Source: a virus
Virus record (IMG/VR): IMGVR_UViG_3300036770_001519
Coordinates: 1-64,000 of that record
Strand: one strand, 5' to 3'
Length of the DNA: 64,000 nucleotides
Both the position numbers and the translations under genes were made by a program. Under the pieces are notes generated by a model. It did not search any database, had not been told where the DNA came from, and saw nothing but the letters and a program-made list of their open reading frames with translations. This document shows positions 1 to 64,000 of this stretch, in pieces (within the stretch, counting starts at the first letter, position 1; each line of letters opens with the position of its first letter).

Positions 1-1
1 A

Positions 2-3000
2 AACGAATCTGGAGAATTTACTTCAGATGATTTTAATACTTTAGCTAATGCTTTAAGTCTCCAGTTTACGATATCAGCTAGTTCGTTGAAGAAGGTAATT
101 GATCAAAAGGCTAGTTCTATAGTAGCAGTAGAGGATGCAAATCTTAGTGCTATAAAGCCTTCTGTAGTTTCTGAAAATGCTTTTCAAAAAGCATTTGCAG
201 CTGCGTCTGCAATACAGGCCATGTTTGAACCAACCGTTGGAACGCTGAAGAAAATTGAAACAGGGTTAACTGCTGAAGAGTTCTATAAACAAGCCAAGGT
301 TCTAGGTCAGGATCCCTCTCTACCATTGCTATTGGAATCGTTTACCCCTAAGGAAAACAAGATAGTACATGGTTTGATCTCTCTGTTTAATACGACTGCG
401 GATGTAATGGTTCCAATTATCCAAAAGATAAAGGAAGAAAATCCATCGCAGATTACGCCAAGAGATATTGTAAACGCTGTCATGTCTCGTTATGTTATTT
501 CAACGACACCAAAGACAAGTTCTAGCGAAATAGAATCTTGGTACCGTGCAAATACAAACACGGGAAATCATACAGAAGTTAGCTTGTATAAGATTAGGGA
601 GGCAATAAAGAAGTTTGAAGTAAAAAACTGGAACGATGCCAGACCTATTATTTCAAAGCTTCTAGATACAAGACAACTTGGCGATGAGTTCATGCGTAAG
701 GAAGCTTTTGATGTAATTGCCAAGATTAAGCAAGACCTTTCTCCTGATAAGCTTTCCAGAGAACAACGAAAAGAAAAGTTTAGGGACTTCTTCTTTGACG
801 AGAATGGAAAGAATCTATTGGTTACTAACGACCTTGGAATACCAATCCTGTTTCACAGAGGACACGGAGAAACGGTTGCAAAGGATCTTGTAGAGGGAAC
901 TACAGACCGTGGTATTAGATTCTGGGGAGAAGATTCAAGAGTTGCTAGAGACTATGAAAAGTCATTCCCAATTGTAACAGCATACCTAAGAGCGGATGAA
1001 AAAAATATTCTTGTTGTTGAACCTGAATATCCTGTTTCATGGAGTGGAATTCCTATAAGATATATTAAAGAAAGCTTGTTGAAATTTGGCTGGGATGAGA
1101 TGAAAGTTGTTAAGTTTATCAATGGTCGTTCTTCAATGAGCATTGACGAACTTTCCAAGGAAACACAAGTAAGTGGTAAATACAAGGATGACACGATTCT
1201 TGCCGTAAAGGTAACAAATCTTCTTGACTATACCACTTTGGGTACAGAAGTTATTCCACATACCCAGTGGACAATCAGATCTGACCTAAACATTATGAAG
1301 TCTCCCGAAGCGGTTGAGTTTGATAAGACCCCAGGTCCAATGCGAATTCTCAACCAGAAGAGAGCTGAAGATCAGATCAGGGATCTTATTGCTTCTGCCA
1401 AGGCAGCTGGCGCAGACGCTAGAGAGATTGAAGCAGAGCTTTCAAGCCTTGTTGATTCGGCTGCGGTGAGAAGAAGAAATCTAATTGGAATGGGTCTGCA
1501 TGAGGAAACTGAACCAGATGACCTTAAGGTTATACATGACTTGATCAGCGGAAACGATGCCTACAGTGGAGTTGACATGAGTCACTTCATGGATCGTTTT
1601 GTTGGTGAAGGGAAGAAAACTAGTGCAGATACCGTGGCAAAGTTCAGAGGAAAGTCCTACAGGGATCTGGACGAAGACGAGAGAAGAACCTTTGTTCTTG
1701 ATGTTATGATGCCAAAGATCTCAGAAGAGATCGGCATGCGAAACAAGACGGCTGGCGTATTCTCAGCGTTGTCCGACAGTGTCGTTGGAAAGGGTGCAAA
1801 CTCCCTTATTGGTGGTGCTGCCATGTATGGCGATACTGCTGACAGCACTTCGATATCCCTGCAGTTCCTAAGCAAGATCCTGGATCCATCCATGGATCTT
1901 CGTGATGGAGAGCTTCAGAACACGTTTAGATTGTTCTCTGTTGACAAGCTCAATGCAGAACTTAACAACACATTCAGCAGATCTGGTCTTCTATCAGTGA
2001 AGAACAAGATCGCGTCACGTGTGACAAACGAAGCTGGACTTCGTCAGCTGAACGATACCGCATGGTCCTATCTGTCCAGACTTGATCAACTTCCAGAGGA
2101 TGTTCCCCATAGGGATCTCATCGTGGAGCTTATTCAGGCAGTGCACAAGCACAATACTCTTTCAGCCGATGTGCTGAACAAGTATGGTAACTTGATGGAC
2201 CCAATGAATCCCACCGAGTACGGTACCATTCACAAGGTGAATAACCTTGCGTTCAGGGACCAGCAGGGATTTGTAGACGCGCTTACAAAGAACGCAGTTC
2301 GAAAGACGATAGACAATAAGGAGATCTCCGTTATCACCGCCGAGGCACTTGGCTGGGTAAAGATAAACCGAAACCCAGGTGCTACCGACGAGATCGTATC
2401 CGTCACTATTCTTGACGATGCTCCACTGAATCTTGAGAAAAAGGAATACCAGTGGAACAAGGAGACGAAGAAGCTGTTTGGAAAGGATTCCATCAAGTAT
2501 ATCAAGGAAGACCAGCTTGCCAAGTACAACAAGGCACTGACAAGCAACGAGGACTACCTTGAGTCGTTCAAACGTCTCTACTCAAGACGCGGTGTAAACT
2601 ACAGTGCAATCGCCCAGTCAATGACGATAGCCAAGGATAGATACCTTGGAATCGAAGACGGCGATGACAAGACTGGAAAGCCAAGGTCGGAGTCGGTAGG
2701 AAGCGGAAGAAACTATTCCGAGGAAAGAATCCTGTCACACACCGACATTGCAAGCAATCCAGAACTAGCCAAGTATTTCCAGAAGGACATCTACGATCTG
2801 ATCTACCAACAGGTTCGGTCGCAGCTTACGGAAGCCACCATGACAAAATACATCTCAGAGTACTTCGGAGTGAAGATGTCATGGAACGATCTTGTAAACG
2901 TCCTAAGAAAGTTTGGAGAGGAATCCCAGGACAAGGCAAACCTGTCTCAGAAAGAACAGGAATCCAGAACACGCGGATTCAACAGACTAAGCGATATCTG

Positions 3001-4309
3001 GGAACAGAACACTGGAAAGATGATCCGATCAAAGGACGGACTTGACAAGTACTACGAGGCGTTGGCTTCCAATGCACGTGTACCCGTTCTTGTTCTTGGC
3101 GGTATAAGAGCCGCCCTGTCATCTGTGGGTGAAGTAGGTAGAGCCGTTCTGGCAAGCAACCACAACAAGGGAATGCTTGTTCAGGTAGTTCCAAACCTAA
3201 TACAGACCCTAAAGATGTTCAGCAAGAACAAGCGTCAGACGATTCAAGAAGTAACCAGTGCAACCCACTGGCTTAGAAACCTGACAAGCGATCACCTTCT
3301 TGCCAGGTCTGAAATGAATCCAGAGAATCCATTCGGAGGTGCCATGCTTGGATCCCGCCAAAGCGGTTGGTTCAAGAGATGGGCTGAGGAATGGAGAGCC
3401 GTATCCGACATCAATGCCACTGAGACTAACATTGTCAACAGAGGATTGAACAGGCTGGGAATAGTTGCAAGCAGACTGGGAGCACCACTCGCTTGGGTAA
3501 ACGACGTGACAACCACGCTTCACGTGTGGAATGCACAGAGAAACCTAACGACCAATGCACCCAAGTTCATGGAGCTGGCAAAGAAGCTGGAAAGCAACAA
3601 GGAGATAAACCTTGGAAGCTTTGCCCGTCTTGCCAAGGAATGCGGTCTATCCAGCAAGGAAGCCCTTGACCTAAGCACCGCTGGTCTTCTAGACCCCAAG
3701 ATGATTGAGGTAATGATCGAAGCCAGCAAGGATACAGCAAACTATACAGACGGTCTTCTGGACGTACAGAAGCTATTCCTGTGGGCAGGAGATTCTCCAG
3801 AAAGAATCGAAGCCATCAACAGAATGGGTGCCTACATCAATACCACAAGCCGTCAGACAAACACAGATCCAACCCTGCTGGATCTACGAATCAACCAATC
3901 AGCCTATGCCAAGGCATTTGGCGTATTCATGCAGTTCCTACTCAGCCACTCTGTACAGGAGATCGGACGTAGACGCAGATACTCCACTGCCAACTACGGT
4001 AAGCACCTAGCTGGCATAATGATCATGGAAGCCCTTACCTACAGTCTAGCCCGTCAGAAGGAAGACGATAAGTGGATATGGGAAGAAGCCCAGGAAAAGC
4101 CAATAGACGTAACCCTACGTCTAATGACTGGTATGCCAATGCTTGGCTCCTACCAATACCTAGGCAGTCTTATTCGCCAAATCCTACAGGGAGGATATAA
4201 CGTAATGCAAGGAGATGAATTTGGTAGAGTACGTCTACCCGATCTCTTCTCTGCACCAGCTGAGAACATTCCTAACAAGGGTTGGGAAGTATTCAGAGAC
4301 ATGTTATAA
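2..4309 (+). CDS. Giant internal virion protein, C-terminal part (5' end outside window), with ADP-ribosyltransferase-like domain
   Basis: The reading frame is open from base 2, so the start lies outside the window; at least 1435 codons are present. Around nt 818-1290 lies a stretch that resembles the ADP-ribosyltransferase domain of phage polyvalent and MuF-type proteins. It has an ILFHRGH strand, then RGIRFWGEDSRVARDYE, a YLRADEKNILVVEP strand and finally VTNLLDY and IPHTQWTIRSD, in the usual order. The rest is helical and charged without a recognised fold, ending shortly before a terminator-like hairpin. Position just before the early region, after the internal virion genes in circular order, suggests a gp16-type protein ejected into the host. 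The first 1.3 kb is more AT-rich than the rest. The virion role and the transferase call are inferences from position and motif order; catalytic residues were not proven. Confidence 0.7.
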   Translation, partial: NESGEFTSDDFNTLANALSLQFTISASSLKKVIDQKASSIVAVEDANLSAIKPSVVSENAFQKAFAAASAIQAMFEPTVGTLKKIETGLTAEEFYKQAKVLGQDPSLPLLLESFTPKENKIVHGLISLFNTTADVMVPIIQKIKEENPSQITPRDIVNAVMSRYVISTTPKTSSSEIESWYRANTNTGNHTEVSLYKIREAIKKFEVKNWNDARPIISKLLDTRQLGDEFMRKEAFDVIAKIKQDLSPDKLSREQRKEKFRDFFFDENGKNLLVTNDLGIPILFHRGHGETVAKDLVEGTTDRGIRFWGEDSRVARDYEKSFPIVTAYLRADEKNILVVEPEYPVSWSGIPIRYIKESLLKFGWDEMKVVKFINGRSSMSIDELSKETQVSGKYKDDTILAVKVTNLLDYTTLGTEVIPHTQWTIRSDLNIMKSPEAVEFDKTPGPMRILNQKRAEDQIRDLIASAKAAGADAREIEAELSSLVDSAAVRRRNLIGMGLHEETEPDDLKVIHDLISGNDAYSGVDMSHFMDRFVGEGKKTSADTVAKFRGKSYRDLDEDERRTFVLDVMMPKISEEIGMRNKTAGVFSALSDSVVGKGANSLIGGAAMYGDTADSTSISLQFLSKILDPSMDLRDGELQNTFRLFSVDKLNAELNNTFSRSGLLSVKNKIASRVTNEAGLRQLNDTAWSYLSRLDQLPEDVPHRDLIVELIQAVHKHNTLSADVLNKYGNLMDPMNPTEYGTIHKVNNLAFRDQQGFVDALTKNAVRKTIDNKEISVITAEALGWVKINRNPGATDEIVSVTILDDAPLNLEKKEYQWNKETKKLFGKDSIKYIKEDQLAKYNKALTSNEDYLESFKRLYSRRGVNYSAIAQSMTIAKDRYLGIEDGDDKTGKPRSESVGSGRNYSEERILSHTDIASNPELAKYFQKDIYDLIYQQVRSQLTEATMTKYISEYFGVKMSWNDLVNVLRKFGEESQDKANLSQKEQESRTRGFNRLSDIWEQNTGKMIRSKDGLDKYYEALASNARVPVLVLGGIRAALSSVGEVGRAVLASNHNKGMLVQVVPNLIQTLKMFSKNKRQTIQEVTSATHWLRNLTSDHLLARSEMNPENPFGGAMLGSRQSGWFKRWAEEWRAVSDINATETNIVNRGLNRLGIVASRLGAPLAWVNDVTTTLHVWNAQRNLTTNAPKFMELAKKLESNKEINLGSFARLAKECGLSSKEALDLSTAGLLDPKMIEVMIEASKDTANYTDGLLDVQKLFLWAGDSPERIEAINRMGAYINTTSRQTNTDPTLLDLRINQSAYAKAFGVFMQFLLSHSVQEIGRRRRYSTANYGKHLAGIMIMEALTYSLARQKEDDKWIWEEAQEKPIDVTLRLMTGMPMLGSYQYLGSLIRQILQGGYNVMQGDEFGRVRLPDLFSAPAENIPNKGWEVFRDML

Positions 4310-4331
4310 GCTCATTAGAGCCATTCCTACA

Positions 4332-4360
4332 GGTTCCCCCTACCCTCGGGTGGGGGAATC
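4332..4360 (+). terminator. Terminator-like hairpin after the giant virion gene
   Basis: TTCCCCC pairs with GGGGGAA and ACC with GGT around a CTCG loop, 23 bases after the stop codon of the preceding gene. The tail is short in T (ATCTTAGG), so termination strength is uncertain. Confidence 0.55.
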
Positions 4361-4486
4361 TTAGGATAGTCTCTAATAGCCTTATAGGAGGTATTTCAAT
4401 GTGGTTGTTCATACCCCCAAGGTATCGCATCCTGTGTAAGATTCATTATTGTGTGTATTGCATATTCATGCATAATCCCGTCTAGT

Positions 4487-4502
4487 AGGAGACGTATCGT
4501 AG
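4487..4502 (+). promoter_or_regulatory. Promoter-like 16-bp repeat, copy 1
   Basis: AGGAGACGTATCGTAG occurs exactly three times in the window: here, 38 bases before the RNA polymerase start codon, and just before the dUTPase gene. This copy is intergenic and heads the early region. The core ACG-TAT-CGT has dyad symmetry. The phage encodes its own T7-type RNA polymerase, so a dispersed identical element upstream of operons is most simply its promoter; that is inference. A possible host-type box (CATAAT at about 4470) lies just upstream. Confidence 0.6.
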
Positions 4503-4558
4503 GAAAGAACAGAAAAGTTTGATCCTGCGGTCGATGGTAAAGACCTAAAATAACAGCA

Positions 4559-4581
4559 AGCTGTCTTATTAGGGGACAGCT
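4559..4581 (+). other. Stem-loop in early leader
   Basis: AGCTGTC (4559-4565) pairs perfectly with GACAGCT (4575-4581). It lies downstream of repeat copy 1, so it would be near the 5' end of a transcript starting there. Nearby CCCCT/AGGGG and ATAAAC/GTTTAT pairs suggest a larger folded RNA at about 4550-4650. I do not recognise an RNA family. Confidence 0.4.
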
Positions 4582-4756
4582 AGCGAAAGATATATAAACA
4601 TAAACCCCTACAGGAAAGGGGCTAAGGGGCGACCCTACGTTTATAAGCTAGCTATAAGCATTTCACTTTGGGGTTTGCGTTGGGACAACGCCCGATAGCC
4701 TCAGAGTTATCCCTGGGGACATACCCCCGTCTGTATCCTGGGGACCATCTATCCCG

Positions 4757-4784
4757 CTTCCCCCTAACGGGGGAGGTGGGGTTT
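4757..4784 (+). terminator. Terminator-like hairpin in the intergenic region
   Basis: CTTCCCCC pairs with GGGGGAGG (8 bp with one G-U) around a TAAC loop, followed by TGGGGTTTCAT. It resembles the stronger terminator after the capsid gene (35896) in sequence and layout. Confidence 0.5.
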
Positions 4785-5079
4785 CATATACAAAATAGAA
4801 AATAAACTTCCAGATGTAAGAACTTTGGAAGGGGTGTAAAGGTTTTAGGGGTCGGGAATTTACGAGGGGTACCCCCTTAATCCCCCGATGTGGCGTTACC
4901 CCCCGTACCCCCTGCTGTGAACGGCGAGATACGGACCTGCGTATCCGTGTCTTTGCAGGCATCGTTGGGAATCGTCGTGGCGTAGCCTACCTTCGGAGGG
5001 ACATAGTACCTTCGCCATGGTGGTGAGGGGACCGCGGAGGGTCGTTTACCCTGCCAAGTTTCTTCGGAGTGTATCGACA

Positions 5080-5442
5080 ATGAATACCATGACAAAGTCT
5101 GGCGTGTGTGTCTTCCAGTCTCTCGACTCGCAGATTCGCAAGGCGTGGGACCGTGCGCCGAAGAGTTACGTTCTGTCGGGAGCGGTTCACGCTCAGAGTG
5201 TGCGGGCGTTCGTCACGGGTGATCCGCTCGATCTTTCGAACGGACGACAGGCGACTCTGTTGCAGATTCTCGCCGCGATGAACGGCATCGACCTGTCCAA
5301 CGTGTGCTTCCGCTCCTCGCCTTTCGTTGCGGAAGTCATGGAGACTTTCCAGTCGAAGTACCCTGAGTACTTTCCCGCGACTGTCCGCACGGCTGCTGTC
5401 AAGTCTGCGAAGCGTAACATCGACCTTGCGGATATCCTCTGA
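5080..5442 (+). CDS. Early hypothetical protein (120 aa)
   Basis: First gene of the early region. The ATG at 5080 (MNTMTKSGV) is preferred to the GTG-type starts upstream because a CGGAG lies about 11 bases before it and the upstream codons fall in structured GC-rich DNA. The protein has no motif I recognise. The segment to about 5.75 kb uses far more TCG, CGC and CGT codons than the rest of the genome, which may mark recent acquisition. First early genes of T7-like phages often encode host-takeover proteins; that is only a positional hint. Confidence 0.65.
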   Translation: MNTMTKSGVCVFQSLDSQIRKAWDRAPKSYVLSGAVHAQSVRAFVTGDPLDLSNGRQATLLQILAAMNGIDLSNVCFRSSPFVAEVMETFQSKYPEYFPATVRTAAVKSAKRNIDLADIL

Positions 5443-5474
5443 GTATCCGCACGGGATCGACGGAGCAAAGTGTG

Positions 5475-5496
5475 TGGGCATGATCGACCATGCCCA
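5475..5496 (+). other. Intergenic stem-loop
   Basis: TGGGCATG and CATGCCCA pair perfectly (8 bp, 6-base loop) between two early genes. No T-run follows, so an RNA processing site or mRNA stabiliser is more likely than a terminator. Confidence 0.5.
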
Positions 5497-5539
5497 TACT
5501 CTGTGAATCGTCAATCGCAAACCTTACGGAGCGTGTACC

Positions 5540-5725
5540 ATGAAGGTATCGAAGGAAACTGTCAAGGCGGCTCTATCGTTCGCCCTTGCACACAACAGTG
5601 TGGCATCGTGGAATCGGTACTACGATCTCGCCCACAAGTATTGTGAGGGCAAGGTATCCCGCAAGGATATCGAAGCCGCAGTCTACGCGAAGTACTTTCG
5701 CGGCGCGGTTTCGCCCGTCAAGTGA
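5540..5725 (+). CDS. Early hypothetical protein (61 aa)
   Basis: Small, basic, probably helical protein beginning MKVSKETV, with an ACGGAG ribosome site about ten bases before the ATG. No family recognised. A CCCGTC/GACGGG hairpin (5714-5729) overlaps the stop codon, and another stem-loop follows. Same GC-rich codon use as the gene before it. Confidence 0.6.
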   Translation: MKVSKETVKAALSFALAHNSVASWNRYYDLAHKYCEGKVSRKDIEAAVYAKYFRGAVSPVK

Positions 5726-5731
5726 CGGGAT

Positions 5732-5766
5732 AGACGTGCCTTGATGATTCTATGCAGGGCACGTCT
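5732..5766 (+). other. Intergenic stem-loop
   Basis: AGACGTGCC and GGCACGTCT pair perfectly (9 bp, 17-base loop) between early genes. Together with the hairpins at 5475 and 6435 it suggests cutting of the early transcript by a host RNase III, as in T7. Confidence 0.5.
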
Positions 5767-5790
5767 GTTCACCCACTTGGAGGATGTTTC

Positions 5791-5868
5791 TTGAAGAAGT
5801 CAACGGAGAATGTCGCAGTCGTTGTGATTTGGGTTTGCGCGATCATTGTCGCCATTGTGTTGGTTTGA
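5791..5868 (+). CDS. 25-aa single-span membrane peptide
   Basis: A TTG start at 5791 lies 5-7 bases after a strong GGAGG, whereas the ATG at 5784 sits directly against that GGAGG and is badly spaced. The TTG frame gives MKKSTENV followed by a continuous hydrophobic stretch of 17 residues to the stop. Positive N-terminus and one membrane span are clear. It ends 15 bases before the next gene. Function unknown; small toxic or regulatory membrane peptides are common in phage early regions. Confidence 0.5.
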   Translation: MKKSTENVAVVVIWVCAIIVAIVLV

Positions 5869-5882
5869 CCAACGGAGAACAA

Positions 5883-6050
5883 GTGAAGCATCGCAAGTAT
5901 CGCTCGCAAGGTGTCCAGTCTCAGTCTTTCGCGGCGTGGGCAAAGGCAAACAATCGCACGCTTGTCAATGGCAAGTATGTGCGTGCCGAAGAGTCTGAGA
6001 AGAAAAAGAAGCCGAACAATCCGAAGGTGTCGGTGGAGGTGTCGCTGTGA
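5883..6050 (+). CDS. Hypothetical basic protein (55 aa)
   Basis: GTG start with an ACGGAGAA ribosome site seven bases upstream. The protein is Lys/Arg-rich (RKYRSQG near the start, EEKKKK-type run near residue 43) and may bind nucleic acid. The stop overlaps the GTG of the next gene, so the two are likely translationally coupled. The longer frame from 5784 is rejected on ribosome-site spacing. Confidence 0.55.
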   Translation: MKHRKYRSQGVQSQSFAAWAKANNRTLVNGKYVRAEESEKKKKPNNPKVSVEVSL

Positions 6051-6367
6051 ACTATCCGCCCAACATCAATCGGGTGCTCGATGTCCTGCGGAATGTTCCC
6101 GCAGGAAGTGACCTGCTCATCCGTGTCAAGCGGGAAGTTGGACAGCAGTATGTCGGAAAGGGTATGTACCATACTCTATTCGAAACGCTGCATGAGTGTC
6201 GAGTCTCTTGCGACGATGCGATGGACGTGATGAATCAGGTCGCAACTGTCTTCGGAGGTAACGGGCATGATATGCTCGTCAACTATCGGAAGATGGATTG
6301 GAATCCTGCGCTCGTGATGATTGACGCGCAAGGTAATGACTGGGTAGTGTCTGTTGACGAAGAGTGA
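6047..6367 (+). CDS. Early hypothetical protein (106 aa)
   Basis: GTG start overlaps the stop of the gene before. The product is soluble, with a helical N-terminal half and a short C-terminal strand region ending VVSVDEE. I recognise no family. It is the last gene before a 245-base gap holding a strong hairpin and a tRNA-like element. Confidence 0.6.
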   Translation: MNYPPNINRVLDVLRNVPAGSDLLIRVKREVGQQYVGKGMYHTLFETLHECRVSCDDAMDVMNQVATVFGGNGHDMLVNYRKMDWNPALVMIDAQGNDWVVSVDEE

Positions 6368-6434
6368 CAAGCCAATCAACCGCAAGCAACCGTACCTAGG
6401 CGGTATATAAGTAGGGTACAACTGTCAGATTGTT

Positions 6435-6469
6435 GGTATCCGTGGGTGAAATATCCCACGGATATCTTT
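6435..6469 (+). terminator. Strong hairpin, possible terminator or processing site
   Basis: GGTATCCGTGGG pairs with CCCACGGATATC over 12 bp around an 8-base loop and is followed by TTT. It ends the first early gene block (5.08-6.37 kb). The short T tail leaves partial termination or RNase III processing equally possible. Confidence 0.55.
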
Positions 6470-6534
6470 GGCAGATGGGTTTGTACATAAGGTAGCCTAG
6501 CATGATAAAGCGTCATGCCATGCCCTGCTTGCTT

Positions 6535-6577
6535 GGCAGTGCTTATGTATTATACGGTTCGACTCCGTATACTGTCT
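6535..6577 (+). ncRNA. tRNA T-arm/acceptor-like element
   Basis: TATACGG-TTCGACT-CCGTATA is a 7-bp stem closing a loop that matches the tRNA T-loop consensus (TTCRANT). The flanks GGCAG and CTGTC also pair, giving an acceptor-plus-T-arm minihelix. No D arm or anticodon arm with the right spacing could be fitted upstream, so this is not a normal tRNA. It lies 36 bases before a start codon and may be a tRNA remnant or a leader structure. Confidence 0.35.
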
Positions 6578-6612
6578 TTCCCAACGCGGCTATGCCGCAG
6601 GAGTGTGACACA

Positions 6613-6867
6613 ATGAGTGTGAATGACTTCTGGCTTGACAAGATTGAGGCTGCTATGAACCTCCTTGCTGCAAAGAGTGCAGAGTTGCGAGAAGAGAACA
6701 GGGAACTGTTGCTCTATGTGAAGGGTCTTGAGGAGGCGAATAATCTTCTCGTTTCGCAACGTGACGAAGCGCGTAGTATGTATTGCCACGCCGTTAGTGG
6801 CGGTACTGTGACTCCCGCAAAGATTGCTCACCAGAATGGGTGGGATTGTTTCAACACGGAGGTGTGA
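6613..6867 (+). CDS. Hypothetical coiled-coil protein (84 aa)
   Basis: The ATG at 6613 has an AGGAG about ten bases upstream; the earlier in-frame ATG at 6502 would read through the tRNA-like hairpin and is rejected. Residues 10-60 form a charged heptad-like helix (KSAELREENRELLLY region) typical of a short coiled coil. Function unknown. It sits directly before a P-loop kinase gene. Confidence 0.6.
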   Translation: MSVNDFWLDKIEAAMNLLAAKSAELREENRELLLYVKGLEEANNLLVSQRDEARSMYCHAVSGGTVTPAKIAHQNGWDCFNTEV

Positions 6868-6868
6868 C

Positions 6869-7282
6869 ATGAAGACTCTGTACCTGATTCGCGGTGTTCC
6901 AGGAAGTGGCAAGTCAACTCTTGCTCAGAAGATGTGCTCTGAGTTGAACATCGACTTCTATGAGGCAGATATGTGGATGAACGATGTTGATGGAAACTAT
7001 AAGTTCGATCCAACTCGTCTCTCTTTCTGCCACCAGAAGTGTCAGCAAGAAGTTTGTTGGCAAATGATGCGTGGCAACAGCGTCATTGTGTCCAACACTT
7101 TCATCAAGAAGTGGGAGGCAGATGTCTACTACACTCTTGCAAAGGTGTGGGGATACGATGTAAAAGTGATTCTGTGCGAGGGTAACTACGCCAATGTGCA
7201 TGGTGTCCCGCAGGATCGTGTGAATATCATGCGGTCAAACATGGAACCGTATGAGAACCAGACAATCTATGTCGGACAATAA
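6869..7282 (+). CDS. P-loop kinase of the polynucleotide-kinase/N4BP2-like type
   Basis: 137 aa. The N-terminus LIRGVPGSGKSTLAQ is a clear Walker A, followed by a YEAD strand and FDPTRL. The C-terminal block with NVHGVP and RVNIMRSNMEPY matches the small AAA_33 kinases related to the kinase domain of polynucleotide kinase and N4BP2-like proteins. The predicted role is phosphoryl transfer to a nucleotide or a 5' nucleic acid end. It lacks a phosphatase or ligase partner. ATG at 6869 follows GGAGGTG closely. Confidence 0.75.
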   Translation: MKTLYLIRGVPGSGKSTLAQKMCSELNIDFYEADMWMNDVDGNYKFDPTRLSFCHQKCQQEVCWQMMRGNSVIVSNTFIKKWEADVYYTLAKVWGYDVKVILCEGNYANVHGVPQDRVNIMRSNMEPYENQTIYVGQ

Positions 7283-7422
7283 GTCCTCAGGTGTACCCTA
7301 GGTACTATACCTCGACATCAGTCGAATACGGGGCAATCCGACACTGTGTTGACCGAGCAGTACTATCGGTCCCTTATAAGATGCACCGTTGTGTAGACGG
7401 TGTGCCTTTACGGAGGTGTGCC

Positions 7423-7692
7423 ATGAACTACGTCTACCTGTCAATCTACCGCCAAGAGGGCGGTGAGATGTATCTGTTGAAGGCTGTGCGTGTGATGGAA
7501 GACAATGATGTTTCCATTGCAGAGTGGGTGCTCAGGTATCTCGACACCAACTATATCCGCACGGTTTCCCTCATGGGTAACGTGAACTGGATAGATAACG
7601 GAAGATACATTTCGTTCTGTATCTCTACCGAGGTTGTCACGGTTAGGGATTGTGATGATGAACTGTTGATCTGTGCCGAAGGAGAGGTGTGA
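7423..7692 (+). CDS. Hypothetical protein, paralogue A (89 aa)
   Basis: Begins MNYVYLSIYR after GGAGGTG. It is about half identical to the 89-aa product at 7882: both share WVLxYLD, YIRTVS, GNxNW, NGRYI and end DCDD-LLICAEGEV. The pair is a clear duplication flanking a small membrane-protein gene, and the 25 bases around the two stops are nearly the same. No known family. The frame upstream to 7291 runs through a non-coding leader and is not used. Confidence 0.65.
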   Translation: MNYVYLSIYRQEGGEMYLLKAVRVMEDNDVSIAEWVLRYLDTNYIRTVSLMGNVNWIDNGRYISFCISTEVVTVRDCDDELLICAEGEV

Positions 7693-7693
7693 C

Positions 7694-7885
7694 ATGGCAA
7701 AGTTTTCTGCGTATAACAAAATGATTAAGACTCTTCTTTGGGTTGGTGTGATTCTGTTTAGTCCAGCCGTGGTATATGCTGGCTTCATGTATCTTCTTCA
7801 AGACTATGTGAGTCCAGTAATTCTTGCTGCTGTTCTTGGTCTTGATCGTAGTCTGTCTTTCTTCTTCAAGGAAACAAAGCGATGA
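7694..7885 (+). CDS. Small membrane protein, two spans (63 aa)
   Basis: Starts ATG one base after the previous stop, with GGAGAGG upstream. Hydrophobic segments at about residues 11-33 (LLWVGVILFSPAVVYAGFMYL) and 38-50, and a basic tail ETKR. Size and topology would suit a holin, and a lysozyme-like gene lies 1 kb downstream, but holins cannot be assigned on topology alone. Confidence 0.6.
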   Translation: MAKFSAYNKMIKTLLWVGVILFSPAVVYAGFMYLLQDYVSPVILAAVLGLDRSLSFFFKETKR

Positions 7886-8151
7886 ACCGTATGTACCTGA
7901 CTGTGTACCGCGAGATTGAAGGTGAGATGGTGATGTTGGAATCACGTCTAATCCCATCGGATATAGTTGTGTGTGATGCACACTGGGTGCTGGACTATCT
8001 TGACCGCACCTATATCCGCACTGTGTCCTTTGCGGGAAACATCAACTGGCAAATCAATGGACGGTATATCGCGTTCACTGTCAGTCCTGAGGTTGTCACG
8101 GTGCGTGACTGTGACGATGACCTGCTAATCTGTGCCGAAGGAGAGGTGTGA
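7882..8151 (+). CDS. Hypothetical protein, paralogue B (89 aa)
   Basis: Paralogue of the 7423 product, with identical length and the same C-terminal EGEV. Its ATG overlaps the stop of the membrane protein gene. The two copies differ mostly in the N-terminal 35 residues, which suggests an old tandem duplication with diverging partner surfaces. Function unknown. Confidence 0.65.
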   Translation: MNRMYLTVYREIEGEMVMLESRLIPSDIVVCDAHWVLDYLDRTYIRTVSFAGNINWQINGRYIAFTVSPEVVTVRDCDDDLLICAEGEV

Positions 8152-8152
8152 C

Positions 8153-8461
8153 ATGCGAGTTGTGGAACACAAGATGTTGAACGCAATCAAGTCCCGCAAG
8201 TCTATGCGGTGCGACAATACCGAGGTTGTCACGTTCGGGGATGTGTCTGAGGTGTACCTGCATGGCAATAAGGTTGCGGAGATCTCTCCCAACTATGTGT
8301 ATGTGCAGGATTGTGGCTGGCAAACTGTCACCACTAAGTCACGTATCAACGCTATCCTGCGTTCATACAACCTTGGCAATGTGTCCGCAAAGAAGTTTCA
8401 GTGGTATGTCAACGGTGCCAAGTGGCACGGGTCTTTCCTTGGAGAACTGAACAATGCTTAG
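8153..8461 (+). CDS. Early hypothetical protein (102 aa)
   Basis: Starts one base after the previous stop with the same GGAGAGGTGTGACATG leader as the gene at 7694. Contains TEVVTFGDVSEVYLHGN, which looks like the NTEVVT strand of the neighbouring paralogues, so part may be related. Basic, beta-rich in the first half. No family recognised. Confidence 0.6.
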   Translation: MRVVEHKMLNAIKSRKSMRCDNTEVVTFGDVSEVYLHGNKVAEISPNYVYVQDCGWQTVTTKSRINAILRSYNLGNVSAKKFQWYVNGAKWHGSFLGELNNA

Positions 8462-8642
8462 GGTGACTGTGTCTGGCAAGGAATCTGAGCATGCTACGGA
8501 TGACGATTGTGTGTCGTACATTGAATCAATTCTAGACGCAGACGAAGGTCTGCAACTCGACAGTATTGTACACAAGGAGTATCTTGTCAGTGTGTACCGA
8601 ACTACAAAGGGACGAACCATCACCGTCACGCATGTGCCATGA
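8454..8642 (+). CDS. Hypothetical protein (62 aa)
   Basis: Overlaps both neighbours by 8-11 bases. Beta-alpha-beta pattern (LRVTVSGKE, DDDCVSYIESIL, EYLVSVYRT) with an acidic middle. GGAGAAC ribosome site just upstream. Function unknown. Confidence 0.55.
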   Translation: MLRVTVSGKESEHATDDDCVSYIESILDADEGLQLDSIVHKEYLVSVYRTTKGRTITVTHVP

Positions 8643-8838
8643 TTGTGGTGGAACTATAGCCGAAGCACGGCTTGACTTGTTTCCTCACACGGAATGGTGT
8701 GTAAACTGTGCCGACAAGCATACGCCACGGCGTGTGTGTCGGGTTATCTATCCGCACAAGACTGGCGGCGAGTTGTTTGTTGCCGAAGGTGACGAGAATA
8801 TTCGTCGCCTTGATAATGAATACAAACGAAAGCGATAA
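8632..8838 (+). CDS. DksA/TraR-type C4 zinc finger protein (68 aa)
   Basis: Residues 2-28 show C-x2-C-G-x-x-I-x-x-A-R-L then C-x2-C (CHDCGGTIAEARLD and CVNCADKH), the signature of the DksA/TraR zinc finger. It lacks the long coiled coil that DksA pushes into the RNA polymerase secondary channel, so it is shorter even than TraR (73 aa). A role in modulating host polymerase is possible but inferred. The ATG lies inside the end of the gene before. Confidence 0.65.
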   Translation: MCHDCGGTIAEARLDLFPHTEWCVNCADKHTPRRVCRVIYPHKTGGELFVAEGDENIRRLDNEYKRKR

Positions 8839-8840
8839 CT

Positions 8841-9230
8841 ATGCTTGGAATGATTGCTGCATGTGTGATGATGGTTCCTCCTCCGCAGGGTACCGATGTC
8901 GATGGTATACTGCGAGCCATTGCCAAGGTAGAATCCAACCATAAGGATTCTGCCGTAGGTGACAATGGCAAGGCTATTGGACGGTATCAAATCCATAAGG
9001 TGTACTGGCAGGATGCAGTTAAGTATGATCCATCTATCGGTGGATCCTATAAGGACTGCACCGATCCCGTCTATGCACGGAAGATTGTGATTGCATATCT
9101 CAGCAGGTATGCACCGAACTGGAACATCGAAACCGTAGCAGGTATCCACAATGGAGGACCGAAGGGGTATCTCCGTACCGCTACCAAGAACTATCGCCGC
9201 AAGGTGATGAAGGAGTACAATGTCAACTGA
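8841..9230 (+). CDS. Invertebrate-type (destabilase) lysozyme-like endolysin
   Basis: 129 aa. The order AIAKVES, GRYQIH, YWQDA, YKDCTDPVYA, YLSRYAP and IHNGGPKGY follows the i-type lysozyme/destabilase fold closely, including the catalytic Glu in KVES and an Asp in VGDNG. The cysteine scaffold of animal enzymes is missing, as in bacterial and phage relatives. A short hydrophobic N-terminus (LGMIAACVMMV) may act as a signal or membrane anchor. Predicted to cut peptidoglycan glycan strands for lysis. Its location among early genes is unusual for a lysis enzyme. Confidence 0.75.
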   Translation: MLGMIAACVMMVPPPQGTDVDGILRAIAKVESNHKDSAVGDNGKAIGRYQIHKVYWQDAVKYDPSIGGSYKDCTDPVYARKIVIAYLSRYAPNWNIETVAGIHNGGPKGYLRTATKNYRRKVMKEYNVN

Positions 9231-9546
9231 CAAGATGACCGTCCATAACAGCACGTACTACTCGTTCTCCTTTATGTGGGGTGAACTGTATTGCTTCGCT
9301 GGTTTCTATCGAACGTGTTCCCTTTCTCTCAAGGAGTTCGATGTTGTTCGTCACGATGAATCTCCTACCCATTGGGCTGAGATTCGTATGTATCGTGGTG
9401 GAGAAAAGGTCAACGAACTGGAGAAGGTGGGTATCACGTATGATGATTACCTCGACCTGCTCTCTCTCATGTATGACTCGGATGTTACCGTGTTCATCGA
9501 ACGTTTCAAGACTATTATTCAGGAGGTTGCCAATGGATCTGTCTGA
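9220..9546 (+). CDS. Hypothetical protein (108 aa)
   Basis: ATG at 9220 overlaps the end of the lysozyme gene (AAGGAG upstream). Aromatic N-terminal half (YYSFSFMWGELYCFAGFY) and an acidic helical C-terminus. No family recognised. Confidence 0.6.
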   Translation: MSTDKMTVHNSTYYSFSFMWGELYCFAGFYRTCSLSLKEFDVVRHDESPTHWAEIRMYRGGEKVNELEKVGITYDDYLDLLSLMYDSDVTVFIERFKTIIQEVANGSV

Positions 9547-9664
9547 CATCGACATCGACTACATTCTGTTCCGTCTGGAGAATGACTACCCGAGTGGGTA
9601 TGACTACAAGATTCTCCGTGCTGCTGCCGAAGTAATCAAGTTCTATCGGGACAACAATGACTAA
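9533..9664 (+). CDS. Small acidic protein (43 aa)
   Basis: MDLSDIDIDYILFRLEND opens a compact helical protein. Strong AGGAGG eight bases before the ATG; overlaps both neighbours by under 15 bases. Below common length cut-offs but the ribosome site and tiling support it. Confidence 0.55.
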   Translation: MDLSDIDIDYILFRLENDYPSGYDYKILRAAAEVIKFYRDNND

Positions 9665-9815
9665 GCAATACTACCTGAAGTGTACCATCGTAATCGACGT
9701 GTTCGATGATGAGTGTGTGGAGGAAGTGGCTGATGTTGTTAGCCGCGATGTTGCCGAGTGTCTTGGTCTGCCTGTCATCCTTGACGATATTGAGGAGAAC
9801 ACCGATGAAGTATGA
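9657..9815 (+). CDS. Small acidic protein (52 aa)
   Basis: Begins MTKQYYLKCTIVIDV, then an acidic helix (DDECVEEVADVV) and ends IEENTDEV. It fills exactly the space between two other short genes with 8-11 base overlaps, the spacing seen through this operon. Function unknown. Confidence 0.5.
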   Translation: MTKQYYLKCTIVIDVFDDECVEEVADVVSRDVAECLGLPVILDDIEENTDEV

Positions 9816-9945
9816 GATTGTGATTGACTCTGGTTGGTACAATGTACACGTTGACAACAACTTTGTCGATGGTTTCATGGAGTATGACGATGCTCTGTCT
9901 TATGTCACCTGGCTGAAGGGAGGTACGTGTGAACCTTCTGTCTGA
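9805..9945 (+). CDS. Small hypothetical protein (46 aa)
   Basis: MKYEIVIDSGWYNVHVDNNF begins a probable beta hairpin followed by a short helix (YDDALSYVTWL). GAGGAGAAC ribosome site upstream. This layout resembles very small phage proteins of unknown role. Confidence 0.5.
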   Translation: MKYEIVIDSGWYNVHVDNNFVDGFMEYDDALSYVTWLKGGTCEPSV

Positions 9946-10033
9946 ACTGTATCTTCAGGCTGGTGTCATTGCCATCTTGATTCTTGCGTGTGTGTTTGTC
10001 ATCGCCTACTATGTGGGACGGAGGTCCAAGTGA
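9929..10033 (+). CDS. 34-aa single-span membrane peptide
   Basis: GTG start with GGGAGG four to five bases upstream. After MNLLSELYLQ comes a continuous membrane span (AGVIAILILACVFVIAYYV) and a basic end GRRSK, the classic positive-inside pattern. It overlaps the previous gene by 17 bases and the next by 4. Too short for the usual gene callers. Could be a lysis accessory or superinfection peptide; unknown. Confidence 0.55.
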   Translation: MNLLSELYLQAGVIAILILACVFVIAYYVGRRSK

Positions 10034-10368
10034 ACGGCTGGTCCAACTATGAGACGTGGAATGTCATCCTGTGGTTGCAGAATGACGAGTCTTTGTGGCA
10101 TGAGTTTCGGTCTGCCTGTCGCCCGTTTATTCGGGCGGGTATGCTGAAGGATGATCTTATCTACTGTGCGAAGGTGTCGTTCATCCGTATGTACGGAACA
10201 CCTATCACTCCCGATGGTATCTCGTTGAACTCCAATGAGATCAACTGGCGTGAGATCTATGATGCATCGCTTGAGTGGTTCGATGTTACCGAACCTACGG
10301 ACGATGTCGTTTCCATCTATGAGGAGTGGGAGAACAGCGATTCTTTCGGAAGGAATATGCATGACTGA
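10030..10368 (+). CDS. GWSNYETWN-family phage protein (112 aa)
   Basis: GTG start overlapping the previous stop, with CGGAGG upstream. The N-terminus NGWSNYETWNVILWLQND matches a widespread phage and plasmid family of unknown function that keeps this exact motif. The rest is acidic and helical. Confidence 0.65.
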   Translation: MNGWSNYETWNVILWLQNDESLWHEFRSACRPFIRAGMLKDDLIYCAKVSFIRMYGTPITPDGISLNSNEINWREIYDASLEWFDVTEPTDDVVSIYEEWENSDSFGRNMHD

Positions 10369-10534
10369 GTATGAGATGAAGTTGCGGCAGATGGACTGGT
10401 GGTATCAGTACTCTGATGATGGTCGTGTATGGCGACAGGGTAATGAGGACTATAAGATTCTGGAACAACTTCAGAAGAGTGTTGATCCAGATAGGATTCT
10501 TTGGAACAAGTACTGCCCTTGGGGCAAGGAGTGA
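10361..10534 (+). CDS. Small hypothetical protein (57 aa)
   Basis: ATG overlaps the end of the gene before, with CGGAAGGA upstream. Aromatic-rich (MDWWYQYSDDGRVWRQGNED). No family recognised. Confidence 0.5.
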   Translation: MTEYEMKLRQMDWWYQYSDDGRVWRQGNEDYKILEQLQKSVDPDRILWNKYCPWGKE

Positions 10535-10536
10535 AC

Positions 10537-10929
10537 ATGAATATTGAGACTGCTTTGTGTGAGTTTGTCGATGCCCGTATTGCACACCACAATACCGACA
10601 AGATTGAGGAGGTCGTTGAGTCCAAGACTGAGGAGTGCATCTCAAACTGGTGCGATCAAAATGCATCGGATGAACTTCGGTACTGGTGTGACAACAGCGG
10701 AGAGTCTGCCATCACTGATTGGATGGACAACAATGGATCGTATTATCTCCGAGACTGGTGTCGGGATAATGTCCACGATATTGTGCGTGACTTTATCGAA
10801 GACAGTGATATCTTTGTCTCTGAGATCAAGGCTTATCTCTCGTCTTCTGAGGGACGCAAGTTGATTCTTGGTACAGTTGCAGACGCTATTAAGAAGGAGG
10901 CTGCTAGTGAACAAGCAAGTTCTGTCTAA
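10537..10929 (+). CDS. Acidic repeat-containing protein (130 aa)
   Basis: ATG at 10537 with AAGGAG. The middle holds three loosely repeated units built on W-C-D/R-x-N (NWCDQNASD, YWCDNSGES, DWCRDNVHD), each about 16-18 residues apart. Overall strongly acidic until a basic patch near the C-terminus. Function unknown. Confidence 0.6.
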   Translation: MNIETALCEFVDARIAHHNTDKIEEVVESKTEECISNWCDQNASDELRYWCDNSGESAITDWMDNNGSYYLRDWCRDNVHDIVRDFIEDSDIFVSEIKAYLSSSEGRKLILGTVADAIKKEAASEQASSV

Positions 10930-11257
10930 GTTCTGCGATGTGTTGGAAAGCGAAACGTATTCGCAGACTACGGAAGCACTCGCACAGGACGGATGCTTCT
11001 GTGCAATGGGTGTGCTGTGTGACATGTACATCAAGGAAGTAAATCCAAACTGCTCTTGGAGAAAGGTACGTCCTAGCGATAGTCACAAGGCTTTCGTGGA
11101 CGAGACTGGTTTTGAGTATCTTGAGCCGCCATCCGATGTGCTTGAGTGGGCTGGTCTTGATAAGAAGTACATGAACAAGATCATTGATTGGAATGATACT
11201 AGTCAGCTTTCGTTTGACGAGATTGCATACTATATCCGAGAGGACTTTGGACTTTGA
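10907..11257 (+). CDS. FCAMGVLCD-motif phage protein (116 aa)
   Basis: GTG start (AAGGAGG upstream) inside the end of the previous gene. The segment DGCFCAMGVLCDMYI matches a motif (C-x-G-V-L-C-D) of a common small phage family of unknown role; the C-terminal half (WAGLDKKYMNKIIDWND) fits the same family, in which a helix pair precedes an F-x-E-I-A-x-Y-I end. Confidence 0.6.
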   Translation: MNKQVLSKFCDVLESETYSQTTEALAQDGCFCAMGVLCDMYIKEVNPNCSWRKVRPSDSHKAFVDETGFEYLEPPSDVLEWAGLDKKYMNKIIDWNDTSQLSFDEIAYYIREDFGL

Positions 11258-11496
11258 TTACATTTCCATTCGCGTTCGACGTTAGCCTGTATGGCACGGA
11301 CTATTCGTTCTTCGGTCTGTGCACTGCAATCGAAGACAACTACTCGTCTTCAATCATTGATGTATACTTCGTTGATCTTGTCATCGTTGATGTCGATGGC
11401 AACGATGTCTACCGCAAGTGTCGTGGAGAGGATGGCAGTCCCTTCCATGAGGCTGTTGCAAAGCACCATCTAATTAAGGAATACTATGGGTCTTGA
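11254..11496 (+). CDS. Hypothetical protein (80 aa)
   Basis: TTG start overlapping the previous stop by four bases, a coupling also used at 15030 and 54673. Acidic beta-rich protein with repeated Asp-Val pairs (VIVDVDGNDVY). No family recognised. Confidence 0.5.
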   Translation: MITFPFAFDVSLYGTDYSFFGLCTAIEDNYSSSIIDVYFVDLVIVDVDGNDVYRKCRGEDGSPFHEAVAKHHLIKEYYGS

Positions 11497-11869
11497 TAGT
11501 TTCGCTGTGTATGGCAAGGGTCACGACTGTTACATGGAACATGGTGACAACTCAATGCCAGACAATATCTTCCATCATGTTCCTCTTGTTGGAAGCATGA
11601 TGACAAGTGGATGTTCGTCTTTCCGTGGCAAGGTGTACGATCAGTATGTCACCTGGGTTACCGATCAGACTTTGTATGAGGAGTTCATTGACTCTGATGA
11701 TGTCAGGGTAATGGCTATCAAGCTGTCTCAGATTACTCCAAACGACTTTGACTTGTTTGTTTCCGAGACTGGTAATACATATCAGTTGAAGTACATGGAT
11801 GCTGTCATGCTTGGTGAGTGGTTCGAAGTTCTTGCAGATAACAATGGCTCTCTTGTGGGGTGGTGGTAA
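11486..11869 (+). CDS. MGLDSFA-type phage protein (127 aa)
   Basis: Starts MGLDSFAVYGKGHD, an N-terminus shared by a broad group of small phage proteins with no known role. AAGGAA ribosome site. His/Cys residues near positions 13-45 could bind a metal, but no standard motif is seen. Confidence 0.6.
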   Translation: MGLDSFAVYGKGHDCYMEHGDNSMPDNIFHHVPLVGSMMTSGCSSFRGKVYDQYVTWVTDQTLYEEFIDSDDVRVMAIKLSQITPNDFDLFVSETGNTYQLKYMDAVMLGEWFEVLADNNGSLVGWW

Positions 11870-12088
11870 ATGGATAAGTATACTAACGAACGTCCCGTAA
11901 TCTTTAACAAGGATCTTCTTCGTGAGCAGTGTGACGTACTCTATGCTATGTCTCTTGATGCACACGATGCACAGGATAATGAGCGGTATCGTCTTCTTAT
12001 GGGTGTTACCAACCTGCTGTATATGCTTGAGTGTGACTACTACAAGGTCACGGAGTCAGATGCATACGGCAACACAGGAATCTACTGA
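11870..12088 (+). CDS. Hypothetical helical protein (72 aa)
   Basis: Directly follows the previous stop. Helical body with AHDAQDNERYRLLMGVTNLL. Ends on the A of the next ATG. Function unknown. Confidence 0.55.
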   Translation: MDKYTNERPVIFNKDLLREQCDVLYAMSLDAHDAQDNERYRLLMGVTNLLYMLECDYYKVTESDAYGNTGIY

Positions 12089-12315
12089 TGTGGATCAAGA
12101 AGTTCACCGATCTTGAGTATCGACCTGGCTATGTTGCAAGTGGGTGGGTTACATATGAGGATGATCTCCTCAGTTACCTTGATGTCTATGACTACGATTG
12201 GTCATGCACATCCATCGAAGGAAACTTCAGGTGCCCTCTTGACTTGGAACGACAGGCAGAGTATATTGTAAACGCATTGCTTGAGGAAGGCTACGACGAT
12301 GCAGAACTCTTTTGA
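12088..12315 (+). CDS. Acidic hypothetical protein (75 aa)
   Basis: Starts MWIKKFTDLEYRPGY, then an acidic middle (EDDLLSYLDVYDYDW). Ends 16 bases inside the next gene. Function unknown. Confidence 0.55.
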   Translation: MWIKKFTDLEYRPGYVASGWVTYEDDLLSYLDVYDYDWSCTSIEGNFRCPLDLERQAEYIVNALLEEGYDDAELF

Positions 12316-12493
12316 AGAAGGAGAGTATGACGATATGGATGGTTACGATTGGGTCAGTTTCATTGATGAATACCATTGCGCTGACTACTGGTATCTTGCG
12401 GACGAGTATGATCCCTATGATGCTCCGTCCCGCTATTGCGAGGCAGAGGATGACGATACGGATTTATCGGACGGTCCATCGGGGGCGGACTGA
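12299..12493 (+). CDS. Very acidic protein (64 aa)
   Basis: The ATG at 12299 (MQNSFEEGEYDDMD) follows GAGGAAGG. Over one third of residues are Asp or Glu, with many Tyr and Trp, giving a DNA-mimic-like charge pattern. Such proteins often inhibit host nucleic-acid enzymes, but nothing else supports that here. Last gene before the promoter-like repeat and RNA polymerase. Confidence 0.55.
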   Translation: MQNSFEEGEYDDMDGYDWVSFIDEYHCADYWYLADEYDPYDAPSRYCEAEDDDTDLSDGPSGAD

Positions 12494-12501
12494 CGAGCAA
12501 C

Positions 12502-12517
12502 AGGAGACGTATCGTAG
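12502..12517 (+). promoter_or_regulatory. Promoter-like 16-bp repeat, copy 2
   Basis: Exact copy of the repeat at 4487 and 27523, in a 62-base gap 38 bases upstream of the RNA polymerase start codon. It would let the polymerase raise its own expression and drive the replication genes. Confidence 0.6.
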
Positions 12518-12555
12518 CATACAGGCTGCCCCGTTGGTAGCCGAAAGGAGTCGAT

Positions 12556-15033
12556 ATGTCTAACTACTGCAAGGGAAACTGCTGGGATAACCTGTCGTTT
12601 GAACAGCGTGAGCAGAGACTTACTCTCAACTCAGTCTTTGAAGAAGACATCTTCAATGAATCCATGCACAAATACTGGGAGAATTATGAGAAACTCCCAA
12701 GCATGTGTGCTCCTGAACAAGCATTGATTTACCGTGTCGTGGATCATATCTCCGATGCGGTCGAACAATATCTCTGCGACCTTCAGAAGCGAAACATATC
12801 CTGGGTCACGCCGATCTATCTGCTTGGTCCAAGACGTGTTGCTGGTTTGTTGATTACTGTTTGTGCTGATACGATCATCAGCCAGAGACGTAAGTGCATT
12901 GAAAGCGATGACCTTGGCAACCGTGTCTATGCTCCTGTTCTACAGCAGGATCTTGCACGTGCAATTGCCAACACAATACAGACTGCCGTCAACTATCAGC
13001 AGTCTAAGCAAGACAACCCAGGTGCATGGGTACTCGCATCTAGGATCGTCAAGTCTAGGTGGACCAAGAGACAGATAAAGGATTTCATCAAGCATCACAA
13101 GACGCAAGGTCATATCAAGATGACCAATAAGGAGAGATACTATCTTGGTCTTAATCTCCTGTCCATCCTTGAACGTGCCGAGATCATACAACTCAACAAG
13201 TTCTGGGATGGTCCTGCATCTTCACCTATCGCTGTGTCATTCACCAACCATGTTACCGAGGGATTGACTACTGCACACTCAGACTTCCTGACACGTGCCA
13301 AGATCAGGTATCGACCTATGATCGTACCGCCATTCAAGCATACGCTTGACATGTCTGGTGGTACCCATACCGAACATCTCCGAAAGGGTATGGTCGATAG
13401 GGGTTACACGTACTTTCATGGCGAAGACTACGTGACTGAGTTCAAGGGTAGCGAACCATCTCAGGCTGTCATTGATGGTCTAAACAGCCTCATGTCAACC
13501 GAGTGGACAGTAAACACACGGGTGTACGAGGTGATGGACACGCTGTTCAAGAACAACCTTCGCGTTGCAAACCTACCGCCATATGAACTTGATCCTGTTC
13601 TAACTCAGGACAGGCTTGATGTCGATGATCCAGCAGAGGTTGAGCGAATCAAGAAGGAACGTTCGGAGCTGTGGTCAGAGTGGTATCGCAAGGAGAACGA
13701 GCGCATACGAATGTGTCTACGGCTAAGTATAGCCCGTGAGATGATTGCGTATGGCTTCTTCTACCATGTGTATACCTGTGACTTCAGGGGCAGGGCATAT
13801 ACCGTCACCGATCTTCTGTCTCCCCAGTCAGGGGATCACGATAGGTCTTTGATCCTATTTGCCAACCCAATGAAGCAGACTGAACGTGGAATGTACTGGC
13901 TCAAGGTTCATCTTGCAAACCTGTTCGATCAGGACAAGAAGTCGTTTGCCAAGCGTGTCAAGTGGGTCGATGACAACATCGCCATGCTAAGGAAGATCAA
14001 CGATGATCCTCATGGTACGCTTGACCTATGGGCAGATGACAAGAAGAAGAAGAACCAGTCGTTCCAAAGACTGGCTGCTGTGTTCGAACTGTTCCGAAAG
14101 GATGGATTGACTCAGCTACCTGTCGGAATGGATGGTTCTTGCAACGGTATCCAGCACTGGGCTGCAATCGCAAAGGATCCTATCATTGGTCAGATGGTAA
14201 ACCTTCTGCCATGCGAGGAACCAAACGACGCATATGGTGTCGTTGCTGCTGAGGTAACGCAGTCGATGCTTCCCTTGAACTACAAGGATCCATGGGTCAC
14301 CATGTTCCTTGAGCACTGGGAAGGTTCGATCAAGAGATCGGTTGTCAAGAGAGCCGTGATGACAGATCCCTATGGTGTCACTACAAGGGGTATCACGGAT
14401 GGTCTGTTGAACGATGGTCACCTCGACTGGATAGACAAGACGGTAAAGGTAAACGCAGCGCGTGAACTTACCAAGTATGTTCAGGCTGCTATGAATACGC
14501 TGCTCACGATCCCCAACCAAGGCAAGGTGTGGCTCAAGCAGGTATCCAAGGTTGCATCCGAGAAGCAGGTCCATCTTGAATGGACTACGCCAATTGGATT
14601 CAAGGTTCGTCACCAGTACTATGGCAAGACGAACGGTGTTGTAAACCTACAGTCGATGATAACATCCATGCGCGTTGAGTTCAACGAGTTTGTAAGGGAC
14701 GAAGTCAATGGACGGGAAGCACAGAACGGCATCTCTCCCAACTTCATCCACTCGCTTGACGCATCGCATATGTTTGCTGTCATCATCGGACTGTCGTTGC
14801 TTGGTTGTGAATCGTATTCGTTCATCCATGATTCATACGGTGTTCATGCACCATTGGTTGATTCGCTGCGAGACATAACCAGGCAGGAGTTTGTACGTAT
14901 TCACGAAGTAAACCAACTTGATCGGCTGCGTCAGCAATTGTCCGAGTATCTTGAGGTTGATCTTCCCAACGTTCCGAGCACGGGTTCATTGGACATTACA
15001 AAGGTGCTAGAAAGCGAGTACTTCTTTCATTGA
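12556..15033 (+). CDS. T7-type single-subunit DNA-directed RNA polymerase
   Basis: 825 aa (T7 enzyme 883). All core motifs are present: DFRGRAYT, MDGSCNGIQHW with catalytic Asp526, KRAVMTDPYG with Lys598 and Tyr606 (the residue that selects rNTPs in T7), NFIHSLDASHM and FIHDSYGVH with catalytic Asp759. It ends YFFH, near the aromatic FAFA end of T7 polymerase. It should transcribe the middle and late phage genes from its own promoters. AAAGGAG precedes the ATG, and the 16-bp repeat lies just upstream. Confidence 0.97.
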   Translation: MSNYCKGNCWDNLSFEQREQRLTLNSVFEEDIFNESMHKYWENYEKLPSMCAPEQALIYRVVDHISDAVEQYLCDLQKRNISWVTPIYLLGPRRVAGLLITVCADTIISQRRKCIESDDLGNRVYAPVLQQDLARAIANTIQTAVNYQQSKQDNPGAWVLASRIVKSRWTKRQIKDFIKHHKTQGHIKMTNKERYYLGLNLLSILERAEIIQLNKFWDGPASSPIAVSFTNHVTEGLTTAHSDFLTRAKIRYRPMIVPPFKHTLDMSGGTHTEHLRKGMVDRGYTYFHGEDYVTEFKGSEPSQAVIDGLNSLMSTEWTVNTRVYEVMDTLFKNNLRVANLPPYELDPVLTQDRLDVDDPAEVERIKKERSELWSEWYRKENERIRMCLRLSIAREMIAYGFFYHVYTCDFRGRAYTVTDLLSPQSGDHDRSLILFANPMKQTERGMYWLKVHLANLFDQDKKSFAKRVKWVDDNIAMLRKINDDPHGTLDLWADDKKKKNQSFQRLAAVFELFRKDGLTQLPVGMDGSCNGIQHWAAIAKDPIIGQMVNLLPCEEPNDAYGVVAAEVTQSMLPLNYKDPWVTMFLEHWEGSIKRSVVKRAVMTDPYGVTTRGITDGLLNDGHLDWIDKTVKVNAARELTKYVQAAMNTLLTIPNQGKVWLKQVSKVASEKQVHLEWTTPIGFKVRHQYYGKTNGVVNLQSMITSMRVEFNEFVRDEVNGREAQNGISPNFIHSLDASHMFAVIIGLSLLGCESYSFIHDSYGVHAPLVDSLRDITRQEFVRIHEVNQLDRLRQQLSEYLEVDLPNVPSTGSLDITKVLESEYFFH

Positions 15034-15266
15034 AGTCTCCTGTCCTTATCGTAGACAGCGAGGGAGCAATCGAAACGGCAGTCAAGATTGTCTACAAGGC
15101 AATGAAAGACAAGAAGAAACAGGAAGTGAACCTTCAGTTCCTATGCACATCCGAGTGGATGCATCTCCAGTTTCTCCAGTACCTCATGTCCTATCTCGCT
15201 GCAAAGAAAGCAAAGAAAGTTGAACATGTCAAAATCGACATCTACATCGAGCAAAAAGAAAAGTAA
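15030..15266 (+). CDS. Hypothetical protein (78 aa)
   Basis: TTG start overlapping the polymerase stop by four bases. Alternating beta and helix segments (SPVLIVDSEGAI, VNLQFLCTSEW) and a Lys-rich end; a helix holds KAMKDKKKQE. Function unknown. Confidence 0.55.
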   Translation: MKSPVLIVDSEGAIETAVKIVYKAMKDKKKQEVNLQFLCTSEWMHLQFLQYLMSYLAAKKAKKVEHVKIDIYIEQKEK

Positions 15267-15474
15267 GGTTGAGCTGAACGGAAGAAGCTACAGGTACGGT
15301 GACCTCTATGATTCATGGAACATCCACCAGCAGTCTCATTTCGACGGCACTGGTACGGATGTATACGAGCCGATACCACAGGAGAATGGCGAACCTCTGC
15401 CATCTCTTGCAGACCAATGGAAAGAGGACTATAAGAGAAGGATCAAGAATGGCAAGAGTACTCGTAGTCGGTGA
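15226..15474 (+). CDS. Hypothetical basic protein (82 aa)
   Basis: ATG at 15226 begins MSKSTSTSSKKKSK, a disordered basic head, followed by LNGRSYRYGDLYDSW and a basic helical end. It overlaps both neighbours. The TTG at 15220 is an alternative start. Function unknown. Confidence 0.5.
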   Translation: MSKSTSTSSKKKSKVELNGRSYRYGDLYDSWNIHQQSHFDGTGTDVYEPIPQENGEPLPSLADQWKEDYKRRIKNGKSTRSR

Positions 15475-16108
15475 CCTGCATTGTCCTGCGGTTCATCCGC
15501 AATACCTTGAGTTCGTGAAGTCTGTGCGTAAGAAGTACAAGACCGACAGCACTGTGTTCATCGGTGATGTCGTGGACCATGCGTCCATCTCGTTTCACAA
15601 GAAGAATCCCGAGCATCCTGCTGCGCTTGACGAGTATCGTCAGGCAATGGATGCACTCAGTAAGTGGGTAAAGAACTTCAAGGAAGCAACCATCACCATC
15701 GGAAACCATGATGACCGTGTGATTCGAATCGCCGCAGATGCGGGTATTCCATCGCACTATCTCAAGGGATACGAGGAGATGTACAACTCAGCCGAATGGG
15801 ACTGGGTTCCATCTGTTGAGATCGACGGCGTGTACTACTATCACGGTGTCGGTGCTGGTGGTATGTATCCCGCCATCAACGCTGCCAAGATGCGGCTACA
15901 GTCCGTTGTCATGGGTCACTACCATAGTGTGGCTGGCATCAACTGGATCGTTGGTCCAACCTCACGTATCTTCGGAATGAATGTCGGGTCTGGTGTTGAC
16001 CGCTTCCACCCAGCCATGTTGTACGGATCTGCCTACCTCAAGAAGCCTGTGGTTTCCTGCGGTGTGGTGATCGACGGTCATCCCTATCTGGAGCTGATGG
16101 ATCTATGA
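15449..16108 (+). CDS. Calcineurin-like metallophosphatase
   Basis: 219 aa. The metal-binding motifs come in order: VGDLHCP, IGDVVDH, GNHDDR and GHYHS, which coordinate the two-metal centre of this superfamily. The ATG at 15449 starts MARVLVVGDLH; the frame further upstream belongs to the neighbour's region. Substrate unknown; in phages such enzymes act on nucleotides, proteins or RNA ends. It sits right after RNA polymerase in a tightly packed operon. Confidence 0.85.
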   Translation: MARVLVVGDLHCPAVHPQYLEFVKSVRKKYKTDSTVFIGDVVDHASISFHKKNPEHPAALDEYRQAMDALSKWVKNFKEATITIGNHDDRVIRIAADAGIPSHYLKGYEEMYNSAEWDWVPSVEIDGVYYYHGVGAGGMYPAINAAKMRLQSVVMGHYHSVAGINWIVGPTSRIFGMNVGSGVDRFHPAMLYGSAYLKKPVVSCGVVIDGHPYLELMDL

Positions 16109-16281
16109 AGCTATACGATGTTGAACTCAGGGAAAAGAGTGTGGACACCTATATCTACAATGTCATTGATCGAAACCTTGTATCGGAAAGCTTTCTGATT
16201 CAGACAATCAATGGCTTCCTGTCAACACGGGAAGACGGTAAGGCATACGTTGTCATCTCCCAGGTTGAGGCAAAGGTATGA
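16105..16281 (+). CDS. Hypothetical protein (58 aa)
   Basis: MKLYDVELREKSVDTYIYN opens a small alpha/beta protein. Overlaps both neighbours by four bases (ATGA style), a strong sign of a real coupled gene despite its length. Function unknown. Confidence 0.55.
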   Translation: MKLYDVELREKSVDTYIYNVIDRNLVSESFLIQTINGFLSTREDGKAYVVISQVEAKV

Positions 16282-16718
16282 ACCTAACTCAGCTCAGGAA
16301 AGAAGCCAAGGTATGGCAGAAGAAACTTGGGCTGACTCATTGGAAGATAACCGTGGTGTGGGCTAAGCCAGATGAACTGAACACCGAGACAGAGAAGGTG
16401 TTTGGTCTGAATGCATATGATCCAAACCACATGGAGTCTACGATAAAGATCCTGAATCCCAAGTACGAGGACTACAATGTTCTCAATACCCTGGTGCATG
16501 AGCTGCTGCACCTGTATATGTTTCCGCTGGAATCCGCAGCAGGTTTCAGCATTAAGCCACCGACAGACCAATGGGAGACTGCAATGGAGCAGACTATCAA
16601 TCGGCTGTCAGAACTATTAATGGAGAATCGCAATGGAAGAAATGACCGAAGAGAAGATCAAGATCGTAAAGGCAGAGGAAGTAATCAAGTACCTGGAGAC
16701 GGTGGTGATGTACCTTGA
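16278..16718 (+). CDS. Putative zinc metallopeptidase, HExxH type (146 aa)
   Basis: VHELLH at residues 73-78 is an HExxH zinc site inside a conserved helix (NTLVHELLHLYMF), and a downstream helix has Glu residues that could give the third ligand (WETAMEQTINRL). The size and pattern resemble SprT-like and other small phage zincin proteins. The last 28 residues are low-complexity Arg/Asp/Gly and overlap the next gene. Substrate unknown. Confidence 0.6.
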   Translation: MNLTQLRKEAKVWQKKLGLTHWKITVVWAKPDELNTETEKVFGLNAYDPNHMESTIKILNPKYEDYNVLNTLVHELLHLYMFPLESAAGFSIKPPTDQWETAMEQTINRLSELLMENRNGRNDRREDQDRKGRGSNQVPGDGGDVP

Positions 16719-16785
16719 AGCCGTGCAGCAGGACATGATTGCCAACATCAACAAGCTCAACGAGGAGAACAATACGAATGGCTGA
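16633..16785 (+). CDS. Small coiled-coil protein (50 aa)
   Basis: MEEMTEEKIKIVKAEEV begins a continuous amphipathic helix. GGAGAATCGCA upstream. It overlaps the 3' end of the metallopeptidase gene in another frame and the start of the SSB gene by eight bases. Missed by a 60-aa cut-off. Function unknown. Confidence 0.5.
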   Translation: MEEMTEEKIKIVKAEEVIKYLETVVMYLEAVQQDMIANINKLNEENNTNG

Positions 16786-17326
16786 ACGTATCAAGAATGT
16801 CATCACCCCGCCTGTCGAAGTCAAGTGGTCCAACCTAATCAAGCCAGACACGATGTTTGGCGAGGGTTCTGCCAACCACAACATCACCGTTGTGCTTACT
16901 CCAGAGCTTGAGGGTATCCTTGGTACCATCTCCAAGGAGCATGGTGCCAAGAAGATCAACGGTGTGTATGAGAAGGATGGTGTCAGGACCGTCAAGTTCA
17001 AGAGCAAGTCGTATGTCAGCAAGGGTGCATTCCCGTGTCAGGACAGCACTGGCAACTATACCGATGTCGTTCCATTCGGTACAGATGTTGTCCGTCTCAA
17101 GCTTGCTCCCGCACTTGTCGTAAAGGGTGCTGCCAAGTCCATGTCGTTCTACTTGAATGGCGTTCAGATCGTACAGAAGAACTCAGCTGGTCTTCAGCAG
17201 CGTGTCAATGGGTTCGACGCAATTGAGGGAGGGTATGTCGGCAACCATGTTGACCGACCTGCAAAGTCTGAGGCTGTAGAAGCCCAGTCTTCCCCAGCGA
17301 TTACTGATTCGGACATTCCCTTCTAA
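16778..17326 (+). CDS. Single-stranded DNA-binding protein
   Basis: 182 aa. The ATG at 16778 starts MAERIKNVITPP. The body is beta-rich, consistent with an OB fold, and the C-terminus ends in ITDSDIPF, the acidic-aromatic tip that SSB proteins use to recruit partners. T7 gp2.5 (232 aa) has the same design and gene position between RNA polymerase and recombination nuclease. It should coat ssDNA and coordinate polymerase and primase-helicase. Confidence 0.75.
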   Translation: MAERIKNVITPPVEVKWSNLIKPDTMFGEGSANHNITVVLTPELEGILGTISKEHGAKKINGVYEKDGVRTVKFKSKSYVSKGAFPCQDSTGNYTDVVPFGTDVVRLKLAPALVVKGAAKSMSFYLNGVQIVQKNSAGLQQRVNGFDAIEGGYVGNHVDRPAKSEAVEAQSSPAITDSDIPF

Positions 17327-17691
17327 TGAAGTGGAAGTTCCCCATCTCTCCTGTGGCTGCAAGTAGACCACGGGTTACAAAGTGGGGTACATACTTTACT
17401 GGCACATACAAGGACTTTCGTAGCGAGGCAAAGCACGTTGTCCTTGATGTGGTTAAGAACTGGAAGCCTACGGATAAACAGCTGAAGGTTTGGATTGAGA
17501 TAGCACCAACCAAACCAAAGACCAGTAAGCTGATGTATCCCAGACCTGATGTTGACAACTACATCAAGTCGGTCTTCGATCTATGCAACGGCATCATATG
17601 GGACGATGATGTTCAGATTGTATACGTCGAGGCAAGCAAGGCGTGGGCAAAGGGAAACGGTTACTTTACCGTAGAAATAGAGGAACTATGA
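17326..17691 (+). CDS. rusA: RusA-type Holliday junction resolvase
   Basis: 121 aa. RPDVDNYIKSVFDLCNG and IIWDDDVQIV are the RusA signature, with the Asp residues that bind the catalytic metal. It takes the place of T7 endonuclease I (gp3), which is absent. It should resolve branched DNA before packaging. ATG overlaps the SSB stop region. Confidence 0.88.
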   Translation: MKWKFPISPVAASRPRVTKWGTYFTGTYKDFRSEAKHVVLDVVKNWKPTDKQLKVWIEIAPTKPKTSKLMYPRPDVDNYIKSVFDLCNGIIWDDDVQIVYVEASKAWAKGNGYFTVEIEEL

Positions 17692-17921
17692 ACAACTGTT
17701 TTAACAGTCACAATTACGCAACAGATGCATCTCGCAACTTTGAGTTGAGTGGAAGTCTTGTATCACCAGACTCAATGGGAATGGTGATTGAGATGAGAAC
17801 TAGCGATGCAACGGATCACGTTGTCGTTACCTTGGATCTAGACAGCGGACGTTACGCTGCCAAGTTCGACAAGAATGCACTGAGAAACCTTATCCTGAGG
17901 ATGACACATGAAGTTTACTAA
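17688..17921 (+). CDS. Hypothetical protein (77 aa)
   Basis: ATG overlaps the resolvase stop (ATGA). Beta-rich (MGMVIEMRTSD, VVVTLDLDSGRYAAKF). No family recognised. Confidence 0.6.
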   Translation: MNNCFNSHNYATDASRNFELSGSLVSPDSMGMVIEMRTSDATDHVVVTLDLDSGRYAAKFDKNALRNLILRMTHEVY

Positions 17922-18243
17922 GGCAAATATCAAGAAGATCGTCAAGCAAACCAAGGAGATCACCGCAGGTGACTTCGCAATGGTTCAGGTCACGCTTACC
18001 TTCCCCGTTATGACTTCTTGCTTCGACAAGACTTCGGTTGTGGCACAGCTTAACTGTGCTGCCGACGAGGTTGAGTGCGACGAGAACTACGAGGGTTGGG
18101 TTGACATCTCAACGTCTCCTGTTACTACAAAGGAACTCAAGGAGTTTGCTGCAAAGAACAAGGACTGGTATGTTTACAACGACAGCAACTACGGTGACGA
18201 GGATGACTTCCTCCTGTCGGATGTGACCGACAAGCTCAAGTAA
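17908..18243 (+). CDS. Hypothetical acidic protein (111 aa)
   Basis: Lys-rich N-terminal helix (KANIKKIVKQTKEI) followed by an acidic body and a DEDD stretch near the end. Last gene before the tRNA cluster. Function unknown. Confidence 0.6.
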   Translation: MKFTKANIKKIVKQTKEITAGDFAMVQVTLTFPVMTSCFDKTSVVAQLNCAADEVECDENYEGWVDISTSPVTTKELKEFAAKNKDWYVYNDSNYGDEDDFLLSDVTDKLK

Positions 18244-18317
18244 CAAACACTGGTGGCAAGGGTCTGAGAGATAAACAGACAGCCTGTGGAATACTGCAAC
18301 GTATTCCCCACCATTAT

Positions 18318-18408
18318 GGGCGTTTAGCATCTGGGTATGCAATCCTGCTTATAACAGGACTTAGTGGCCGATTACCGCGAGAGGTGGGTTCGATTCCCTC
18401 AACGCCTA
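18318..18408 (+). tRNA. tRNA with anticodon UAU (Ile by anticodon) and a long variable arm
   Basis: Acceptor GGGCGTT/AACGCCT, D arm GCAT-CTGGGT-ATGC, anticodon stem TCCTG/CAGGA around CTTATAA (anticodon TAT), and T loop TTCGATT. The variable region is about 24 bases with its own GTGG/CCGC stem, as in Ser, Leu or Tyr tRNAs, which is odd for isoleucine. One T-stem pair is mismatched. Confidence 0.7.
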
Positions 18409-18411
18409 TTA

Positions 18412-18486
18412 TGCCAAGGTAGACCAACGGCAGAGTCAACGCTCTCAAAATGCGTTAAGTGTGGGTTCGAATCCCATCCTTGGTAC
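18412..18486 (+). tRNA. tRNA with anticodon CAA (Leu by anticodon), short variable loop
   Basis: Acceptor TGCCAAG/CTTGGTA, anticodon loop CTCAAAA inside an ACGC/GCGT stem, T arm GTGGG-TTCGAAT-CCCAT. Leucine tRNAs normally carry a long variable arm; this one has about five bases there, so its charging identity is uncertain. Confidence 0.7.
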
Positions 18487-18489
18487 TAA

Positions 18490-18562
18490 GGTTTCGTAAC
18501 TCAGTTGGTAGAGTAGTGGACTTTTAATCCATAAGTCGTGGGTTCAAGTCCCACCGAAACCA
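18490..18562 (+). tRNA. tRNA-Lys(UUU)
   Basis: Complete cloverleaf: acceptor GGTTTCG/CGAAACC, D loop with AGTTGGTA, anticodon loop CTTTTAA (TTT), T arm GTGGG-TTCAAGT-CCCAC. AAG/AAA lysine codons are very frequent in the late genes. Confidence 0.92.
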
Positions 18563-18566
18563 TCAT

Positions 18567-18639
18567 ATTCCTGTAGCTCAACGGATAGAGCATCAGCCTT
18601 CTAAGCTGGTGGTTGGTGGTTCGAATCCACCCAGGAATG
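18567..18639 (+). tRNA. tRNA-Arg(UCU)
   Basis: Complete cloverleaf: acceptor ATTCCTG/CAGGAAT, anticodon loop CTTCTAA (TCT), T arm GGTGG-TTCGAAT-CCACC. It reads AGA/AGG, and AGA is the common arginine codon in the late genes here. Confidence 0.92.
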
Positions 18640-18656
18640 TTAAAGGAGGATAGCAA

Positions 18657-18986
18657 GTGAATAATGAATACGATAATATCACGAAAGATCCATTTCTTGA
18701 CGAATACTACAAGATCCTAAATGGATTTGGTCAGCCTGAGATCATCGACAAGATGATCTACGAACGCCACGATCAGCGCAACTGTTCTCCACGTATTCAG
18801 GATGCCATCTTGGATGCGGCATGGCAGATCAAGAACAAGTGGATAAAAGAAGAGACACGTGAGTTCGTGCTGCGTATGTCATGGCACATCCTGCACCTTG
18901 AGGAAACACTCAAGCGGAACAACATTGACCACGAACAATACCGTAGTTACTACAGAATGCCAAAGGAAGATTCAAATGAATCGTGA
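18657..18986 (+). CDS. Hypothetical protein (109 aa)
   Basis: GTG start with a strong AAAGGAGG directly after the tRNA cluster. All-helical, acidic and aromatic, with motifs such as DAILDAAWQIKNKWIKE. Function unknown. Confidence 0.65.
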   Translation: MNNEYDNITKDPFLDEYYKILNGFGQPEIIDKMIYERHDQRNCSPRIQDAILDAAWQIKNKWIKEETREFVLRMSWHILHLEETLKRNNIDHEQYRSYYRMPKEDSNES

Positions 18987-19239
18987 ACGCTACATCGAAC
19001 TTGACCGATCAGGAACAGGACTCACCAAGGAAGAGTGGGAGCAGGGTTGGCATTGGTGCAACGAATGGGATGGAATGCTTGTCGGTCCAAACACCAATGA
19101 AGCACTAGTCTGTTCCTGTAGTCATCCTGTCATCGAAGCATGGAAGGAATCGGAAGAGGGCAAGAAGATGCAGAAGGATCTTGACGAGCGATTTGAAAAA
19201 CTCACCGAGAAAAACTTCTTGATGGAAGACGGCAAGTGA
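18976..19239 (+). CDS. Hypothetical protein (87 aa)
   Basis: ATG at 18976 (MNRERYIELDRSGTG) with GGAAG upstream; overlaps the previous stop. Contains TKEEWEQGWHWCNEWDGM and a CSCSH segment that could bind metal. Similar phrases (GLTKEEWEAGWHWC) occur in small phage proteins of unknown role. Confidence 0.6.
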   Translation: MNRERYIELDRSGTGLTKEEWEQGWHWCNEWDGMLVGPNTNEALVCSCSHPVIEAWKESEEGKKMQKDLDERFEKLTEKNFLMEDGK

Positions 19240-19760
19240 AATCCATTCCAACAGAACCTAGTATTGTTGTATTCAACGGCGGACCAAAGGATGGAACTAC
19301 CATACCTTACAAGTTTTCCATGTATCCAGAATACAAGGCTGCAAATAACCCATGCTATAGTATTGGAAATTACTATACCGACAGTGATCCCCTGCCCTTT
19401 GAAGCTATTAAGTGGGTTCGATATGAACTAAAGAAGGCAGTACGCCACGTCATTGAACCGCGTAAGCATGTGGAAATCAATCCAGAATACGCCAAAGATA
19501 AGTATACCGTTACAATCTATCACCTGCATCATGCTGATTTTGCCTACGTCTACCAACTTGAAGGTAGCCAAGACAAGCCTATTGTTCCAGAAGAAGCATG
19601 GTTTGGTCGGATAACCGAAAAGGAATTGATTGATTCCTTTCAGAACAGCAATGATGATGCCTATCTTGCTTGGATATATGAAGAAGAAATGAGAAAACAA
19701 AATGAAACCAGGATATCAAACGACAGAGTTTTGGACAGCAATCGCACCAATCGTCGGTAG
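19236..19760 (+). CDS. Hypothetical protein (174 aa)
   Basis: GTG start overlapping the previous stop. Begins with VVFNGGPKDGT, a motif of small phage proteins, then a beta-rich middle (DKYTVTIYHLHH, YVYQLEG) and an acidic end that overlaps the next gene by 59 bases. Function unknown. Confidence 0.6.
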   Translation: MKSIPTEPSIVVFNGGPKDGTTIPYKFSMYPEYKAANNPCYSIGNYYTDSDPLPFEAIKWVRYELKKAVRHVIEPRKHVEINPEYAKDKYTVTIYHLHHADFAYVYQLEGSQDKPIVPEEAWFGRITEKELIDSFQNSNDDAYLAWIYEEEMRKQNETRISNDRVLDSNRTNRR

Positions 19761-19893
19761 TCTTACCGTCAAGGATGCGGCAAATCAGGATCTTCTAATC
19801 ATATGCGGAGCAGCATTGGCTGGTCTGTATATCATATCACGAACACTCGTAAAGTACAAGGAGCCGCCGAGTGCCAAAAATGTGGATGGGTGA
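19702..19893 (+). CDS. Small membrane protein (63 aa), holin-like
   Basis: The N-terminus KPGYQTTEFWTAIAPIVGS is shared by a common phage family of short membrane proteins often listed as holin-like. One strong span (LLIICGAALAGLYIISRTLV) precedes a Lys-rich tail. It overlaps both neighbours. Holin role is plausible, not shown. Confidence 0.6.
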   Translation: MKPGYQTTEFWTAIAPIVGSLTVKDAANQDLLIICGAALAGLYIISRTLVKYKEPPSAKNVDG

Positions 19894-20536
19894 CGAACCC
19901 GAACTTGTTCAGTATGTGGATCACATGGGTGATGACGATGCCGTGTGTGATGCAGCACGTGTATCGATGGCAAAGACATCGGACCTGTTCACCGTAAACC
20001 AGAACCACAGGCTCATTGCCTATCTTGCCAAGCACAATCACTGGAGTCCATTCAGTCATTGTCAGGTTAAGTTCAGGTTCAAGGCACCGATCTTCGTTGC
20101 CCGTCAACTTCAGAAGCATCAGGTTGGATTCTCATGGAACGAGGTGTCTCGTCGCTATGTGAACGAGGAGCCTGAGTTCTGGATGCCGCTTAACCTTCGC
20201 CCTAAGGCTGACAACGTTAAGCAAGGATCAAGCGATGCGGTTCATCCCGCGTCGGATCTCTACAAGCTTGACCTAGACAACATGTACCACTATGCGACAA
20301 GCGTGTATTCGCAGATGGTTGCAGAAGGTATCTGTGCTGAACAGGCACGGGCAGTACTGCCACAAGCCATGATGACGGAGTGGATCTGGACTGGAAGTCT
20401 GTATGCGTGGGCACGTATGTATGCCCTTCGCAGTGAATCACACGCACAGCGTGAGGTTCAGTTCTATGCAAGCCGAATAGATGAGGAGATGACCAGGCTG
20501 TTTCCAATCAGCTGGTCTGCGCTTAAAGATGTATGA
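19871..20536 (+). CDS. thyX: Flavin-dependent thymidylate synthase
   Basis: 221 aa. The ThyX motif appears as RQLQKHQVGFSWNEVSRRYV (the R-H-x-S-x-N-x-x-S-R-Y type), with NHWSPFSHCQ upstream for dUMP/flavin binding and the C-terminal ALRSESHAQREVQ. It converts dUMP to dTMP using methylene-tetrahydrofolate and FAD. The GTG at 19871 or ATG at 19880 may be the start. It works with the dUTPase and reductase encoded later. Confidence 0.93.
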   Translation: MPKMWMGDEPELVQYVDHMGDDDAVCDAARVSMAKTSDLFTVNQNHRLIAYLAKHNHWSPFSHCQVKFRFKAPIFVARQLQKHQVGFSWNEVSRRYVNEEPEFWMPLNLRPKADNVKQGSSDAVHPASDLYKLDLDNMYHYATSVYSQMVAEGICAEQARAVLPQAMMTEWIWTGSLYAWARMYALRSESHAQREVQFYASRIDEEMTRLFPISWSALKDV

Positions 20537-20888
20537 TTATCTCGTAGAGGCAGCAAGATTCAACACCAAGAACATAGACCGAACGCACTACAGCTTTATT
20601 CTCAAGAAGAACAAGGTGCTTGCGGTTGGTCAGGAGCAGCGTGGCAAGACTCACCCTCTTGCACTCAAGTATGGATACAAGTATCCAACTATACACTCCG
20701 AGCTTGATGCCTTTAGACAACTGCACAAGTCGGACATCCGTGACTCTCTTGTGTTGGTTAACGCAAGAATCACGACCACTGGTGTGGTTGGGATGTCCCG
20801 TCCATGCAAGTACTGCATCGGGTGGGTCACGGAAATCTTCGATGAGATCTGGTATACGAATCAAGAAGGGATTCTAGTGAAGCTATGA
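20529..20888 (+). CDS. Cytidine/deoxycytidylate deaminase-like protein
   Basis: 119 aa. HSELDAF supplies the zinc His and catalytic Glu, and SRPCKYCIGWV the two zinc Cys, as in the CDA/dCMP deaminase fold. It is shorter than phage T4 dCMP deaminase (193 aa). Next to thyX it would make dUMP (directly or from dC) for thymidylate synthesis. Confidence 0.75.
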   Translation: MYDYLVEAARFNTKNIDRTHYSFILKKNKVLAVGQEQRGKTHPLALKYGYKYPTIHSELDAFRQLHKSDIRDSLVLVNARITTTGVVGMSRPCKYCIGWVTEIFDEIWYTNQEGILVKL

Positions 20889-21067
20889 GACGAGTGAAGA
20901 TTGATATGAATGAACTTCGGCAGCAGCTTGAGCTTGTTGATATCGCATCGGATACCGCAACAGAAGATGAGCAGGTTCTGTTGGATGGTCTTGGTAACCT
21001 GCTAGACAAGATCCTGCATGGAGAAGTAGTATGCTTCTACAAGGAATTAAATGGAACACTTGAGTGA
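20885..21067 (+). CDS. Small acidic helical protein (60 aa)
   Basis: Overlaps the deaminase stop by four bases and the primase start by 17. MNELRQQLELVDIASD begins an acidic helical body. Function unknown. Confidence 0.55.
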   Translation: MRRVKIDMNELRQQLELVDIASDTATEDEQVLLDGLGNLLDKILHGEVVCFYKELNGTLE

Positions 21068-22781
21068 ATCCAGTGTTATTCGTAGAGAGCGTTGCCCTAA
21101 GTGTGCATCGCATGGTAACGACAATAGCGGTGACAATCTTGCTGTGTATTCAGACAATCATGTACACTGCTTCAGTTGCGGATATCACAGAGGAGGAAAC
21201 GGAATCGTGACAGAACAACCACCTAGCAAGCTAGACAAGCCATTGTATGGATCGTATGCCGACCTGTCTCATCGTCGCATTGACGAGAAGACATGCCGAC
21301 AGTACGGTTACAAGATGGCAAACGTGAACGGCAAGGAAGTTGAGATCGCTGATTACTTCGATCAGTCCAACGAGTTGATCGCTCAGCATGTGCGTGGACC
21401 AGATAAGCAGTTCGTTTGGAAGGGTTCGCCCAGACAGGTGCAACTGTTTGGTCAGCATCTGTGGAAGATGGGTGGCAAGCGTCTTGTAATCACCGAGGGA
21501 GAGATCGACTGCATGACTGTGTGCCAGCTTCTTGGCGGTACATGGCCTGTAGTATCCCTGCCTAACGGTGCACAGTCTGCCGTCAAGTCAATCAAGGACA
21601 ACCTTGAGTTCGTGTCTTCCTATCAGGAAGTCGTGATCTGCTTCGACATGGACGATGCAGGTCAGTCTGCCGCAAAGGCTGTCAGCGAGATCCTTCCACC
21701 TGGAAAGTGCAAGATCGCCAAGCTTCCACTCAAGGATGCCAACGAATGTCTTGTCAGCAACAACGGCAAGGCTGTCGTGTCTGCAATCTGGGAGGCTCAG
21801 GTCTACTCGCCAGACGAGATCCTGCATATCTCCCGCATCGCAGACAACGTAGACATTTTGTCTAGCCGTGTGTATCCATTTCCGTTCGACAAGCTTAGCG
21901 AGTTCCTCATTGGTCAGCGATCTGGCGAGATCAGCCTGTGGGCTAGCGGTACTGGTTCTGGCAAGTCAACTATTCTTCGTGAGCTGATGCATCATCATCT
22001 TGAGGAGGGCAGATCGGTTGGCGCAATCATGCTTGAGGAATCTCCTCAGGAAACCATGGATGACATGATTTCCCTGATGATTAACAAGCCAGTGCGAGCC
22101 ATCCGTGCAGCGCAGATGATGAACGAGCTTCGCGTCAAGATGGGCAAGCATCCAATCGACATCGACTTTGTCAACGAGTTCAGCGATGATGAGTATGCAG
22201 ATGCAAAGAAGCGGTTGTGCCAAACCAATCTGTTTATCTACGATCACCTTGGCAACAACGCAATGCAGAATCTGTTGGCACGAATGGAGTACATGGCAGT
22301 CAGCCTCAAGGTTGACGTAATCATCCTCGACCATATCACCGCTGCTGCGGCGGGTCTTATGGGTATGTCCGACAAGGATGTTGAGGGTGGCAGCAGCGAG
22401 CGTCTTATCATCGACACGTTGATGAAGGAGCTTCGTTCACTGGCTGTTCGTACTGGTGTTCACGTTGACATTGTGTCGCAGCTAAAGAAGACCGACAAGG
22501 CATACGAGGAGGGTGACCGTATCACCCTTCAGGATCTACGTGGATCTGGTGCCCTTGCATCGGTACCAAACACGGTCATTGCACTTGAGCGTGACCGTCA
22601 GAATCCAGACGCAACAATAGCGAACACGACAATCGTCCGTGTTCTCAAGAACAGACTCACTGGACGGGCAGGTGTTGCGACTGCCCTTTACTATGACAGG
22701 TCCAGTGGTAGACTTAGGGAAGTGGATGTAGCCTTCAATGACGAAGGCTTTCCAATCCTGAATCCAGAGGAGGTCAAATGA
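21051..22781 (+). CDS. Primase-helicase (T7 gp4 type)
   Basis: 576 aa (T7 gp4A 566). A zinc ribbon with Cys15, Cys18, Cys40 and Cys43 is followed by a TOPRIM primase core (ITEGEIDCM near residue 149 and CFDMDDAGQSA). The RecA-like helicase has GTGSGKST near residue 301, DVIILDHIT, QLKKTDK and DLRGSGAL. It unwinds the fork and lays primers with the phage polymerase. The ATG overlaps the preceding gene. Confidence 0.95.
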   Translation: MEHLSESSVIRRERCPKCASHGNDNSGDNLAVYSDNHVHCFSCGYHRGGNGIVTEQPPSKLDKPLYGSYADLSHRRIDEKTCRQYGYKMANVNGKEVEIADYFDQSNELIAQHVRGPDKQFVWKGSPRQVQLFGQHLWKMGGKRLVITEGEIDCMTVCQLLGGTWPVVSLPNGAQSAVKSIKDNLEFVSSYQEVVICFDMDDAGQSAAKAVSEILPPGKCKIAKLPLKDANECLVSNNGKAVVSAIWEAQVYSPDEILHISRIADNVDILSSRVYPFPFDKLSEFLIGQRSGEISLWASGTGSGKSTILRELMHHHLEEGRSVGAIMLEESPQETMDDMISLMINKPVRAIRAAQMMNELRVKMGKHPIDIDFVNEFSDDEYADAKKRLCQTNLFIYDHLGNNAMQNLLARMEYMAVSLKVDVIILDHITAAAAGLMGMSDKDVEGGSSERLIIDTLMKELRSLAVRTGVHVDIVSQLKKTDKAYEEGDRITLQDLRGSGALASVPNTVIALERDRQNPDATIANTTIVRVLKNRLTGRAGVATALYYDRSSGRLREVDVAFNDEGFPILNPEEVK

Positions 22782-23107
22782 TGGACATTGTTATTATTAT
22801 TCTTCTTACAATTGCAACAGGTACTTGGGTGTGGACGTACTGGACATTCCTAAAGAACATCGACAAGTGCATGAACGACATCAAGTGGTGCACCGAGGAG
22901 ATTGAGAACCTGAACAACAAGTGCAATGACTGTCGGTTCTACTCCGACATCATCATGCGAGACATGCCAGATATCAAGGTCAAGATGAACGACATCCATG
23001 ACAACCTAAGTGGTATCATTGAGGTCGAGCGTCGTAAGCTTCTGCACAAGAAGTACAAGGATATGGCAGCACGTTACACGCAGCTTGCCAAGGAATATGC
23101 TAAGTGA
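22778..23107 (+). CDS. Membrane-anchored coiled-coil protein (109 aa)
   Basis: N-terminal membrane span (DIVIIILLTIATGTWVWTYW) followed by a long charged helix. Four Cys lie in the linker (CMNDIKWC, CNDC). The topology is like an inner-membrane spanin, but an outer partner is not next to it, so this is only a possibility. Confidence 0.55.
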   Translation: MMDIVIIILLTIATGTWVWTYWTFLKNIDKCMNDIKWCTEEIENLNNKCNDCRFYSDIIMRDMPDIKVKMNDIHDNLSGIIEVERRKLLHKKYKDMAARYTQLAKEYAK

Positions 23108-23330
23108 ATTTGAGCAGCAGTTTCTGCTGCTTCGGGCATCGGCGTGGGATATGTACGCAAGTGCCGCATTGTCAATGTCCTTGCATCCTGGTACTACCAG
23201 AGACAAGGCGACTCCGCGAACTGCGGAAGAGATAGCAATCATTGCCGACAATCTGTTGGCAGAAAGAGACAAGCGATATGGATTTAATAAACCTAGCCCT
23301 GATGGCGACATCCCCAATGGTTGTGAATGA
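23097..23330 (+). CDS. Hypothetical protein (77 aa)
   Basis: ATG at 23097 (MLSEFEQQFLLLRASAW) overlaps the previous stop. Helical, ending in a flexible basic tail. It overlaps the cohesin/dockerin gene by 53 bases. Residues TAEEIAIIADNLLAERDKRYG look like a C-terminal helix of phage proteins of unknown role. Confidence 0.55.
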   Translation: MLSEFEQQFLLLRASAWDMYASAALSMSLHPGTTRDKATPRTAEEIAIIADNLLAERDKRYGFNKPSPDGDIPNGCE

Positions 23331-23931
23331 GCTTGTAAATGTACAGGTTGTTGCAACTGCATCCGATACTCAGCAGAGAATCTTCAGTACGGACCTTGTG
23401 TTCGGCTGGGATCCGACAGTGCTTGAGTTTATAGGAATCGACAACACAGGTACTCTTGCCAATACCAACCTATCGTTCCTAGCAACTGGAACGTGGGACT
23501 TCTACGGTATCAACGAGACTATGCCACCAGCAGATGGCAATGGTCTGTACTTCTGGCTAACTCCACTAACTGGAATGCCTGTATATGTTCAGAATACAGG
23601 AAACCTGCTGACCACCCTGAAGTTCAGAGTTCTTCAGCCTGTTTCTACAACGGTCGAGATCATTCCTAAGCTAACTGTGAATGCGCCAGCAACTACCGTG
23701 ATCTACGGTAGTGACATTCCAGGAATGTCTGTGACTGGTACGTTTACCAATGCAGAACTGTCGTGCAAGACTGGTGACTTTAACTGCGACGGTATCACGG
23801 GATCTGCCGACATGGGTCTTCTGCTTAGCGAGTGGAACAACTCTACGTTCACAGATAGTCCGCTTGATCTCAACGGCAACGGTGTCGTTGATGCGGGTGA
23901 CCTTTCAATTCTGCTAGACAACTGGGGATAA
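23278..23931 (+). CDS. Cohesin-like plus dockerin-like protein
   Basis: 217 aa. Residues about 20-160 read as a beta-sandwich cohesin-like domain (VNVQVVATASDTQQ, LVFGWDPTVLEFIGID, LLTTLKFRVLQP). Residues 163-217 are a dockerin-type pair of calcium loops, DFNCDG at 167-172 and DLNGNG at 197-202, each followed by an A-D-M/L-x-x-LL helix and ending LDNWG. Both domains normally work in protein-protein docking outside the cell. Here they sit between replication genes, one base before DNA polymerase. The first 18 residues are mildly hydrophobic but not a clean signal peptide. The dockerin style is typical of Planctomycetes proteins. Role unknown. Confidence 0.8.
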   Translation: MDLINLALMATSPMVVNELVNVQVVATASDTQQRIFSTDLVFGWDPTVLEFIGIDNTGTLANTNLSFLATGTWDFYGINETMPPADGNGLYFWLTPLTGMPVYVQNTGNLLTTLKFRVLQPVSTTVEIIPKLTVNAPATTVIYGSDIPGMSVTGTFTNAELSCKTGDFNCDGITGSADMGLLLSEWNNSTFTDSPLDLNGNGVVDAGDLSILLDNWG

Positions 23932-23932
23932 A

Positions 23933-25648
23933 ATGCAACTGATAATCGATATTGAGTCCGATGCCCTTATGGAGCTGACGTTAGACAGCAAGGGCAATCC
24001 AAACAAGGAGTGCAGCAAGGTACACTGCGTTGTGACCAAGGACATTGCGACCAATATCGTCCACGTGTGGCATGGCTCAGACCTTGGCAAGCCATTCCTT
24101 GACTATCTGTCCAAGGCTACGATGCTGATTGGTCACAACCTGTACGGGTTCGACCTTGAGTGTCTGAGGAGAATGCTTGGATACAACGGCAACGCCGAGA
24201 TCTACGACTCTCTGATCGTCAGCAAGCTGATGTATCCAGACCTTCAGAACCACCCTCTGGGTGGCAACTCACTCAGTGACTGGGGCAAGTACCTTGGCAA
24301 CGAGAAGATCAACTACACTGGTACGTGGTCTGAGCTTACTCTTGAGATGATCGACTACTGCATTCAGGATGTACATGTCGCACATGATATCTACAAGAAG
24401 CAGCAGGAGTGGCTGGCTTCAAAGCCAGAGTATTCCAAGGTCGTGAAGCTTGAGCATCTAGCAACGGAGATCATCAACCAACAGCAGGTCAATGGATTCA
24501 ACTTCGATCTGCCAGCTGGCGAACAACTGATGCACGAACTACTGCACACAAAGGCGCAGATAGAAGACGAGATGCGTGTCATCTTTCCAGACAAGGTTCA
24601 TGTCAGGTTCTCAGACAAGACTGGCAAGCGTCTCAAGGACAAGGTTGAGGTGTTCAATCCTGGTTCACGCAAGCAGATTGCTGAACGACTGTACGAGAAA
24701 TACGGGTGGACAGCACCAGAGACTGAGGCTGGCAATCCAAACGTTGACTCCTCCGTTCTAGGAGAGCTTGACTATCCCGAGGCAAAGAAGCTTGTCGAGT
24801 ACTTCGACATCATCAAGCTCATGGGTCAGGTCGAGGACTGGACTGTTCGTGCAACCAACAGCAGGGACGGCAAGGTTCACGGCTTTGTTAACGTGCAGGG
24901 TGCGGCAACTGGTCGATGCACACACTCTCAGCCGAATCTGGCTCAGGTGTCTGGCGACCACCGTGCCCGTGCCTTGTGGGTACCGCATGCAGGAGACGTA
25001 TTGTTAGGATCAGACCTAAGCGGTCTTGAGCTGAGAATGCTTGCCCACTACATGCATGACTACGATGGTGGTGCATATGCCGATGTCATTCTCAACGCAG
25101 ACATCCACCTTCACAATCAGGAGAAGGCTGGATTGCCCACACGCAATAATGCCAAGACATTCATCTATGGCTTTCTGTATGGTGCGGGTGATGCAAAGAT
25201 CGGCAAGATCGTCAACGGTTCATCCAAGCAGGGTGCAGCACTTAAGGAGAAGTTCCTTCGTGAGCTACCTGCACTAGCCAAGGTAAAGCAGTGGGTCGAG
25301 TTCCAGGTTGCAAAGTCTGGAACAATCAGTCTAGTCGATGGTCGCAAGGCACCAGTACGTAGCAAGCATGCTGCACTTAATACTCTATTGCAGGGTAGCG
25401 GAGCGGTCGTGTCCAAGTACTGGATGATCCTTGCATGTCGCAATCTAACAAAGCGTTACGGTGCAAACAAGGTAAAGCAGGTAGCCTATGTGCACGATGA
25501 ACTTCAATTCTCCTGCCCACCAGACATTGCCGATGAGGCTGGTAGGATCATAACGGATTCGGCAATAGAGGCAGGGAAGCGTCTTGGAATCAAAATGCCA
25601 ATCAATGCGGAATTTAAAGTTGGAAGAAACTGGTCGGAGACTCACTAA
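23933..25648 (+). CDS. Family A DNA polymerase with 3'-5' exonuclease (T7 gp5 type)
   Basis: 571 aa. The exonuclease has DIESDAL (Asp6, Glu8), LIGHNLYGFDLE and CIQDVHVAHDIY. The polymerase has ATGRCTHSQPNLAQ, GSDLSGLELRM with Asp361, TFIYGFLYGAGDAKIG and YVHDELQF with Asp522. T7 gp5 has 704 aa. The missing length includes the thumb insert that binds thioredoxin, since only about 25 residues separate the thumb helix from VFNPGSRKQI. Processivity therefore probably depends on something other than host thioredoxin. Confidence 0.96.
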   Translation: MQLIIDIESDALMELTLDSKGNPNKECSKVHCVVTKDIATNIVHVWHGSDLGKPFLDYLSKATMLIGHNLYGFDLECLRRMLGYNGNAEIYDSLIVSKLMYPDLQNHPLGGNSLSDWGKYLGNEKINYTGTWSELTLEMIDYCIQDVHVAHDIYKKQQEWLASKPEYSKVVKLEHLATEIINQQQVNGFNFDLPAGEQLMHELLHTKAQIEDEMRVIFPDKVHVRFSDKTGKRLKDKVEVFNPGSRKQIAERLYEKYGWTAPETEAGNPNVDSSVLGELDYPEAKKLVEYFDIIKLMGQVEDWTVRATNSRDGKVHGFVNVQGAATGRCTHSQPNLAQVSGDHRARALWVPHAGDVLLGSDLSGLELRMLAHYMHDYDGGAYADVILNADIHLHNQEKAGLPTRNNAKTFIYGFLYGAGDAKIGKIVNGSSKQGAALKEKFLRELPALAKVKQWVEFQVAKSGTISLVDGRKAPVRSKHAALNTLLQGSGAVVSKYWMILACRNLTKRYGANKVKQVAYVHDELQFSCPPDIADEAGRIITDSAIEAGKRLGIKMPINAEFKVGRNWSETH

Positions 25649-26105
25649 GTACCCATGCTATCTTGGATTCTACGACTTCACGAATGTACAAGGACGTATG
25701 CTTGGGTGGTTGGTGAAGCTGACAGGGCTGAGCCAAGTAACTCATGTTGGTCCGATCATCACGGTACCTGGCGTTGGTGACATGACTATTACCATCTGTC
25801 AGGCGCGGCATGGAAACAAAAGATATTCAAGCGTCGCAAAGATCCACACGAAGGATGCCCTGAATAAACTGGGTGTCCGTCTTATTCACAAGGCATACGT
25901 CGGTGACATAAGCATGGATCTTTCTGAGACAATAGTCAAGGCTCACAACTACACGGATGTCGGTCCATGGGATCTGATCTTCCACCAGTTCGTGGGCAGA
26001 TTCATCGGTCTGACAAGACCACGGGCATGTGCATCGTATGTGTGCAGCCTATTTGATTTAGAGGACACGTGGCACCCAGCTACACTATACAGGAGATACA
26101 GATGA
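25605..26105 (+). CDS. Possible permuted papain-like (LRAT/YiiX-type) hydrolase
   Basis: 166 aa from the ATG at 25605, overlapping the polymerase end by 44 bases. An early LVKLTGLSQVTHVGPII segment and a late RPRACASYVCSLF segment follow the His-then-Cys order of circularly permuted NlpC/P60-like folds such as YiiX. These act as peptidases, amidases or acyltransferases. The match is by pattern only and function is open. Confidence 0.45.
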   Translation: MRNLKLEETGRRLTKYPCYLGFYDFTNVQGRMLGWLVKLTGLSQVTHVGPIITVPGVGDMTITICQARHGNKRYSSVAKIHTKDALNKLGVRLIHKAYVGDISMDLSETIVKAHNYTDVGPWDLIFHQFVGRFIGLTRPRACASYVCSLFDLEDTWHPATLYRRYR

Positions 26106-26812
26106 TCACTTTACTGTTGGCAGGTCAGGCACGTGTCGGAAAGACAACCGCTGCAAACTACATCGCCAAGTATGCCAAGGCTCAGGAATACAAGCCAGTC
26201 ATTCTTCCATTTGCTCAGGCAATCAAGGAAGAAGCCAAGAGGGCTGGACTTACCAAGGAAGACAACCCCAAGGAGTACAGGGCTTTCTGTCAGGAGATAG
26301 GCGAGGGTAGACGCAAGGAGAATCCAGACCACTGGATCAATCAATTCAAGGAGAAGTGGCTTGAACTATACAGGAAAGACAACGAAGCAGCTCAGTGCGA
26401 AGACAAGATCTGGAAGGAGACGGTCGTTATTGTTGATGACTGTCGCTATCTTAATGAGCTTAACTTTGGCAAGTCGATTGGTGCCAAGACAATCTTCATT
26501 AGCCGTGGGTCCAGAAAGCTTCAGGACCAAACAGCCGATTGGAGAAAGCACGAATCAGAATCAATGGCAAACAACTATGAGGGTGGAGTAAAAGACTATC
26601 AGGACATCTTCGACTTCATCATAAAGAACGAGGAAACCGAAGATGTCTTCTTAGCAAAGCTCAAGGACAGACTGCCAAACTGGCTTGATGCCACGCCGTA
26701 TGCATATGTTGCATGCGACTGTCTTGCTTGCAAGAAGATGAAGAAGGATGAACCGATGAAACTTGAGGAGTTCTTCAAGGATCTATTCATGGATGGAGAC
26801 GATGATGACTGA
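26102..26812 (+). CDS. Deoxynucleoside monophosphate kinase-like P-loop protein
   Basis: 236 aa from the ATG at 26102. LLAGQARVGKTTAANYIAKYAK is a Walker A, then KEEAKRAGLTKEDN, CQEIGEGRRKENPDHWI and VIVDDCRYLNELN, in the order of phage dNMP kinases (T4 gp1 relatives). A Cys cluster (CDCLACKKM) lies near the C-terminus. It would raise dNMPs to dNDPs for DNA synthesis. Confidence 0.75.
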   Translation: MITLLLAGQARVGKTTAANYIAKYAKAQEYKPVILPFAQAIKEEAKRAGLTKEDNPKEYRAFCQEIGEGRRKENPDHWINQFKEKWLELYRKDNEAAQCEDKIWKETVVIVDDCRYLNELNFGKSIGAKTIFISRGSRKLQDQTADWRKHESESMANNYEGGVKDYQDIFDFIIKNEETEDVFLAKLKDRLPNWLDATPYAYVACDCLACKKMKKDEPMKLEEFFKDLFMDGDDDD

Positions 26813-27524
26813 AACAGCCGTACTGGACGGAGACATCCTTGCATATAGGGCTGCATTCTGGGCTGATGCCGAGGGTGGAGAATGGCTTGAGGACCGTCTT
26901 ATTGATGATCTAAAGCGATGGTGTCCACCTACATGCAGCAAGATACTTGTTGCCCTTTCATGCAGACGGGAAGACAACTTCAGACGTAAGTGGCTACCGT
27001 CCTACAAGGAACACAGAAGTGACAGACCCAAACCAGACCTTCTCCCAGATGCGATGCAGTTCCTACGGGACAACTGCACGTGTCTTGAGGATGATGGTCT
27101 GGAGGCTGATGACCTGATGGGTATGTACAAGTCATCCCTTCGGGCTGTCTGTGTCACCATTGACAAGGATCTACAGCAGGTTCCTGGTTATTGGTGGTAT
27201 CCTCCAGTAGATCCAGACTCCCCAGTAGGGGATGTACAGTATACCACCGTGGAACAGGCTGATTATTGGTTCCACAGACAGTGGATTACTGGGGATAGTA
27301 CCGATAATATCCCTGGTATTTGGAAGCTAGGTCCAAAGAAGGCAGAGGCTTTACTTAGCCAAACCCTACCTAGAAACCACACACCCCTAGTCCTTTCCCT
27401 GTATGAACGCAGGGCAACGAAGGATGGCGGCATCTATACCTACGATGATGCCGTGGCTATGGGCGTAGCCGTCAGGATCCTAAGAGATGGGGAATCTCCC
27501 CTATCCTGGCTTGACGGCGAGTAG
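26802..27524 (+). CDS. 5'-3' exonuclease (T7 gp6/FEN family)
   Basis: 240 aa. VLDGDILAYRAAF, GLEADDLMG, TIDKDLQQVPG and GDSTDNIPGIWKLGPKKA carry the metal-binding Asp residues and the helix-hairpin-helix of 5' nucleases. It should remove primers and degrade host DNA. Two adjacent ATGs (26802 and 26805) are possible starts; both overlap the kinase gene. The end runs into promoter-like repeat copy 3. Confidence 0.9.
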   Translation: MMTETAVLDGDILAYRAAFWADAEGGEWLEDRLIDDLKRWCPPTCSKILVALSCRREDNFRRKWLPSYKEHRSDRPKPDLLPDAMQFLRDNCTCLEDDGLEADDLMGMYKSSLRAVCVTIDKDLQQVPGYWWYPPVDPDSPVGDVQYTTVEQADYWFHRQWITGDSTDNIPGIWKLGPKKAEALLSQTLPRNHTPLVLSLYERRATKDGGIYTYDDAVAMGVAVRILRDGESPLSWLDGE

Positions 27525-27538
27525 GAGACGTATCGTAG
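27523..27538 (+). promoter_or_regulatory. Promoter-like 16-bp repeat, copy 3
   Basis: Exact third copy, straddling the exonuclease stop codon and ending 11 bases before the dUTPase ATG. It is the last copy in the window and would serve the nucleotide genes and the whole structural operon beyond. Confidence 0.6.
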
Positions 27539-27549
27539 AGGAACAAAGA

Positions 27550-28065
27550 ATGAAGAATGAATATAAAACTGACACTTCGCTGTGGTCAAACCCCAGCACA
27601 CTGGTAGCAAATACCTTCAACTATGACTTTCCAAATCAGGTAAAGATCAAAGCTAGCAAGCACGGCTTACCTAAGAAAGCTACCCGAGGTTCGGCTGGTC
27701 TTGACCTTAGAGCAGACATCCTCAACAATATTACAATAAACCCAGGAGAAACCGTAATGGTATCTACTGGAATGTGCATGGAGATTCCCGAGGGAGTCTG
27801 TGCATTCATCATGCCGCGTTCTGGCTTGGCTTACAAGCATGGCATCACAATCCCAAATACACCAGGTCTAATTGACTCTGACTATAGGGGAGAAATCTGC
27901 GTCATCCTCAAGAACGGAGGAACGGAACCCTTTACGATTGAGGACGGTGATCGTATTGCACAGATGCTTATTGTGTCTTTTATTACACCGTCGTTTGTAG
28001 AAGTCGATGAACTTGGCTACAGTACCCGCAGTATTGGTGGCTTTGGATCGACAGGCATAGGATAA
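27550..28065 (+). CDS. dut: dUTP diphosphatase
   Basis: 171 aa. The five trimeric dUTPase motifs appear in order: SAGLDLRAD, MPRSGLAYKHG, TPGLIDSDYRGEI, RIAQMLIV and the flexible RSIGGFGSTG end. It turns dUTP into dUMP, keeping uracil out of DNA and feeding ThyX. The ATG at 27550 is chosen over upstream starts because those overlap the repeat and the exonuclease gene. Confidence 0.95.
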   Translation: MKNEYKTDTSLWSNPSTLVANTFNYDFPNQVKIKASKHGLPKKATRGSAGLDLRADILNNITINPGETVMVSTGMCMEIPEGVCAFIMPRSGLAYKHGITIPNTPGLIDSDYRGEICVILKNGGTEPFTIEDGDRIAQMLIVSFITPSFVEVDELGYSTRSIGGFGSTGIG

Positions 28066-28067
28066 GA

Positions 28068-29948
28068 ATGAATACTTTTGAAAACTTTATTGCTCTCAGT
28101 CGGTACTCAAGATGGCTTGAGTCAGAGGGTAGACGCGAGACTTGGGAGGAAACGGTGGATCGTTGGTGGAATTACTTTTCCTCCAAGGAGCCAGCTCTCC
28201 TAGAGCGTCCCGACATCAAGCAAGCAGTACTTGCACGGGAAGTATTCCCAAGCATGCGAGCACTGATGACAGCTGGTCCCGCACTTGATCGGGATCACAC
28301 CGCACTATATAATTGCAGCTACCTTGAGATCGATTCAGTCGAGTCATTCTCAGAGCTGCAGTACATCCTCATGTGCGGTACTGGCGTTGGATATTCCGTA
28401 GAGAGACGCTGCGTAGAGAAGCTACCGCAGGTTCCTTCGGAGATCCGAAGAGTAGACAACATCAAGATCATCGTCCCAGACTCACGCGAGGGATGGTGCG
28501 ATTCACTTAAGAACCTGCTGATCGACCTATACGGAGGCATCCATCCAACATGGGATATGTCTCTGGTCAGACCCGCAGGTGCAAGACTCAAGACATTCGG
28601 AGGCAGAGCCTCTGGTCCTGGTCCCCTTGAGGCTGTGTTCAAGTTCATCGTCAACACCTTCTACAAGGCACGTGGACGAAGACTTACTAGCCTTGAGTGC
28701 CATGACATCTGCTGCGTCATTGCTCAGTCGGTCATTGTCGGTGGCGTTCGTCGCTCCGCTATGATCTCACTGAGTGATCTTGACGATCAGTCGATGGCAA
28801 CTGCCAAGTCAGGAAACTGGTGGGAGAATCACTCATATCGTGCACTTGCAAACAACTCTGCGGTCTATACCGAGAAGCCAAGCATGGGCAAGTTCCTTCA
28901 GGAGTGGACATCGCTGTACAATTCATTCAGCGGTGAACGTGGAATCCTGAATAGACAGGCACTGAACAATGTGTGCAGTCGGGCTGGACGTTCTGTTCCA
29001 GAAGGCTGTTCGCTAGGTACGAACCCATGCTCTGAGATCATCCTCAGACCAAATGAGTTCTGCAACCTATCGACCATCGTCATTCGTGAGAACGACAGCA
29101 AGATGGACATCCGTAGAAAGCTTGAGATGGCTACGATTCTTGGAACAGTACAGTCCAAGTTCACGTACTTCCCCTACCTCAGAAAGCAGTGGCAGGAAAA
29201 CTGCGAGGAGGAGAGACTGCTGGGAGTAAGCATGACTGGTATCTTCGACAACGCATTCACTTGCGGTCGAACCTCACCATACGAGCTTATCCAATTCCTT
29301 CAGGATCTTCGTGATGTATCTCAGGAAGTAAACCTTGAGTGGGCAGACAAGATCGACACGGCACCTTCGCGTTCGATCACCTGCGTGAAGCCAGAGGGAA
29401 CCACCAGCTGTCTAGCTGGATGTGCCTCAGGACTTCATCCGCAGTATGCACCATTCTATATCCGTCGAGTTCGGCTCGACAAGAAGGATCCCCTGTATCA
29501 GCTGATGAAGGATCAAGGAGTGCCATGCGAGGACTGCGTAATGAACCCAGCTTCTACCGCAGTGTTCTCATTCGCAATGGCTGCACCTATGGGTGCGAAG
29601 ACTACACAGAACCTTGATGCGGAGACGCATCTTATCCTGTGGAGAATATATGCTGATTACTACTGCGAGCACAAGCCCTCAGTGACAATCAACTATACAG
29701 ACGCAGAGTTCCTGCGTCTTGGCGCGACCGTATACGAGCAGTTCGATCACATCTCAGGTGTGTCGTTCTTGCCCAAGGCAGAGCATACCTACCAGCAAGC
29801 TCCTTTCGAGGAGATAACGGAAGAGCAATACATTGCCTTCCCCAAGATCAATGTTGACTTCAGCTTGCTCAAGATGTACGAGCAGGAAGACACCACAAAG
29901 GCTTCACATGAGCCAGCTTGCACAGCAGGAGGTTGTACAATTCTATGA
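28068..29948 (+). CDS. nrdJ: Adenosylcobalamin-dependent (class II) ribonucleotide reductase
   Basis: 626 aa, shorter than the Lactobacillus enzyme (739). LYNCSY and FCNLS give the redox Cys pair, NPCSEIILR the radical Cys, GTGVGYSVER the substrate-loop region, and the C-terminus CTAGGCTIL the exchange thiols. It reduces ribonucleotides to deoxyribonucleotides and needs coenzyme B12 from host or medium. It completes a dTTP-directed set with dut, thyX, the deaminase and the kinase. Confidence 0.93.
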   Translation: MNTFENFIALSRYSRWLESEGRRETWEETVDRWWNYFSSKEPALLERPDIKQAVLAREVFPSMRALMTAGPALDRDHTALYNCSYLEIDSVESFSELQYILMCGTGVGYSVERRCVEKLPQVPSEIRRVDNIKIIVPDSREGWCDSLKNLLIDLYGGIHPTWDMSLVRPAGARLKTFGGRASGPGPLEAVFKFIVNTFYKARGRRLTSLECHDICCVIAQSVIVGGVRRSAMISLSDLDDQSMATAKSGNWWENHSYRALANNSAVYTEKPSMGKFLQEWTSLYNSFSGERGILNRQALNNVCSRAGRSVPEGCSLGTNPCSEIILRPNEFCNLSTIVIRENDSKMDIRRKLEMATILGTVQSKFTYFPYLRKQWQENCEEERLLGVSMTGIFDNAFTCGRTSPYELIQFLQDLRDVSQEVNLEWADKIDTAPSRSITCVKPEGTTSCLAGCASGLHPQYAPFYIRRVRLDKKDPLYQLMKDQGVPCEDCVMNPASTAVFSFAMAAPMGAKTTQNLDAETHLILWRIYADYYCEHKPSVTINYTDAEFLRLGATVYEQFDHISGVSFLPKAEHTYQQAPFEEITEEQYIAFPKINVDFSLLKMYEQEDTTKASHEPACTAGGCTIL

Positions 29949-30166
29949 ATAAGATAATCGAACCAACACTACAGGTAAAGCTAGACAAGGGACTTCCCTT
30001 GACTGCACCTGAATTCGGTAGGCTTGCAAGACAGCTTGCAACCTATGTAATGGAACTTGAAAAGGAAATCAATGAACTCAAAATATCCGTATCTAGATCC
30101 AGAGTGGATCCCGATAATGAAGGAGTGGGTTCAGCCGCCAAGCTACGAACAAAACCAAACCAGTGA
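29945..30166 (+). CDS. Small helical protein (73 aa)
   Basis: ATGA overlap with the reductase stop. Helical middle (RLARQLATYVMELEKEINEL) and basic end. It overlaps the next gene by 95 bases in another frame. Function unknown. Confidence 0.5.
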   Translation: MNKIIEPTLQVKLDKGLPLTAPEFGRLARQLATYVMELEKEINELKISVSRSRVDPDNEGVGSAAKLRTKPNQ

Positions 30167-30263
30167 AACGCTGGCTAGAAACCTTGCGTATGTAGCTGGA
30201 AAGCTGGACCTGATATCTAAGCTAGACACAATAGTAAAGCTTCAGGAGAAAAAGAATGGCTGA
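30072..30263 (+). CDS. Small hypothetical protein (63 aa)
   Basis: Begins MNSKYPYLDPEWIPIMKEW, with AAAGGAAA upstream. The C-terminal helix ends KLQEKKNG. The long overlap with the previous frame is unusual here, so one of the two may have a different start; the coding look (KYPYLDPEW, aromatic) favours this one. Confidence 0.5.
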   Translation: MNSKYPYLDPEWIPIMKEWVQPPSYEQNQTSETLARNLAYVAGKLDLISKLDTIVKLQEKKNG

Positions 30264-30867
30264 AACAAACAGACAGGCCATCTACAGGGAAGCAGCTCGC
30301 ATTCGCTCGCGTCAGTTTGCAAACGAGGAACTAGGCAGCGTCGGTAGGTACTACAAGGATACCGCCGCTGCCTACGAGAAGAAGATGCAGGATGCGCTAA
30401 AGGCACAGGAAGAAATCAACAAGTTATGGGATGACAGGTTTAAGCGAGCCGAAGAAGCATATGCTTCTTGGAAGGCAAGCACAAAGAGAACCATCTTTGC
30501 ACCGACCATCTCGTTGTATGGAGATGACAGACCAAACAACAAGGTAGTTGACATCTTCAAGCTCGTAGATGAGCAAGGAAGACGCAGGACAATGGAGCAG
30601 ATTGAGAAGATGGGTACATCCAAGTACGGCTATCAGTTCAGGTTGGGCGAAGAAGCAAGCCAAGCACAGCTGAACAAGATGGACGTGGATGAATACACAT
30701 CCTCATTCAGCACATACAATACACGATATCAAGAGGAACTTGCCGACCTTGAGCGTCGAAACGCAGAGGCACGGAAGAAGTTCTACGAAGATAAGCAAAG
30801 ACAGCTAGCAGCTGCTGAGTCTATGTCTGCTTATCGTGGACCAACATATCAAGAGAAACCACTGTAA
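30256..30867 (+). CDS. Helical protein upstream of portal (203 aa)
   Basis: Almost all charged helix (AAAYEKKMQDALKAQEEINK and LADLERRNAEARKKFYEDK), with a short central segment STKRTIFAPTISLYG. Position just before the portal gene suggests a virion or assembly protein. No family recognised. Confidence 0.6.
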   Translation: MAETNRQAIYREAARIRSRQFANEELGSVGRYYKDTAAAYEKKMQDALKAQEEINKLWDDRFKRAEEAYASWKASTKRTIFAPTISLYGDDRPNNKVVDIFKLVDEQGRRRTMEQIEKMGTSKYGYQFRLGEEASQAQLNKMDVDEYTSSFSTYNTRYQEELADLERRNAEARKKFYEDKQRQLAAAESMSAYRGPTYQEKPL

Positions 30868-30876
30868 GGAGACAAC

Positions 30877-31215
30877 ATGGGATCACCAACTGTTTCAGGC
30901 GGCATGACAGCTGCCGAGCAAAGATCACTGCTGGCAGAGGAGCGCGCCTTCCAGCAGGAGCAGGAAGACAAGAGACGCGCACAGATGCTTGAAGACGAGC
31001 GTAGACGCGAGGAACAGGCAGAGGCTGAGCGACAGAGAATCGCAGCAGAGGAAGCCGAAAGACTTGCAGAGATAAACGAGGCAGAGCAAGCCGTCATCGA
31101 AGAGGAAGAGGAGCAGACCAAGAAGACCAAGTCTGATCTTGGCAAGGTTTCCTTCTACGATGCACTTGGTCGCGGAGTAATAAACCAACCAACGATGGCT
31201 GAGAAACCAAGATGA
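30877..31215 (+). CDS. Charged single-helix protein upstream of portal (112 aa)
   Basis: Residues 10-90 are an unbroken Glu/Arg/Gln/Ala helix (LEDERRREEQAEAERQRIAA), one of the longest charged helices in the window. C-terminal YDALGRGVINQP is more ordered. AAGGAG ribosome site. Likely a structural or assembly partner of the portal by position. Confidence 0.6.
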   Translation: MGSPTVSGGMTAAEQRSLLAEERAFQQEQEDKRRAQMLEDERRREEQAEAERQRIAAEEAERLAEINEAEQAVIEEEEEQTKKTKSDLGKVSFYDALGRGVINQPTMAEKPR

Positions 31216-32810
31216 TGCTACAAGAACGCTTTCGCATACTCGACGGCAACCGTCAGAGCAAACTTGAGAGAGCGAGATATTGTTCATCACTTACGATTCC
31301 AACCATTCTTCCACCAGAATCATGGGATGAAGGCAGAACACTGCCTCAACCATACAGTTCGGTGGCAAGCAGGGGAGTAACATCCCTTGCAAGCAGGATG
31401 CTCAGTGCATTGATCCCGCTAAACGATGCACCATTCTTCAGGTTCTCACTGAAGGATGGATCATTCGTTCCGCATGAGATCGACCAGTACCTTGAGACGC
31501 TTGCGTATCAGGTGTACAGAAAGCTGACATCAACGAATCTACGTGAGTCCGTATATCAGGCTCTACAGCATCTCATCATCACAGGCGATGTCCTTATGAT
31601 GATGGATGAAAACTATTACTTTACAAACTACAGACTGGATCAATACGTTGTACAGCGCAACGTGATGGGCGAGGTAATCGAGGTTGTACACCTTGAGTAC
31701 GAAGCCATCGATCCAGATGATATTCGGTGGGATCAATCATCCATTGAATACAGAGAGGGATTCTGCACGTACTACTGCCAGTATCTTCGTCAGGAAGATG
31801 GTACATGGTACTACCGAAAGGAACATGCCAACGGAGACTTGGTTTCCGATGGCGTGTATGTCATTCCTCCATTTGCCGTACTAAGATGGTTCAGCATTCC
31901 AGGCGAGAACTACGGCAGATCACACTGCGAGGATATCCTTGGAGATCTTCGCTCACTTGAATCATACACAAAGGCACAGATCGAAGGTCTTGCTGCAGCC
32001 AGTGCATTTTGGATTGCAATAGATCCAGGTGGCGTTACCGAAATAGATGACGTTGCGCTTATGCGTAACGGTTCATTCGTGTCGGCACGTCAGCAGGATG
32101 TGTTCACCATTTCTCCAGCGGCTACCATGAATCCCCAGATTCAAGCGGCATCTGCTGCTGTCGAGACAATGCGTAGGGAGATTGGTCAGGCGTTCCTAAT
32201 GACTGGTCAGGCACTTCCATCTGGAGACAGAGTGACGGCTACGGCTGTCAGAATGATCGGATCGGAACTTGAGACGGTTCTTGGTGGTGCGTTCAGCTCC
32301 ATTGCAAGAACACTTATGCAGCCAATCGTCAACAGATGCATTGTTCAGATGCTTGCTGACGAGCTTCTTGAGGAAGGTCTTGAGGAGCAGTTTTTTGAGG
32401 AGGACGGCACACTTACCCTACATATTATCACTGGTCTTCAGGCACTTAGCAGGGATTCAGACCTGCAGAAGCTGATGCAGCTAGGTGAGATGGTAAGAAA
32501 CCTGCCACCAGAAGCAGTATCTACATTCAAGTGGGATGCCTATGCATCTCAACTCATCACATCCCTTGGCTTCGATCCACGACAGTGGGTACGTGGCGAG
32601 GAGGAGGTGCGTGAGATGCAGCTCCAGCAACAGGCTCAGGCAGCGCAGCAAGCCACGGCACAGACCACAGCGGGGGCAATCGGCTCAAGCATGGCTCAGG
32701 CCGCAGGTAACGCAGCAAGCACTGCCCTTCAGTCTCCTGAGGTTCAGGCTCAAGCGCAGCAAGCACTTGGCAACATCGACCTATCGGCTCTAACTGGAGG
32801 AATGCAATGA
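31212..32810 (+). CDS. Portal (head-tail connector) protein, T7 gp8 type
   Basis: 532 aa, nearly the size of T7 gp8 (536). The N-terminus LDGNRQSKLERARYCSSLTIP and PQPYSSVASRGVTSLASRML, then ATAVRMIGSELETVLGGAFS, match podovirus portals; the C-terminus is Gln/Ala-rich. It forms the ring through which DNA enters and leaves. Overlaps the gene before by four bases. Confidence 0.92.
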   Translation: MMLQERFRILDGNRQSKLERARYCSSLTIPTILPPESWDEGRTLPQPYSSVASRGVTSLASRMLSALIPLNDAPFFRFSLKDGSFVPHEIDQYLETLAYQVYRKLTSTNLRESVYQALQHLIITGDVLMMMDENYYFTNYRLDQYVVQRNVMGEVIEVVHLEYEAIDPDDIRWDQSSIEYREGFCTYYCQYLRQEDGTWYYRKEHANGDLVSDGVYVIPPFAVLRWFSIPGENYGRSHCEDILGDLRSLESYTKAQIEGLAAASAFWIAIDPGGVTEIDDVALMRNGSFVSARQQDVFTISPAATMNPQIQAASAAVETMRREIGQAFLMTGQALPSGDRVTATAVRMIGSELETVLGGAFSSIARTLMQPIVNRCIVQMLADELLEEGLEEQFFEEDGTLTLHIITGLQALSRDSDLQKLMQLGEMVRNLPPEAVSTFKWDAYASQLITSLGFDPRQWVRGEEEVREMQLQQQAQAAQQATAQTTAGAIGSSMAQAAGNAASTALQSPEVQAQAQQALGNIDLSALTGGMQ

Positions 32811-33514
32811 CCTATAAGGCAGCTGGTGCAAGCAATCCAAACATAAAAAATGTAAATTCAATTACATATTGGGTTGAAACAAACGGAACAACTACCGTTA
32901 AAGTAAACCAAACCCAGTATGTGGGAAGATATCCAACACTAGATAATGCAAAAGATGCGGTAGCAGGCATCTTAATCAAGTTAGGTAACAAGGATCCAGT
33001 CACAAGATTGGCACAAATTCTAACAGTTACCAACATTATTCCTAATAATGATGTACCTATGCCTCCAGCTAATGCCGATGTTACCCCAAACGCATTAGAT
33101 TGGTATGATATTACTCATATAAGAACCTTTATACGGGATAGTCAGACTGGTGAAGATATATCACAAGAAGATTCCTTCTCAAGTTTTTTACAACAAGTAA
33201 CAGGAATAGACACGAATATTATTCTTGTTCCCACTTTTACAAGTTCAACGCTTCAACTTTGGTATAGAAAAGCAAACTTTCCATTTGCTTCTCAACAAGC
33301 ATATCCACCTAACTTAGAACCAGGCTATGTACAAATAGCATCTGGTGATCAAATTATTGTTGCTCCAAATGAGTACATTAGGTTTAAATGTTTTTTTCCA
33401 TTGCCAACAGGAAGAGTAAATCCAATTAATATTGATATTACAAACAGTTCAGATGGTAATGCACTTCTAGATACATTTACTATGGCGTATGGTCAATCTT
33501 TCACATACGTTTGA
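32807..33514 (+). CDS. AT-rich unknown protein between portal and scaffold (235 aa)
   Basis: Strikingly AT-rich compared with portal and capsid, using ATT, AAT and TTT where neighbours use ATC, AAC and TTC. Beta-rich with YWVETNGTTTVKVNQ and GDQIIVAPNEYIRFKC. The latter looks like capsid or fibre beta-sandwich repeats of surface proteins, so a head decoration or baseplate-like role is possible. T7 has no gene at this place. Probably acquired. Confidence 0.6.
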   Translation: MTYKAAGASNPNIKNVNSITYWVETNGTTTVKVNQTQYVGRYPTLDNAKDAVAGILIKLGNKDPVTRLAQILTVTNIIPNNDVPMPPANADVTPNALDWYDITHIRTFIRDSQTGEDISQEDSFSSFLQQVTGIDTNIILVPTFTSSTLQLWYRKANFPFASQQAYPPNLEPGYVQIASGDQIIVAPNEYIRFKCFFPLPTGRVNPINIDITNSSDGNALLDTFTMAYGQSFTYV

Positions 33515-33528
33515 AATTAAGGAAAAAC

Positions 33529-34428
33529 ATGTCAGACACACAAGAACCAACGACTCCACCAGTGGTGGAACAATCTGCGGTTACAGCGGATCCCGTCACT
33601 GCCCGTGAATCACAGGCTTTCGAGACTTATGTAAACGCAAACAACGTCCAGGTACCAGGAAACTTCAAGTCCGTAGGTGACTGGTTCAGCGCGCTTAAGT
33701 CAGCCCAAGGCGAATACACCAAGGCTAGACAGGAAATATCAGAACTAAAGAAGCAGATTCCACAGCAGCCAGCTGTCGAGAAGGTAGCTCAGGAGCAACC
33801 TAAGGAACAACCAGTTCCTAAGATTCCAGAGGAACTACGCATTCCTGACAAGCCAGCAGTAACGGAGCAACCTGCTACGCAAGCAGCACAAAATTTATTG
33901 ACTCAAGAAGAGTGGTCAAAATACTCGACCGAGTTCAGCGTGAACGGCAATCTTTCAGAAGAATCTCGTTCAGCGATCAAGGCAAAGTTGAATGTACCAG
34001 ACTTCGTGATCGATGATTTTATGCAGGGACAGAAGGCTCGCTTGCAGAACGCATACAACGAGGCGGCTCAGAGAGTAGGTGGCAAGGATACCCTTGCGCG
34101 TGTATTCGACTGGGCAAGCAAGAACCTGACCGCACAGGAACAGGCTAATGTAAACGCAGCGTTGGCGACACCTTCATGGGAAGTTACCTTGCTAGGACTG
34201 AAGACCAAGTATGAGTCTTCGCTGGCAAGTAAGATTACTTCTCAGGAACCAGCCAAGACTGGGGCTACAAAGGTAGGATCTTCTGTTACACAAGTTAACA
34301 ACCTACCCTATGCATCCAAGGCTGAGTTCTACACAGAGCGTTCGGATCCACGCTTTAAGAATGATCCAAAATTTAGACAAGCCGTAGAGTTACGGATGTC
34401 TAAGACAAACTTCAATAATCTAAGATAA
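33529..34428 (+). CDS. Capsid assembly (scaffolding) protein
   Basis: 299 aa from the ATG at 33529. Disordered Pro/Gln/Glu-rich N-terminal third, a helical middle (NAYNEAAQRVGGKDTLARVF) and a basic C-terminus. Acidic, directly before the major capsid gene, as T7 gp9. It should guide procapsid assembly and then leave. Confidence 0.82.
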   Translation: MSDTQEPTTPPVVEQSAVTADPVTARESQAFETYVNANNVQVPGNFKSVGDWFSALKSAQGEYTKARQEISELKKQIPQQPAVEKVAQEQPKEQPVPKIPEELRIPDKPAVTEQPATQAAQNLLTQEEWSKYSTEFSVNGNLSEESRSAIKAKLNVPDFVIDDFMQGQKARLQNAYNEAAQRVGGKDTLARVFDWASKNLTAQEQANVNAALATPSWEVTLLGLKTKYESSLASKITSQEPAKTGATKVGSSVTQVNNLPYASKAEFYTERSDPRFKNDPKFRQAVELRMSKTNFNNLR

Positions 34429-34440
34429 GGAATATAAATT

Positions 34441-35781
34441 ATGGCAGTAACAGGCGATCTAGCAGCAACAGATCTAGTTTACAGAACAGACGTAGCAGCA
34501 GGGCTTTCAGGCCCACTCGCAGGTGCAAACAAGCTTTGGCTCAGCATCTGGAGCGGTGAAACCATTCACGCTTACGACGAGTACAACATGTTTGAGTCCC
34601 TTGTTGACTCAAAGACCCTCAGCAACGGCGTTGCTATGGAGTTCCCAATCACTGGTACCGTTGCGCTAAAGACCGCATGGAACGCTGGTGTAGAGCTTGT
34701 TGGCGGCGATGCTACCTCAACCACCATCGCAGTCAAGCTTGACAAGCGTCCAATCGCAGCACACTTCGAAATCGACAATGTCGATCTCATGCAGACCCAG
34801 TGGGAGTTCCGTTCGGAGCTTGCACGTCAGGCTGGTCTAACTCTCGCCAATGCACGTGACAAGCAGATCGCTGCTTACATTGCAAGAGCAGCAGTTGAAG
34901 ACCTAACCTGGAGCGGTTCAGCTACTGCTGGTTCAACCAATCTAGCTCTCGACCCAAGAGCAATTCCAGCTGGTCCAGTATTCCTCTCAGCAAAGTTTAA
35001 GAATCTTGGCGCAACCATCAACGCTGCTGCTACTCAGGCAGAAAGATCTGAAGCAGCACTTGATGCCCTCAAGGCTTGCGAGGACTTCGTTGTATACCTC
35101 CAGACCATCAATGCACCAACCGATGGCGTATACCTTGCCGTTACCCCACGCGCATTCCAGGATATTCGCGCACTCGGTGTTGCCAGAACACATGATCAGG
35201 CAGTCAGCACCCAGCCACTCTTCGGTGGCGTTGCCGCTGCTGGTGGTCTTGGCGCAGCTCTAACTCAGGGCATGAATAACCTCACCGACTCGCTTGAGTA
35301 CATGGGCGTTCGAATCATCAAGAGCAACCACCTCCCAATCGGTGACTGGGATACCGCCGCAAAGAACATCGGTGAGGCACGTTACAACCTCGCATTCGAT
35401 GATGCTGGTGTAGTCGGTCTTCTCTTCCAGAAGAACGCAGTTGCCTCTCTCAAGCTTCAGGGTCTAAAGGTTGACACTGTTGATGACGTTCGTCGCAACA
35501 CAACCTTCACCGTTGCAAGCATGATGGCTGGTACTGGCGTTCTCCGTCCAGAGTGTGCTGCACTTCTCGTTGGTGCTACAACTGCAAACTCAGCTGCATC
35601 CTATTCCAAGGGTACTGGTAAGCTTTATGCTTCCGCAGGTACCGTACTTGCTGATGTTGATGCAGCAAACGTCGGTGGCGCAGAAGCAGCCCTTGCAAGA
35701 AACGAACTTCGCGTTCTTTTCGGCGCAAACTTCACCAGAGAAATGCTCCCAACCGTATCCGATGGCTTCCCATACGCCTAA
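34441..35781 (+). CDS. Major capsid protein
   Basis: 446 aa (T7 gp10A 345), HK97-fold podovirus type. Begins AVTGDLAATDLVYRTDV, with SIWSGETIHAYDEYNMFESL and FPITGTVALKTAWNAG as in gp10. The region of about residues 360-420 (LLVGATTANSAASYSKGTG) looks like an extra domain. Codon use is the most even of the window, as expected for the most abundant protein. Followed by a strong terminator. Confidence 0.92.
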   Translation: MAVTGDLAATDLVYRTDVAAGLSGPLAGANKLWLSIWSGETIHAYDEYNMFESLVDSKTLSNGVAMEFPITGTVALKTAWNAGVELVGGDATSTTIAVKLDKRPIAAHFEIDNVDLMQTQWEFRSELARQAGLTLANARDKQIAAYIARAAVEDLTWSGSATAGSTNLALDPRAIPAGPVFLSAKFKNLGATINAAATQAERSEAALDALKACEDFVVYLQTINAPTDGVYLAVTPRAFQDIRALGVARTHDQAVSTQPLFGGVAAAGGLGAALTQGMNNLTDSLEYMGVRIIKSNHLPIGDWDTAAKNIGEARYNLAFDDAGVVGLLFQKNAVASLKLQGLKVDTVDDVRRNTTFTVASMMAGTGVLRPECAALLVGATTANSAASYSKGTGKLYASAGTVLADVDAANVGGAEAALARNELRVLFGANFTREMLPTVSDGFPYA

Positions 35782-35895
35782 TTAAATTAGCGTTTGGGAT
35801 CGTAATTCTTTGTTTTAGTTCCACAAAGACTTTAGCCAGAAGGGTTGCGGTGATCAAACATCTCCTCCATATGCCCCAGCATGTGGTTGTATACG

Positions 35896-35928
35896 CCCAT
35901 TCCCCCTTAGTTGGGGGAGTGGGTTTTT
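35896..35928 (+). terminator. Rho-independent-type terminator after capsid
   Basis: CCCATTCCCCC pairs with GGGGGAGTGGG (11 bp, one G-U) around TTAGTT, followed by TTTTT. It sits in the 176-base gap after the capsid gene, the place of the T7 late terminator after gene 10. Partial read-through would keep tail proteins below capsid levels. Confidence 0.88.
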
Positions 35929-35957
35929 CATTTATCCCCAACAGAAAGGAATCATCT

Positions 35958-36602
35958 ATGGGATATCTATCAAAGCTTGATGCAGTTAATATGATGATGC
36001 TTAGTGCTGGGGAAAGCCTGGTGGCTGACCTACAGGAAGCATCGGGCATCGACACAGGCATAGCAGAATTCCTGCTTGACCAATACAGCATGGAGCATCA
36101 GCTCCGTGGAATCGCAGAAAACAAGATAGTCAAGAAGGTAAGACCAGACGAGAATGGTCACATTCTACTTGGCTATCCAAACAACGACTACCTTGGAGTG
36201 ATCGAAGCATCGCTGCTATCGTCCCACTACAATGAAGAGAGAATGTACATTCGCGCACGTGCAACCGAAACCAATCCACCTCGCCTATTTAATATGACAG
36301 ACGAGACAGACGTTTGGGAGGACGAGGAATACCATGTCTCCATCACGGCATTGCTTAGATGGGAACAGCTTGACACGACAACCCAACGTGCAATACTTGG
36401 AAGTGCAATGCGGAAGTACCAGCTTCTAACCCAAGGTGACAGAACACTTGATGCTGTTCTTGCTCAGGATGAAATGCTCAGTCGTATTCGTGCACGTTCA
36501 AACGACATCACGGACAAGAAGAGAAACATCCTGATGAACTCAGACGCAGCCAACAGATGGCCTTACTTTGTAAATAGAAGACTCTGGAATGGAGGCTTCT
36601 GA
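35958..36602 (+). CDS. Tail tubular protein A (T7 gp11 type)
   Basis: 214 aa from the ATG at 35958, next to GAAAGGAA; upstream starts would lie inside the terminator. LDAVNMMMLSAGES near the start and the C-terminal MNSDAANRWPYFVNRRLW match gp11-type adaptors. It joins the portal to the nozzle. The stop overlaps the next ATG. Confidence 0.85.
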   Translation: MGYLSKLDAVNMMMLSAGESLVADLQEASGIDTGIAEFLLDQYSMEHQLRGIAENKIVKKVRPDENGHILLGYPNNDYLGVIEASLLSSHYNEERMYIRARATETNPPRLFNMTDETDVWEDEEYHVSITALLRWEQLDTTTQRAILGSAMRKYQLLTQGDRTLDAVLAQDEMLSRIRARSNDITDKKRNILMNSDAANRWPYFVNRRLWNGGF

Positions 36603-39277
36603 TGGCAGACAAGCAGATAATCCCCATCTATACACTCAGCGGTGGAGTATCGCGTCAACCTGCCAGCAAGAGAACCCCATTCCAAGCCGAGAACCTAGAC
36701 AATTGTCTTGTATCTTTGGAAAGATCGGTTGAGAAAAGACCAGGATTCTCAATGCTAAGCGGCGTTGGAACCTTTGATCTTTCATTTCTTCCACTCAATG
36801 CCCAGCCATACTTCGTGTGGTACCAGCTTGACAGGGACAACCGATTTCTAATCATCCTAGACAGAGCAGCGACTTCGGCAACAGCCACGTTGTTCTACGT
36901 CCTTAAGGTTACAGCCGATGGCTGGACCGATCAGACACCAACCACACAGTGGGATCCGCTTGATCCAGTGTTGGTATGGAATGGAACTGATTCAATCTCT
37001 GGAGATGATCCAAGATGGGAGATCTACAAGACGGTTCAGGGATCAAACGACATACTCAATGACTACAATGCCAAGAAGGCACTAGGTATTGTAGATAGAA
37101 ACACAAGAAACTACATGGTGTATGGATCTGGCAAGCCACGCGAGTTGCTTAGAAACTGCCAGATCGGCACCAACATCTTCTTCCTGAATACTTCGGTCTA
37201 TGCTGGATTTACATCTGGCACAGGAGAAAAGACAGTAGGTCTTAATGGTCTTGAAACTGAGACAACCGATGACATCGGTGGCAAGATAACCTACTATACG
37301 GCTACAAGAATCATTAAGACATCTGATGGTAGGATGTATCCTCAGGGATATACCCTGCGTGATGGCGAGGAATACGATTCAGAATGGAATGCACAGTTCA
37401 TCCCAGCTGAGGATTATGTATTCGGTGATTTTGAAAAGCCATGGCTTGGTCAATCAGTCAGAAACTTTGGTGAACTTCGGTTTCCACCAGACAACAACGA
37501 CTGGCTTGCAAACAACTCAAACGCCGACATCTCTCCAATAGATGATTCGGCACGGGACATGCTAAAGATCCTATATGATCCAAGCACTCCCTTCTACAAC
37601 ACAACTACAGAGACATCTCCAGCAGATGGTCGTGGCAAAATCTACTTCTGCGATGCACCTTATCTATCTCTTGATGCTGGCTTCTACAGGATCGTGTCCT
37701 TCCCAGAGGGACAGACCTACAGCCAAGGCGCAGTAACACAAGATGGTGCTGGAAAACCATATACCCAGAAGGTACGCACACCAGACTATTGCTCGGTTCT
37801 AGACAAGAACAGAATGCCACAGCGGCTTCTCTACAGCAATGGCACATGGTCGTTCAAGCCAATCGACTGGGCACCAAGAACGGTAGGAGACAGGGTTACA
37901 AACCCAGGTCCATCTCCGTTCCTAACGCCAAGTGGAGAAGCAAGACACGTACAGCTATCGTCTCTTGCCAATTTCAGAGACAGGTTGTTCTTCTCCTCAG
38001 GAGACGTTATCTTCTCATCTCAGCTTGGCATCCTTGAGGATCTTTGGATAAAGGATCCATCAAACGTAACGGTATCGGATCCAATCGATGTCCGCGCAGC
38101 AAGCAACAGCTACGCTGAGATCACGGCAATGATTCCGTTCAACACATATCTATTCATCAACACACGTGGCGGGGTCCAGTTTGAACTTAAGGGTGAGAAC
38201 AACCTCATATCTCCGCTTACCGCAGAGATCTCAAGTACCACGTTCTACTCAACCGCAGACCTCGTAGATCCACAGACACTTGGAAGCCAGATCTATTTCT
38301 TCGACAAGGAAAGACTGTACATCTATCTTAACGAGGACAGCAGGGAATTCAACACAGCTGTTGAGCTAAGCAATACGGTTCGTGGATACCTTCCAGAAAA
38401 CTATCAGGACGTAGCCACCGCCGTAGCCCAGAACTATCTTCTTGCAGTTGACGAGGATGAAAAGAACAACATCTACGTATACTGCAATAGATTTGATGGA
38501 AACCAATTGATTCAATCATCGTTCTGGAGATATGTTCTTTCATCAAATGACGAGGTATACGGTCTTCGTGTATGGGACAACAACATGTTCGTTGTCACCA
38601 AGAGAAACAACACTGGCGGTTCAGCCTGGTATCTCATGGTAAATCATCTTGAGCAGGAATCGTTCGACATTCCAAGAATGGACGCACGTTACAAGCTTCA
38701 GATAACAAGCGAACTTGTTTCGGCACGTGCCGTAGAGACTGAGATTACTGTTCCATACATCATGCCAACAGCAGACACCTACGTGGTTCTGTCCGATGGC
38801 TTTGGTGTAAACGCTGGATCCGTATTCAAGGCAACCTACGTTCAGCCACAGGGTTCCCAGACGGTTGTAAAGATCTCTGGCATAGACCTGACCGAGCACA
38901 TCGGAAAATACATCTACATTGGAACAGCTTTCTCAATGGTTGTCGAGTTGTCACCACAATACATTCGGGACAACGGCAACAACATCATCGAAGGCAGTCT
39001 AAACCTAAAAACCCTACAGTTGCGTCATAGCCAGACGGGTTACTACAGGGTGGAGGTTACGCGAAGAGGAAGACCAAGCAAGCTTGTGTCCGAGTTCTCC
39101 GCAACCAACACCGAAAACACCGACATCTTGAACAAGGATGGAGTGTTTGTCGCAAAGATCTTCGGCTTCTCTGACGAGACAAAGGTCGAGATCATCAACG
39201 ACAAGCTCGCTCCATGCAACATCACGCAAATGGAGTTCAAGACGGTATTCAACAGAAACAACTCATCGTTGAGATAA
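36602..39277 (+). CDS. Tail tubular protein B (nozzle, T7 gp12 type)
   Basis: 891 aa (T7 gp12 794). The start IIPIYTLSGGVSRQPASKRT and ENLDNCLVSLERSVEKRPGF are hallmarks of the gp12 family, as is FRDRLFFSSGDVIFSS. Forms the end of the short tail and contacts the cell surface. Follows protein A with a one-base overlap. Confidence 0.9.
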   Translation: MADKQIIPIYTLSGGVSRQPASKRTPFQAENLDNCLVSLERSVEKRPGFSMLSGVGTFDLSFLPLNAQPYFVWYQLDRDNRFLIILDRAATSATATLFYVLKVTADGWTDQTPTTQWDPLDPVLVWNGTDSISGDDPRWEIYKTVQGSNDILNDYNAKKALGIVDRNTRNYMVYGSGKPRELLRNCQIGTNIFFLNTSVYAGFTSGTGEKTVGLNGLETETTDDIGGKITYYTATRIIKTSDGRMYPQGYTLRDGEEYDSEWNAQFIPAEDYVFGDFEKPWLGQSVRNFGELRFPPDNNDWLANNSNADISPIDDSARDMLKILYDPSTPFYNTTTETSPADGRGKIYFCDAPYLSLDAGFYRIVSFPEGQTYSQGAVTQDGAGKPYTQKVRTPDYCSVLDKNRMPQRLLYSNGTWSFKPIDWAPRTVGDRVTNPGPSPFLTPSGEARHVQLSSLANFRDRLFFSSGDVIFSSQLGILEDLWIKDPSNVTVSDPIDVRAASNSYAEITAMIPFNTYLFINTRGGVQFELKGENNLISPLTAEISSTTFYSTADLVDPQTLGSQIYFFDKERLYIYLNEDSREFNTAVELSNTVRGYLPENYQDVATAVAQNYLLAVDEDEKNNIYVYCNRFDGNQLIQSSFWRYVLSSNDEVYGLRVWDNNMFVVTKRNNTGGSAWYLMVNHLEQESFDIPRMDARYKLQITSELVSARAVETEITVPYIMPTADTYVVLSDGFGVNAGSVFKATYVQPQGSQTVVKISGIDLTEHIGKYIYIGTAFSMVVELSPQYIRDNGNNIIEGSLNLKTLQLRHSQTGYYRVEVTRRGRPSKLVSEFSATNTENTDILNKDGVFVAKIFGFSDETKVEIINDKLAPCNITQMEFKTVFNRNNSSLR

Positions 39278-39279
39278 AC

Positions 39280-40185
39280 ATGGCAACAAACCAGACTACA
39301 GTAACGGTATCAAGAGATACCACATATAGCTTGCCTATTTCATATTCCTCACTTACGATGGTGACGGGAGTTGATCAGCAGGAGCAGTTGCTTCTGTTTA
39401 GAAACGACATTGAGACAATCTATGGATCCTCGCTATCCCTTCGGGAATACAGAGGTCTTGGTCAGATCGCATCTGATTGGCTTGTCTTGGATGAGATCAA
39501 TAGAAACATTACGGCAATTAACATTCCAGCAAACGCAACGTTTGTCTTGGATAGCGGCACAGCGGTTGCCGTTCCAGCTCTTCAGGCTGGAGAATCAATC
39601 ACGGTAAAGCGGGTAAACATCGTATCCGAGCCATACGTCACGTGGACAGCTGGCTCAAAGATCACCGCAGATCAGCTTAACTTAAATACATCCCATCTTC
39701 TTGGTCTTATTCAAGAAGCAAAGAACGACATTTCAAATGCAATCCTACGAACGGATTCCGATTCAGTCGTGAATCCGCTTGAGGGTAACATTGATGCCAA
39801 CGGATTCAAGGTTACCAACCTTGCCACGCCAACGGCTAATACCGATGCAGCAACCAAGGCATATGTCGATGCGGCTATTCAGACCGCAGTCACAAGCAAG
39901 CTTGGCGTTGCAAACGGAATTGCAACACTTGATGCGGTTGGAATCCTGCAGACAAGCCAGAGATTCCTTCAGCTTGGCGTACTGCCAAGATCGTTCTTTG
40001 CACAGGGCACGGCACCAGTCCGCACCACGGCTGGTCAGGGTCTATACGGCTGGGGTTCGTTGTGGTACAACACGACAAACGGTAGACTATTTGTCTACAT
40101 CGCAGACGATAGATACGCGGGTGCAACAGAAACACAGGAAGGCGACATTGGCTATTGGGTCGATGTATCTGCCCCAGCACAATGA
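39280..40185 (+). CDS. Tail fibre protein, T7 gp17-like N-terminal part
   Basis: 301 aa from the ATG at 39280. The segment with RDTTYSLPISYSSLTMVTGV and the later NIDANGFKVTNLATPT plus DAATKAYVDAAI are the T7 fibre head domain and the coiled shaft repeat. It lacks a receptor-binding tip of its own, so later fibre genes probably attach here. Confidence 0.82.
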   Translation: MATNQTTVTVSRDTTYSLPISYSSLTMVTGVDQQEQLLLFRNDIETIYGSSLSLREYRGLGQIASDWLVLDEINRNITAINIPANATFVLDSGTAVAVPALQAGESITVKRVNIVSEPYVTWTAGSKITADQLNLNTSHLLGLIQEAKNDISNAILRTDSDSVVNPLEGNIDANGFKVTNLATPTANTDAATKAYVDAAIQTAVTSKLGVANGIATLDAVGILQTSQRFLQLGVLPRSFFAQGTAPVRTTAGQGLYGWGSLWYNTTNGRLFVYIADDRYAGATETQEGDIGYWVDVSAPAQ

Positions 40186-40193
40186 GGTAAATA

Positions 40194-41600
40194 ATGCCAA
40201 TTAACTTTCCTAATAATCCACAAAACAATGATACATATGTAGACGGAACCACAACGTGGCGTTACTCGACAGCTGATAACAGCTGGCTTGTGACAACGTT
40301 TGGAAATCCTGGTCTGCAGAACCAGACAGATCTGGATAATACACTTGTAGGTCTTAATAGAGAAAACAATCTCAACGTACAAGTACCAGCAATTGGTCTT
40401 GAGTTTGATCCTGGTGTTCGTACCCTCAAGGTACGTTCACTGGGAACACAACTTCAAAACCTGATTACGTTAGTAGATAGCACAAACAATCAGTTGAATG
40501 CTTTCAATCAAAGAGGTGTTCTATTAAAGGCTGGTATGGTCTATCACGGAGCATCTCAACCAACTGGTCTAGATGCTGCAGACGCTGGACAACTATGGTT
40601 CAACACAAGTGACAACGGTCTATATGCTTGGAGCAGTGGTGGCTGGATTCCAGCTGGTAGCGGAGTAACGCTTACCACCAACCAAGTTATCTCTGGCGCA
40701 AAGACCTTCAGCAACAATATTCTACTAAGCTCGACCGCAAGAATCCTTGGCGAAGGCGCAAGCAAGTCGATCAGTCTTGCACCAACAGATGCATCCTCAG
40801 TTGCTGCAAACGCACTGACGGTTGCATTTGACGGAGCTACGTTTGCCGTTCCTGTTACCTTGAGTGAAGTAACTGCAACAACCAAGACGGTTCTTGCAAC
40901 CCTTGCTGATAGCCAGACAATCAGCGGACTAAAGACATTCACGGCAGGAATCAAGCTTGGAGATGCAAATAGCACAAGCCGAATCTATTCCTCAAGCAGC
41001 ACTGTTGGATACGATCCAAGTGATGACATCTCAATTCAACCCAATCTTTCAACAGCTGGTAGATATATCAAGCTGTTCAAGAACTCAGATGGTATTGAGA
41101 CAAACGGAATCACCATCAGACCAAGAAACAGCGACAATCAGGGCGCACTTAACGTAGATGGCAACCAGAGAATCAACGGAAACCTCACGGTCGTTGGAAA
41201 CATCACATCTACTAATGCCATTGCAGCTGTTACAACCGTATACGGTAGCATGAATCAAAGCAACGTAAACGTTGCTCCTCTACCGCTTGGTCTTCTTACC
41301 TTTACAGTAGACACTTCTGCTCCCGCTATAAACGATAGAGGCATTCGTGTAACCAATGCCTCGGCATCGACCGTAAAGGTATATGTAAAGAGAGAGCAGG
41401 TTCAGGGTACTGCGTATGTGTATGGTATTCGATTGATTACAATCGGACCAAGTAGCAGTTATCTTCAGAAAGTTTCAAGTGGAACACCAGCAAATATAAC
41501 TGGAACAGTAACTGATTCAGCAATATCTGCAACAGGTGGTTCAATTACCCTTGCAAGCGGTTCTGATCCATGTACCTTTACCTTTACTCTGGCAGGTTAA
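40194..41600 (+). CDS. Tail fibre protein (468 aa)
   Basis: Starts with MPINFPNNPQNNDTYVDGTT, a beta motif common in short fibre and host-specificity proteins, repeated loosely near residue 120 (LWFNTSDNGLYAWSSGGW). The middle has TNQVISGAKTFSNN and DSQTISGLKTFTAGI, a fibre repeat of many phages, and the C-terminus is beta-rich. Likely part of the receptor-binding apparatus. Confidence 0.75.
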   Translation: MPINFPNNPQNNDTYVDGTTTWRYSTADNSWLVTTFGNPGLQNQTDLDNTLVGLNRENNLNVQVPAIGLEFDPGVRTLKVRSLGTQLQNLITLVDSTNNQLNAFNQRGVLLKAGMVYHGASQPTGLDAADAGQLWFNTSDNGLYAWSSGGWIPAGSGVTLTTNQVISGAKTFSNNILLSSTARILGEGASKSISLAPTDASSVAANALTVAFDGATFAVPVTLSEVTATTKTVLATLADSQTISGLKTFTAGIKLGDANSTSRIYSSSSTVGYDPSDDISIQPNLSTAGRYIKLFKNSDGIETNGITIRPRNSDNQGALNVDGNQRINGNLTVVGNITSTNAIAAVTTVYGSMNQSNVNVAPLPLGLLTFTVDTSAPAINDRGIRVTNASASTVKVYVKREQVQGTAYVYGIRLITIGPSSSYLQKVSSGTPANITGTVTDSAISATGGSITLASGSDPCTFTFTLAG

Positions 41601-41601
41601 C

Positions 41602-41886
41602 ATGGCACCAGTAGCAAACCCACTCACAGTAGAGCAGTTACTATTGGTTATCAGCGCACTTATCATTCCAGCGGGAGGATGTGTGTACTGGTTGGCTACT
41701 AAGATATCGTCATTGGAATCAGAGATCAAGGCAATGCGGGATATCAAGACGGTTGAACATGAAGCCGTCCTAAACCGCGTTGAAAAGCTTGAAAGACACG
41801 TTCACGAGATCCGCAATGTACTTCAGACACTTACTCTTGCAATGGTAAGGAGTGGAATCCATGTGGATAAGAACGATCTGTCTTAG
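41602..41886 (+). CDS. Membrane protein with coiled coil (94 aa)
   Basis: N-terminal span (LLLVISALIIPAGGCVYWL) followed by a charged coiled coil (LESEIKAMRDIKTVEHEAVL). The ATG at 41602 is one base after the previous stop. The next gene encodes a lipoprotein, so a spanin-like envelope pair is possible. Confidence 0.6.
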   Translation: MAPVANPLTVEQLLLVISALIIPAGGCVYWLATKISSLESEIKAMRDIKTVEHEAVLNRVEKLERHVHEIRNVLQTLTLAMVRSGIHVDKNDLS

Positions 41887-42385
41887 TCTAGCAATGCTTG
41901 GCTGCTCTTCAGTCGAGCAAATTCAGAAAAACTCAAATGAAATTCGTAGTTTAGCACAGGAATCCAAGCAACTATTTGAGAAAATACATGAAGCAGCAAC
42001 AGTCTACCCCCCGAGAATCCACGAAATCACGCAAAGATCCAATCAAGGGATTTCGAAACAGACCGCTATTATTGCGGAAACCGAAGGAATCATCGAAGCG
42101 ACTTCGGGGGTAGTAGATACGGTACCGTGGTGGGCACATACAATAGAGATCTCAATGATTGCGTTGGGAATTCTTGGTGTTGTTGGCTTGCTCTGGTATA
42201 CTGGAGTTGGTTCTTTGATACGAAAACTAATAGGATTCGTACCAGAAGCCAAGCAACAGGAAGCAAAGCTGCTTGATGAAACCTTGAGTGGAAACACATC
42301 ACTTAGGGAAACGATTGCATTCCTCAGAGCTAAGGATCCAGATCTGGATTCTGCCTTTAAGAAGAGGAAAAATGCCGAACTATAA
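41861..42385 (+). CDS. Probable lipoprotein with a membrane span (174 aa)
   Basis: The ATG at 41861 (AAGGAG upstream) gives IRTICLSLAMLGCSS, a lipobox with the Cys at residue 15. Residues about 15-75 are a helical region and a second span lies at ISMIALGILGVVGLLWYTGV. It overlaps the membrane/coiled-coil gene by 26 bases. Lysis or envelope passage role is inferred from the pair. Confidence 0.6.
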   Translation: MWIRTICLSLAMLGCSSVEQIQKNSNEIRSLAQESKQLFEKIHEAATVYPPRIHEITQRSNQGISKQTAIIAETEGIIEATSGVVDTVPWWAHTIEISMIALGILGVVGLLWYTGVGSLIRKLIGFVPEAKQQEAKLLDETLSGNTSLRETIAFLRAKDPDLDSAFKKRKNAEL

Positions 42386-42644
42386 ACGAGTAATACCGCG
42401 AACACCCACCGTACAAGGTGGTGGCATTGTTCGCATGTATGTTAATGCCAACGGAGATCTCGTAGCCGAATACGCTTCAGGAAACATTCAGGTACTGGAC
42501 ATAGCAGGTGGAACACCACCTGGTCCTCTGGTTATTGATGGTGATTTTGCACCCAATACCCAGACCATAGTACGTGATGGTGGAAACGCTGGAGTGATAG
42601 GAGACAACGACATCAATGCAGGTGGCGCACTACTTTCACTATAA
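42372..42644 (+). CDS. Small beta protein before the large fibre (90 aa)
   Basis: ATG at 42372 with AAGAGG. Pro/Gly-rich beta protein (GGTPPGPLVIDGDFAPNTQT). Position between the lipoprotein and the large fibre suggests a tail or fibre accessory role. No family recognised. Confidence 0.55.
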   Translation: MPNYKRVIPRTPTVQGGGIVRMYVNANGDLVAEYASGNIQVLDIAGGTPPGPLVIDGDFAPNTQTIVRDGGNAGVIGDNDINAGGALLSL

Positions 42645-42656
42645 GAGGAGATATTG

Positions 42657-45600
42657 ATGCCATTCGATATCATTAGGATACGAAGAGATACCTTCGCTAA
42701 CTGGGAATCAGTCAACCCAACACTTGCATTGGGCGAGATTTCTTACGATTTGACCAATGATCAGATCAGAGTTGGCGACGGTACAAACCTATGGTTGGAT
42801 CTTCCAGCTATCGGTAATTCAGTTATTTCAGATGGAGACAAGGGAGACATCGTAGTATCTAGTAACGGTACAACGTGGTCACTTGATCCAGCTCTCATTA
42901 ATACAATCAATAACAAACTGGATCAAGGACCGCTTGATGGCGGTACTCCATCAACCCCAGACCAGATACTTCAGATCCGCAGAGGAAATACACTCAGCTG
43001 GGCTGGAGTAGTTCTAGGTTCTGGAGAAGTTGGATATGATTCAGACGTAAATGAAATAAGAATAGGTGATGGTCTTTCTACCTGGGACAATCTAGATCCA
43101 ATTGGATTCTTCAAGGTACAGAATATCAACTTACAGCAGCTTGGAGACGTAGACTATCCAACTCCGCTTCTAGCTGGTCAGGTTCTAACATGGGATGGAA
43201 ACACATGGGTAAACGATGTAGTTCCAGAGCCAACATACAATCTGAATGCACTTACAGATGTTGTCATCACGACTCCATCCAACACCCAGGTTCTACAATA
43301 CAACGGAACCAACTGGGTAAACGCAACAGTCCAGCAGGGTGCTGGAGTTACAACTGGTTCAAAGAACGAGATAACCGTCGTAGCAGAGAACGACTGGCAG
43401 ATAAACCCAGGTGTCATCGAACAGACAAATCTCAATCTATCCACACCAGTAAACCCACAGGATGCTGCGACAAAAGACTATACGGATCAGACGATTGGTC
43501 TTGCAATTACGGCAAACGTGATTGATGAACTGGATCAACCAAATGGTCTAGCTGTCTTGAATAGCAACAGATACATTGCCACCAACAGACTTGGTAGCGG
43601 TACAGCAGATAGCACCACATACCTTCGTGGAGATGGTACTTGGAATGTTGTTACATCTGGCATAACAGATCACGGAGAATTGAATGGTCTTTTGGATGAT
43701 GATCACACTCAGTATCACACAGATGCTAGAGGAGATGCAAGATATTCTCAGCTTGGTCATACTCACACAATCTCCAATATTACAAATCTTCAAACCTCAC
43801 TAGACAATAAACAAAATCTTGATCCAACATTAAGTGGTCTTGCAAATACAGCAATTGTCGGTGCTGATCGTCTAATCTATTCTACAGGTAACGATGCATT
43901 TACAACAACAACAATTACATCATTAGCTAGAAATCTGTTGGATGATACGACAACAACACAAATGCAGACTACACTAGGTCTTGGTGGTGTTCTTGGAACA
44001 TCTCCAATTCTCCGTAGCGATCTAGACCTAAGTACTTACCCAACTGGACAAGCACTTGGAACTCTTGGTGATGGTCTTCTTAAGAATACAACATCTCTTG
44101 GTGTTGGAACACTAAGTATTGCAACTGGTTCTGATCTTCCAAACCACACACACGCAGTTTCTAATCTACTTCAGAGTGGTGCAATTACTGGCGATGTAAT
44201 CAAATGGAACGGAACCACATGGGCACCAGCCACCGACAATACCAATATAGGTATAACCGATGGAGACAAGGGTGATATTCTTGTTTCCAATAGCGGAGCC
44301 ACTTGGACTATAGAAACAGCTAACAACGCTGCAATCTCTGGTGGCACAGTAACCAATACAAGCCTTGTTACTGGTACATACAGTAGTCCTCTTGGTGAAA
44401 CAGTAATGAAGAAAGTGTTTAATAACACTGGTTCTCCATTCACCAAGGGTCAAGTTGTATATGTAGTTGGATCACAAGGAGACAATCTTACGGTTGCCCT
44501 AGCTGATGCAGATGCAGAAATTACAGCCGCAACAACCATTGGTGTTGTAGCAGAAAGTATTGCAGATCAAGCAACGGGTTACATCATAACCCAAGGTCCA
44601 CTGACTGAACTTTCTGGAATAACAACCCCATTTGTTAACGGAGATGCCTTGTGGCTTGGTTCCACACCAGGAACATTTACAAGAACAAGACCAACGCAAC
44701 CAGCACACGGCGTTAGCCTTGGTTGGGTTGTTCGGACAAGCAATGGTAATGCTGGCATTATCTATGTAAAGGTTACTAATGGTCAGGAACTTGAAGAGTT
44801 ACACGATGTAAAAATCACAACACCTGTCGATGGTCAAATAATCAAATACGATGCTACTACATCGCTTTGGACCAACCAGACAAATGAACTTGTTCGGTAC
44901 TGGGATTTTGAACTTGATTCAAATATGGGAATTATCGGTAGAGGAGATTGGTGCGAAGGACCATCTACAACGGGTGACTCATACTACTACGCTGGTGGAA
45001 TGGCAACAATCACCTTATCCGATACTTATCCAGGCGCAAGAGGTTGGTTGAAGTCAACTGGTCAGGGATTGCCAACAACAGGTGCTGGTTCTCCAAGCGT
45101 AGAAATTGACGAATATGACCTCGTATTCTCATTCAAAGGATTCGCAGATACGCTCCTGAGTGACAATACAACCTGTGTTGGTTTTTTCCGCACTCATGGC
45201 GGCATTGATGAAACCGATGTCTACGAGCGACTTATAGGATTCTACAACGATAGAACAACTGGTCAGTGGAAAGCAGCAATATGGAAAATCTTTCCAGCAG
45301 GAACTGGTACACCATATGTTGAGGTCTGGACATCGCAAAAGAGCACTGGAGCCTATGCCGATGCTCCCGCACAACTTGAAGTAATCATCACAGAACGTGG
45401 TCAGAAAGCATTGTTCTATGCTGACAAAAAACTCATTGGTGAAGCACCAGCGAGTGCAATGCCAGCACCAAACGATAGTCCAACTGGTATCGGGGATAAG
45501 TTGCTATGGGGTGTTGCCACCAGAGATTTGAATGATACGACAAATCCAAGCGGTGTGTTTACATTCAATATTATGCACATGACTTGCCGACAATACAAGG

Positions 45601-47981
45601 TCGGTTCATTGGCACAGTATTTCAAGAATAATCTAAATGATTTGCTTGATGTTGATTCTGCTAACATTGACACAGATACGGTACTTCGGTGGAATGGCAA
45701 CGTATGGGAATATACTTTCCCAAGAGAAACCATAGCAAATATGTTGGATGTTAAGAGCTTCCCAGTACCAAACAATGGAGATATTCTAATATGGGATGCA
45801 TCAACACTCCTATGGACTCCAGGTTCTCTAAGCGGTTTTGCTCCAATTTCTGCATCCTATATTGTAAAAACACCAAATGCTACTTTAACAAATGAATTTG
45901 CCCTCTCCACTTTAAATACTGGATTGCTTAAGGTAACCAACGGTACTGGAGATCTCAGTATTGCTACTGGATCAGACCTTCCACTACACACGCATTCAGT
46001 ATCAGACATCACTGGTCTTGGTACTCTTGCAACGCTTAACTCTGTTGGAAGTGCACAGATTACAGATTTAAGTGTAGGTACACCAGAGTTAGCAGCTGGT
46101 GCTGTTACTGGTGTTAAAATAGCTAACAATACAATTAATTTTGCAAATAAAGTTTCAACTACAGGAATACCACTAAGTTTTTACATCTCAGATGCAACAA
46201 ACGGATCAACGTGGCAACTTGCAGAATTCAATTCAGATACTTTCCAATTAACCGAATTGTTAGATCTTGTTGATCTTGGTGTTCCGCTTGGAAAACTAAG
46301 TAGTGGTGGAGCAACAGGTGGGCAGGTCATAAAATGGAACGCTATTGCAAATCAGTGGGTTGCTGCTGATGAACAAGCAGCAAACCTAACTGGTCTTGCA
46401 CCAGACAGCGCAACTTATATTGTAAAGACACCAAACGAAACACTCACAAGTGAGTTTGCGTTGTCAACGCTTGGCACTGGTTTACTAAAGAATACGACTG
46501 GAACTGGTGATCTTAGCATTGCTACTGGATCAGACCTTCCATCGCACACTCATGTAGTTACAGATATTTCTGCAACTGGTACACCAAGCAATACAACATT
46601 CCTAAGGGGAGATGGTGCGTGGGCAACACCAAGCGGTGGTGGAAGTGGAACACCAGCTGGAACAACTGGACAAGTTCAGTTTAACGACGCTGGAGCATTT
46701 GGTGCCGATGATGGATTTATATATGATTCAGCTACTGAAAAACTAGTTGTTGGTAGTGGCACAAACAAGTTCCAAACCTACAGCGATGTTTATCAAACCT
46801 TCATAGCTCCTGTTGGTGGTGCACTTAGAATACGACACCCTACTGGTGGTTACATTACAGTTGGTGATTCAAGTGCAACTGGACCAATCGGTACAGGAAC
46901 GCATATTCTTGTTTCAGCTAACGACGCGAGTATTACAAATAACGCGCAGTTGATATGGAATCGAGCACCGCTTCTACAAGAACAGCTGGCAACGTTTCAA
47001 GCAAATGTAAACCTACAAGCTGGTTTACTATTAAACAACTCCCAAGGAACCAGTGGACAGGTCTTAACTTCAACTGGAACGGGAGTTCAGTGGGCTACAC
47101 CAAGTGGTGGTGGTGGTGGTGGGTTTACTCCAATTCGTCAAGCATATACAACCTCAACAAGCAACATTGCAATTCCAGTTGGAGCATCTAAACTAAGGAT
47201 TCTCGCATGGGGTGGCGGTGGTGGAGGTGGTGGCGGTGCACTCAACACCGCAGGTCTAAATCGTTGCGGTGGTGCTGGTGGTGGTGGTGCTGCTGCTTTA
47301 ATCTATGAATATCCAGTCTCACTGTTGTCTGGAACCTTATCAGTTACAATTGGTGCAGGTGGAACTGGAGGAAATGGTGCAACAACGTCTGGTGGTACAC
47401 CACAATCAGGAACCGCTGGTGGTACGACCTCGGTAACGGGAACATTAAACGGTGTTTCCATGCGTCTATGCTATGGTATGCAGGGATTTGGTGGTGGAGT
47501 AAATGCAACAGGTACTACTTCAACTCCTGGTGGTGGTGGACCTCAAGGATATCCTGGCGGGCAGGGCGGCGGTGGCACCAGCACTTCAGGTGGCATAGGA
47601 GCGCAAACTTCTGCAACTGGTTTTAATATCTCTGGTCACGGCGGCGGTGGTGGTGGTGGAGTCAATACTTCAAATGTTAATGCGACTGGCGGCATAAGTT
47701 TTGGTTCATACGTTCCTCCAGATAACAATGTAAGCGGTGGTTTAGCTGGTGGAGGAAATGGAGATAGTGAGTCAGCAGGACGTGGAACCAATTGGGATTT
47801 TTCTCGCGCTGGCGGTGGTGGCGGTGGTTCAAATAACGCTGGAAGCGGTGGAAACGGTGGAAACGGTGGATACGGTGCTGGAGGTGGTGGCGGTGGTGCA
47901 GGCACAAATCTAGGAAGCGGTGAAACAGGTGGTAAGGGAGGCAATGGAGGTCAGGGTCTAGTGATCCTGTATTGGAGTTAA
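42657..47981 (+). CDS. Very large tail fibre with polyglycine C-terminal tip (1774 aa)
   Basis: The ATG at 42657 is used (a TTG lies just before). The first 140 residues hold two copies of a fibre repeat, IRRDTFANWESVNPTLALGE and IRRGNTLSWAGVVLGSGEVG, each followed by IRVGDGTNLW or IRIGDGLSTW. Later GTGDLSIATGSDLP-x-HTH-type units recur three times (about 44.1, 45.95 and 46.5 kb). The last 290 residues are more than a third glycine with runs of six to eight Gly, like polyglycine-sandwich adhesin tips. A likely receptor-binding protein, and the longest complete gene in the window. Confidence 0.85.
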   Translation: MPFDIIRIRRDTFANWESVNPTLALGEISYDLTNDQIRVGDGTNLWLDLPAIGNSVISDGDKGDIVVSSNGTTWSLDPALINTINNKLDQGPLDGGTPSTPDQILQIRRGNTLSWAGVVLGSGEVGYDSDVNEIRIGDGLSTWDNLDPIGFFKVQNINLQQLGDVDYPTPLLAGQVLTWDGNTWVNDVVPEPTYNLNALTDVVITTPSNTQVLQYNGTNWVNATVQQGAGVTTGSKNEITVVAENDWQINPGVIEQTNLNLSTPVNPQDAATKDYTDQTIGLAITANVIDELDQPNGLAVLNSNRYIATNRLGSGTADSTTYLRGDGTWNVVTSGITDHGELNGLLDDDHTQYHTDARGDARYSQLGHTHTISNITNLQTSLDNKQNLDPTLSGLANTAIVGADRLIYSTGNDAFTTTTITSLARNLLDDTTTTQMQTTLGLGGVLGTSPILRSDLDLSTYPTGQALGTLGDGLLKNTTSLGVGTLSIATGSDLPNHTHAVSNLLQSGAITGDVIKWNGTTWAPATDNTNIGITDGDKGDILVSNSGATWTIETANNAAISGGTVTNTSLVTGTYSSPLGETVMKKVFNNTGSPFTKGQVVYVVGSQGDNLTVALADADAEITAATTIGVVAESIADQATGYIITQGPLTELSGITTPFVNGDALWLGSTPGTFTRTRPTQPAHGVSLGWVVRTSNGNAGIIYVKVTNGQELEELHDVKITTPVDGQIIKYDATTSLWTNQTNELVRYWDFELDSNMGIIGRGDWCEGPSTTGDSYYYAGGMATITLSDTYPGARGWLKSTGQGLPTTGAGSPSVEIDEYDLVFSFKGFADTLLSDNTTCVGFFRTHGGIDETDVYERLIGFYNDRTTGQWKAAIWKIFPAGTGTPYVEVWTSQKSTGAYADAPAQLEVIITERGQKALFYADKKLIGEAPASAMPAPNDSPTGIGDKLLWGVATRDLNDTTNPSGVFTFNIMHMTCRQYKVGSLAQYFKNNLNDLLDVDSANIDTDTVLRWNGNVWEYTFPRETIANMLDVKSFPVPNNGDILIWDASTLLWTPGSLSGFAPISASYIVKTPNATLTNEFALSTLNTGLLKVTNGTGDLSIATGSDLPLHTHSVSDITGLGTLATLNSVGSAQITDLSVGTPELAAGAVTGVKIANNTINFANKVSTTGIPLSFYISDATNGSTWQLAEFNSDTFQLTELLDLVDLGVPLGKLSSGGATGGQVIKWNAIANQWVAADEQAANLTGLAPDSATYIVKTPNETLTSEFALSTLGTGLLKNTTGTGDLSIATGSDLPSHTHVVTDISATGTPSNTTFLRGDGAWATPSGGGSGTPAGTTGQVQFNDAGAFGADDGFIYDSATEKLVVGSGTNKFQTYSDVYQTFIAPVGGALRIRHPTGGYITVGDSSATGPIGTGTHILVSANDASITNNAQLIWNRAPLLQEQLATFQANVNLQAGLLLNNSQGTSGQVLTSTGTGVQWATPSGGGGGGFTPIRQAYTTSTSNIAIPVGASKLRILAWGGGGGGGGGALNTAGLNRCGGAGGGGAAALIYEYPVSLLSGTLSVTIGAGGTGGNGATTSGGTPQSGTAGGTTSVTGTLNGVSMRLCYGMQGFGGGVNATGTTSTPGGGGPQGYPGGQGGGGTSTSGGIGAQTSATGFNISGHGGGGGGGVNTSNVNATGGISFGSYVPPDNNVSGGLAGGGNGDSESAGRGTNWDFSRAGGGGGGSNNAGSGGNGGNGGYGAGGGGGGAGTNLGSGETGGKGGNGGQGLVILYWS

Positions 47982-47982
47982 A

Positions 47983-48387
47983 ATGAAACTTGCACTTATT
48001 GATACAACAAATACGGTTATTAATGTTATAATCAGCGATTTTGATGTTGTTGAAAACAATATCTACTCTGTTCGTTTAGAAGATGATGAGGTTTGTGAAA
48101 TTGGCTGTATATACAATCAAAACGAAATACCAAGATTTACAAGACAACCACAAACATACACACAGAAGTGGACATCGTATGAGTTTCTACTTAGGTTTAC
48201 AGCCGAAGAACGTTCAGCATTTCGTGCTGCCTCGTTAACTGATTCTATGGTAGCTGACTTTCAGCAACTAGCTCAAGCAGCTCAGGAAATAATCAACACA
48301 GATCCAATGACAGTTGCTGGTATGAACTACCTAGTTAGCGTTGGGTTGCTCACTGAGCAAAGAAAAACAGAAATACTAGGAGTTTAA
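47983..48387 (+). CDS. Tail-fibre-associated protein (134 aa)
   Basis: The C-terminal half (KWTSYEFLLRFTAEERSAFR, MVADFQQLAQAAQEI, NTDPMTVAGMNYLVSVGLL) matches a small family commonly found right after phage fibre genes. It begins one base after the fibre stop. Probably a fibre chaperone or accessory; unproven. Confidence 0.65.
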   Translation: MKLALIDTTNTVINVIISDFDVVENNIYSVRLEDDEVCEIGCIYNQNEIPRFTRQPQTYTQKWTSYEFLLRFTAEERSAFRAASLTDSMVADFQQLAQAAQEIINTDPMTVAGMNYLVSVGLLTEQRKTEILGV

Positions 48388-49872
48388 ATGGCAAACCCAT
48401 TATTCACGGTAGATAGAAGACCTTGTGTTCACCTAGCACAGACTATATCTCAAGTTACAGACAGTACGTGGTCCAGCAATCCAGACTTCTGCGAGGCAAT
48501 CATAGACGATGCCACTGGCAATAGGCTTCCTGGATACGATCAGACAACAAACAAGGGTGTTCAGGTGATGATAAACACAATGCAGTATCACTATGACCGT
48601 GGTATTCGTCGGTTTATCATAAACACACCGTGTGGAACTTTGGAGAACGGTCAAGCGTCTGTTGCTTACAGCGGCATTTGGTCGCCAATGCAGCAGAGAA
48701 AGATTGCAAAGAGCGATGGCACCTTCGTAGTAAACCCCTACAAGGGGTGCTGGAAGGCAAACGGATACAACGTACCAGACCTTGCTAGTGTCGATTCTGC
48801 GCCTTTTATCTCTGTCGGCAAGACGGCTGAATATTTTCAGTTGCTTCGAAGCTGGCTTACTGGTGGCATGGGATGGACAGGAAACAAACTTGGTCAGGAT
48901 CCCGTCGAGATATACATCTATACCTCGCACGTGATTCCGCTTACTTCATCTGGTCAACCAGATTATACGAAGAACTGGGTTAGATATCCAGGAAACACCG
49001 TTAACGTAACCTGGCAAAACCAACCAAACGGTTTTGCAATGCCAGATCCCGAATCGGTTGCAGCACACCAGTCATACCTTCAGTCAGAAATGAGAAAGTG
49101 GTATGAGATTGGTGTATGTGGTTTTGGTGCTGACGTTGGTCTGTTTGCGTGGAACCACCGAAAGGGTGATTGGATCTACACTAACAACCCAGCAAAGCCA
49201 GCAAACTACGATTCGCCTGTAACGAACATGCGACGGTGGTTTGAACGGGATTACTTTGCACTTCCAGTTGGTCAGGCTCCAAACCAGAGATTCAACCCAA
49301 CGACAAAGTTCACGTACTTCCAGGAAATCCATCCGTGGGATCAGGATCCAAACAAGATAACGAATCGCACCACAAGCAACTCTTTCCCAACGGCTAATAC
49401 GAACGAGGCATACTCGTTCTACGATCCTTGGGGAAGCAATGGCGATTCTAACTCGACTGCCTACAAGGGCAGCTGGCAGCACTACAGTCCATACATCATT
49501 GGTCTTACCAACATGAACACATGGATTAACGGCAACTGGGAAAATCCAACCAACCAATACAACGGTGCTGACCCAAACAGAAAGTGGGAGTTTGACAAGA
49601 CGAACACGGAGATCCATCTCCTTGTAACCCAACTTGCCAGACCCTACACGGATACATCAAATACATTACTTACACAACTGTCAAACAACATCAATGATCC
49701 AGCAACACAGACAATCATAAACGACTGTGCCAACTGGTACATGGATTACTTTGACAGAGGTTATGTATATCAGCCAGTTCTCTACCATAACTCGTATCAG
49801 GTAGAGAAGGAAATCCACAAGAAAATCATGCAGAATCTCGGGTACTGGCCCCAGTCAAATCCTGCAGCATAA
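48388..49872 (+). CDS. Possible TIM-barrel glycosidase or depolymerase (494 aa)
   Basis: No firm family. YHYDRGIRRFIINTPCG, KWYEIGVCGFGADVGLFAW and KFTYFQEIHPWDQD read like successive barrel strands with acidic/aromatic ends, as in glycoside hydrolases, and the protein is very rich in Trp, Tyr and Asn. It directly follows the fibre genes, where capsule- or cell-wall-cutting enzymes often lie. A structural role without activity is equally open. Confidence 0.5.
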   Translation: MANPLFTVDRRPCVHLAQTISQVTDSTWSSNPDFCEAIIDDATGNRLPGYDQTTNKGVQVMINTMQYHYDRGIRRFIINTPCGTLENGQASVAYSGIWSPMQQRKIAKSDGTFVVNPYKGCWKANGYNVPDLASVDSAPFISVGKTAEYFQLLRSWLTGGMGWTGNKLGQDPVEIYIYTSHVIPLTSSGQPDYTKNWVRYPGNTVNVTWQNQPNGFAMPDPESVAAHQSYLQSEMRKWYEIGVCGFGADVGLFAWNHRKGDWIYTNNPAKPANYDSPVTNMRRWFERDYFALPVGQAPNQRFNPTTKFTYFQEIHPWDQDPNKITNRTTSNSFPTANTNEAYSFYDPWGSNGDSNSTAYKGSWQHYSPYIIGLTNMNTWINGNWENPTNQYNGADPNRKWEFDKTNTEIHLLVTQLARPYTDTSNTLLTQLSNNINDPATQTIINDCANWYMDYFDRGYVYQPVLYHNSYQVEKEIHKKIMQNLGYWPQSNPAA

Positions 49873-49883
49873 GGAGATACCAC

Positions 49884-50003
49884 ATGGTATTAGCAAGCAT
49901 TGAGTCATTTCTAGGTTCGATCTGGTTCGCTGGCATGGCTGCTGTAGTCGGCTATGTAGTTGGACACGTATTCCCAATTACGAGTCTGATCAAGAAGAAG
50001 TAA
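49884..50003 (+). CDS. 39-aa membrane peptide
   Basis: ATG with AAGGAG. A span at residues about 12-30 (SIWFAGMAAVVGYVVGHVF) and a basic end LIKKK. Not reported at common length cut-offs but well supported by the ribosome site and tight spacing. Function unknown; a small holin is possible. Confidence 0.55.
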   Translation: MVLASIESFLGSIWFAGMAAVVGYVVGHVFPITSLIKKK

Positions 50004-50006
50004 ACT

Positions 50007-50138
50007 GTGCCATTCAAAAGCAAGGCACAACAGGGTTTCATGTTCGCAAAGCATCCGAAGATCGCAAAGCGATGGGCAGCTGAAACTAAAAATATGAAGA
50101 AACTGCCAAAGAAGAAAACTAAGAAAGGAAGTAAGTAA
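50007..50138 (+). CDS. Small basic protein, PFKSKAQ family (43 aa)
   Basis: GTG start four bases after the previous stop. PFKSKAQQGFMFAKHPKIAKRW is the conserved core of a small basic phage protein family of unknown role (DUF3008-like). Ends in KKKTKKGSK. Part of a cluster of Lys-rich proteins. Confidence 0.6.
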   Translation: MPFKSKAQQGFMFAKHPKIAKRWAAETKNMKKLPKKKTKKGSK

Positions 50139-50139
50139 T

Positions 50140-50244
50140 ATGAAGGGCATGAAGAAGAAGCCAATGATGGGCAAGATGATGGACAAGAAGATGATGGATA
50201 AGAAGAAGCCAGCCGCCAAGAAGGGCTACGCAAAGAAGAAGTGA
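50140..50244 (+). CDS. Lys/Met-rich mini-protein (34 aa)
   Basis: MKGMKKKPMMGKMMDKK and so on: almost only Lys, Met, Asp, Ala and Gly. It fills exactly the gap between two basic-protein genes, overlapping the next by four bases. It looks like a DNA-condensing or counter-ion peptide; unproven. Confidence 0.5.
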   Translation: MKGMKKKPMMGKMMDKKMMDKKKPAAKKGYAKKK

Positions 50245-50633
50245 GTACGGCTAAGAAGAAGAATCCAGCCAAGTGGAAGCAGATCGTTTCCAAGGTAAAG
50301 GCTGGATCGAAGGGTGGAGACGCTGGAGAATGGTCCGCTAGAAAGGCACAGCTTGCTGTAAAACTGTACAAAGATTCTGGCGGTACCTACTCTGGCTCCA
50401 AACCTGCATCCAACAGCTTGGCAAAGTGGACAAAGCAGGATTGGAGAACCAAATCTGGCAAGCCTTCAAAGGAAACTGGAGAACGGTACCTACCATCCAA
50501 GGCGATAAAGGCATTGTCTTCGTCGGAGTATGCAGCTACATCCGAAGCAAAGAGAAAGGGAACACGGGCTGGAAAGCAGTTCGTTTCCCAACCAAAGGCA
50601 ATCGCAAAGAAAACAGCAAAGTATAGGAAATAA
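50241..50633 (+). CDS. DUF5872-type basic protein (130 aa)
   Basis: GTG start. KWKQIVSKVKAGSKGGDAGE, WSARKAQLAVKLYKDSGG, SNSLAKWTKQDWRTKSGK and RYLPSKAIKALSSSEYAATS match DUF5872, known from phages and large DNA viruses of algae and amoebae. Very basic. Function unknown, presumably DNA or particle related. Confidence 0.7.
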   Translation: MSTAKKKNPAKWKQIVSKVKAGSKGGDAGEWSARKAQLAVKLYKDSGGTYSGSKPASNSLAKWTKQDWRTKSGKPSKETGERYLPSKAIKALSSSEYAATSEAKRKGTRAGKQFVSQPKAIAKKTAKYRK

Positions 50634-50634
50634 C

Positions 50635-50967
50635 ATGGCAAAGAAACCATCCGTTAGCATGACCAAGAAGGATAAGAACCCCAAGGGTGGGCTTACTCAG
50701 TCTGGTCGAAACAAGTACAACAAGGCTACTGGCTCTAACCTAAAGGCACCCGTAGGTCGTGCTCCCAAGACTCCAGAGGAGATGCGCCGTCAAGGCTCGT
50801 TCCTCGTAAGAATGGGGTCAGCGGCTGGTCCTCTCAAGGATGACAAAGGTCGTAAGACGCGCCTTAAGCTGAGCCTGGAGGCTTGGAACCACTACGGTGA
50901 CAAAGCCTCTGCAGTCTCCAAGGGTCGGCGTTTGCTGGAGAGATACCAGAACAAAAAGAAGAAGTGA
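50635..50967 (+). CDS. DUF6321-type basic protein (110 aa)
   Basis: The ATG at 50635 begins MAKKPSVSMTKKDKNPKGGL. GGLTQSGRNKYNKATGSNLK, APVGRAPKTPEEMRRQGSFL and a basic end match the DUF6321 family seen beside DUF5872 in phages and large viruses. Likely binds nucleic acid; unproven. Confidence 0.65.
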   Translation: MAKKPSVSMTKKDKNPKGGLTQSGRNKYNKATGSNLKAPVGRAPKTPEEMRRQGSFLVRMGSAAGPLKDDKGRKTRLKLSLEAWNHYGDKASAVSKGRRLLERYQNKKKK

Positions 50968-50970
50968 CAC

Positions 50971-51171
50971 ATGAACAACATAGACACCCTTAAGGAACTA
51001 TTGATTGACTGCTTGGTAGAAGATCTAATGGATCCTGAGAAAAGGAGTCCAGGTCTGTATCAGGTAGTCGCCAGAGTTATATCGGACAACAAGCCCAACA
51101 AGGAAGAATCTACGAACATTCGTACTGACATCCTCAAGGAAGTTGCTCCGTTCAAGCTCAAGAAAGCATGA
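50971..51171 (+). CDS. Small terminase subunit (T7 gp18 type)
   Basis: 66 aa (T7 gp18 89). LLIDCLVEDLMDPEKRSPGL and YQVVARVISDN match the helical core of T7-type small terminases, which read D/E-x-x-x-R-T/S-P-x-L-Y. It lies before the large subunit, separated by a structured gap. Should recognise DNA for packaging. Confidence 0.7.
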   Translation: MNNIDTLKELLIDCLVEDLMDPEKRSPGLYQVVARVISDNKPNKEESTNIRTDILKEVAPFKLKKA

Positions 51172-51180
51172 CACAGAACA

Positions 51181-51330
51181 CCTCCACATAGACATGCCCT
51201 AACAGGCATGGGAGGTTACGCTAGCCGCACACGGTAGAAATGCCGTGTGGCATTACGGCTGCCATCCATCGGGCATTTATGCGCCAGTGGAATTTCGCTA
51301 CGCCCACCTTGGCTGATGGGTCAAGGTGGG
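51181..51330 (+). other. Structured RNA or DNA region before large terminase
   Basis: Three strong hairpins follow each other: CCTCC/GGAGG enclosing CATGCC/GGCATG (51181-51215), a CACACGG/CCGTGTG stem (about 51228-51248), and CCCACCTTG/CAAGGTGGG (51303-51330). No gene is present. It may be a leader RNA controlling terminase, a processing site, or a packaging-recognition site. Confidence 0.55.
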
Positions 51331-51348
51331 TATTGAAAGGAGGTACCC

Positions 51349-53019
51349 ATGAAAGTACCAGAAGAAGTACTTGAGGATTTCAGGAACCATTTGTTCTTCT
51401 CCTTCAAGTATCTAGGACTCGGGGAACCTTCTCCCCTGCAATATGCAATTGCAAACAAGATCCAGCACGGACATCGGGACTTCCAGCTTCAGGCGGGAAG
51501 AGGAGCTGGAAAGTCAACCATCATGGCGGTGTTCGCCAGCTGGTTATTACTAAAGGATCCTGACACGACGATCATGGTTGTTTCGGCAGGTGCCGACAAA
51601 GCCATCAAGTTCATCTCGCAGGTCAGGCAGGTTCTAAGCGTGGTCCCCTACATGGGACATCTAACCCCACGGGACTTCGATAAGGACAACGCATTTGGAT
51701 TTAACGTCGCTGCAAGGACCAAGAAGGGTCAGGATCTGTCCTGCTACGCCAAGGGCGTTACAGGTCAATTAACTGGCTCCCACGCGGACTATATCCTGCT
51801 GGATGACATTGAGATCGAAAAGAACTCGGACACGCCCTCAGCCAGAAGCAAGCTGCTTGACAGGCTGACGGAACTTGAACAGATCAGAAACCCCGTCGAG
51901 CATGGAAGAATCATCTTCCTTGGTACATACCAGAGCACGGATTCGATCTACCTTAGGTTACCATACCCAATCGTCAAGTTCCCAGCGGTGATGCCAGACC
52001 CAGACATTGAAAGCCAGATGCTTCATGTGGATGAATATATCCTCAACATGGATGCAGAACCTGGGTTCTCCGTGGATCCAATGAGATTCCCGCAGCACGT
52101 TCTTGACGAACGTCTTGCCAAGATCGGACCACGGCACTTTGCCCTGCACTATCTGCTGGACCCAACCCTAAGCGATGCATCCAAGTATCCTCTGAGATTG
52201 GAAGATCTCATTGTGATGGATGTTCCAGTCGGTGTGTTTCCAGAGAAGGTCGTATGGGCTAGGGGAACACCACTGAAGATACCGACACACGGTCTTAACA
52301 ACGACTTCATGTATGCACCAATGTGGAAATCACCCACCATGGTCGAGTACAACGAGACTGTTGTGTTCGTTGATCCCTCTGGTAGAGGTGCCGACGAGAC
52401 GGCTGTGTGCGTTGCATCGTTCGTCAACGGATACGTTGTCGTTCATGCACTGGTCGGTCTTGAGGGTGGATACGACAGTACAACCCTACTGAAGATTGCA
52501 AAGCTTGCAAATGCATACGATGCAAGCAGGATCATGGTCGAATCCAACTACGGTGATGGCATGTTCTCGTCATTGCTAAGACCAATAGTCGCATCTGCCT
52601 GTGGCAGAGTAGGCATAGATGAGTTCAAGGTAAGCGGAAACAAGGAGAGAAGAATCCTTGATACGCTTGAACCGATCATGTCCCAGCACAGGCTCGTATT
52701 CGACACGTCGGCTATCAAGGACAAGGAGAATCAGATCCAGATTACAAGAATGCAGGAAAGACGCGGCGCACTCAAGCACGATGACCGCATCGATATTCTT
52801 GCAAGCGCGGTAAAGAACTGGTCTGAGGAACTTGTAATTGATCCTGATAGGTTGGTGGAAAGAAACAAAGAACGAGAACACCAGAATCTAGTCAAGGACT
52901 GGATGGGAAACAAGAGAATATCCGTACTACTTGGAGACAGGTATTACGGTCAAAACGAACTTACAAACACCCCCAAGAAGCGGGGTCATAACGTATTGGA
53001 CAACTACTACAGGAGATAA
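51349..53019 (+). CDS. Large terminase subunit (T7 gp19 type)
   Basis: 556 aa (T7 gp19 586). The ATPase has Walker A GRGAGKST with Lys55 and Walker B YILLDDIEIE. The RNase H-like nuclease has FVDPSGRGADET, MVESNYGDGMF and KHDDRIDILASA. It pumps DNA into the head and cuts it. The ATG follows AAAGGAGG in a tidy spacing. Confidence 0.95.
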   Translation: MKVPEEVLEDFRNHLFFSFKYLGLGEPSPLQYAIANKIQHGHRDFQLQAGRGAGKSTIMAVFASWLLLKDPDTTIMVVSAGADKAIKFISQVRQVLSVVPYMGHLTPRDFDKDNAFGFNVAARTKKGQDLSCYAKGVTGQLTGSHADYILLDDIEIEKNSDTPSARSKLLDRLTELEQIRNPVEHGRIIFLGTYQSTDSIYLRLPYPIVKFPAVMPDPDIESQMLHVDEYILNMDAEPGFSVDPMRFPQHVLDERLAKIGPRHFALHYLLDPTLSDASKYPLRLEDLIVMDVPVGVFPEKVVWARGTPLKIPTHGLNNDFMYAPMWKSPTMVEYNETVVFVDPSGRGADETAVCVASFVNGYVVVHALVGLEGGYDSTTLLKIAKLANAYDASRIMVESNYGDGMFSSLLRPIVASACGRVGIDEFKVSGNKERRILDTLEPIMSQHRLVFDTSAIKDKENQIQITRMQERRGALKHDDRIDILASAVKNWSEELVIDPDRLVERNKEREHQNLVKDWMGNKRISVLLGDRYYGQNELTNTPKKRGHNVLDNYYRR

Positions 53020-53021
53020 AC

Positions 53022-53684
53022 ATGCCCTTTATTGTAGGCGGTTTAGCAGCAGCTAGTTCTATCATGTCTGGTATTGGCGGCGCATCACAGAGCAAGGCAA
53101 ATGCCATTGCAGCCAGGATGCAGCAGGACCAGCAGAACTTCCAGAATAAATGGCAGAATGAAGCTCAGAATAGAAACCTACTGAGACAATGGGAGGCTCA
53201 GTATTTCATCAACAAGCAAATTGAACGAGGCGCAAACCAACAGCTCACGATGGGCAAGGTCTACGCCAGAGACTCCTATAAGAATGAAGCATCGCTTCTA
53301 TCAAAACAAACAAGACAGGCAAACAATGCATTTCTTGGCTCCGTAAGTGCCAAAGGAATGTCGTTGGATTCTGCTTCTGCAAGAGCACTCCTAAGACAAA
53401 GTGTCGAGGAGTCCCAGACAATCAGCAGAACAATGAGAACAAACTTTGAAAACCAGATGCGTGATCTTGAGACAAACTATCAGAATGTTATTTCTGGCAG
53501 AGATCTCAATGTACCAGAACAGCAGACATTGCTTACCAGCAAGGCTGTTGTTGCAGATGCATCTTCAAGCATGCTTATGACTGGTATTGCTACTGGTCTA
53601 CTTAGCGGAGCCTCAGCTGGTATTGGAGCTTATAGCGAATACGGCTGGGATAAGTCGGTATCAGGAAGGCTATCTGGAAAATAA
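53022..53684 (+). CDS. Internal virion protein (T7 gp14 type)
   Basis: 220 aa (T7 gp14 196). A hydrophobic N-terminus (FIVGGLAAASSIMSGIGG) is followed by Gln/Asn-rich helices and a hydrophobic SMLMTGIATGLLSG segment near the C-terminus. It should form the outer-membrane part of the ejection channel. Confidence 0.78.
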   Translation: MPFIVGGLAAASSIMSGIGGASQSKANAIAARMQQDQQNFQNKWQNEAQNRNLLRQWEAQYFINKQIERGANQQLTMGKVYARDSYKNEASLLSKQTRQANNAFLGSVSAKGMSLDSASARALLRQSVEESQTISRTMRTNFENQMRDLETNYQNVISGRDLNVPEQQTLLTSKAVVADASSSMLMTGIATGLLSGASAGIGAYSEYGWDKSVSGRLSGK

Positions 53685-53686
53685 CA

Positions 53687-54676
53687 ATGCTAAATACTGA
53701 TAAACTAAACAAGCTGTATAAACTGGCTACTGGTAATAAATCAGAACAAGCAACACCAAAGAGCAAGGATAGACTAAAGCTTGACAAGGCAGAGAAAAGC
53801 CTTAGAAGCTATAGAAGCGCATACTCAGATCCCGTAGATGCGTGGTCCAAGTGGGTTGCAGAACAAGATCAAAACATCGATGCAGACAACGCAGATGATG
53901 TTTGGAACATGGCTGAAAAAGAGTTTCCTGGTTCTCAGGAACAAGCAAGAGATCAGATTCGAAATCAGATTAGATCACGAATCTCGTCTAACGATCCATC
54001 TATACGAGAACAGCAGCTTAGAAACACCATGATTAAATCACCATCGTGGTTGAATCAAGAACTTGAGGAAGAACTAAGGACCGCGTCTACAGTCTCTTCC
54101 AATCAGAACTTATTCAAGTCAAAGTCTGTATACCTAAAATCTCTTGAGCAAAAACTTGGAAAGTTTAACTTCCAGGAACTTGACCCAGACGTTCCAGCTG
54201 ATGTTCACGTCATGGAAGCTGTAAAGCTTGAGGCACTTGGTCTTCTGGATACTGCAAAGATTGTTAATGGAAGATTTGTTGTCATGGGTAAAGGCGGCTC
54301 AATTCAGCCAGCCTTCTCCGTAACACAAGAAGCAGAGCTGTCTGGAGAACTCAACACGGAATCTCCAGAGATACAGATGATTATGCAGCTAGCTCCTTCC
54401 ATTGTAAAGAAGTACGTGGAACCAGCCATGCAGTCAACTCAGGGAATTATGTCCATGGAAAACAGGGCATCAAGAGGTGCTGCGCTTCAGATGCTTCGGG
54501 GAGGATCTCTTCCCGTTGATCGCTGGGGTGAGGCACTGTCCCTACTAAATGAAAATCAGGGTGCTGGAATCAACGAAGGCATAGCTGGACTTGCTGAACA
54601 GAACCCAAACATGAACGAAGAAGATGCTGCCAAGTACAGCATGGATATCATTAGTAATTACGGAGGTATGGTTTGA
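53687..54676 (+). CDS. Internal virion protein (329 aa)
   Basis: Soluble, helical, basic N-terminus (SRKSKDRLKLDKAEK-like region) and an ordered C-terminus with GAALQMLRGGSLP. Lies in the internal virion operon between the gp14-like and gp15-like genes. No family recognised; stop overlaps the next start. Confidence 0.65.
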   Translation: MLNTDKLNKLYKLATGNKSEQATPKSKDRLKLDKAEKSLRSYRSAYSDPVDAWSKWVAEQDQNIDADNADDVWNMAEKEFPGSQEQARDQIRNQIRSRISSNDPSIREQQLRNTMIKSPSWLNQELEEELRTASTVSSNQNLFKSKSVYLKSLEQKLGKFNFQELDPDVPADVHVMEAVKLEALGLLDTAKIVNGRFVVMGKGGSIQPAFSVTQEAELSGELNTESPEIQMIMQLAPSIVKKYVEPAMQSTQGIMSMENRASRGAALQMLRGGSLPVDRWGEALSLLNENQGAGINEGIAGLAEQNPNMNEEDAAKYSMDIISNYGGMV

Positions 54677-57600
54677 GTAGAATTGAAACACAAGGACCAC
54701 AGGCGTTCCTCATGCCTTCGCAGAAGCCAGCTCTATATCAGGAAAGTGCAACGATCTTTCCTCAGCCTAGAGTTGACATAGCCGAGGGCATCGACATCGG
54801 TGCTATTGGCAAGGCTGCATATGGTTTGGGTGCAGAGATCGTAGATGCAACAACAAAGTATAGATTTAATAAGACTCAAACCGCACTTGATTCCTATACC
54901 ATTGCATCAGAGGCAGCTCTAAAAGCTTTTGCGGACAATGGACAATTCGACAAGTACAAGCAAGAGCAAGAAAACTACCGAAAGCAAGTAAGAGAACTTC
55001 TTGGCTTTGATCCAGAAAAGGACGAGCCATTTGGAAACCAGCAACAAAGACTAAAGGCAAGTGCAACAAAGGCAATAGCAACCTTTGATAATAACCTTGG
55101 AGTTGCTCAGGGAGAATACGAGCAACTGGTAGAGCTTGATACATTTGAATCAATGGCAAATAAGCTTGAGGTTGAACTACAATTACAACCAACAGCTGAA
55201 GATAGAATTAGATACATCAATGAGACAATGCGACCAGGAATAGCTGGCGTGTTTAAGACTAGTTTTGGATCTGATATCTTTACGCTTGATCCAAAATTAC
55301 CAATGTCTAAGCAAAAAAGAGCATTGGCAAGAACCATAGAGGCTGCTTGGCTTAAGCTTCAAAACGAAATTGACAGATCTGAAAATGAAATAGCCAATAG
55401 AAAAGAAGATAAGATTGTGTTTCCAGAACTTGATACCAATCAAGCAAGAAACAACATTAAAATAGGAAGAGATAACGTATCAAGTGCAAGTCAGGCACTT
55501 GATCTTTTACGTGACGCACTTCCAGGTATTAAAAAGGATGACATACCTCTTAGTTCCTTACCACAGGATCAACAAGTAGCTATAAATTCAGCTGGTAAAA
55601 GCGTTGCATCTGCTCTTAACTATTATAGAAGAGCGGTTGGTGATTTGCTTACACAAGCTTGGGAAATTAACAGCGGTCCCATGGGTCCACTGCTTCCTTT
55701 TGAGGATAGTCCCTATGCCGAAGTAGATCCACTAAGCGATGAGGCACTGACTATTATTGCAGACTCACCAGGCGTAAAGCCTGAAGACATGAGCGAGCTT
55801 ACACAGTTTAGAAAAGAACTAAGAGATTTTGAATTCTCGGCAATGAAAAGCGTTGTGGGTGTGCAAACCAGCATACTAGACGCTGCTATTGAAAAAAGAA
55901 AAAGAATTGCACAGGGTCTATTTGAGCAGACTTCAGCAAGGGTTGCTCTTATTGATCGTGACGCAGCAGTAAATCCAGAAGCGGCTACACTTGAAAGAGA
56001 GCGAATATCACAGGAGTTTGAAGCTCAACTTACAGCACTTCTTTCAAACGCATCTCCATACAGTCAGTCTGATTTTCTAGCTAACTTCAGAAAAAAGAAG
56101 ATAACATCTTCTACAGACTTAATAATGGCTGTAAGAGAATCCGTTCCACCAACATTCAGTCTATCCGTTTTTGGAAACCTAATGGACAGCCGACTGGATT
56201 CAACTCCTAGATTCAGGGAAGAGTTTAATACATTCCTTGATTTTAACATGCGGCTTCAAAAGCAAATCTATGGCGATCAAAAAGCAACCATAGGATCTGC
56301 ACTAGACGCAACAAGAAGACAGTCTGAAAAGTTTTTAAAGGACCAAGAAAAACGAAGAAGACTTTTAAACATAATAGCATACGAACAGGGTGGAACAAAG
56401 GAAACTTTAGAACCTGAAAAAGTAACTCAAGCTGAAAAAAGAGAAGCTGCGTTTCTTGCTATTCAGATGAAACTTCCAGCTGGTTCCAGCTTGTATGATG
56501 ACAATGGAAACCTAAAGGAACTTTCCGTTATATCGGAAGAACTCAGCAGGGGCAACCAATCAGTTCCTCTTCCTCTTTCGCTGCTGATGGAAACACCATA
56601 CTGGCAGCACATGCTTTCTGATGTGCAGAATTCAAAAACACCAGAAGACACCCTAAAGAGGCTTTTTGCTCCATTCATCAGTGGTCCAGAAGGTGGTGGT
56701 GGAATAAGCTGGGATGATATCAAGAGATCCAATACCTATACCCTGAGATCACCCGATATCTCCGATAATGCTTCTGACGCTATTATGGAGGGCTTGAAGT
56801 CTTCCAACCCAGGAAGAACCCAAGCAACAATGGCAACTTTTCTAATGTATCCAGAGGATACTAGAAAGCAGTTTCTTGCTAGACTTGATACTGCTATTGA
56901 AGCGGAAACAGATCCCCTTACCAAACATTCCTTAAGTATTCGTAGGGCAAGATTAACAGCCTTTAACAACACATATAAGAATGAGAACCCATTTGAGTTT
57001 GTTAAAAACGAAATTAATGTAATTCCAGATGAGCAGGTTGTTCTATACGATAGACTAAAGAGAACACTAACAGGGTTAGCTGGTGGTCGTATTTCTGAAG
57101 CTCAAAAGGAAGGTATTGAAAAAGCAATATCAGAAGGAAGAGCTACACAAAAGTCTGAAGAGCTTGCAGAACTTCAAAGACTAATGCCAATGTTTGCCTC
57201 TGTATATGAAAATATTCAGATTGGAAACGGTACTGAACTTTCAGACGATGGCAAAACAACTGTAGAAGATCGCTTTAGAAAACTATTGTCTGATCCTTCA
57301 GATGAAGAACTATTAGACAGAAGAACTGCTGCTAGTATTGTTGATCAGGTAATACTTGATGAATACTTTGAATCTCGCTGGGCGCATCCAGCATTAGATC
57401 CTAACTCCGATGATTTCTCAGACATTTTAACAAAACGAGTAAACGATAAACTCTCATCATTTGCGTGGAAAACACGTGTTCTTGATCCAAACTTTGGAAA
57501 TACAAAAGCATCTAAGCCACGTGAAAAAACAACAATGCCATCTCACATCTCTACAAGAGGTGGTGTCGATGGATTGTTTACCACCGAACAGGCAGTAATG

Positions 57601-58998
57601 TCCTCTAACCCGCTTGTAATGGGTTTTGCGGATGACATGACTGCAAAGACTGTGGTTGGTCAGTTTCTTCCAGCAAATGCTGAAGCAACTGCGGCAATAA
57701 AAAGCATGCCAAACCAACACGCAGCTCTTGCAGCTGTAGCAGCAGCTAGTAATATTCCACCTTATGTGGTGGGCATTTCAAGAGACAGCCCAGCAAAGAT
57801 GGCTTACTATCTTGCAGAGGCTGCATTGAATGGAAAAACAGATGCAGCTGCAATACTTGCAGCACAGGCTACTCTTTCCATGATGCCAGAAGTATCGTCA
57901 GAAGACGATGCGAGAAAGAAGGCTGCATCTCTTGGAGCAAGAATACGCTCGCAAATTCTTGATGGTACTTTAAAGATGGAGACTGAGGCCCATCCCTCGT
58001 TCATGAGTGAAGATAGTCTTGTTCCAACCTATGTACTCTACGTAAACGGAAAGAAGGTTGCATCCATGCAACCAAATTCCAACAGCGTTACAGAGAACCT
58101 CAAGGACAATCCAGTATATGTCGAGAGACTTAAGAAGACATCTTCAAGAGAAATATCAGACATATACAACAGTGATTCTTTTACGGCTGACAAGGAGCAA
58201 GACTTCTCCATGCCAACAAAAAGAGACATGCTTGTAAAAGATTGGTTGATGGCACAGGAAGAACCAAACCTTCTTATCAGGCCTTATATCCACAGCGATA
58301 CCGCAACATTCTCACACAACCTGTGGGATGAAGCGTGGGCTTTTAGAAAGAAGACCATGCCAGATGGTACTGTTGTGGTTGAGAAGGTAAAGCAGATAAA
58401 GCAATATAAGAAGGAAGACGGTTCCTTTAGCTCTACTCCACGCTGGGCTGACTATACCGAGGTATACGATCCAGCACTATATGGTGGCGTAGAAAGAAAG
58501 CGATTTAGAACAAGCGAAACATCGTCACGTCTTAAGTTTGTAGAATCGCCAGGTCTTCCACTACACAGACCAGTTCTTCTTGAGACAAGAAGACCTGAAA
58601 GATATCTTGATGATCCAAACATTGCCACTGGAGAATCGCTTGTGTACAGTCCAGAGAGACTTGCAGAAGACGAGCAAAACCTGTTGATGCTTGAAGAACC
58701 AAGCAACGTCAGGGAAATCTTTGTAAATACCAGAGGCAATAGACGATATTCATCCGAGTTTGAAAATCTTGGTAAGAAGGATGAATCCATCAATAGACTG
58801 TTGAATTCCGATGACACGACCCTAACGGTTGCAGAAGTATCGGAAGACACAAGAGACTTCACAAGGTTTGTTTCGACCTTTGTCAAGTTCCAAGATCCAC
58901 TGACGAAACAACTGAAGATAATGCGATATACCACAATGACGGCTGGTCCATGGAAGCAATCCTATGATCCAATCATTGTATACTCTGCGGATGAGTAA
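54673..58998 (+). CDS. Large internal virion protein (T7 gp15-like position, 1441 aa)
   Basis: TTG start overlapping the previous stop (TTGA). Almost entirely helical and charged, about twice the size of T7 gp15 (747). One more compact region near residues 965-1090 reads ADDMTAKTVVGQFLP and ALAAVAAASNIPPYVVGIS, followed by FMSEDSLVPTYVLYVNGKK. It should be ejected and build part of the periplasmic channel. Followed by a terminator-like hairpin. Confidence 0.72.
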   Translation: MSRIETQGPQAFLMPSQKPALYQESATIFPQPRVDIAEGIDIGAIGKAAYGLGAEIVDATTKYRFNKTQTALDSYTIASEAALKAFADNGQFDKYKQEQENYRKQVRELLGFDPEKDEPFGNQQQRLKASATKAIATFDNNLGVAQGEYEQLVELDTFESMANKLEVELQLQPTAEDRIRYINETMRPGIAGVFKTSFGSDIFTLDPKLPMSKQKRALARTIEAAWLKLQNEIDRSENEIANRKEDKIVFPELDTNQARNNIKIGRDNVSSASQALDLLRDALPGIKKDDIPLSSLPQDQQVAINSAGKSVASALNYYRRAVGDLLTQAWEINSGPMGPLLPFEDSPYAEVDPLSDEALTIIADSPGVKPEDMSELTQFRKELRDFEFSAMKSVVGVQTSILDAAIEKRKRIAQGLFEQTSARVALIDRDAAVNPEAATLERERISQEFEAQLTALLSNASPYSQSDFLANFRKKKITSSTDLIMAVRESVPPTFSLSVFGNLMDSRLDSTPRFREEFNTFLDFNMRLQKQIYGDQKATIGSALDATRRQSEKFLKDQEKRRRLLNIIAYEQGGTKETLEPEKVTQAEKREAAFLAIQMKLPAGSSLYDDNGNLKELSVISEELSRGNQSVPLPLSLLMETPYWQHMLSDVQNSKTPEDTLKRLFAPFISGPEGGGGISWDDIKRSNTYTLRSPDISDNASDAIMEGLKSSNPGRTQATMATFLMYPEDTRKQFLARLDTAIEAETDPLTKHSLSIRRARLTAFNNTYKNENPFEFVKNEINVIPDEQVVLYDRLKRTLTGLAGGRISEAQKEGIEKAISEGRATQKSEELAELQRLMPMFASVYENIQIGNGTELSDDGKTTVEDRFRKLLSDPSDEELLDRRTAASIVDQVILDEYFESRWAHPALDPNSDDFSDILTKRVNDKLSSFAWKTRVLDPNFGNTKASKPREKTTMPSHISTRGGVDGLFTTEQAVMSSNPLVMGFADDMTAKTVVGQFLPANAEATAAIKSMPNQHAALAAVAAASNIPPYVVGISRDSPAKMAYYLAEAALNGKTDAAAILAAQATLSMMPEVSSEDDARKKAASLGARIRSQILDGTLKMETEAHPSFMSEDSLVPTYVLYVNGKKVASMQPNSNSVTENLKDNPVYVERLKKTSSREISDIYNSDSFTADKEQDFSMPTKRDMLVKDWLMAQEEPNLLIRPYIHSDTATFSHNLWDEAWAFRKKTMPDGTVVVEKVKQIKQYKKEDGSFSSTPRWADYTEVYDPALYGGVERKRFRTSETSSRLKFVESPGLPLHRPVLLETRRPERYLDDPNIATGESLVYSPERLAEDEQNLLMLEEPSNVREIFVNTRGNRRYSSEFENLGKKDESINRLLNSDDTTLTVAEVSEDTRDFTRFVSTFVKFQDPLTKQLKIMRYTTMTAGPWKQSYDPIIVYSADE

Positions 58999-59019
58999 CG
59001 GTAATTGCAATTGAAAACA

Positions 59020-59050
59020 AGGGGAGGGGAGTAACTTCCCCTCCCTTACT
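59020..59050 (+). terminator. Hairpin between internal virion genes
   Basis: GGGAGGGGA pairs perfectly with TCCCCTCCC around a 6-base loop, with AG/TT extending the stem, then TTACTTT. It lies in the 66-base gap before the giant gene, whose ATG follows AAAAGGAAAA. Confidence 0.6.
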
Positions 59051-59064
59051 TTAAAAGGAAAAAC

Positions 59065-62000
59065 ATGTCAGGTATTGATCCATTTAAGCTTCTCCAAGAT
59101 GTGTTTGAATCAAACAAACAGCTTGCTTCGGAGCGAGATCCAGATACAAAACCACTTTTTGCACAGTATGCTGGACTAGAAAACAGCATTTCAGAGTCGG
59201 CAGTACAACCTACGCTAGCCGCACAACGTGCAGAGAGAGCACAGTTTGATAGAGAATACGTTGGCTTAAGCACTCTTAAGGCATTTGATAATCTTAAATT
59301 CAACGTTGTAGATGACAACGGTTCGCGGTTTAATCGCGGCTACTCAGCAATGAAGGATACCGTACAGACGGCATCTTCGCAGGGTTGGGGTGAACGAAAT
59401 ATCTTTAGAGAGAGACAGCGTTTAAACATGTCGAAGGGACAGGCTTCTGGTTTCATCAAGACATCCGATGAAATGGGAAGCTGGAGAGATAGAAGAGAAG
59501 GAATCTCACAATGGTACGATGGTGTAGTAGAGCACTTTGAAAAGTGGTTCCACACTACCGAGCTTGAGGGAGATTACCAGAAACTCAAGTGGCAGCTGTC
59601 ACAACCAGACAGTAGCTGGACAGAGGCTAGAAAGTATGAAGCTCTTTCCAATTGGCAAGAGCAGAACAAGGAAGCCTATGACTACATAAGACGGGCTGGC
59701 GTTGACTTCAATACGTTTGTCGGACCAACGGTAAACGAAACTGGATTCAATGTAGCTATGATGGAAGCCGCAAAGCAAGCGGTTCTAAATCGAAGAATGC
59801 GTCTTTGGGAAGAAGACAACGGTGCAGTACTGAAGTTTGTTGCATCGGCTGCAGAAAGTTTCAAGGATCCTGCCATGATGCGGGATATCCTTCTTACTAC
59901 AGCCCTAACAATGGGACTTGCAACGCCACAGGTCATAGGCACAAGACTAGGTGTCAACGGTCTTCAGGTTTCCCAGTCAGCACTGGCTTCAGCACGTCTG
60001 TTGCAGTTGACAGGACCAATGACTGGTCTTATTGAAGGACCAGTATATGCAGCTTTGCGTGGCACCATTCTGAATCAAGCAGGACGCAGGGCAACCGATA
60101 CGATGGTTGCCCGTGGTCTTGCTATGTTTACTGAAGGTGCTGTTGCGGGAACTGTTGCATCTCTTGCAGATCAACGTGATGACTACGAGTGGAGATCACT
60201 TGTATTCAAGGATACCGACAAGGTGTTCAAGTATGACTTCAAGAACGCAATTACAGAGGGTGTCTACAGCGGTACGGGAGCAATGACCATGCTTGGTCTA
60301 ATGCGCTTCGGTCTTGGTGCCCTTGGTGACTTCAAGTACTACAGCAAGGGTGACTGGAACAACTGGGGACGAAGCATTGCCAACTCCCTTGACACATGGG
60401 CAGAAACAAAGGAAGGTCTTACCGTATTCGGAGAACAACTAAGCGATGGTCGCGGAATGTTCTTTGGAGATCTTATCGACAGATACATGAAGGGTAAGGA
60501 CGGTAGGGATTTTGCAAACATAATGTTGAATGGAAGCCGTCTATTTGGTCGGCTTGATCCAGTAATTGCTGGACGCTTGAACTTGGATACAAAAGAAGTT
60601 CTTGAAGTAGCTGAGGAATTTGAAAAGATAACTGGAGTGGCTGGTGAAGCTGCAATGAGACGCCTTGATGGTGTCGATCCAGATCTAAGCAATACCTTCA
60701 TGCTAATGCTTAACAAGAAGTTCCTTGAGTCCCAGGATCTAAGCTACCCAGAAGTAGCAGGTCTTCTAAAGGACTTCTCAAGCTATTCGTCTGGAAAGGG
60801 AATGCTTCCTCTTCCAGAGACTGGCGAAGGTAGATTCCTAAGAGCCGTGAAAAAGGATCCAGCAAGAACATCGCAGCAACTCAGACGCTTGCTTGACCTC
60901 AGAATTCTCGACAAGAAGCTGAACAAGTATGGTGTCTCAAGTGTTGTAGCTCTGGCAGATGCAGAGAATGCCCTTGGTCGCAGACTGGATCTCATGGAAG
61001 ACAACGACTATAGATCCTATAGAATGGCTGCTGCATTTGCCGAGGGTTCACAAAAGGAACAGGCAGTTGTCTCTTCGCTATCAACGCTACTTAGTACAAC
61101 TGATGAAATGGTAAACATTGGCGGCAGAGAAATTCCAACAGAGGTTGCACGGCAAGCCGTAAGAACCTCACTTGGTCTTGACGGTCGCAAGGAATTGCTT
61201 TACCTGAACGACGCTGGAGAAGCCGACAGAGCCACATTCATGGTTATGATCGACCCAGCAACCAACGAGGTTCTTCGAACTAGACGGCAGCTTACCGTTG
61301 GCAAGGATGGATCTCTTGAGATCTCATTCGCTGCCAAGGAAAATGCTTCCTATAAGCCAGAGAATATAATCTCAACGGTCGAGTTCAAGGAAAAGATAGA
61401 GGAAATAAACAACAAGATCCGCGAAGGTTGGCTTGATTGGACAAAGAAGAATATCAAGAAGGCCATCGAAGGAGTTAAGGATCCAGTAAAGAAGAAGGAA
61501 ATTGAAAAGACGTTTGACGATCTATTCAACGAGGGTAAGGAACCAACGATTGAAAACATCTCGCGTATCTTCAGCATGAACAAGACGGAGGCAACAGTCT
61601 CCCAGATAATCATGCGTTCTCTTGGTTACGATCCAAATGAAAAGATGTTGAGAATTGCAAGAGGTTCCGTAGACGAGGGTGCAACTGGAAACATCATTCT
61701 TGCTGGAACACAGGCACTTATCAACGCAACAAAGGCATCCGACATCGGAACAGTCGCACATGAGATGGGACACTATAATAGGTTCATCTTTGGTCAAGAC
61801 ACCGAAGACTCACGTGCAGCTCGTCATGCCATTGGAATTACCGATGACATGTGGGATAAGTTCAAGGACTGGTGCGGTGTAAAGGATGGCAACTGGACAC
61901 TAGCGGCAGAGGAGAAGTTTGCAAACGGCTGGGCTTATTACATCAGAAATGTAATGCAAGGCAATGGCAAGGCTCCAACTACCTCTATCCAGCGGCTCTT

Positions 62001-64000
62001 CCACAGACTTGGAGATCACCTAGGAAACGTAGGAGAAAACTTCAAGACTCAAGAAGCACTTGAAGCTGGTCTTGCTCTTTCACCAGTTGCAGAAGAAGTG
62101 TTTGAAAAGCTACTGATCAGAAGCAATGACAAGATCAGCGAACTATTTGACATCAGCTATCATAGAATCTTCAAGAGACTTCCAGCCGACAAACGAAATG
62201 AAATCGGCGTTGAGATTCTTGGAGAGATGGCGTGGAATGACTATAAGGCAAAGCTGGAAAAGTCAACGGCAGAAGCAAGAGTCAAGACTGATCCTATACT
62301 TGCAGGAGCAGCTGCTCCGCGTGTAAGGGTATCTGATGTTGTCAATGACATTGCAGCAGTAGCCGCAGGAACAGCTACAAAGAAGACAATCAGAGAAGCA
62401 CTAAAAGCTGGCTTGACCAAAGATCAAATTTTAAGTAAGCTTAAAGAGTTTGGTGCTCTTACAGCTAAATCACTTGGGACTTATCTTCCAAAAGATCGTG
62501 ATGCAACACCATATACTTTTGTAAAAACATACAAGCATAGTAAGTTACCATTTCACGCTGATACAACACTAGAAGTTATAGATGAAAAAATAGCTAGAGA
62601 GGGTAAAGACACTAAAATAAATTATGTTGTTGATACCCGTATTTCACTTACTGGTTCAGAACTAGAAATACTTCCAATTTTTTACTCTATTAGTTTAGAA
62701 GATCTACGAGCAGAGTTTGTAAGACGGTCTGGAGAAAAAACAGAAGCTCCAGAAGTTTCAGAAACCGAGATTCTAGAGGCTATTGATGCCTTGAGCACCT
62801 CAACTGGCTTCGTAGATTCCGATGGTCTTGCTGTAGAGCTAACATCAACAGAAGCTGTTGTAGCCACAATGCGGGCTGTAGAAGCTGCTGAAACAAGAGC
62901 TGTAGCTGAAAGAGCTGCGGCAACAGCAGACGAACTATCGACAAGAACCGATGAGGAAATGCTTGGATATTCTCCAGACACTTCCGTATCTACGGCTGGT
63001 GTTGAGGTTCTGTCTGCTTCTGAAATCAATGTTGAGACTGAGGTACCAACACCAGCAGCACTGGGTGTAACAAATACACTTGCACGTCTTACAACAGTAA
63101 GAAACAATGCAGAAAGAGTATCTCAGGAGCTTCCTGAAACAGCGCGAAGACAGCTGGCTGCGTTTGCATCACTGGCTGTTTCAAACCCAGAAAGAACGGC
63201 TGAGCTTGTAAAAGCTTGGCGTGAGTATCAGACTAATAACGTACAGACCGCTCCAAGGGCTGCAGAGGAATATCTTGTTGCAGAGATGCGAAACATCATT
63301 GCACGGGATACAATTGAAACCCTTACTGGAATGTCGGATGAGGCATTGACCCAGTTTGTTAGATTGCGAAAATTCGTTGAAGAGTTTTCGGATACTCCAG
63401 AGTATGACAAGCTTATTATCAACAATGATTTTGAAGGCTTCATTGAAAAGCATCCAGAATTCTCAAGAGAACAGCTTCAACTATACTTGCTTGGTCTTTC
63501 TCACATTCAGTCTCAGCTTTCACGTGCTGAGTTCATGTCGGCATCTCGTACCCTTAGAAGGGATGCTGCAGCATACGATGCCGCAGTTGCGTATGTAAAG
63601 GAAAACGAAGAGGCATATGCCAAGGCTCTTGAAACAAAGAGCGATGCTGACAAGGATCTGATCAAGAAAGTAAAGGCAAGCAAGACCATAATCACAAACT
63701 ATGAGAACGCACAAAAGCGTGTTCAGATGGGTGTGCTTGGCAACGAGATCGTTGACCAGGGAGTGGTTGAGTCCGTAACAAAGACAAGAACATTCGACAT
63801 TGAAAACCTTGCCAACTACCGCAGGGTCTACGATATCTACCAAGGTGTCGAGGACGTGCTGAACAACAAGGGTATTTCGGTTGACATCAGTGTGCTTGAT
63901 CTTCTTGAGGAGTTCGACAAAGACAACAAGCTTATCAGCAGCATTGCCGAAAGACTTGGCGTTTCCGATGAGGAAAACCAAAGAGAGGCTGTGCTTGAGT
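59065..64000 (+). CDS. Giant internal virion protein, N-terminal part (3' end outside window), with HEMGH metallopeptidase domain
   Basis: 1645 codons with no stop to the window end. Starts MSGIDPFKLLQDVFE at the ATG 59065. Around residues 270-420 there are hydrophobic stretches (LLTTALTMGLATPQ, GAMTMLGLMRFGLGALG) suited to membrane passage. At residues 893-965, IGTVAHEMGHYNRF gives an HExxH zinc site (His899, Glu900, His903), followed by AAEEKFANGWAYY, which may hold the third ligand; this is like the metallopeptidase domain of phage polyvalent proteins. An AT-rich piece at about 62.4-62.7 kb suggests insertion. It may be the same gene as 2-4309. Confidence 0.75.
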   Translation, partial: MSGIDPFKLLQDVFESNKQLASERDPDTKPLFAQYAGLENSISESAVQPTLAAQRAERAQFDREYVGLSTLKAFDNLKFNVVDDNGSRFNRGYSAMKDTVQTASSQGWGERNIFRERQRLNMSKGQASGFIKTSDEMGSWRDRREGISQWYDGVVEHFEKWFHTTELEGDYQKLKWQLSQPDSSWTEARKYEALSNWQEQNKEAYDYIRRAGVDFNTFVGPTVNETGFNVAMMEAAKQAVLNRRMRLWEEDNGAVLKFVASAAESFKDPAMMRDILLTTALTMGLATPQVIGTRLGVNGLQVSQSALASARLLQLTGPMTGLIEGPVYAALRGTILNQAGRRATDTMVARGLAMFTEGAVAGTVASLADQRDDYEWRSLVFKDTDKVFKYDFKNAITEGVYSGTGAMTMLGLMRFGLGALGDFKYYSKGDWNNWGRSIANSLDTWAETKEGLTVFGEQLSDGRGMFFGDLIDRYMKGKDGRDFANIMLNGSRLFGRLDPVIAGRLNLDTKEVLEVAEEFEKITGVAGEAAMRRLDGVDPDLSNTFMLMLNKKFLESQDLSYPEVAGLLKDFSSYSSGKGMLPLPETGEGRFLRAVKKDPARTSQQLRRLLDLRILDKKLNKYGVSSVVALADAENALGRRLDLMEDNDYRSYRMAAAFAEGSQKEQAVVSSLSTLLSTTDEMVNIGGREIPTEVARQAVRTSLGLDGRKELLYLNDAGEADRATFMVMIDPATNEVLRTRRQLTVGKDGSLEISFAAKENASYKPENIISTVEFKEKIEEINNKIREGWLDWTKKNIKKAIEGVKDPVKKKEIEKTFDDLFNEGKEPTIENISRIFSMNKTEATVSQIIMRSLGYDPNEKMLRIARGSVDEGATGNIILAGTQALINATKASDIGTVAHEMGHYNRFIFGQDTEDSRAARHAIGITDDMWDKFKDWCGVKDGNWTLAAEEKFANGWAYYIRNVMQGNGKAPTTSIQRLFHRLGDHLGNVGENFKTQEALEAGLALSPVAEEVFEKLLIRSNDKISELFDISYHRIFKRLPADKRNEIGVEILGEMAWNDYKAKLEKSTAEARVKTDPILAGAAAPRVRVSDVVNDIAAVAAGTATKKTIREALKAGLTKDQILSKLKEFGALTAKSLGTYLPKDRDATPYTFVKTYKHSKLPFHADTTLEVIDEKIAREGKDTKINYVVDTRISLTGSELEILPIFYSISLEDLRAEFVRRSGEKTEAPEVSETEILEAIDALSTSTGFVDSDGLAVELTSTEAVVATMRAVEAAETRAVAERAAATADELSTRTDEEMLGYSPDTSVSTAGVEVLSASEINVETEVPTPAALGVTNTLARLTTVRNNAERVSQELPETARRQLAAFASLAVSNPERTAELVKAWREYQTNNVQTAPRAAEEYLVAEMRNIIARDTIETLTGMSDEALTQFVRLRKFVEEFSDTPEYDKLIINNDFEGFIEKHPEFSREQLQLYLLGLSHIQSQLSRAEFMSASRTLRRDAAAYDAAVAYVKENEEAYAKALETKSDADKDLIKKVKASKTIITNYENAQKRVQMGVLGNEIVDQGVVESVTKTRTFDIENLANYRRVYDIYQGVEDVLNNKGISVDISVLDLLEEFDKDNKLISSIAERLGVSDEENQREAVLE

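What the first reader, a model, noticed from the sequence alone, without database searches (positions are those of the whole stretch)
818..1290. ADP-ribosyltransferase-like domain in a giant ejected virion protein
The segment order HRG, RGIRFW with VARDYE, ILVVEP, LLDY and IPHTQW resembles the transferase domain of phage polyvalent and MuF proteins. If active it would enter the cell with the DNA and modify host proteins at once, as T4 Alt does.
Basis: partly seen in the sequence, partly recalled or inferred. Interest (0 to 1): 0.75.

Follow-up and report, generated by a model that had tools for sequence, protein, structure and literature searches.

The report
Possible ADP-ribosyltransferase in giant ejection protein
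Part of a 4,238-residue protein that a T7-like phage probably injects into its host has, in the right order, the sequence landmarks of a known family of phage enzymes that tag host proteins with ADP-ribose, but the likeness is so faint that neither standard profile searches nor a structure prediction confirm it.

Summary
The quoted motifs are all present in one open frame of a giant gene. The record's two ends overlap by 198 nt, so that gene runs across the junction and encodes 4,238 aa. It follows TerL and a gp14-like gene in the position of the T7 ejection proteins, so 'giant ejected virion protein' is well supported, by gene position only. The candidate (giant aa ~3061-3244, nt 770-1321) has the landmarks of ART-PolyVal (PF18760, H-Y-D class) in order: F..FF.D, V.ND..G.P, FHRG, G.RFW...A..Y, V.AYLR...KN, DD, and Q. 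It outscores 1,980 unrelated segments and 6,000 shuffles under an ordered-block model of that family. That advantage rests on the family's pre-catalytic flank, which I added after seeing the match; the catalytic blocks alone are not significant. Pfam, PHROGs, NCBIfam, a 160-member HMM (0.6 bits versus 38 or more for true distant members), HHalign, AlphaFold2 (pLDDT 33 alone, 60 with a borrowed alignment) and Foldseek do not confirm it. It is not T4-Alt-like (R-S-E) by profile. Best reading: a very diverged ART-PolyVal-type domain (about 40% as a working enzyme, about 15% as an inactive relative); main rival, no ART at all (about 40%). If real, it is a new member of a known kind.

The parts
1..4309 (+). 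3' part of the giant ejection-protein gene (the ORF is open from nt 2; it continues the ORF that starts at 59065 across the circular junction)
59065..64000 (+). 5' part of the same gene (ATG start; runs on to record nt 67670, beyond the window); 4,238 aa in all
770..1321 (+). candidate ART-PolyVal-like domain, giant aa ~3061-3244
   Evidence: ordered-block model; no significant profile or fold match
779..844 (+). flank FRDFFFD (779-799) and LVTNDLGIP (818-844), matching the ART-PolyVal signature F..WFGD....VVDENGEP just before strand 1
845..865 (+). strand-1 motif ILFHRGH; possible catalytic His codons at 854-856 or 863-865
908..958 (+). RGIRFWGEDSRVARDYE, matching strand 2 plus the A..Y helix (family GFYFT......A..Y); aromatic F or W in place of Tyr
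971..1024 (+). IVTAYLRADEKNILVVEP, matching family V.VFLNIKNP
1190..1273 (+). DDTILAV...TEVIPHTQW: possible counterparts of the family's conserved Asp (YDG) and Gln (FNPNQIK), about 25 residues apart here and about 26 in the family; assigned by hand, the block model and alignment A3 place the C-terminal blocks differently
53022..53684 (+). gp14-like internal virion protein gene upstream (context)
   Evidence: Pfam T7_gp14 E 2.3e-4, below its curated cut-off
54673..58998 (+). 1,441-aa gene between the gp14-like genes and the giant, in gp15-like position (context)
61759..61773 (+). first HExxH motif (HEMGH, giant aa 899) of the giant protein; a second (HEVYH, aa 1972) lies beyond the window

Best explanation
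The segment is a strongly diverged ADP-ribosyltransferase-fold domain of the polyvalent-protein type (ART-PolyVal, H-Y-D class). It sits in the C-terminal third of a 4,238-aa protein that stands where T7 carries its ejection proteins. Inferred mechanism: the protein is packaged in the head with gp14- and gp15-like partners and unfolds through the portal at infection; its C-terminal part reaches the cytoplasm (as T7 gp16-C does), where the ART domain binds NAD+ and mono-ADP-ribosylates host targets before phage genes are expressed. Shown here: the gene, its position, and the ordered motifs. Inferred: fold, NAD+ binding, activity, delivery and targets.
For: All seven conserved blocks of ART-PolyVal occur in order and with plausible spacing; the score exceeds 7,980 decoys and falls at the lower edge of the distant members tested (36-75, with the seed member L030 at 163). 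MAFFT with 40 family members matches the flank residues F4, F8, V18, G23 and P25. HHalign ranks the region best in its own 4,238-aa protein. Hand-assigned counterparts exist for the family's conserved H, aromatic, D and Q (154, 145, 152 and 154 of 160 members). Context: TerL, a gp14-like gene, a gp15-position gene and then the giant; two HExxH motifs against 0.05 expected; a kinase-like domain at aa 2232-2510 shared with large phage proteins, some of which also carry an ART. ART-PolyVal is documented in giant virion RNA polymerases of podoviruses (PMC5512222; RPP1 found here). In T7, gp16-C ends up in the cytoplasm (PMC8954989).
Against: Pfam, PHROGs, NCBIfam and a direct PF18760 search find nothing. 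The 160-member HMM gives 0.6 bits, rank about 258 of 2,143 segments, whereas distant true members score 38-77. HHalign P is 0.027, and 5 of 300 shuffles do as well. Catalytic blocks alone are not significant. In the block model the flank block was added post hoc. The best register has no strand-2 Tyr. AlphaFold2 gives pLDDT 33 alone and 60 (pTM 0.44) with an alignment of assumed relatives; Foldseek finds no match at E<0.001. No homologue was found that could show conservation of the supposed catalytic residues.
Confidence: 0.4

Rival explanations
1. Not an ART: an orphan structural or linker segment of a fast-evolving ejection protein whose short motifs (FHRG, ARDY, G.P) resemble ARTs by chance and by the reader's selection from a 64-kb window.
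For: Every standard profile and fold test is at noise; core-block p is about 0.03-0.04; ejection proteins of this group diverge extremely fast: the gp15-position protein aligns at only 27-30% identity, over its N-terminal part, with relatives whose TerL is 85-89% identical, so weak resemblances are hard to judge.
Confidence: 0.4
2. A degenerate ART-fold domain that has lost activity (the strand-2 Tyr is absent and the HG/HR register is ambiguous) and is kept as a binding or structural module.
For: Flank conserved better than the catalytic core; R-F-W where most members have [YFW]-F-[TS]; two possible His positions with neither spacing exact.
Against: Plausible counterparts of all four conserved positions exist; many members also carry F or W in place of Tyr (64 of 160).
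Confidence: 0.15
3. A T4-Alt-like (R-S-E class) ART using the Arg of HRG and the Glu of TEVIP.
For: HRG and TEVIP superficially resemble the R and E motifs of that class; phages that share the giant's kinase-like domain carry a PF03496 ART downstream of it.
Against: A profile built from those phage ARTs gives the candidate -2.2 bits, rank 588; no S-T-S strand-2 motif; no PF03496 hit.
Confidence: 0.03

Closest known systems
ART-PolyVal (Pfam PF18760; Tox-ART-HYD2 clade, Iyer et al. 2017, PMC5512222), e.g. in the virion RNA polymerase of Roseovarius phages
   Same: Order of flank, H, aromatic strand-2 motif, A..Y helix, V.VYL strand, D and Q; embedded in a giant virion-type podovirus protein with metallopeptidase-like motifs
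   Different: No significant profile score; FHRG instead of YHGT, RFW instead of FYFT, about 55-residue longer stretch before the Asp; host protein lacks the vRNAP module
T7 gp16 (1,318-aa ejection protein; PMC8954989)
   Same: Gene follows gp14- and gp15-position genes in a T7-like phage; C-terminal part would face the cytoplasm
   Different: 4,238 aa; no detectable sequence similarity to gp16 profiles; additional effector-like domains
T4 Alt (R-S-E class, Alt/VIP2 clade)
   Same: Proposed delivery with the DNA and modification of host protein
   Different: Different ART class and no profile similarity; separate head protein rather than part of an ejection protein
Large ADP-ribosyltransferase-annotated proteins of Yersinia phage fHe-Yen8-01 (annotated particle-associated) and Aeromonas phage ST4
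   Same: Share the kinase-like domain (31-33% identity) and carry an ART in the same polypeptide
   Different: Their ART is PF03496-type, C-terminal, and unlike the candidate

Membership tests
ART-PolyVal (PF18760) | Score above the curated family cut-off (31.2 bits) | tested here: not met
   No hit with hmmscan at E<=10 or with the family search; own 160-member HMM 0.6 bits
ART-PolyVal (PF18760) | His in strand 1 ([YF]HG[TS]) | tested here: inconclusive
   FHRGHG: His present in two possible registers, HG context only for the second
ART-PolyVal (PF18760) | Tyr (or other aromatic) in strand 2 | tested here: inconclusive
   GIRFW: no Tyr; F or W with a one-residue shift; 64 of 160 members have F or W
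ART-PolyVal (PF18760) | Asp in strand 5 region | tested here: inconclusive
   DDTILAV aligns to YDG.I with D141 in the A3 alignment; strand assignment untested
ART-PolyVal (PF18760) | ART fold with NAD cleft | tested here: inconclusive
   AlphaFold2 pTM 0.44, no Foldseek match at E<0.001
ART-PolyVal (PF18760) | NAD+-dependent transferase activity | not testable with these tools
   Needs an experiment
Alt/VIP2 or other R-S-E ARTs | Arg strand 1, S-T-S strand 2, ExE strand 5; PF03496 similarity | tested here: not met
   Profile of phage R-S-E-type ARTs -2.2 bits; no PF03496 hit; no STS
Polyvalent proteins (Iyer et al. 2017) | Large multidomain protein encoded among virion genes with several effector-type domains | tested here: inconclusive
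   4,238 aa, next to TerL and gp14-like genes, two HExxH motifs, kinase-like domain; no domain passes a curated cut-off
T7 gp16 ejection protein | Position after gp14/gp15 and sequence or structure similarity | tested here: inconclusive
   Position met; no sequence similarity detected

The most novel reading that the evidence does not exclude
In this T7-like lineage the gp16-position ejection protein has grown to over 4,200 residues and become a multi-effector carrier (two metallopeptidase-like motifs, a HipA-like kinase-like domain and a highly diverged ART) that reaches the host cytoplasm before any phage gene is expressed. Its payload is exchanged so quickly that a related phage with 57% identical TerL has a protein of similar size (4,267 aa) with no recognisable similarity.
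Probability: 0.25. Interest if true: 0.55.

Novelty: new member of a known kind. Interest (0 to 1): 0.33.

Why it matters
If the domain is an ART, it extends injected ADP-ribosylating effectors from T4-like head proteins and N4-like virion polymerases to the ejection machine of T7-like podoviruses, and suggests that cytoplasm-facing parts of such proteins are sites where effectors are swapped. A 2022 survey reported ARTs in only about 3% of podoviruses (PMC9503650); very diverged copies inside giant ejection proteins would be missed by profile-based counts.

Tried and rejected
Relatives of the candidate or of the giant's C-terminal part: IMG/VR scans with four different stretches, a gapped FHRG...G..FW pattern (44 hits, none a homologue), one genome scan, tblastn in phages and plasmids at E<=10 and twelve related virus records: none. 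AlphaFold2 without an alignment (pLDDT 33) is useless; AlphaFold2 with 40 ART-PolyVal sequences is partly circular and still weak; ART-PolyVal-annotated viral proteins appear among its Foldseek matches only at E 0.2-1.1. The apparent profile hit at aa ~3100-3300 of the relative's giant (L018) was inspected and is chance. Phage proteins annotated 'ADP-ribosyltransferase' that match the giant match its kinase-like domain, not the candidate, so that annotation is not evidence for an ART here. An R-S-E-type profile was rejected. PDB sequence search: nothing relevant.

Full report
What the sequence shows. The finding lies in an ORF open from nt 2 to 4309. The window is nt 1-64000 of a 67,670-base IMG/VR virus record. 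The last 198 nt of the record repeat the first 198 with one mismatch, although IMG/VR classes the record as linear. The ORF that starts with ATG at 59065 runs off the record's end in the same frame and protein sequence, so one gene of 4,238 codons crosses the junction. A related phage record (L018; its TerL is 57-58% identical to this one over 547 aa in its near-identical sister L021) has an uninterrupted 4,267-aa ORF in the same place, which supports the joined reading. The candidate is therefore at giant aa ~3061-3244, in the C-terminal third.

Genome context. The phage encodes a T7-type RNA polymerase (12556-15033), primase-helicase, family A DNA polymerase, a tail protein of PHROG 457 and TerL (51349-53019). 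TerL is followed by a gp14-like gene (Pfam T7_gp14, E 2.3e-4, below its curated cut-off), a 329-aa gene, a 1,441-aa gene and the giant. In T7, gp14, gp15 and gp16 are ejected to build a channel, and the C-terminal part of gp16 ends in the cytoplasm (PMC8954989). That the giant is a gp16-type ejection protein rests on position only; no gp16 profile matches.

Is it an ART by similarity? Pfam (E up to 10), PHROGs, NCBIfam and a direct PF18760 search are empty. I fetched 160 ART-PolyVal members, seeded from a crAss-like phage ART that itself came from a tblastn search with the RPP1 virion-RNAP ART. With their HMM, distant phage ARTs score 38-77 bits but the candidate 0.6, about rank 258 of 2,143 segments. 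HHalign ranks the region best within the giant protein but at P 0.027, matched by 5 of 300 shuffles. By these tests it is not a demonstrable family member.

ART-PolyVal domains are preceded by F..WFGD.....SKVVDENGEPLVVYHGT; the window reads FRDFFFDENGKNLLVTNDLGIPILFHRG. A model of seven ordered blocks (flank, VVDENGEP, YHG, GFYFT..A..Y, VFLN.KNP, YDG, FNPNQIK) gives the candidate 36.9. None of 1,980 real or reversed segments (maximum 27.8) or 6,000 shuffles (maximum 35.9) reaches this, and the distant members tested score 36-75 (163 for the seed member L030). Without the first block, 5/1980 and 11/6000 decoys reach the candidate; with only the H, strand-2 and strand-3 blocks, 57/1980 and 256/6000 do. 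Gumbel fits give p of 3e-3 to 7e-3 for the full model. I added the flank after seeing the match, so the full-model figure is optimistic. In the block model the Asp block falls on GWDEMKV rather than on DDTILAV; the latter is aligned to YDG by MAFFT, and the Gln counterpart is assigned by eye.

Structure. AlphaFold2 of the segment alone has pLDDT 33. With 40 ART-PolyVal sequences aligned it reaches 60, pTM 0.44, with residues 1-30 and 51-80 at 72-80. That model borrows its evolutionary signal from the family under test, so it cannot prove membership. Foldseek finds nothing at E<0.001 in PDB or viral models; ART-PolyVal-annotated viral proteins are at ranks 2, 6 and 12 (E 0.2-1.1). The fold test is inconclusive.

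Catalytic residues. In 160 members the positions are H (154), aromatic (Y 81, F 53, W 11), D (152) and Q (154). The candidate offers H at 854-856 or 863-865, F/W at 920-925, D pair 1190-1195 and Q 1268-1270. None can be tested for conservation because no homologue was found. This is not surprising: the gp15-position protein aligns at only 27-30% identity, over its N-terminal part, with relatives whose TerL is 85-89% identical.

Neighbouring domains. Giant aa 2232-2510 match proteins of several phages at 26-37% identity, with invariant K, E, NWD and D.GG residues as in kinase-like folds; Pfam HipA_2 is hit by one member at E 0.057 only, and no PDB sequence matches. Some of these proteins are annotated ADP-ribosyltransferase because of a separate C-terminal PF03496 domain, one of them noted as particle-associated. 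The giant lacks a match to that ART. Two HExxH motifs (aa 899, 1972; 0.05 expected by shuffling) suggest metallopeptidase domains. These make a polyvalent-protein architecture likely.

Verdict. The likeness is to the H-Y-D polyvalent class, not to T4 Alt. If true, it is a new member of a known kind in an unusually large T7-like ejection protein.

Noticed in passing
window 1-198 and record 67473-67670: The record's ends overlap by 198 nt with one mismatch, inside the giant gene; the genome is probably circularly complete at about 67.5 kb, although IMG/VR classes the record as linear.
   Followed up: yes
record 65758-66594 (L002:6859-7695), beyond the window: Kinase-like domain (invariant K, E, NWD, D.GG) shared at 26-37% identity with large proteins of Aeromonas, Yersinia, Pseudomonas, Morganella, Enterobacter and Gordonia phages; next to ART domains in some of them.
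   Followed up: partly
window 61759-61773 and record 64978-64992: Two HExxH motifs in the giant protein (0.05 expected per shuffled protein), likely metallopeptidase domains as in polyvalent proteins.
   Followed up: partly
L018:6520-19320: The related phage's giant protein (4,267 aa) in the same place shows no significant similarity to this one (best match 19% identity at the C-terminus, E 4.8), suggesting very rapid turnover.
   Followed up: partly
window 54673-58998: The 1,441-aa protein in gp15 position aligns at only 27-30% identity, over its N-terminal part, with relatives whose TerL is 85-89% identical.
   Followed up: partly
L196:1991-6942, L015:1090-5900: In phages Mecenats66 and ST4 the large kinase-like/ART gene is followed by a gene annotated NUDIX hydrolase, a possible ADP-ribose-processing partner.
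   Followed up: no
window 18317-18640: Cluster of four tRNA genes (Ile-tat, Leu-caa, Lys-ttt, Arg-tct); the Ile-tat call has an unusual anticodon for a bacterial tRNA and may be worth checking.
   Followed up: no
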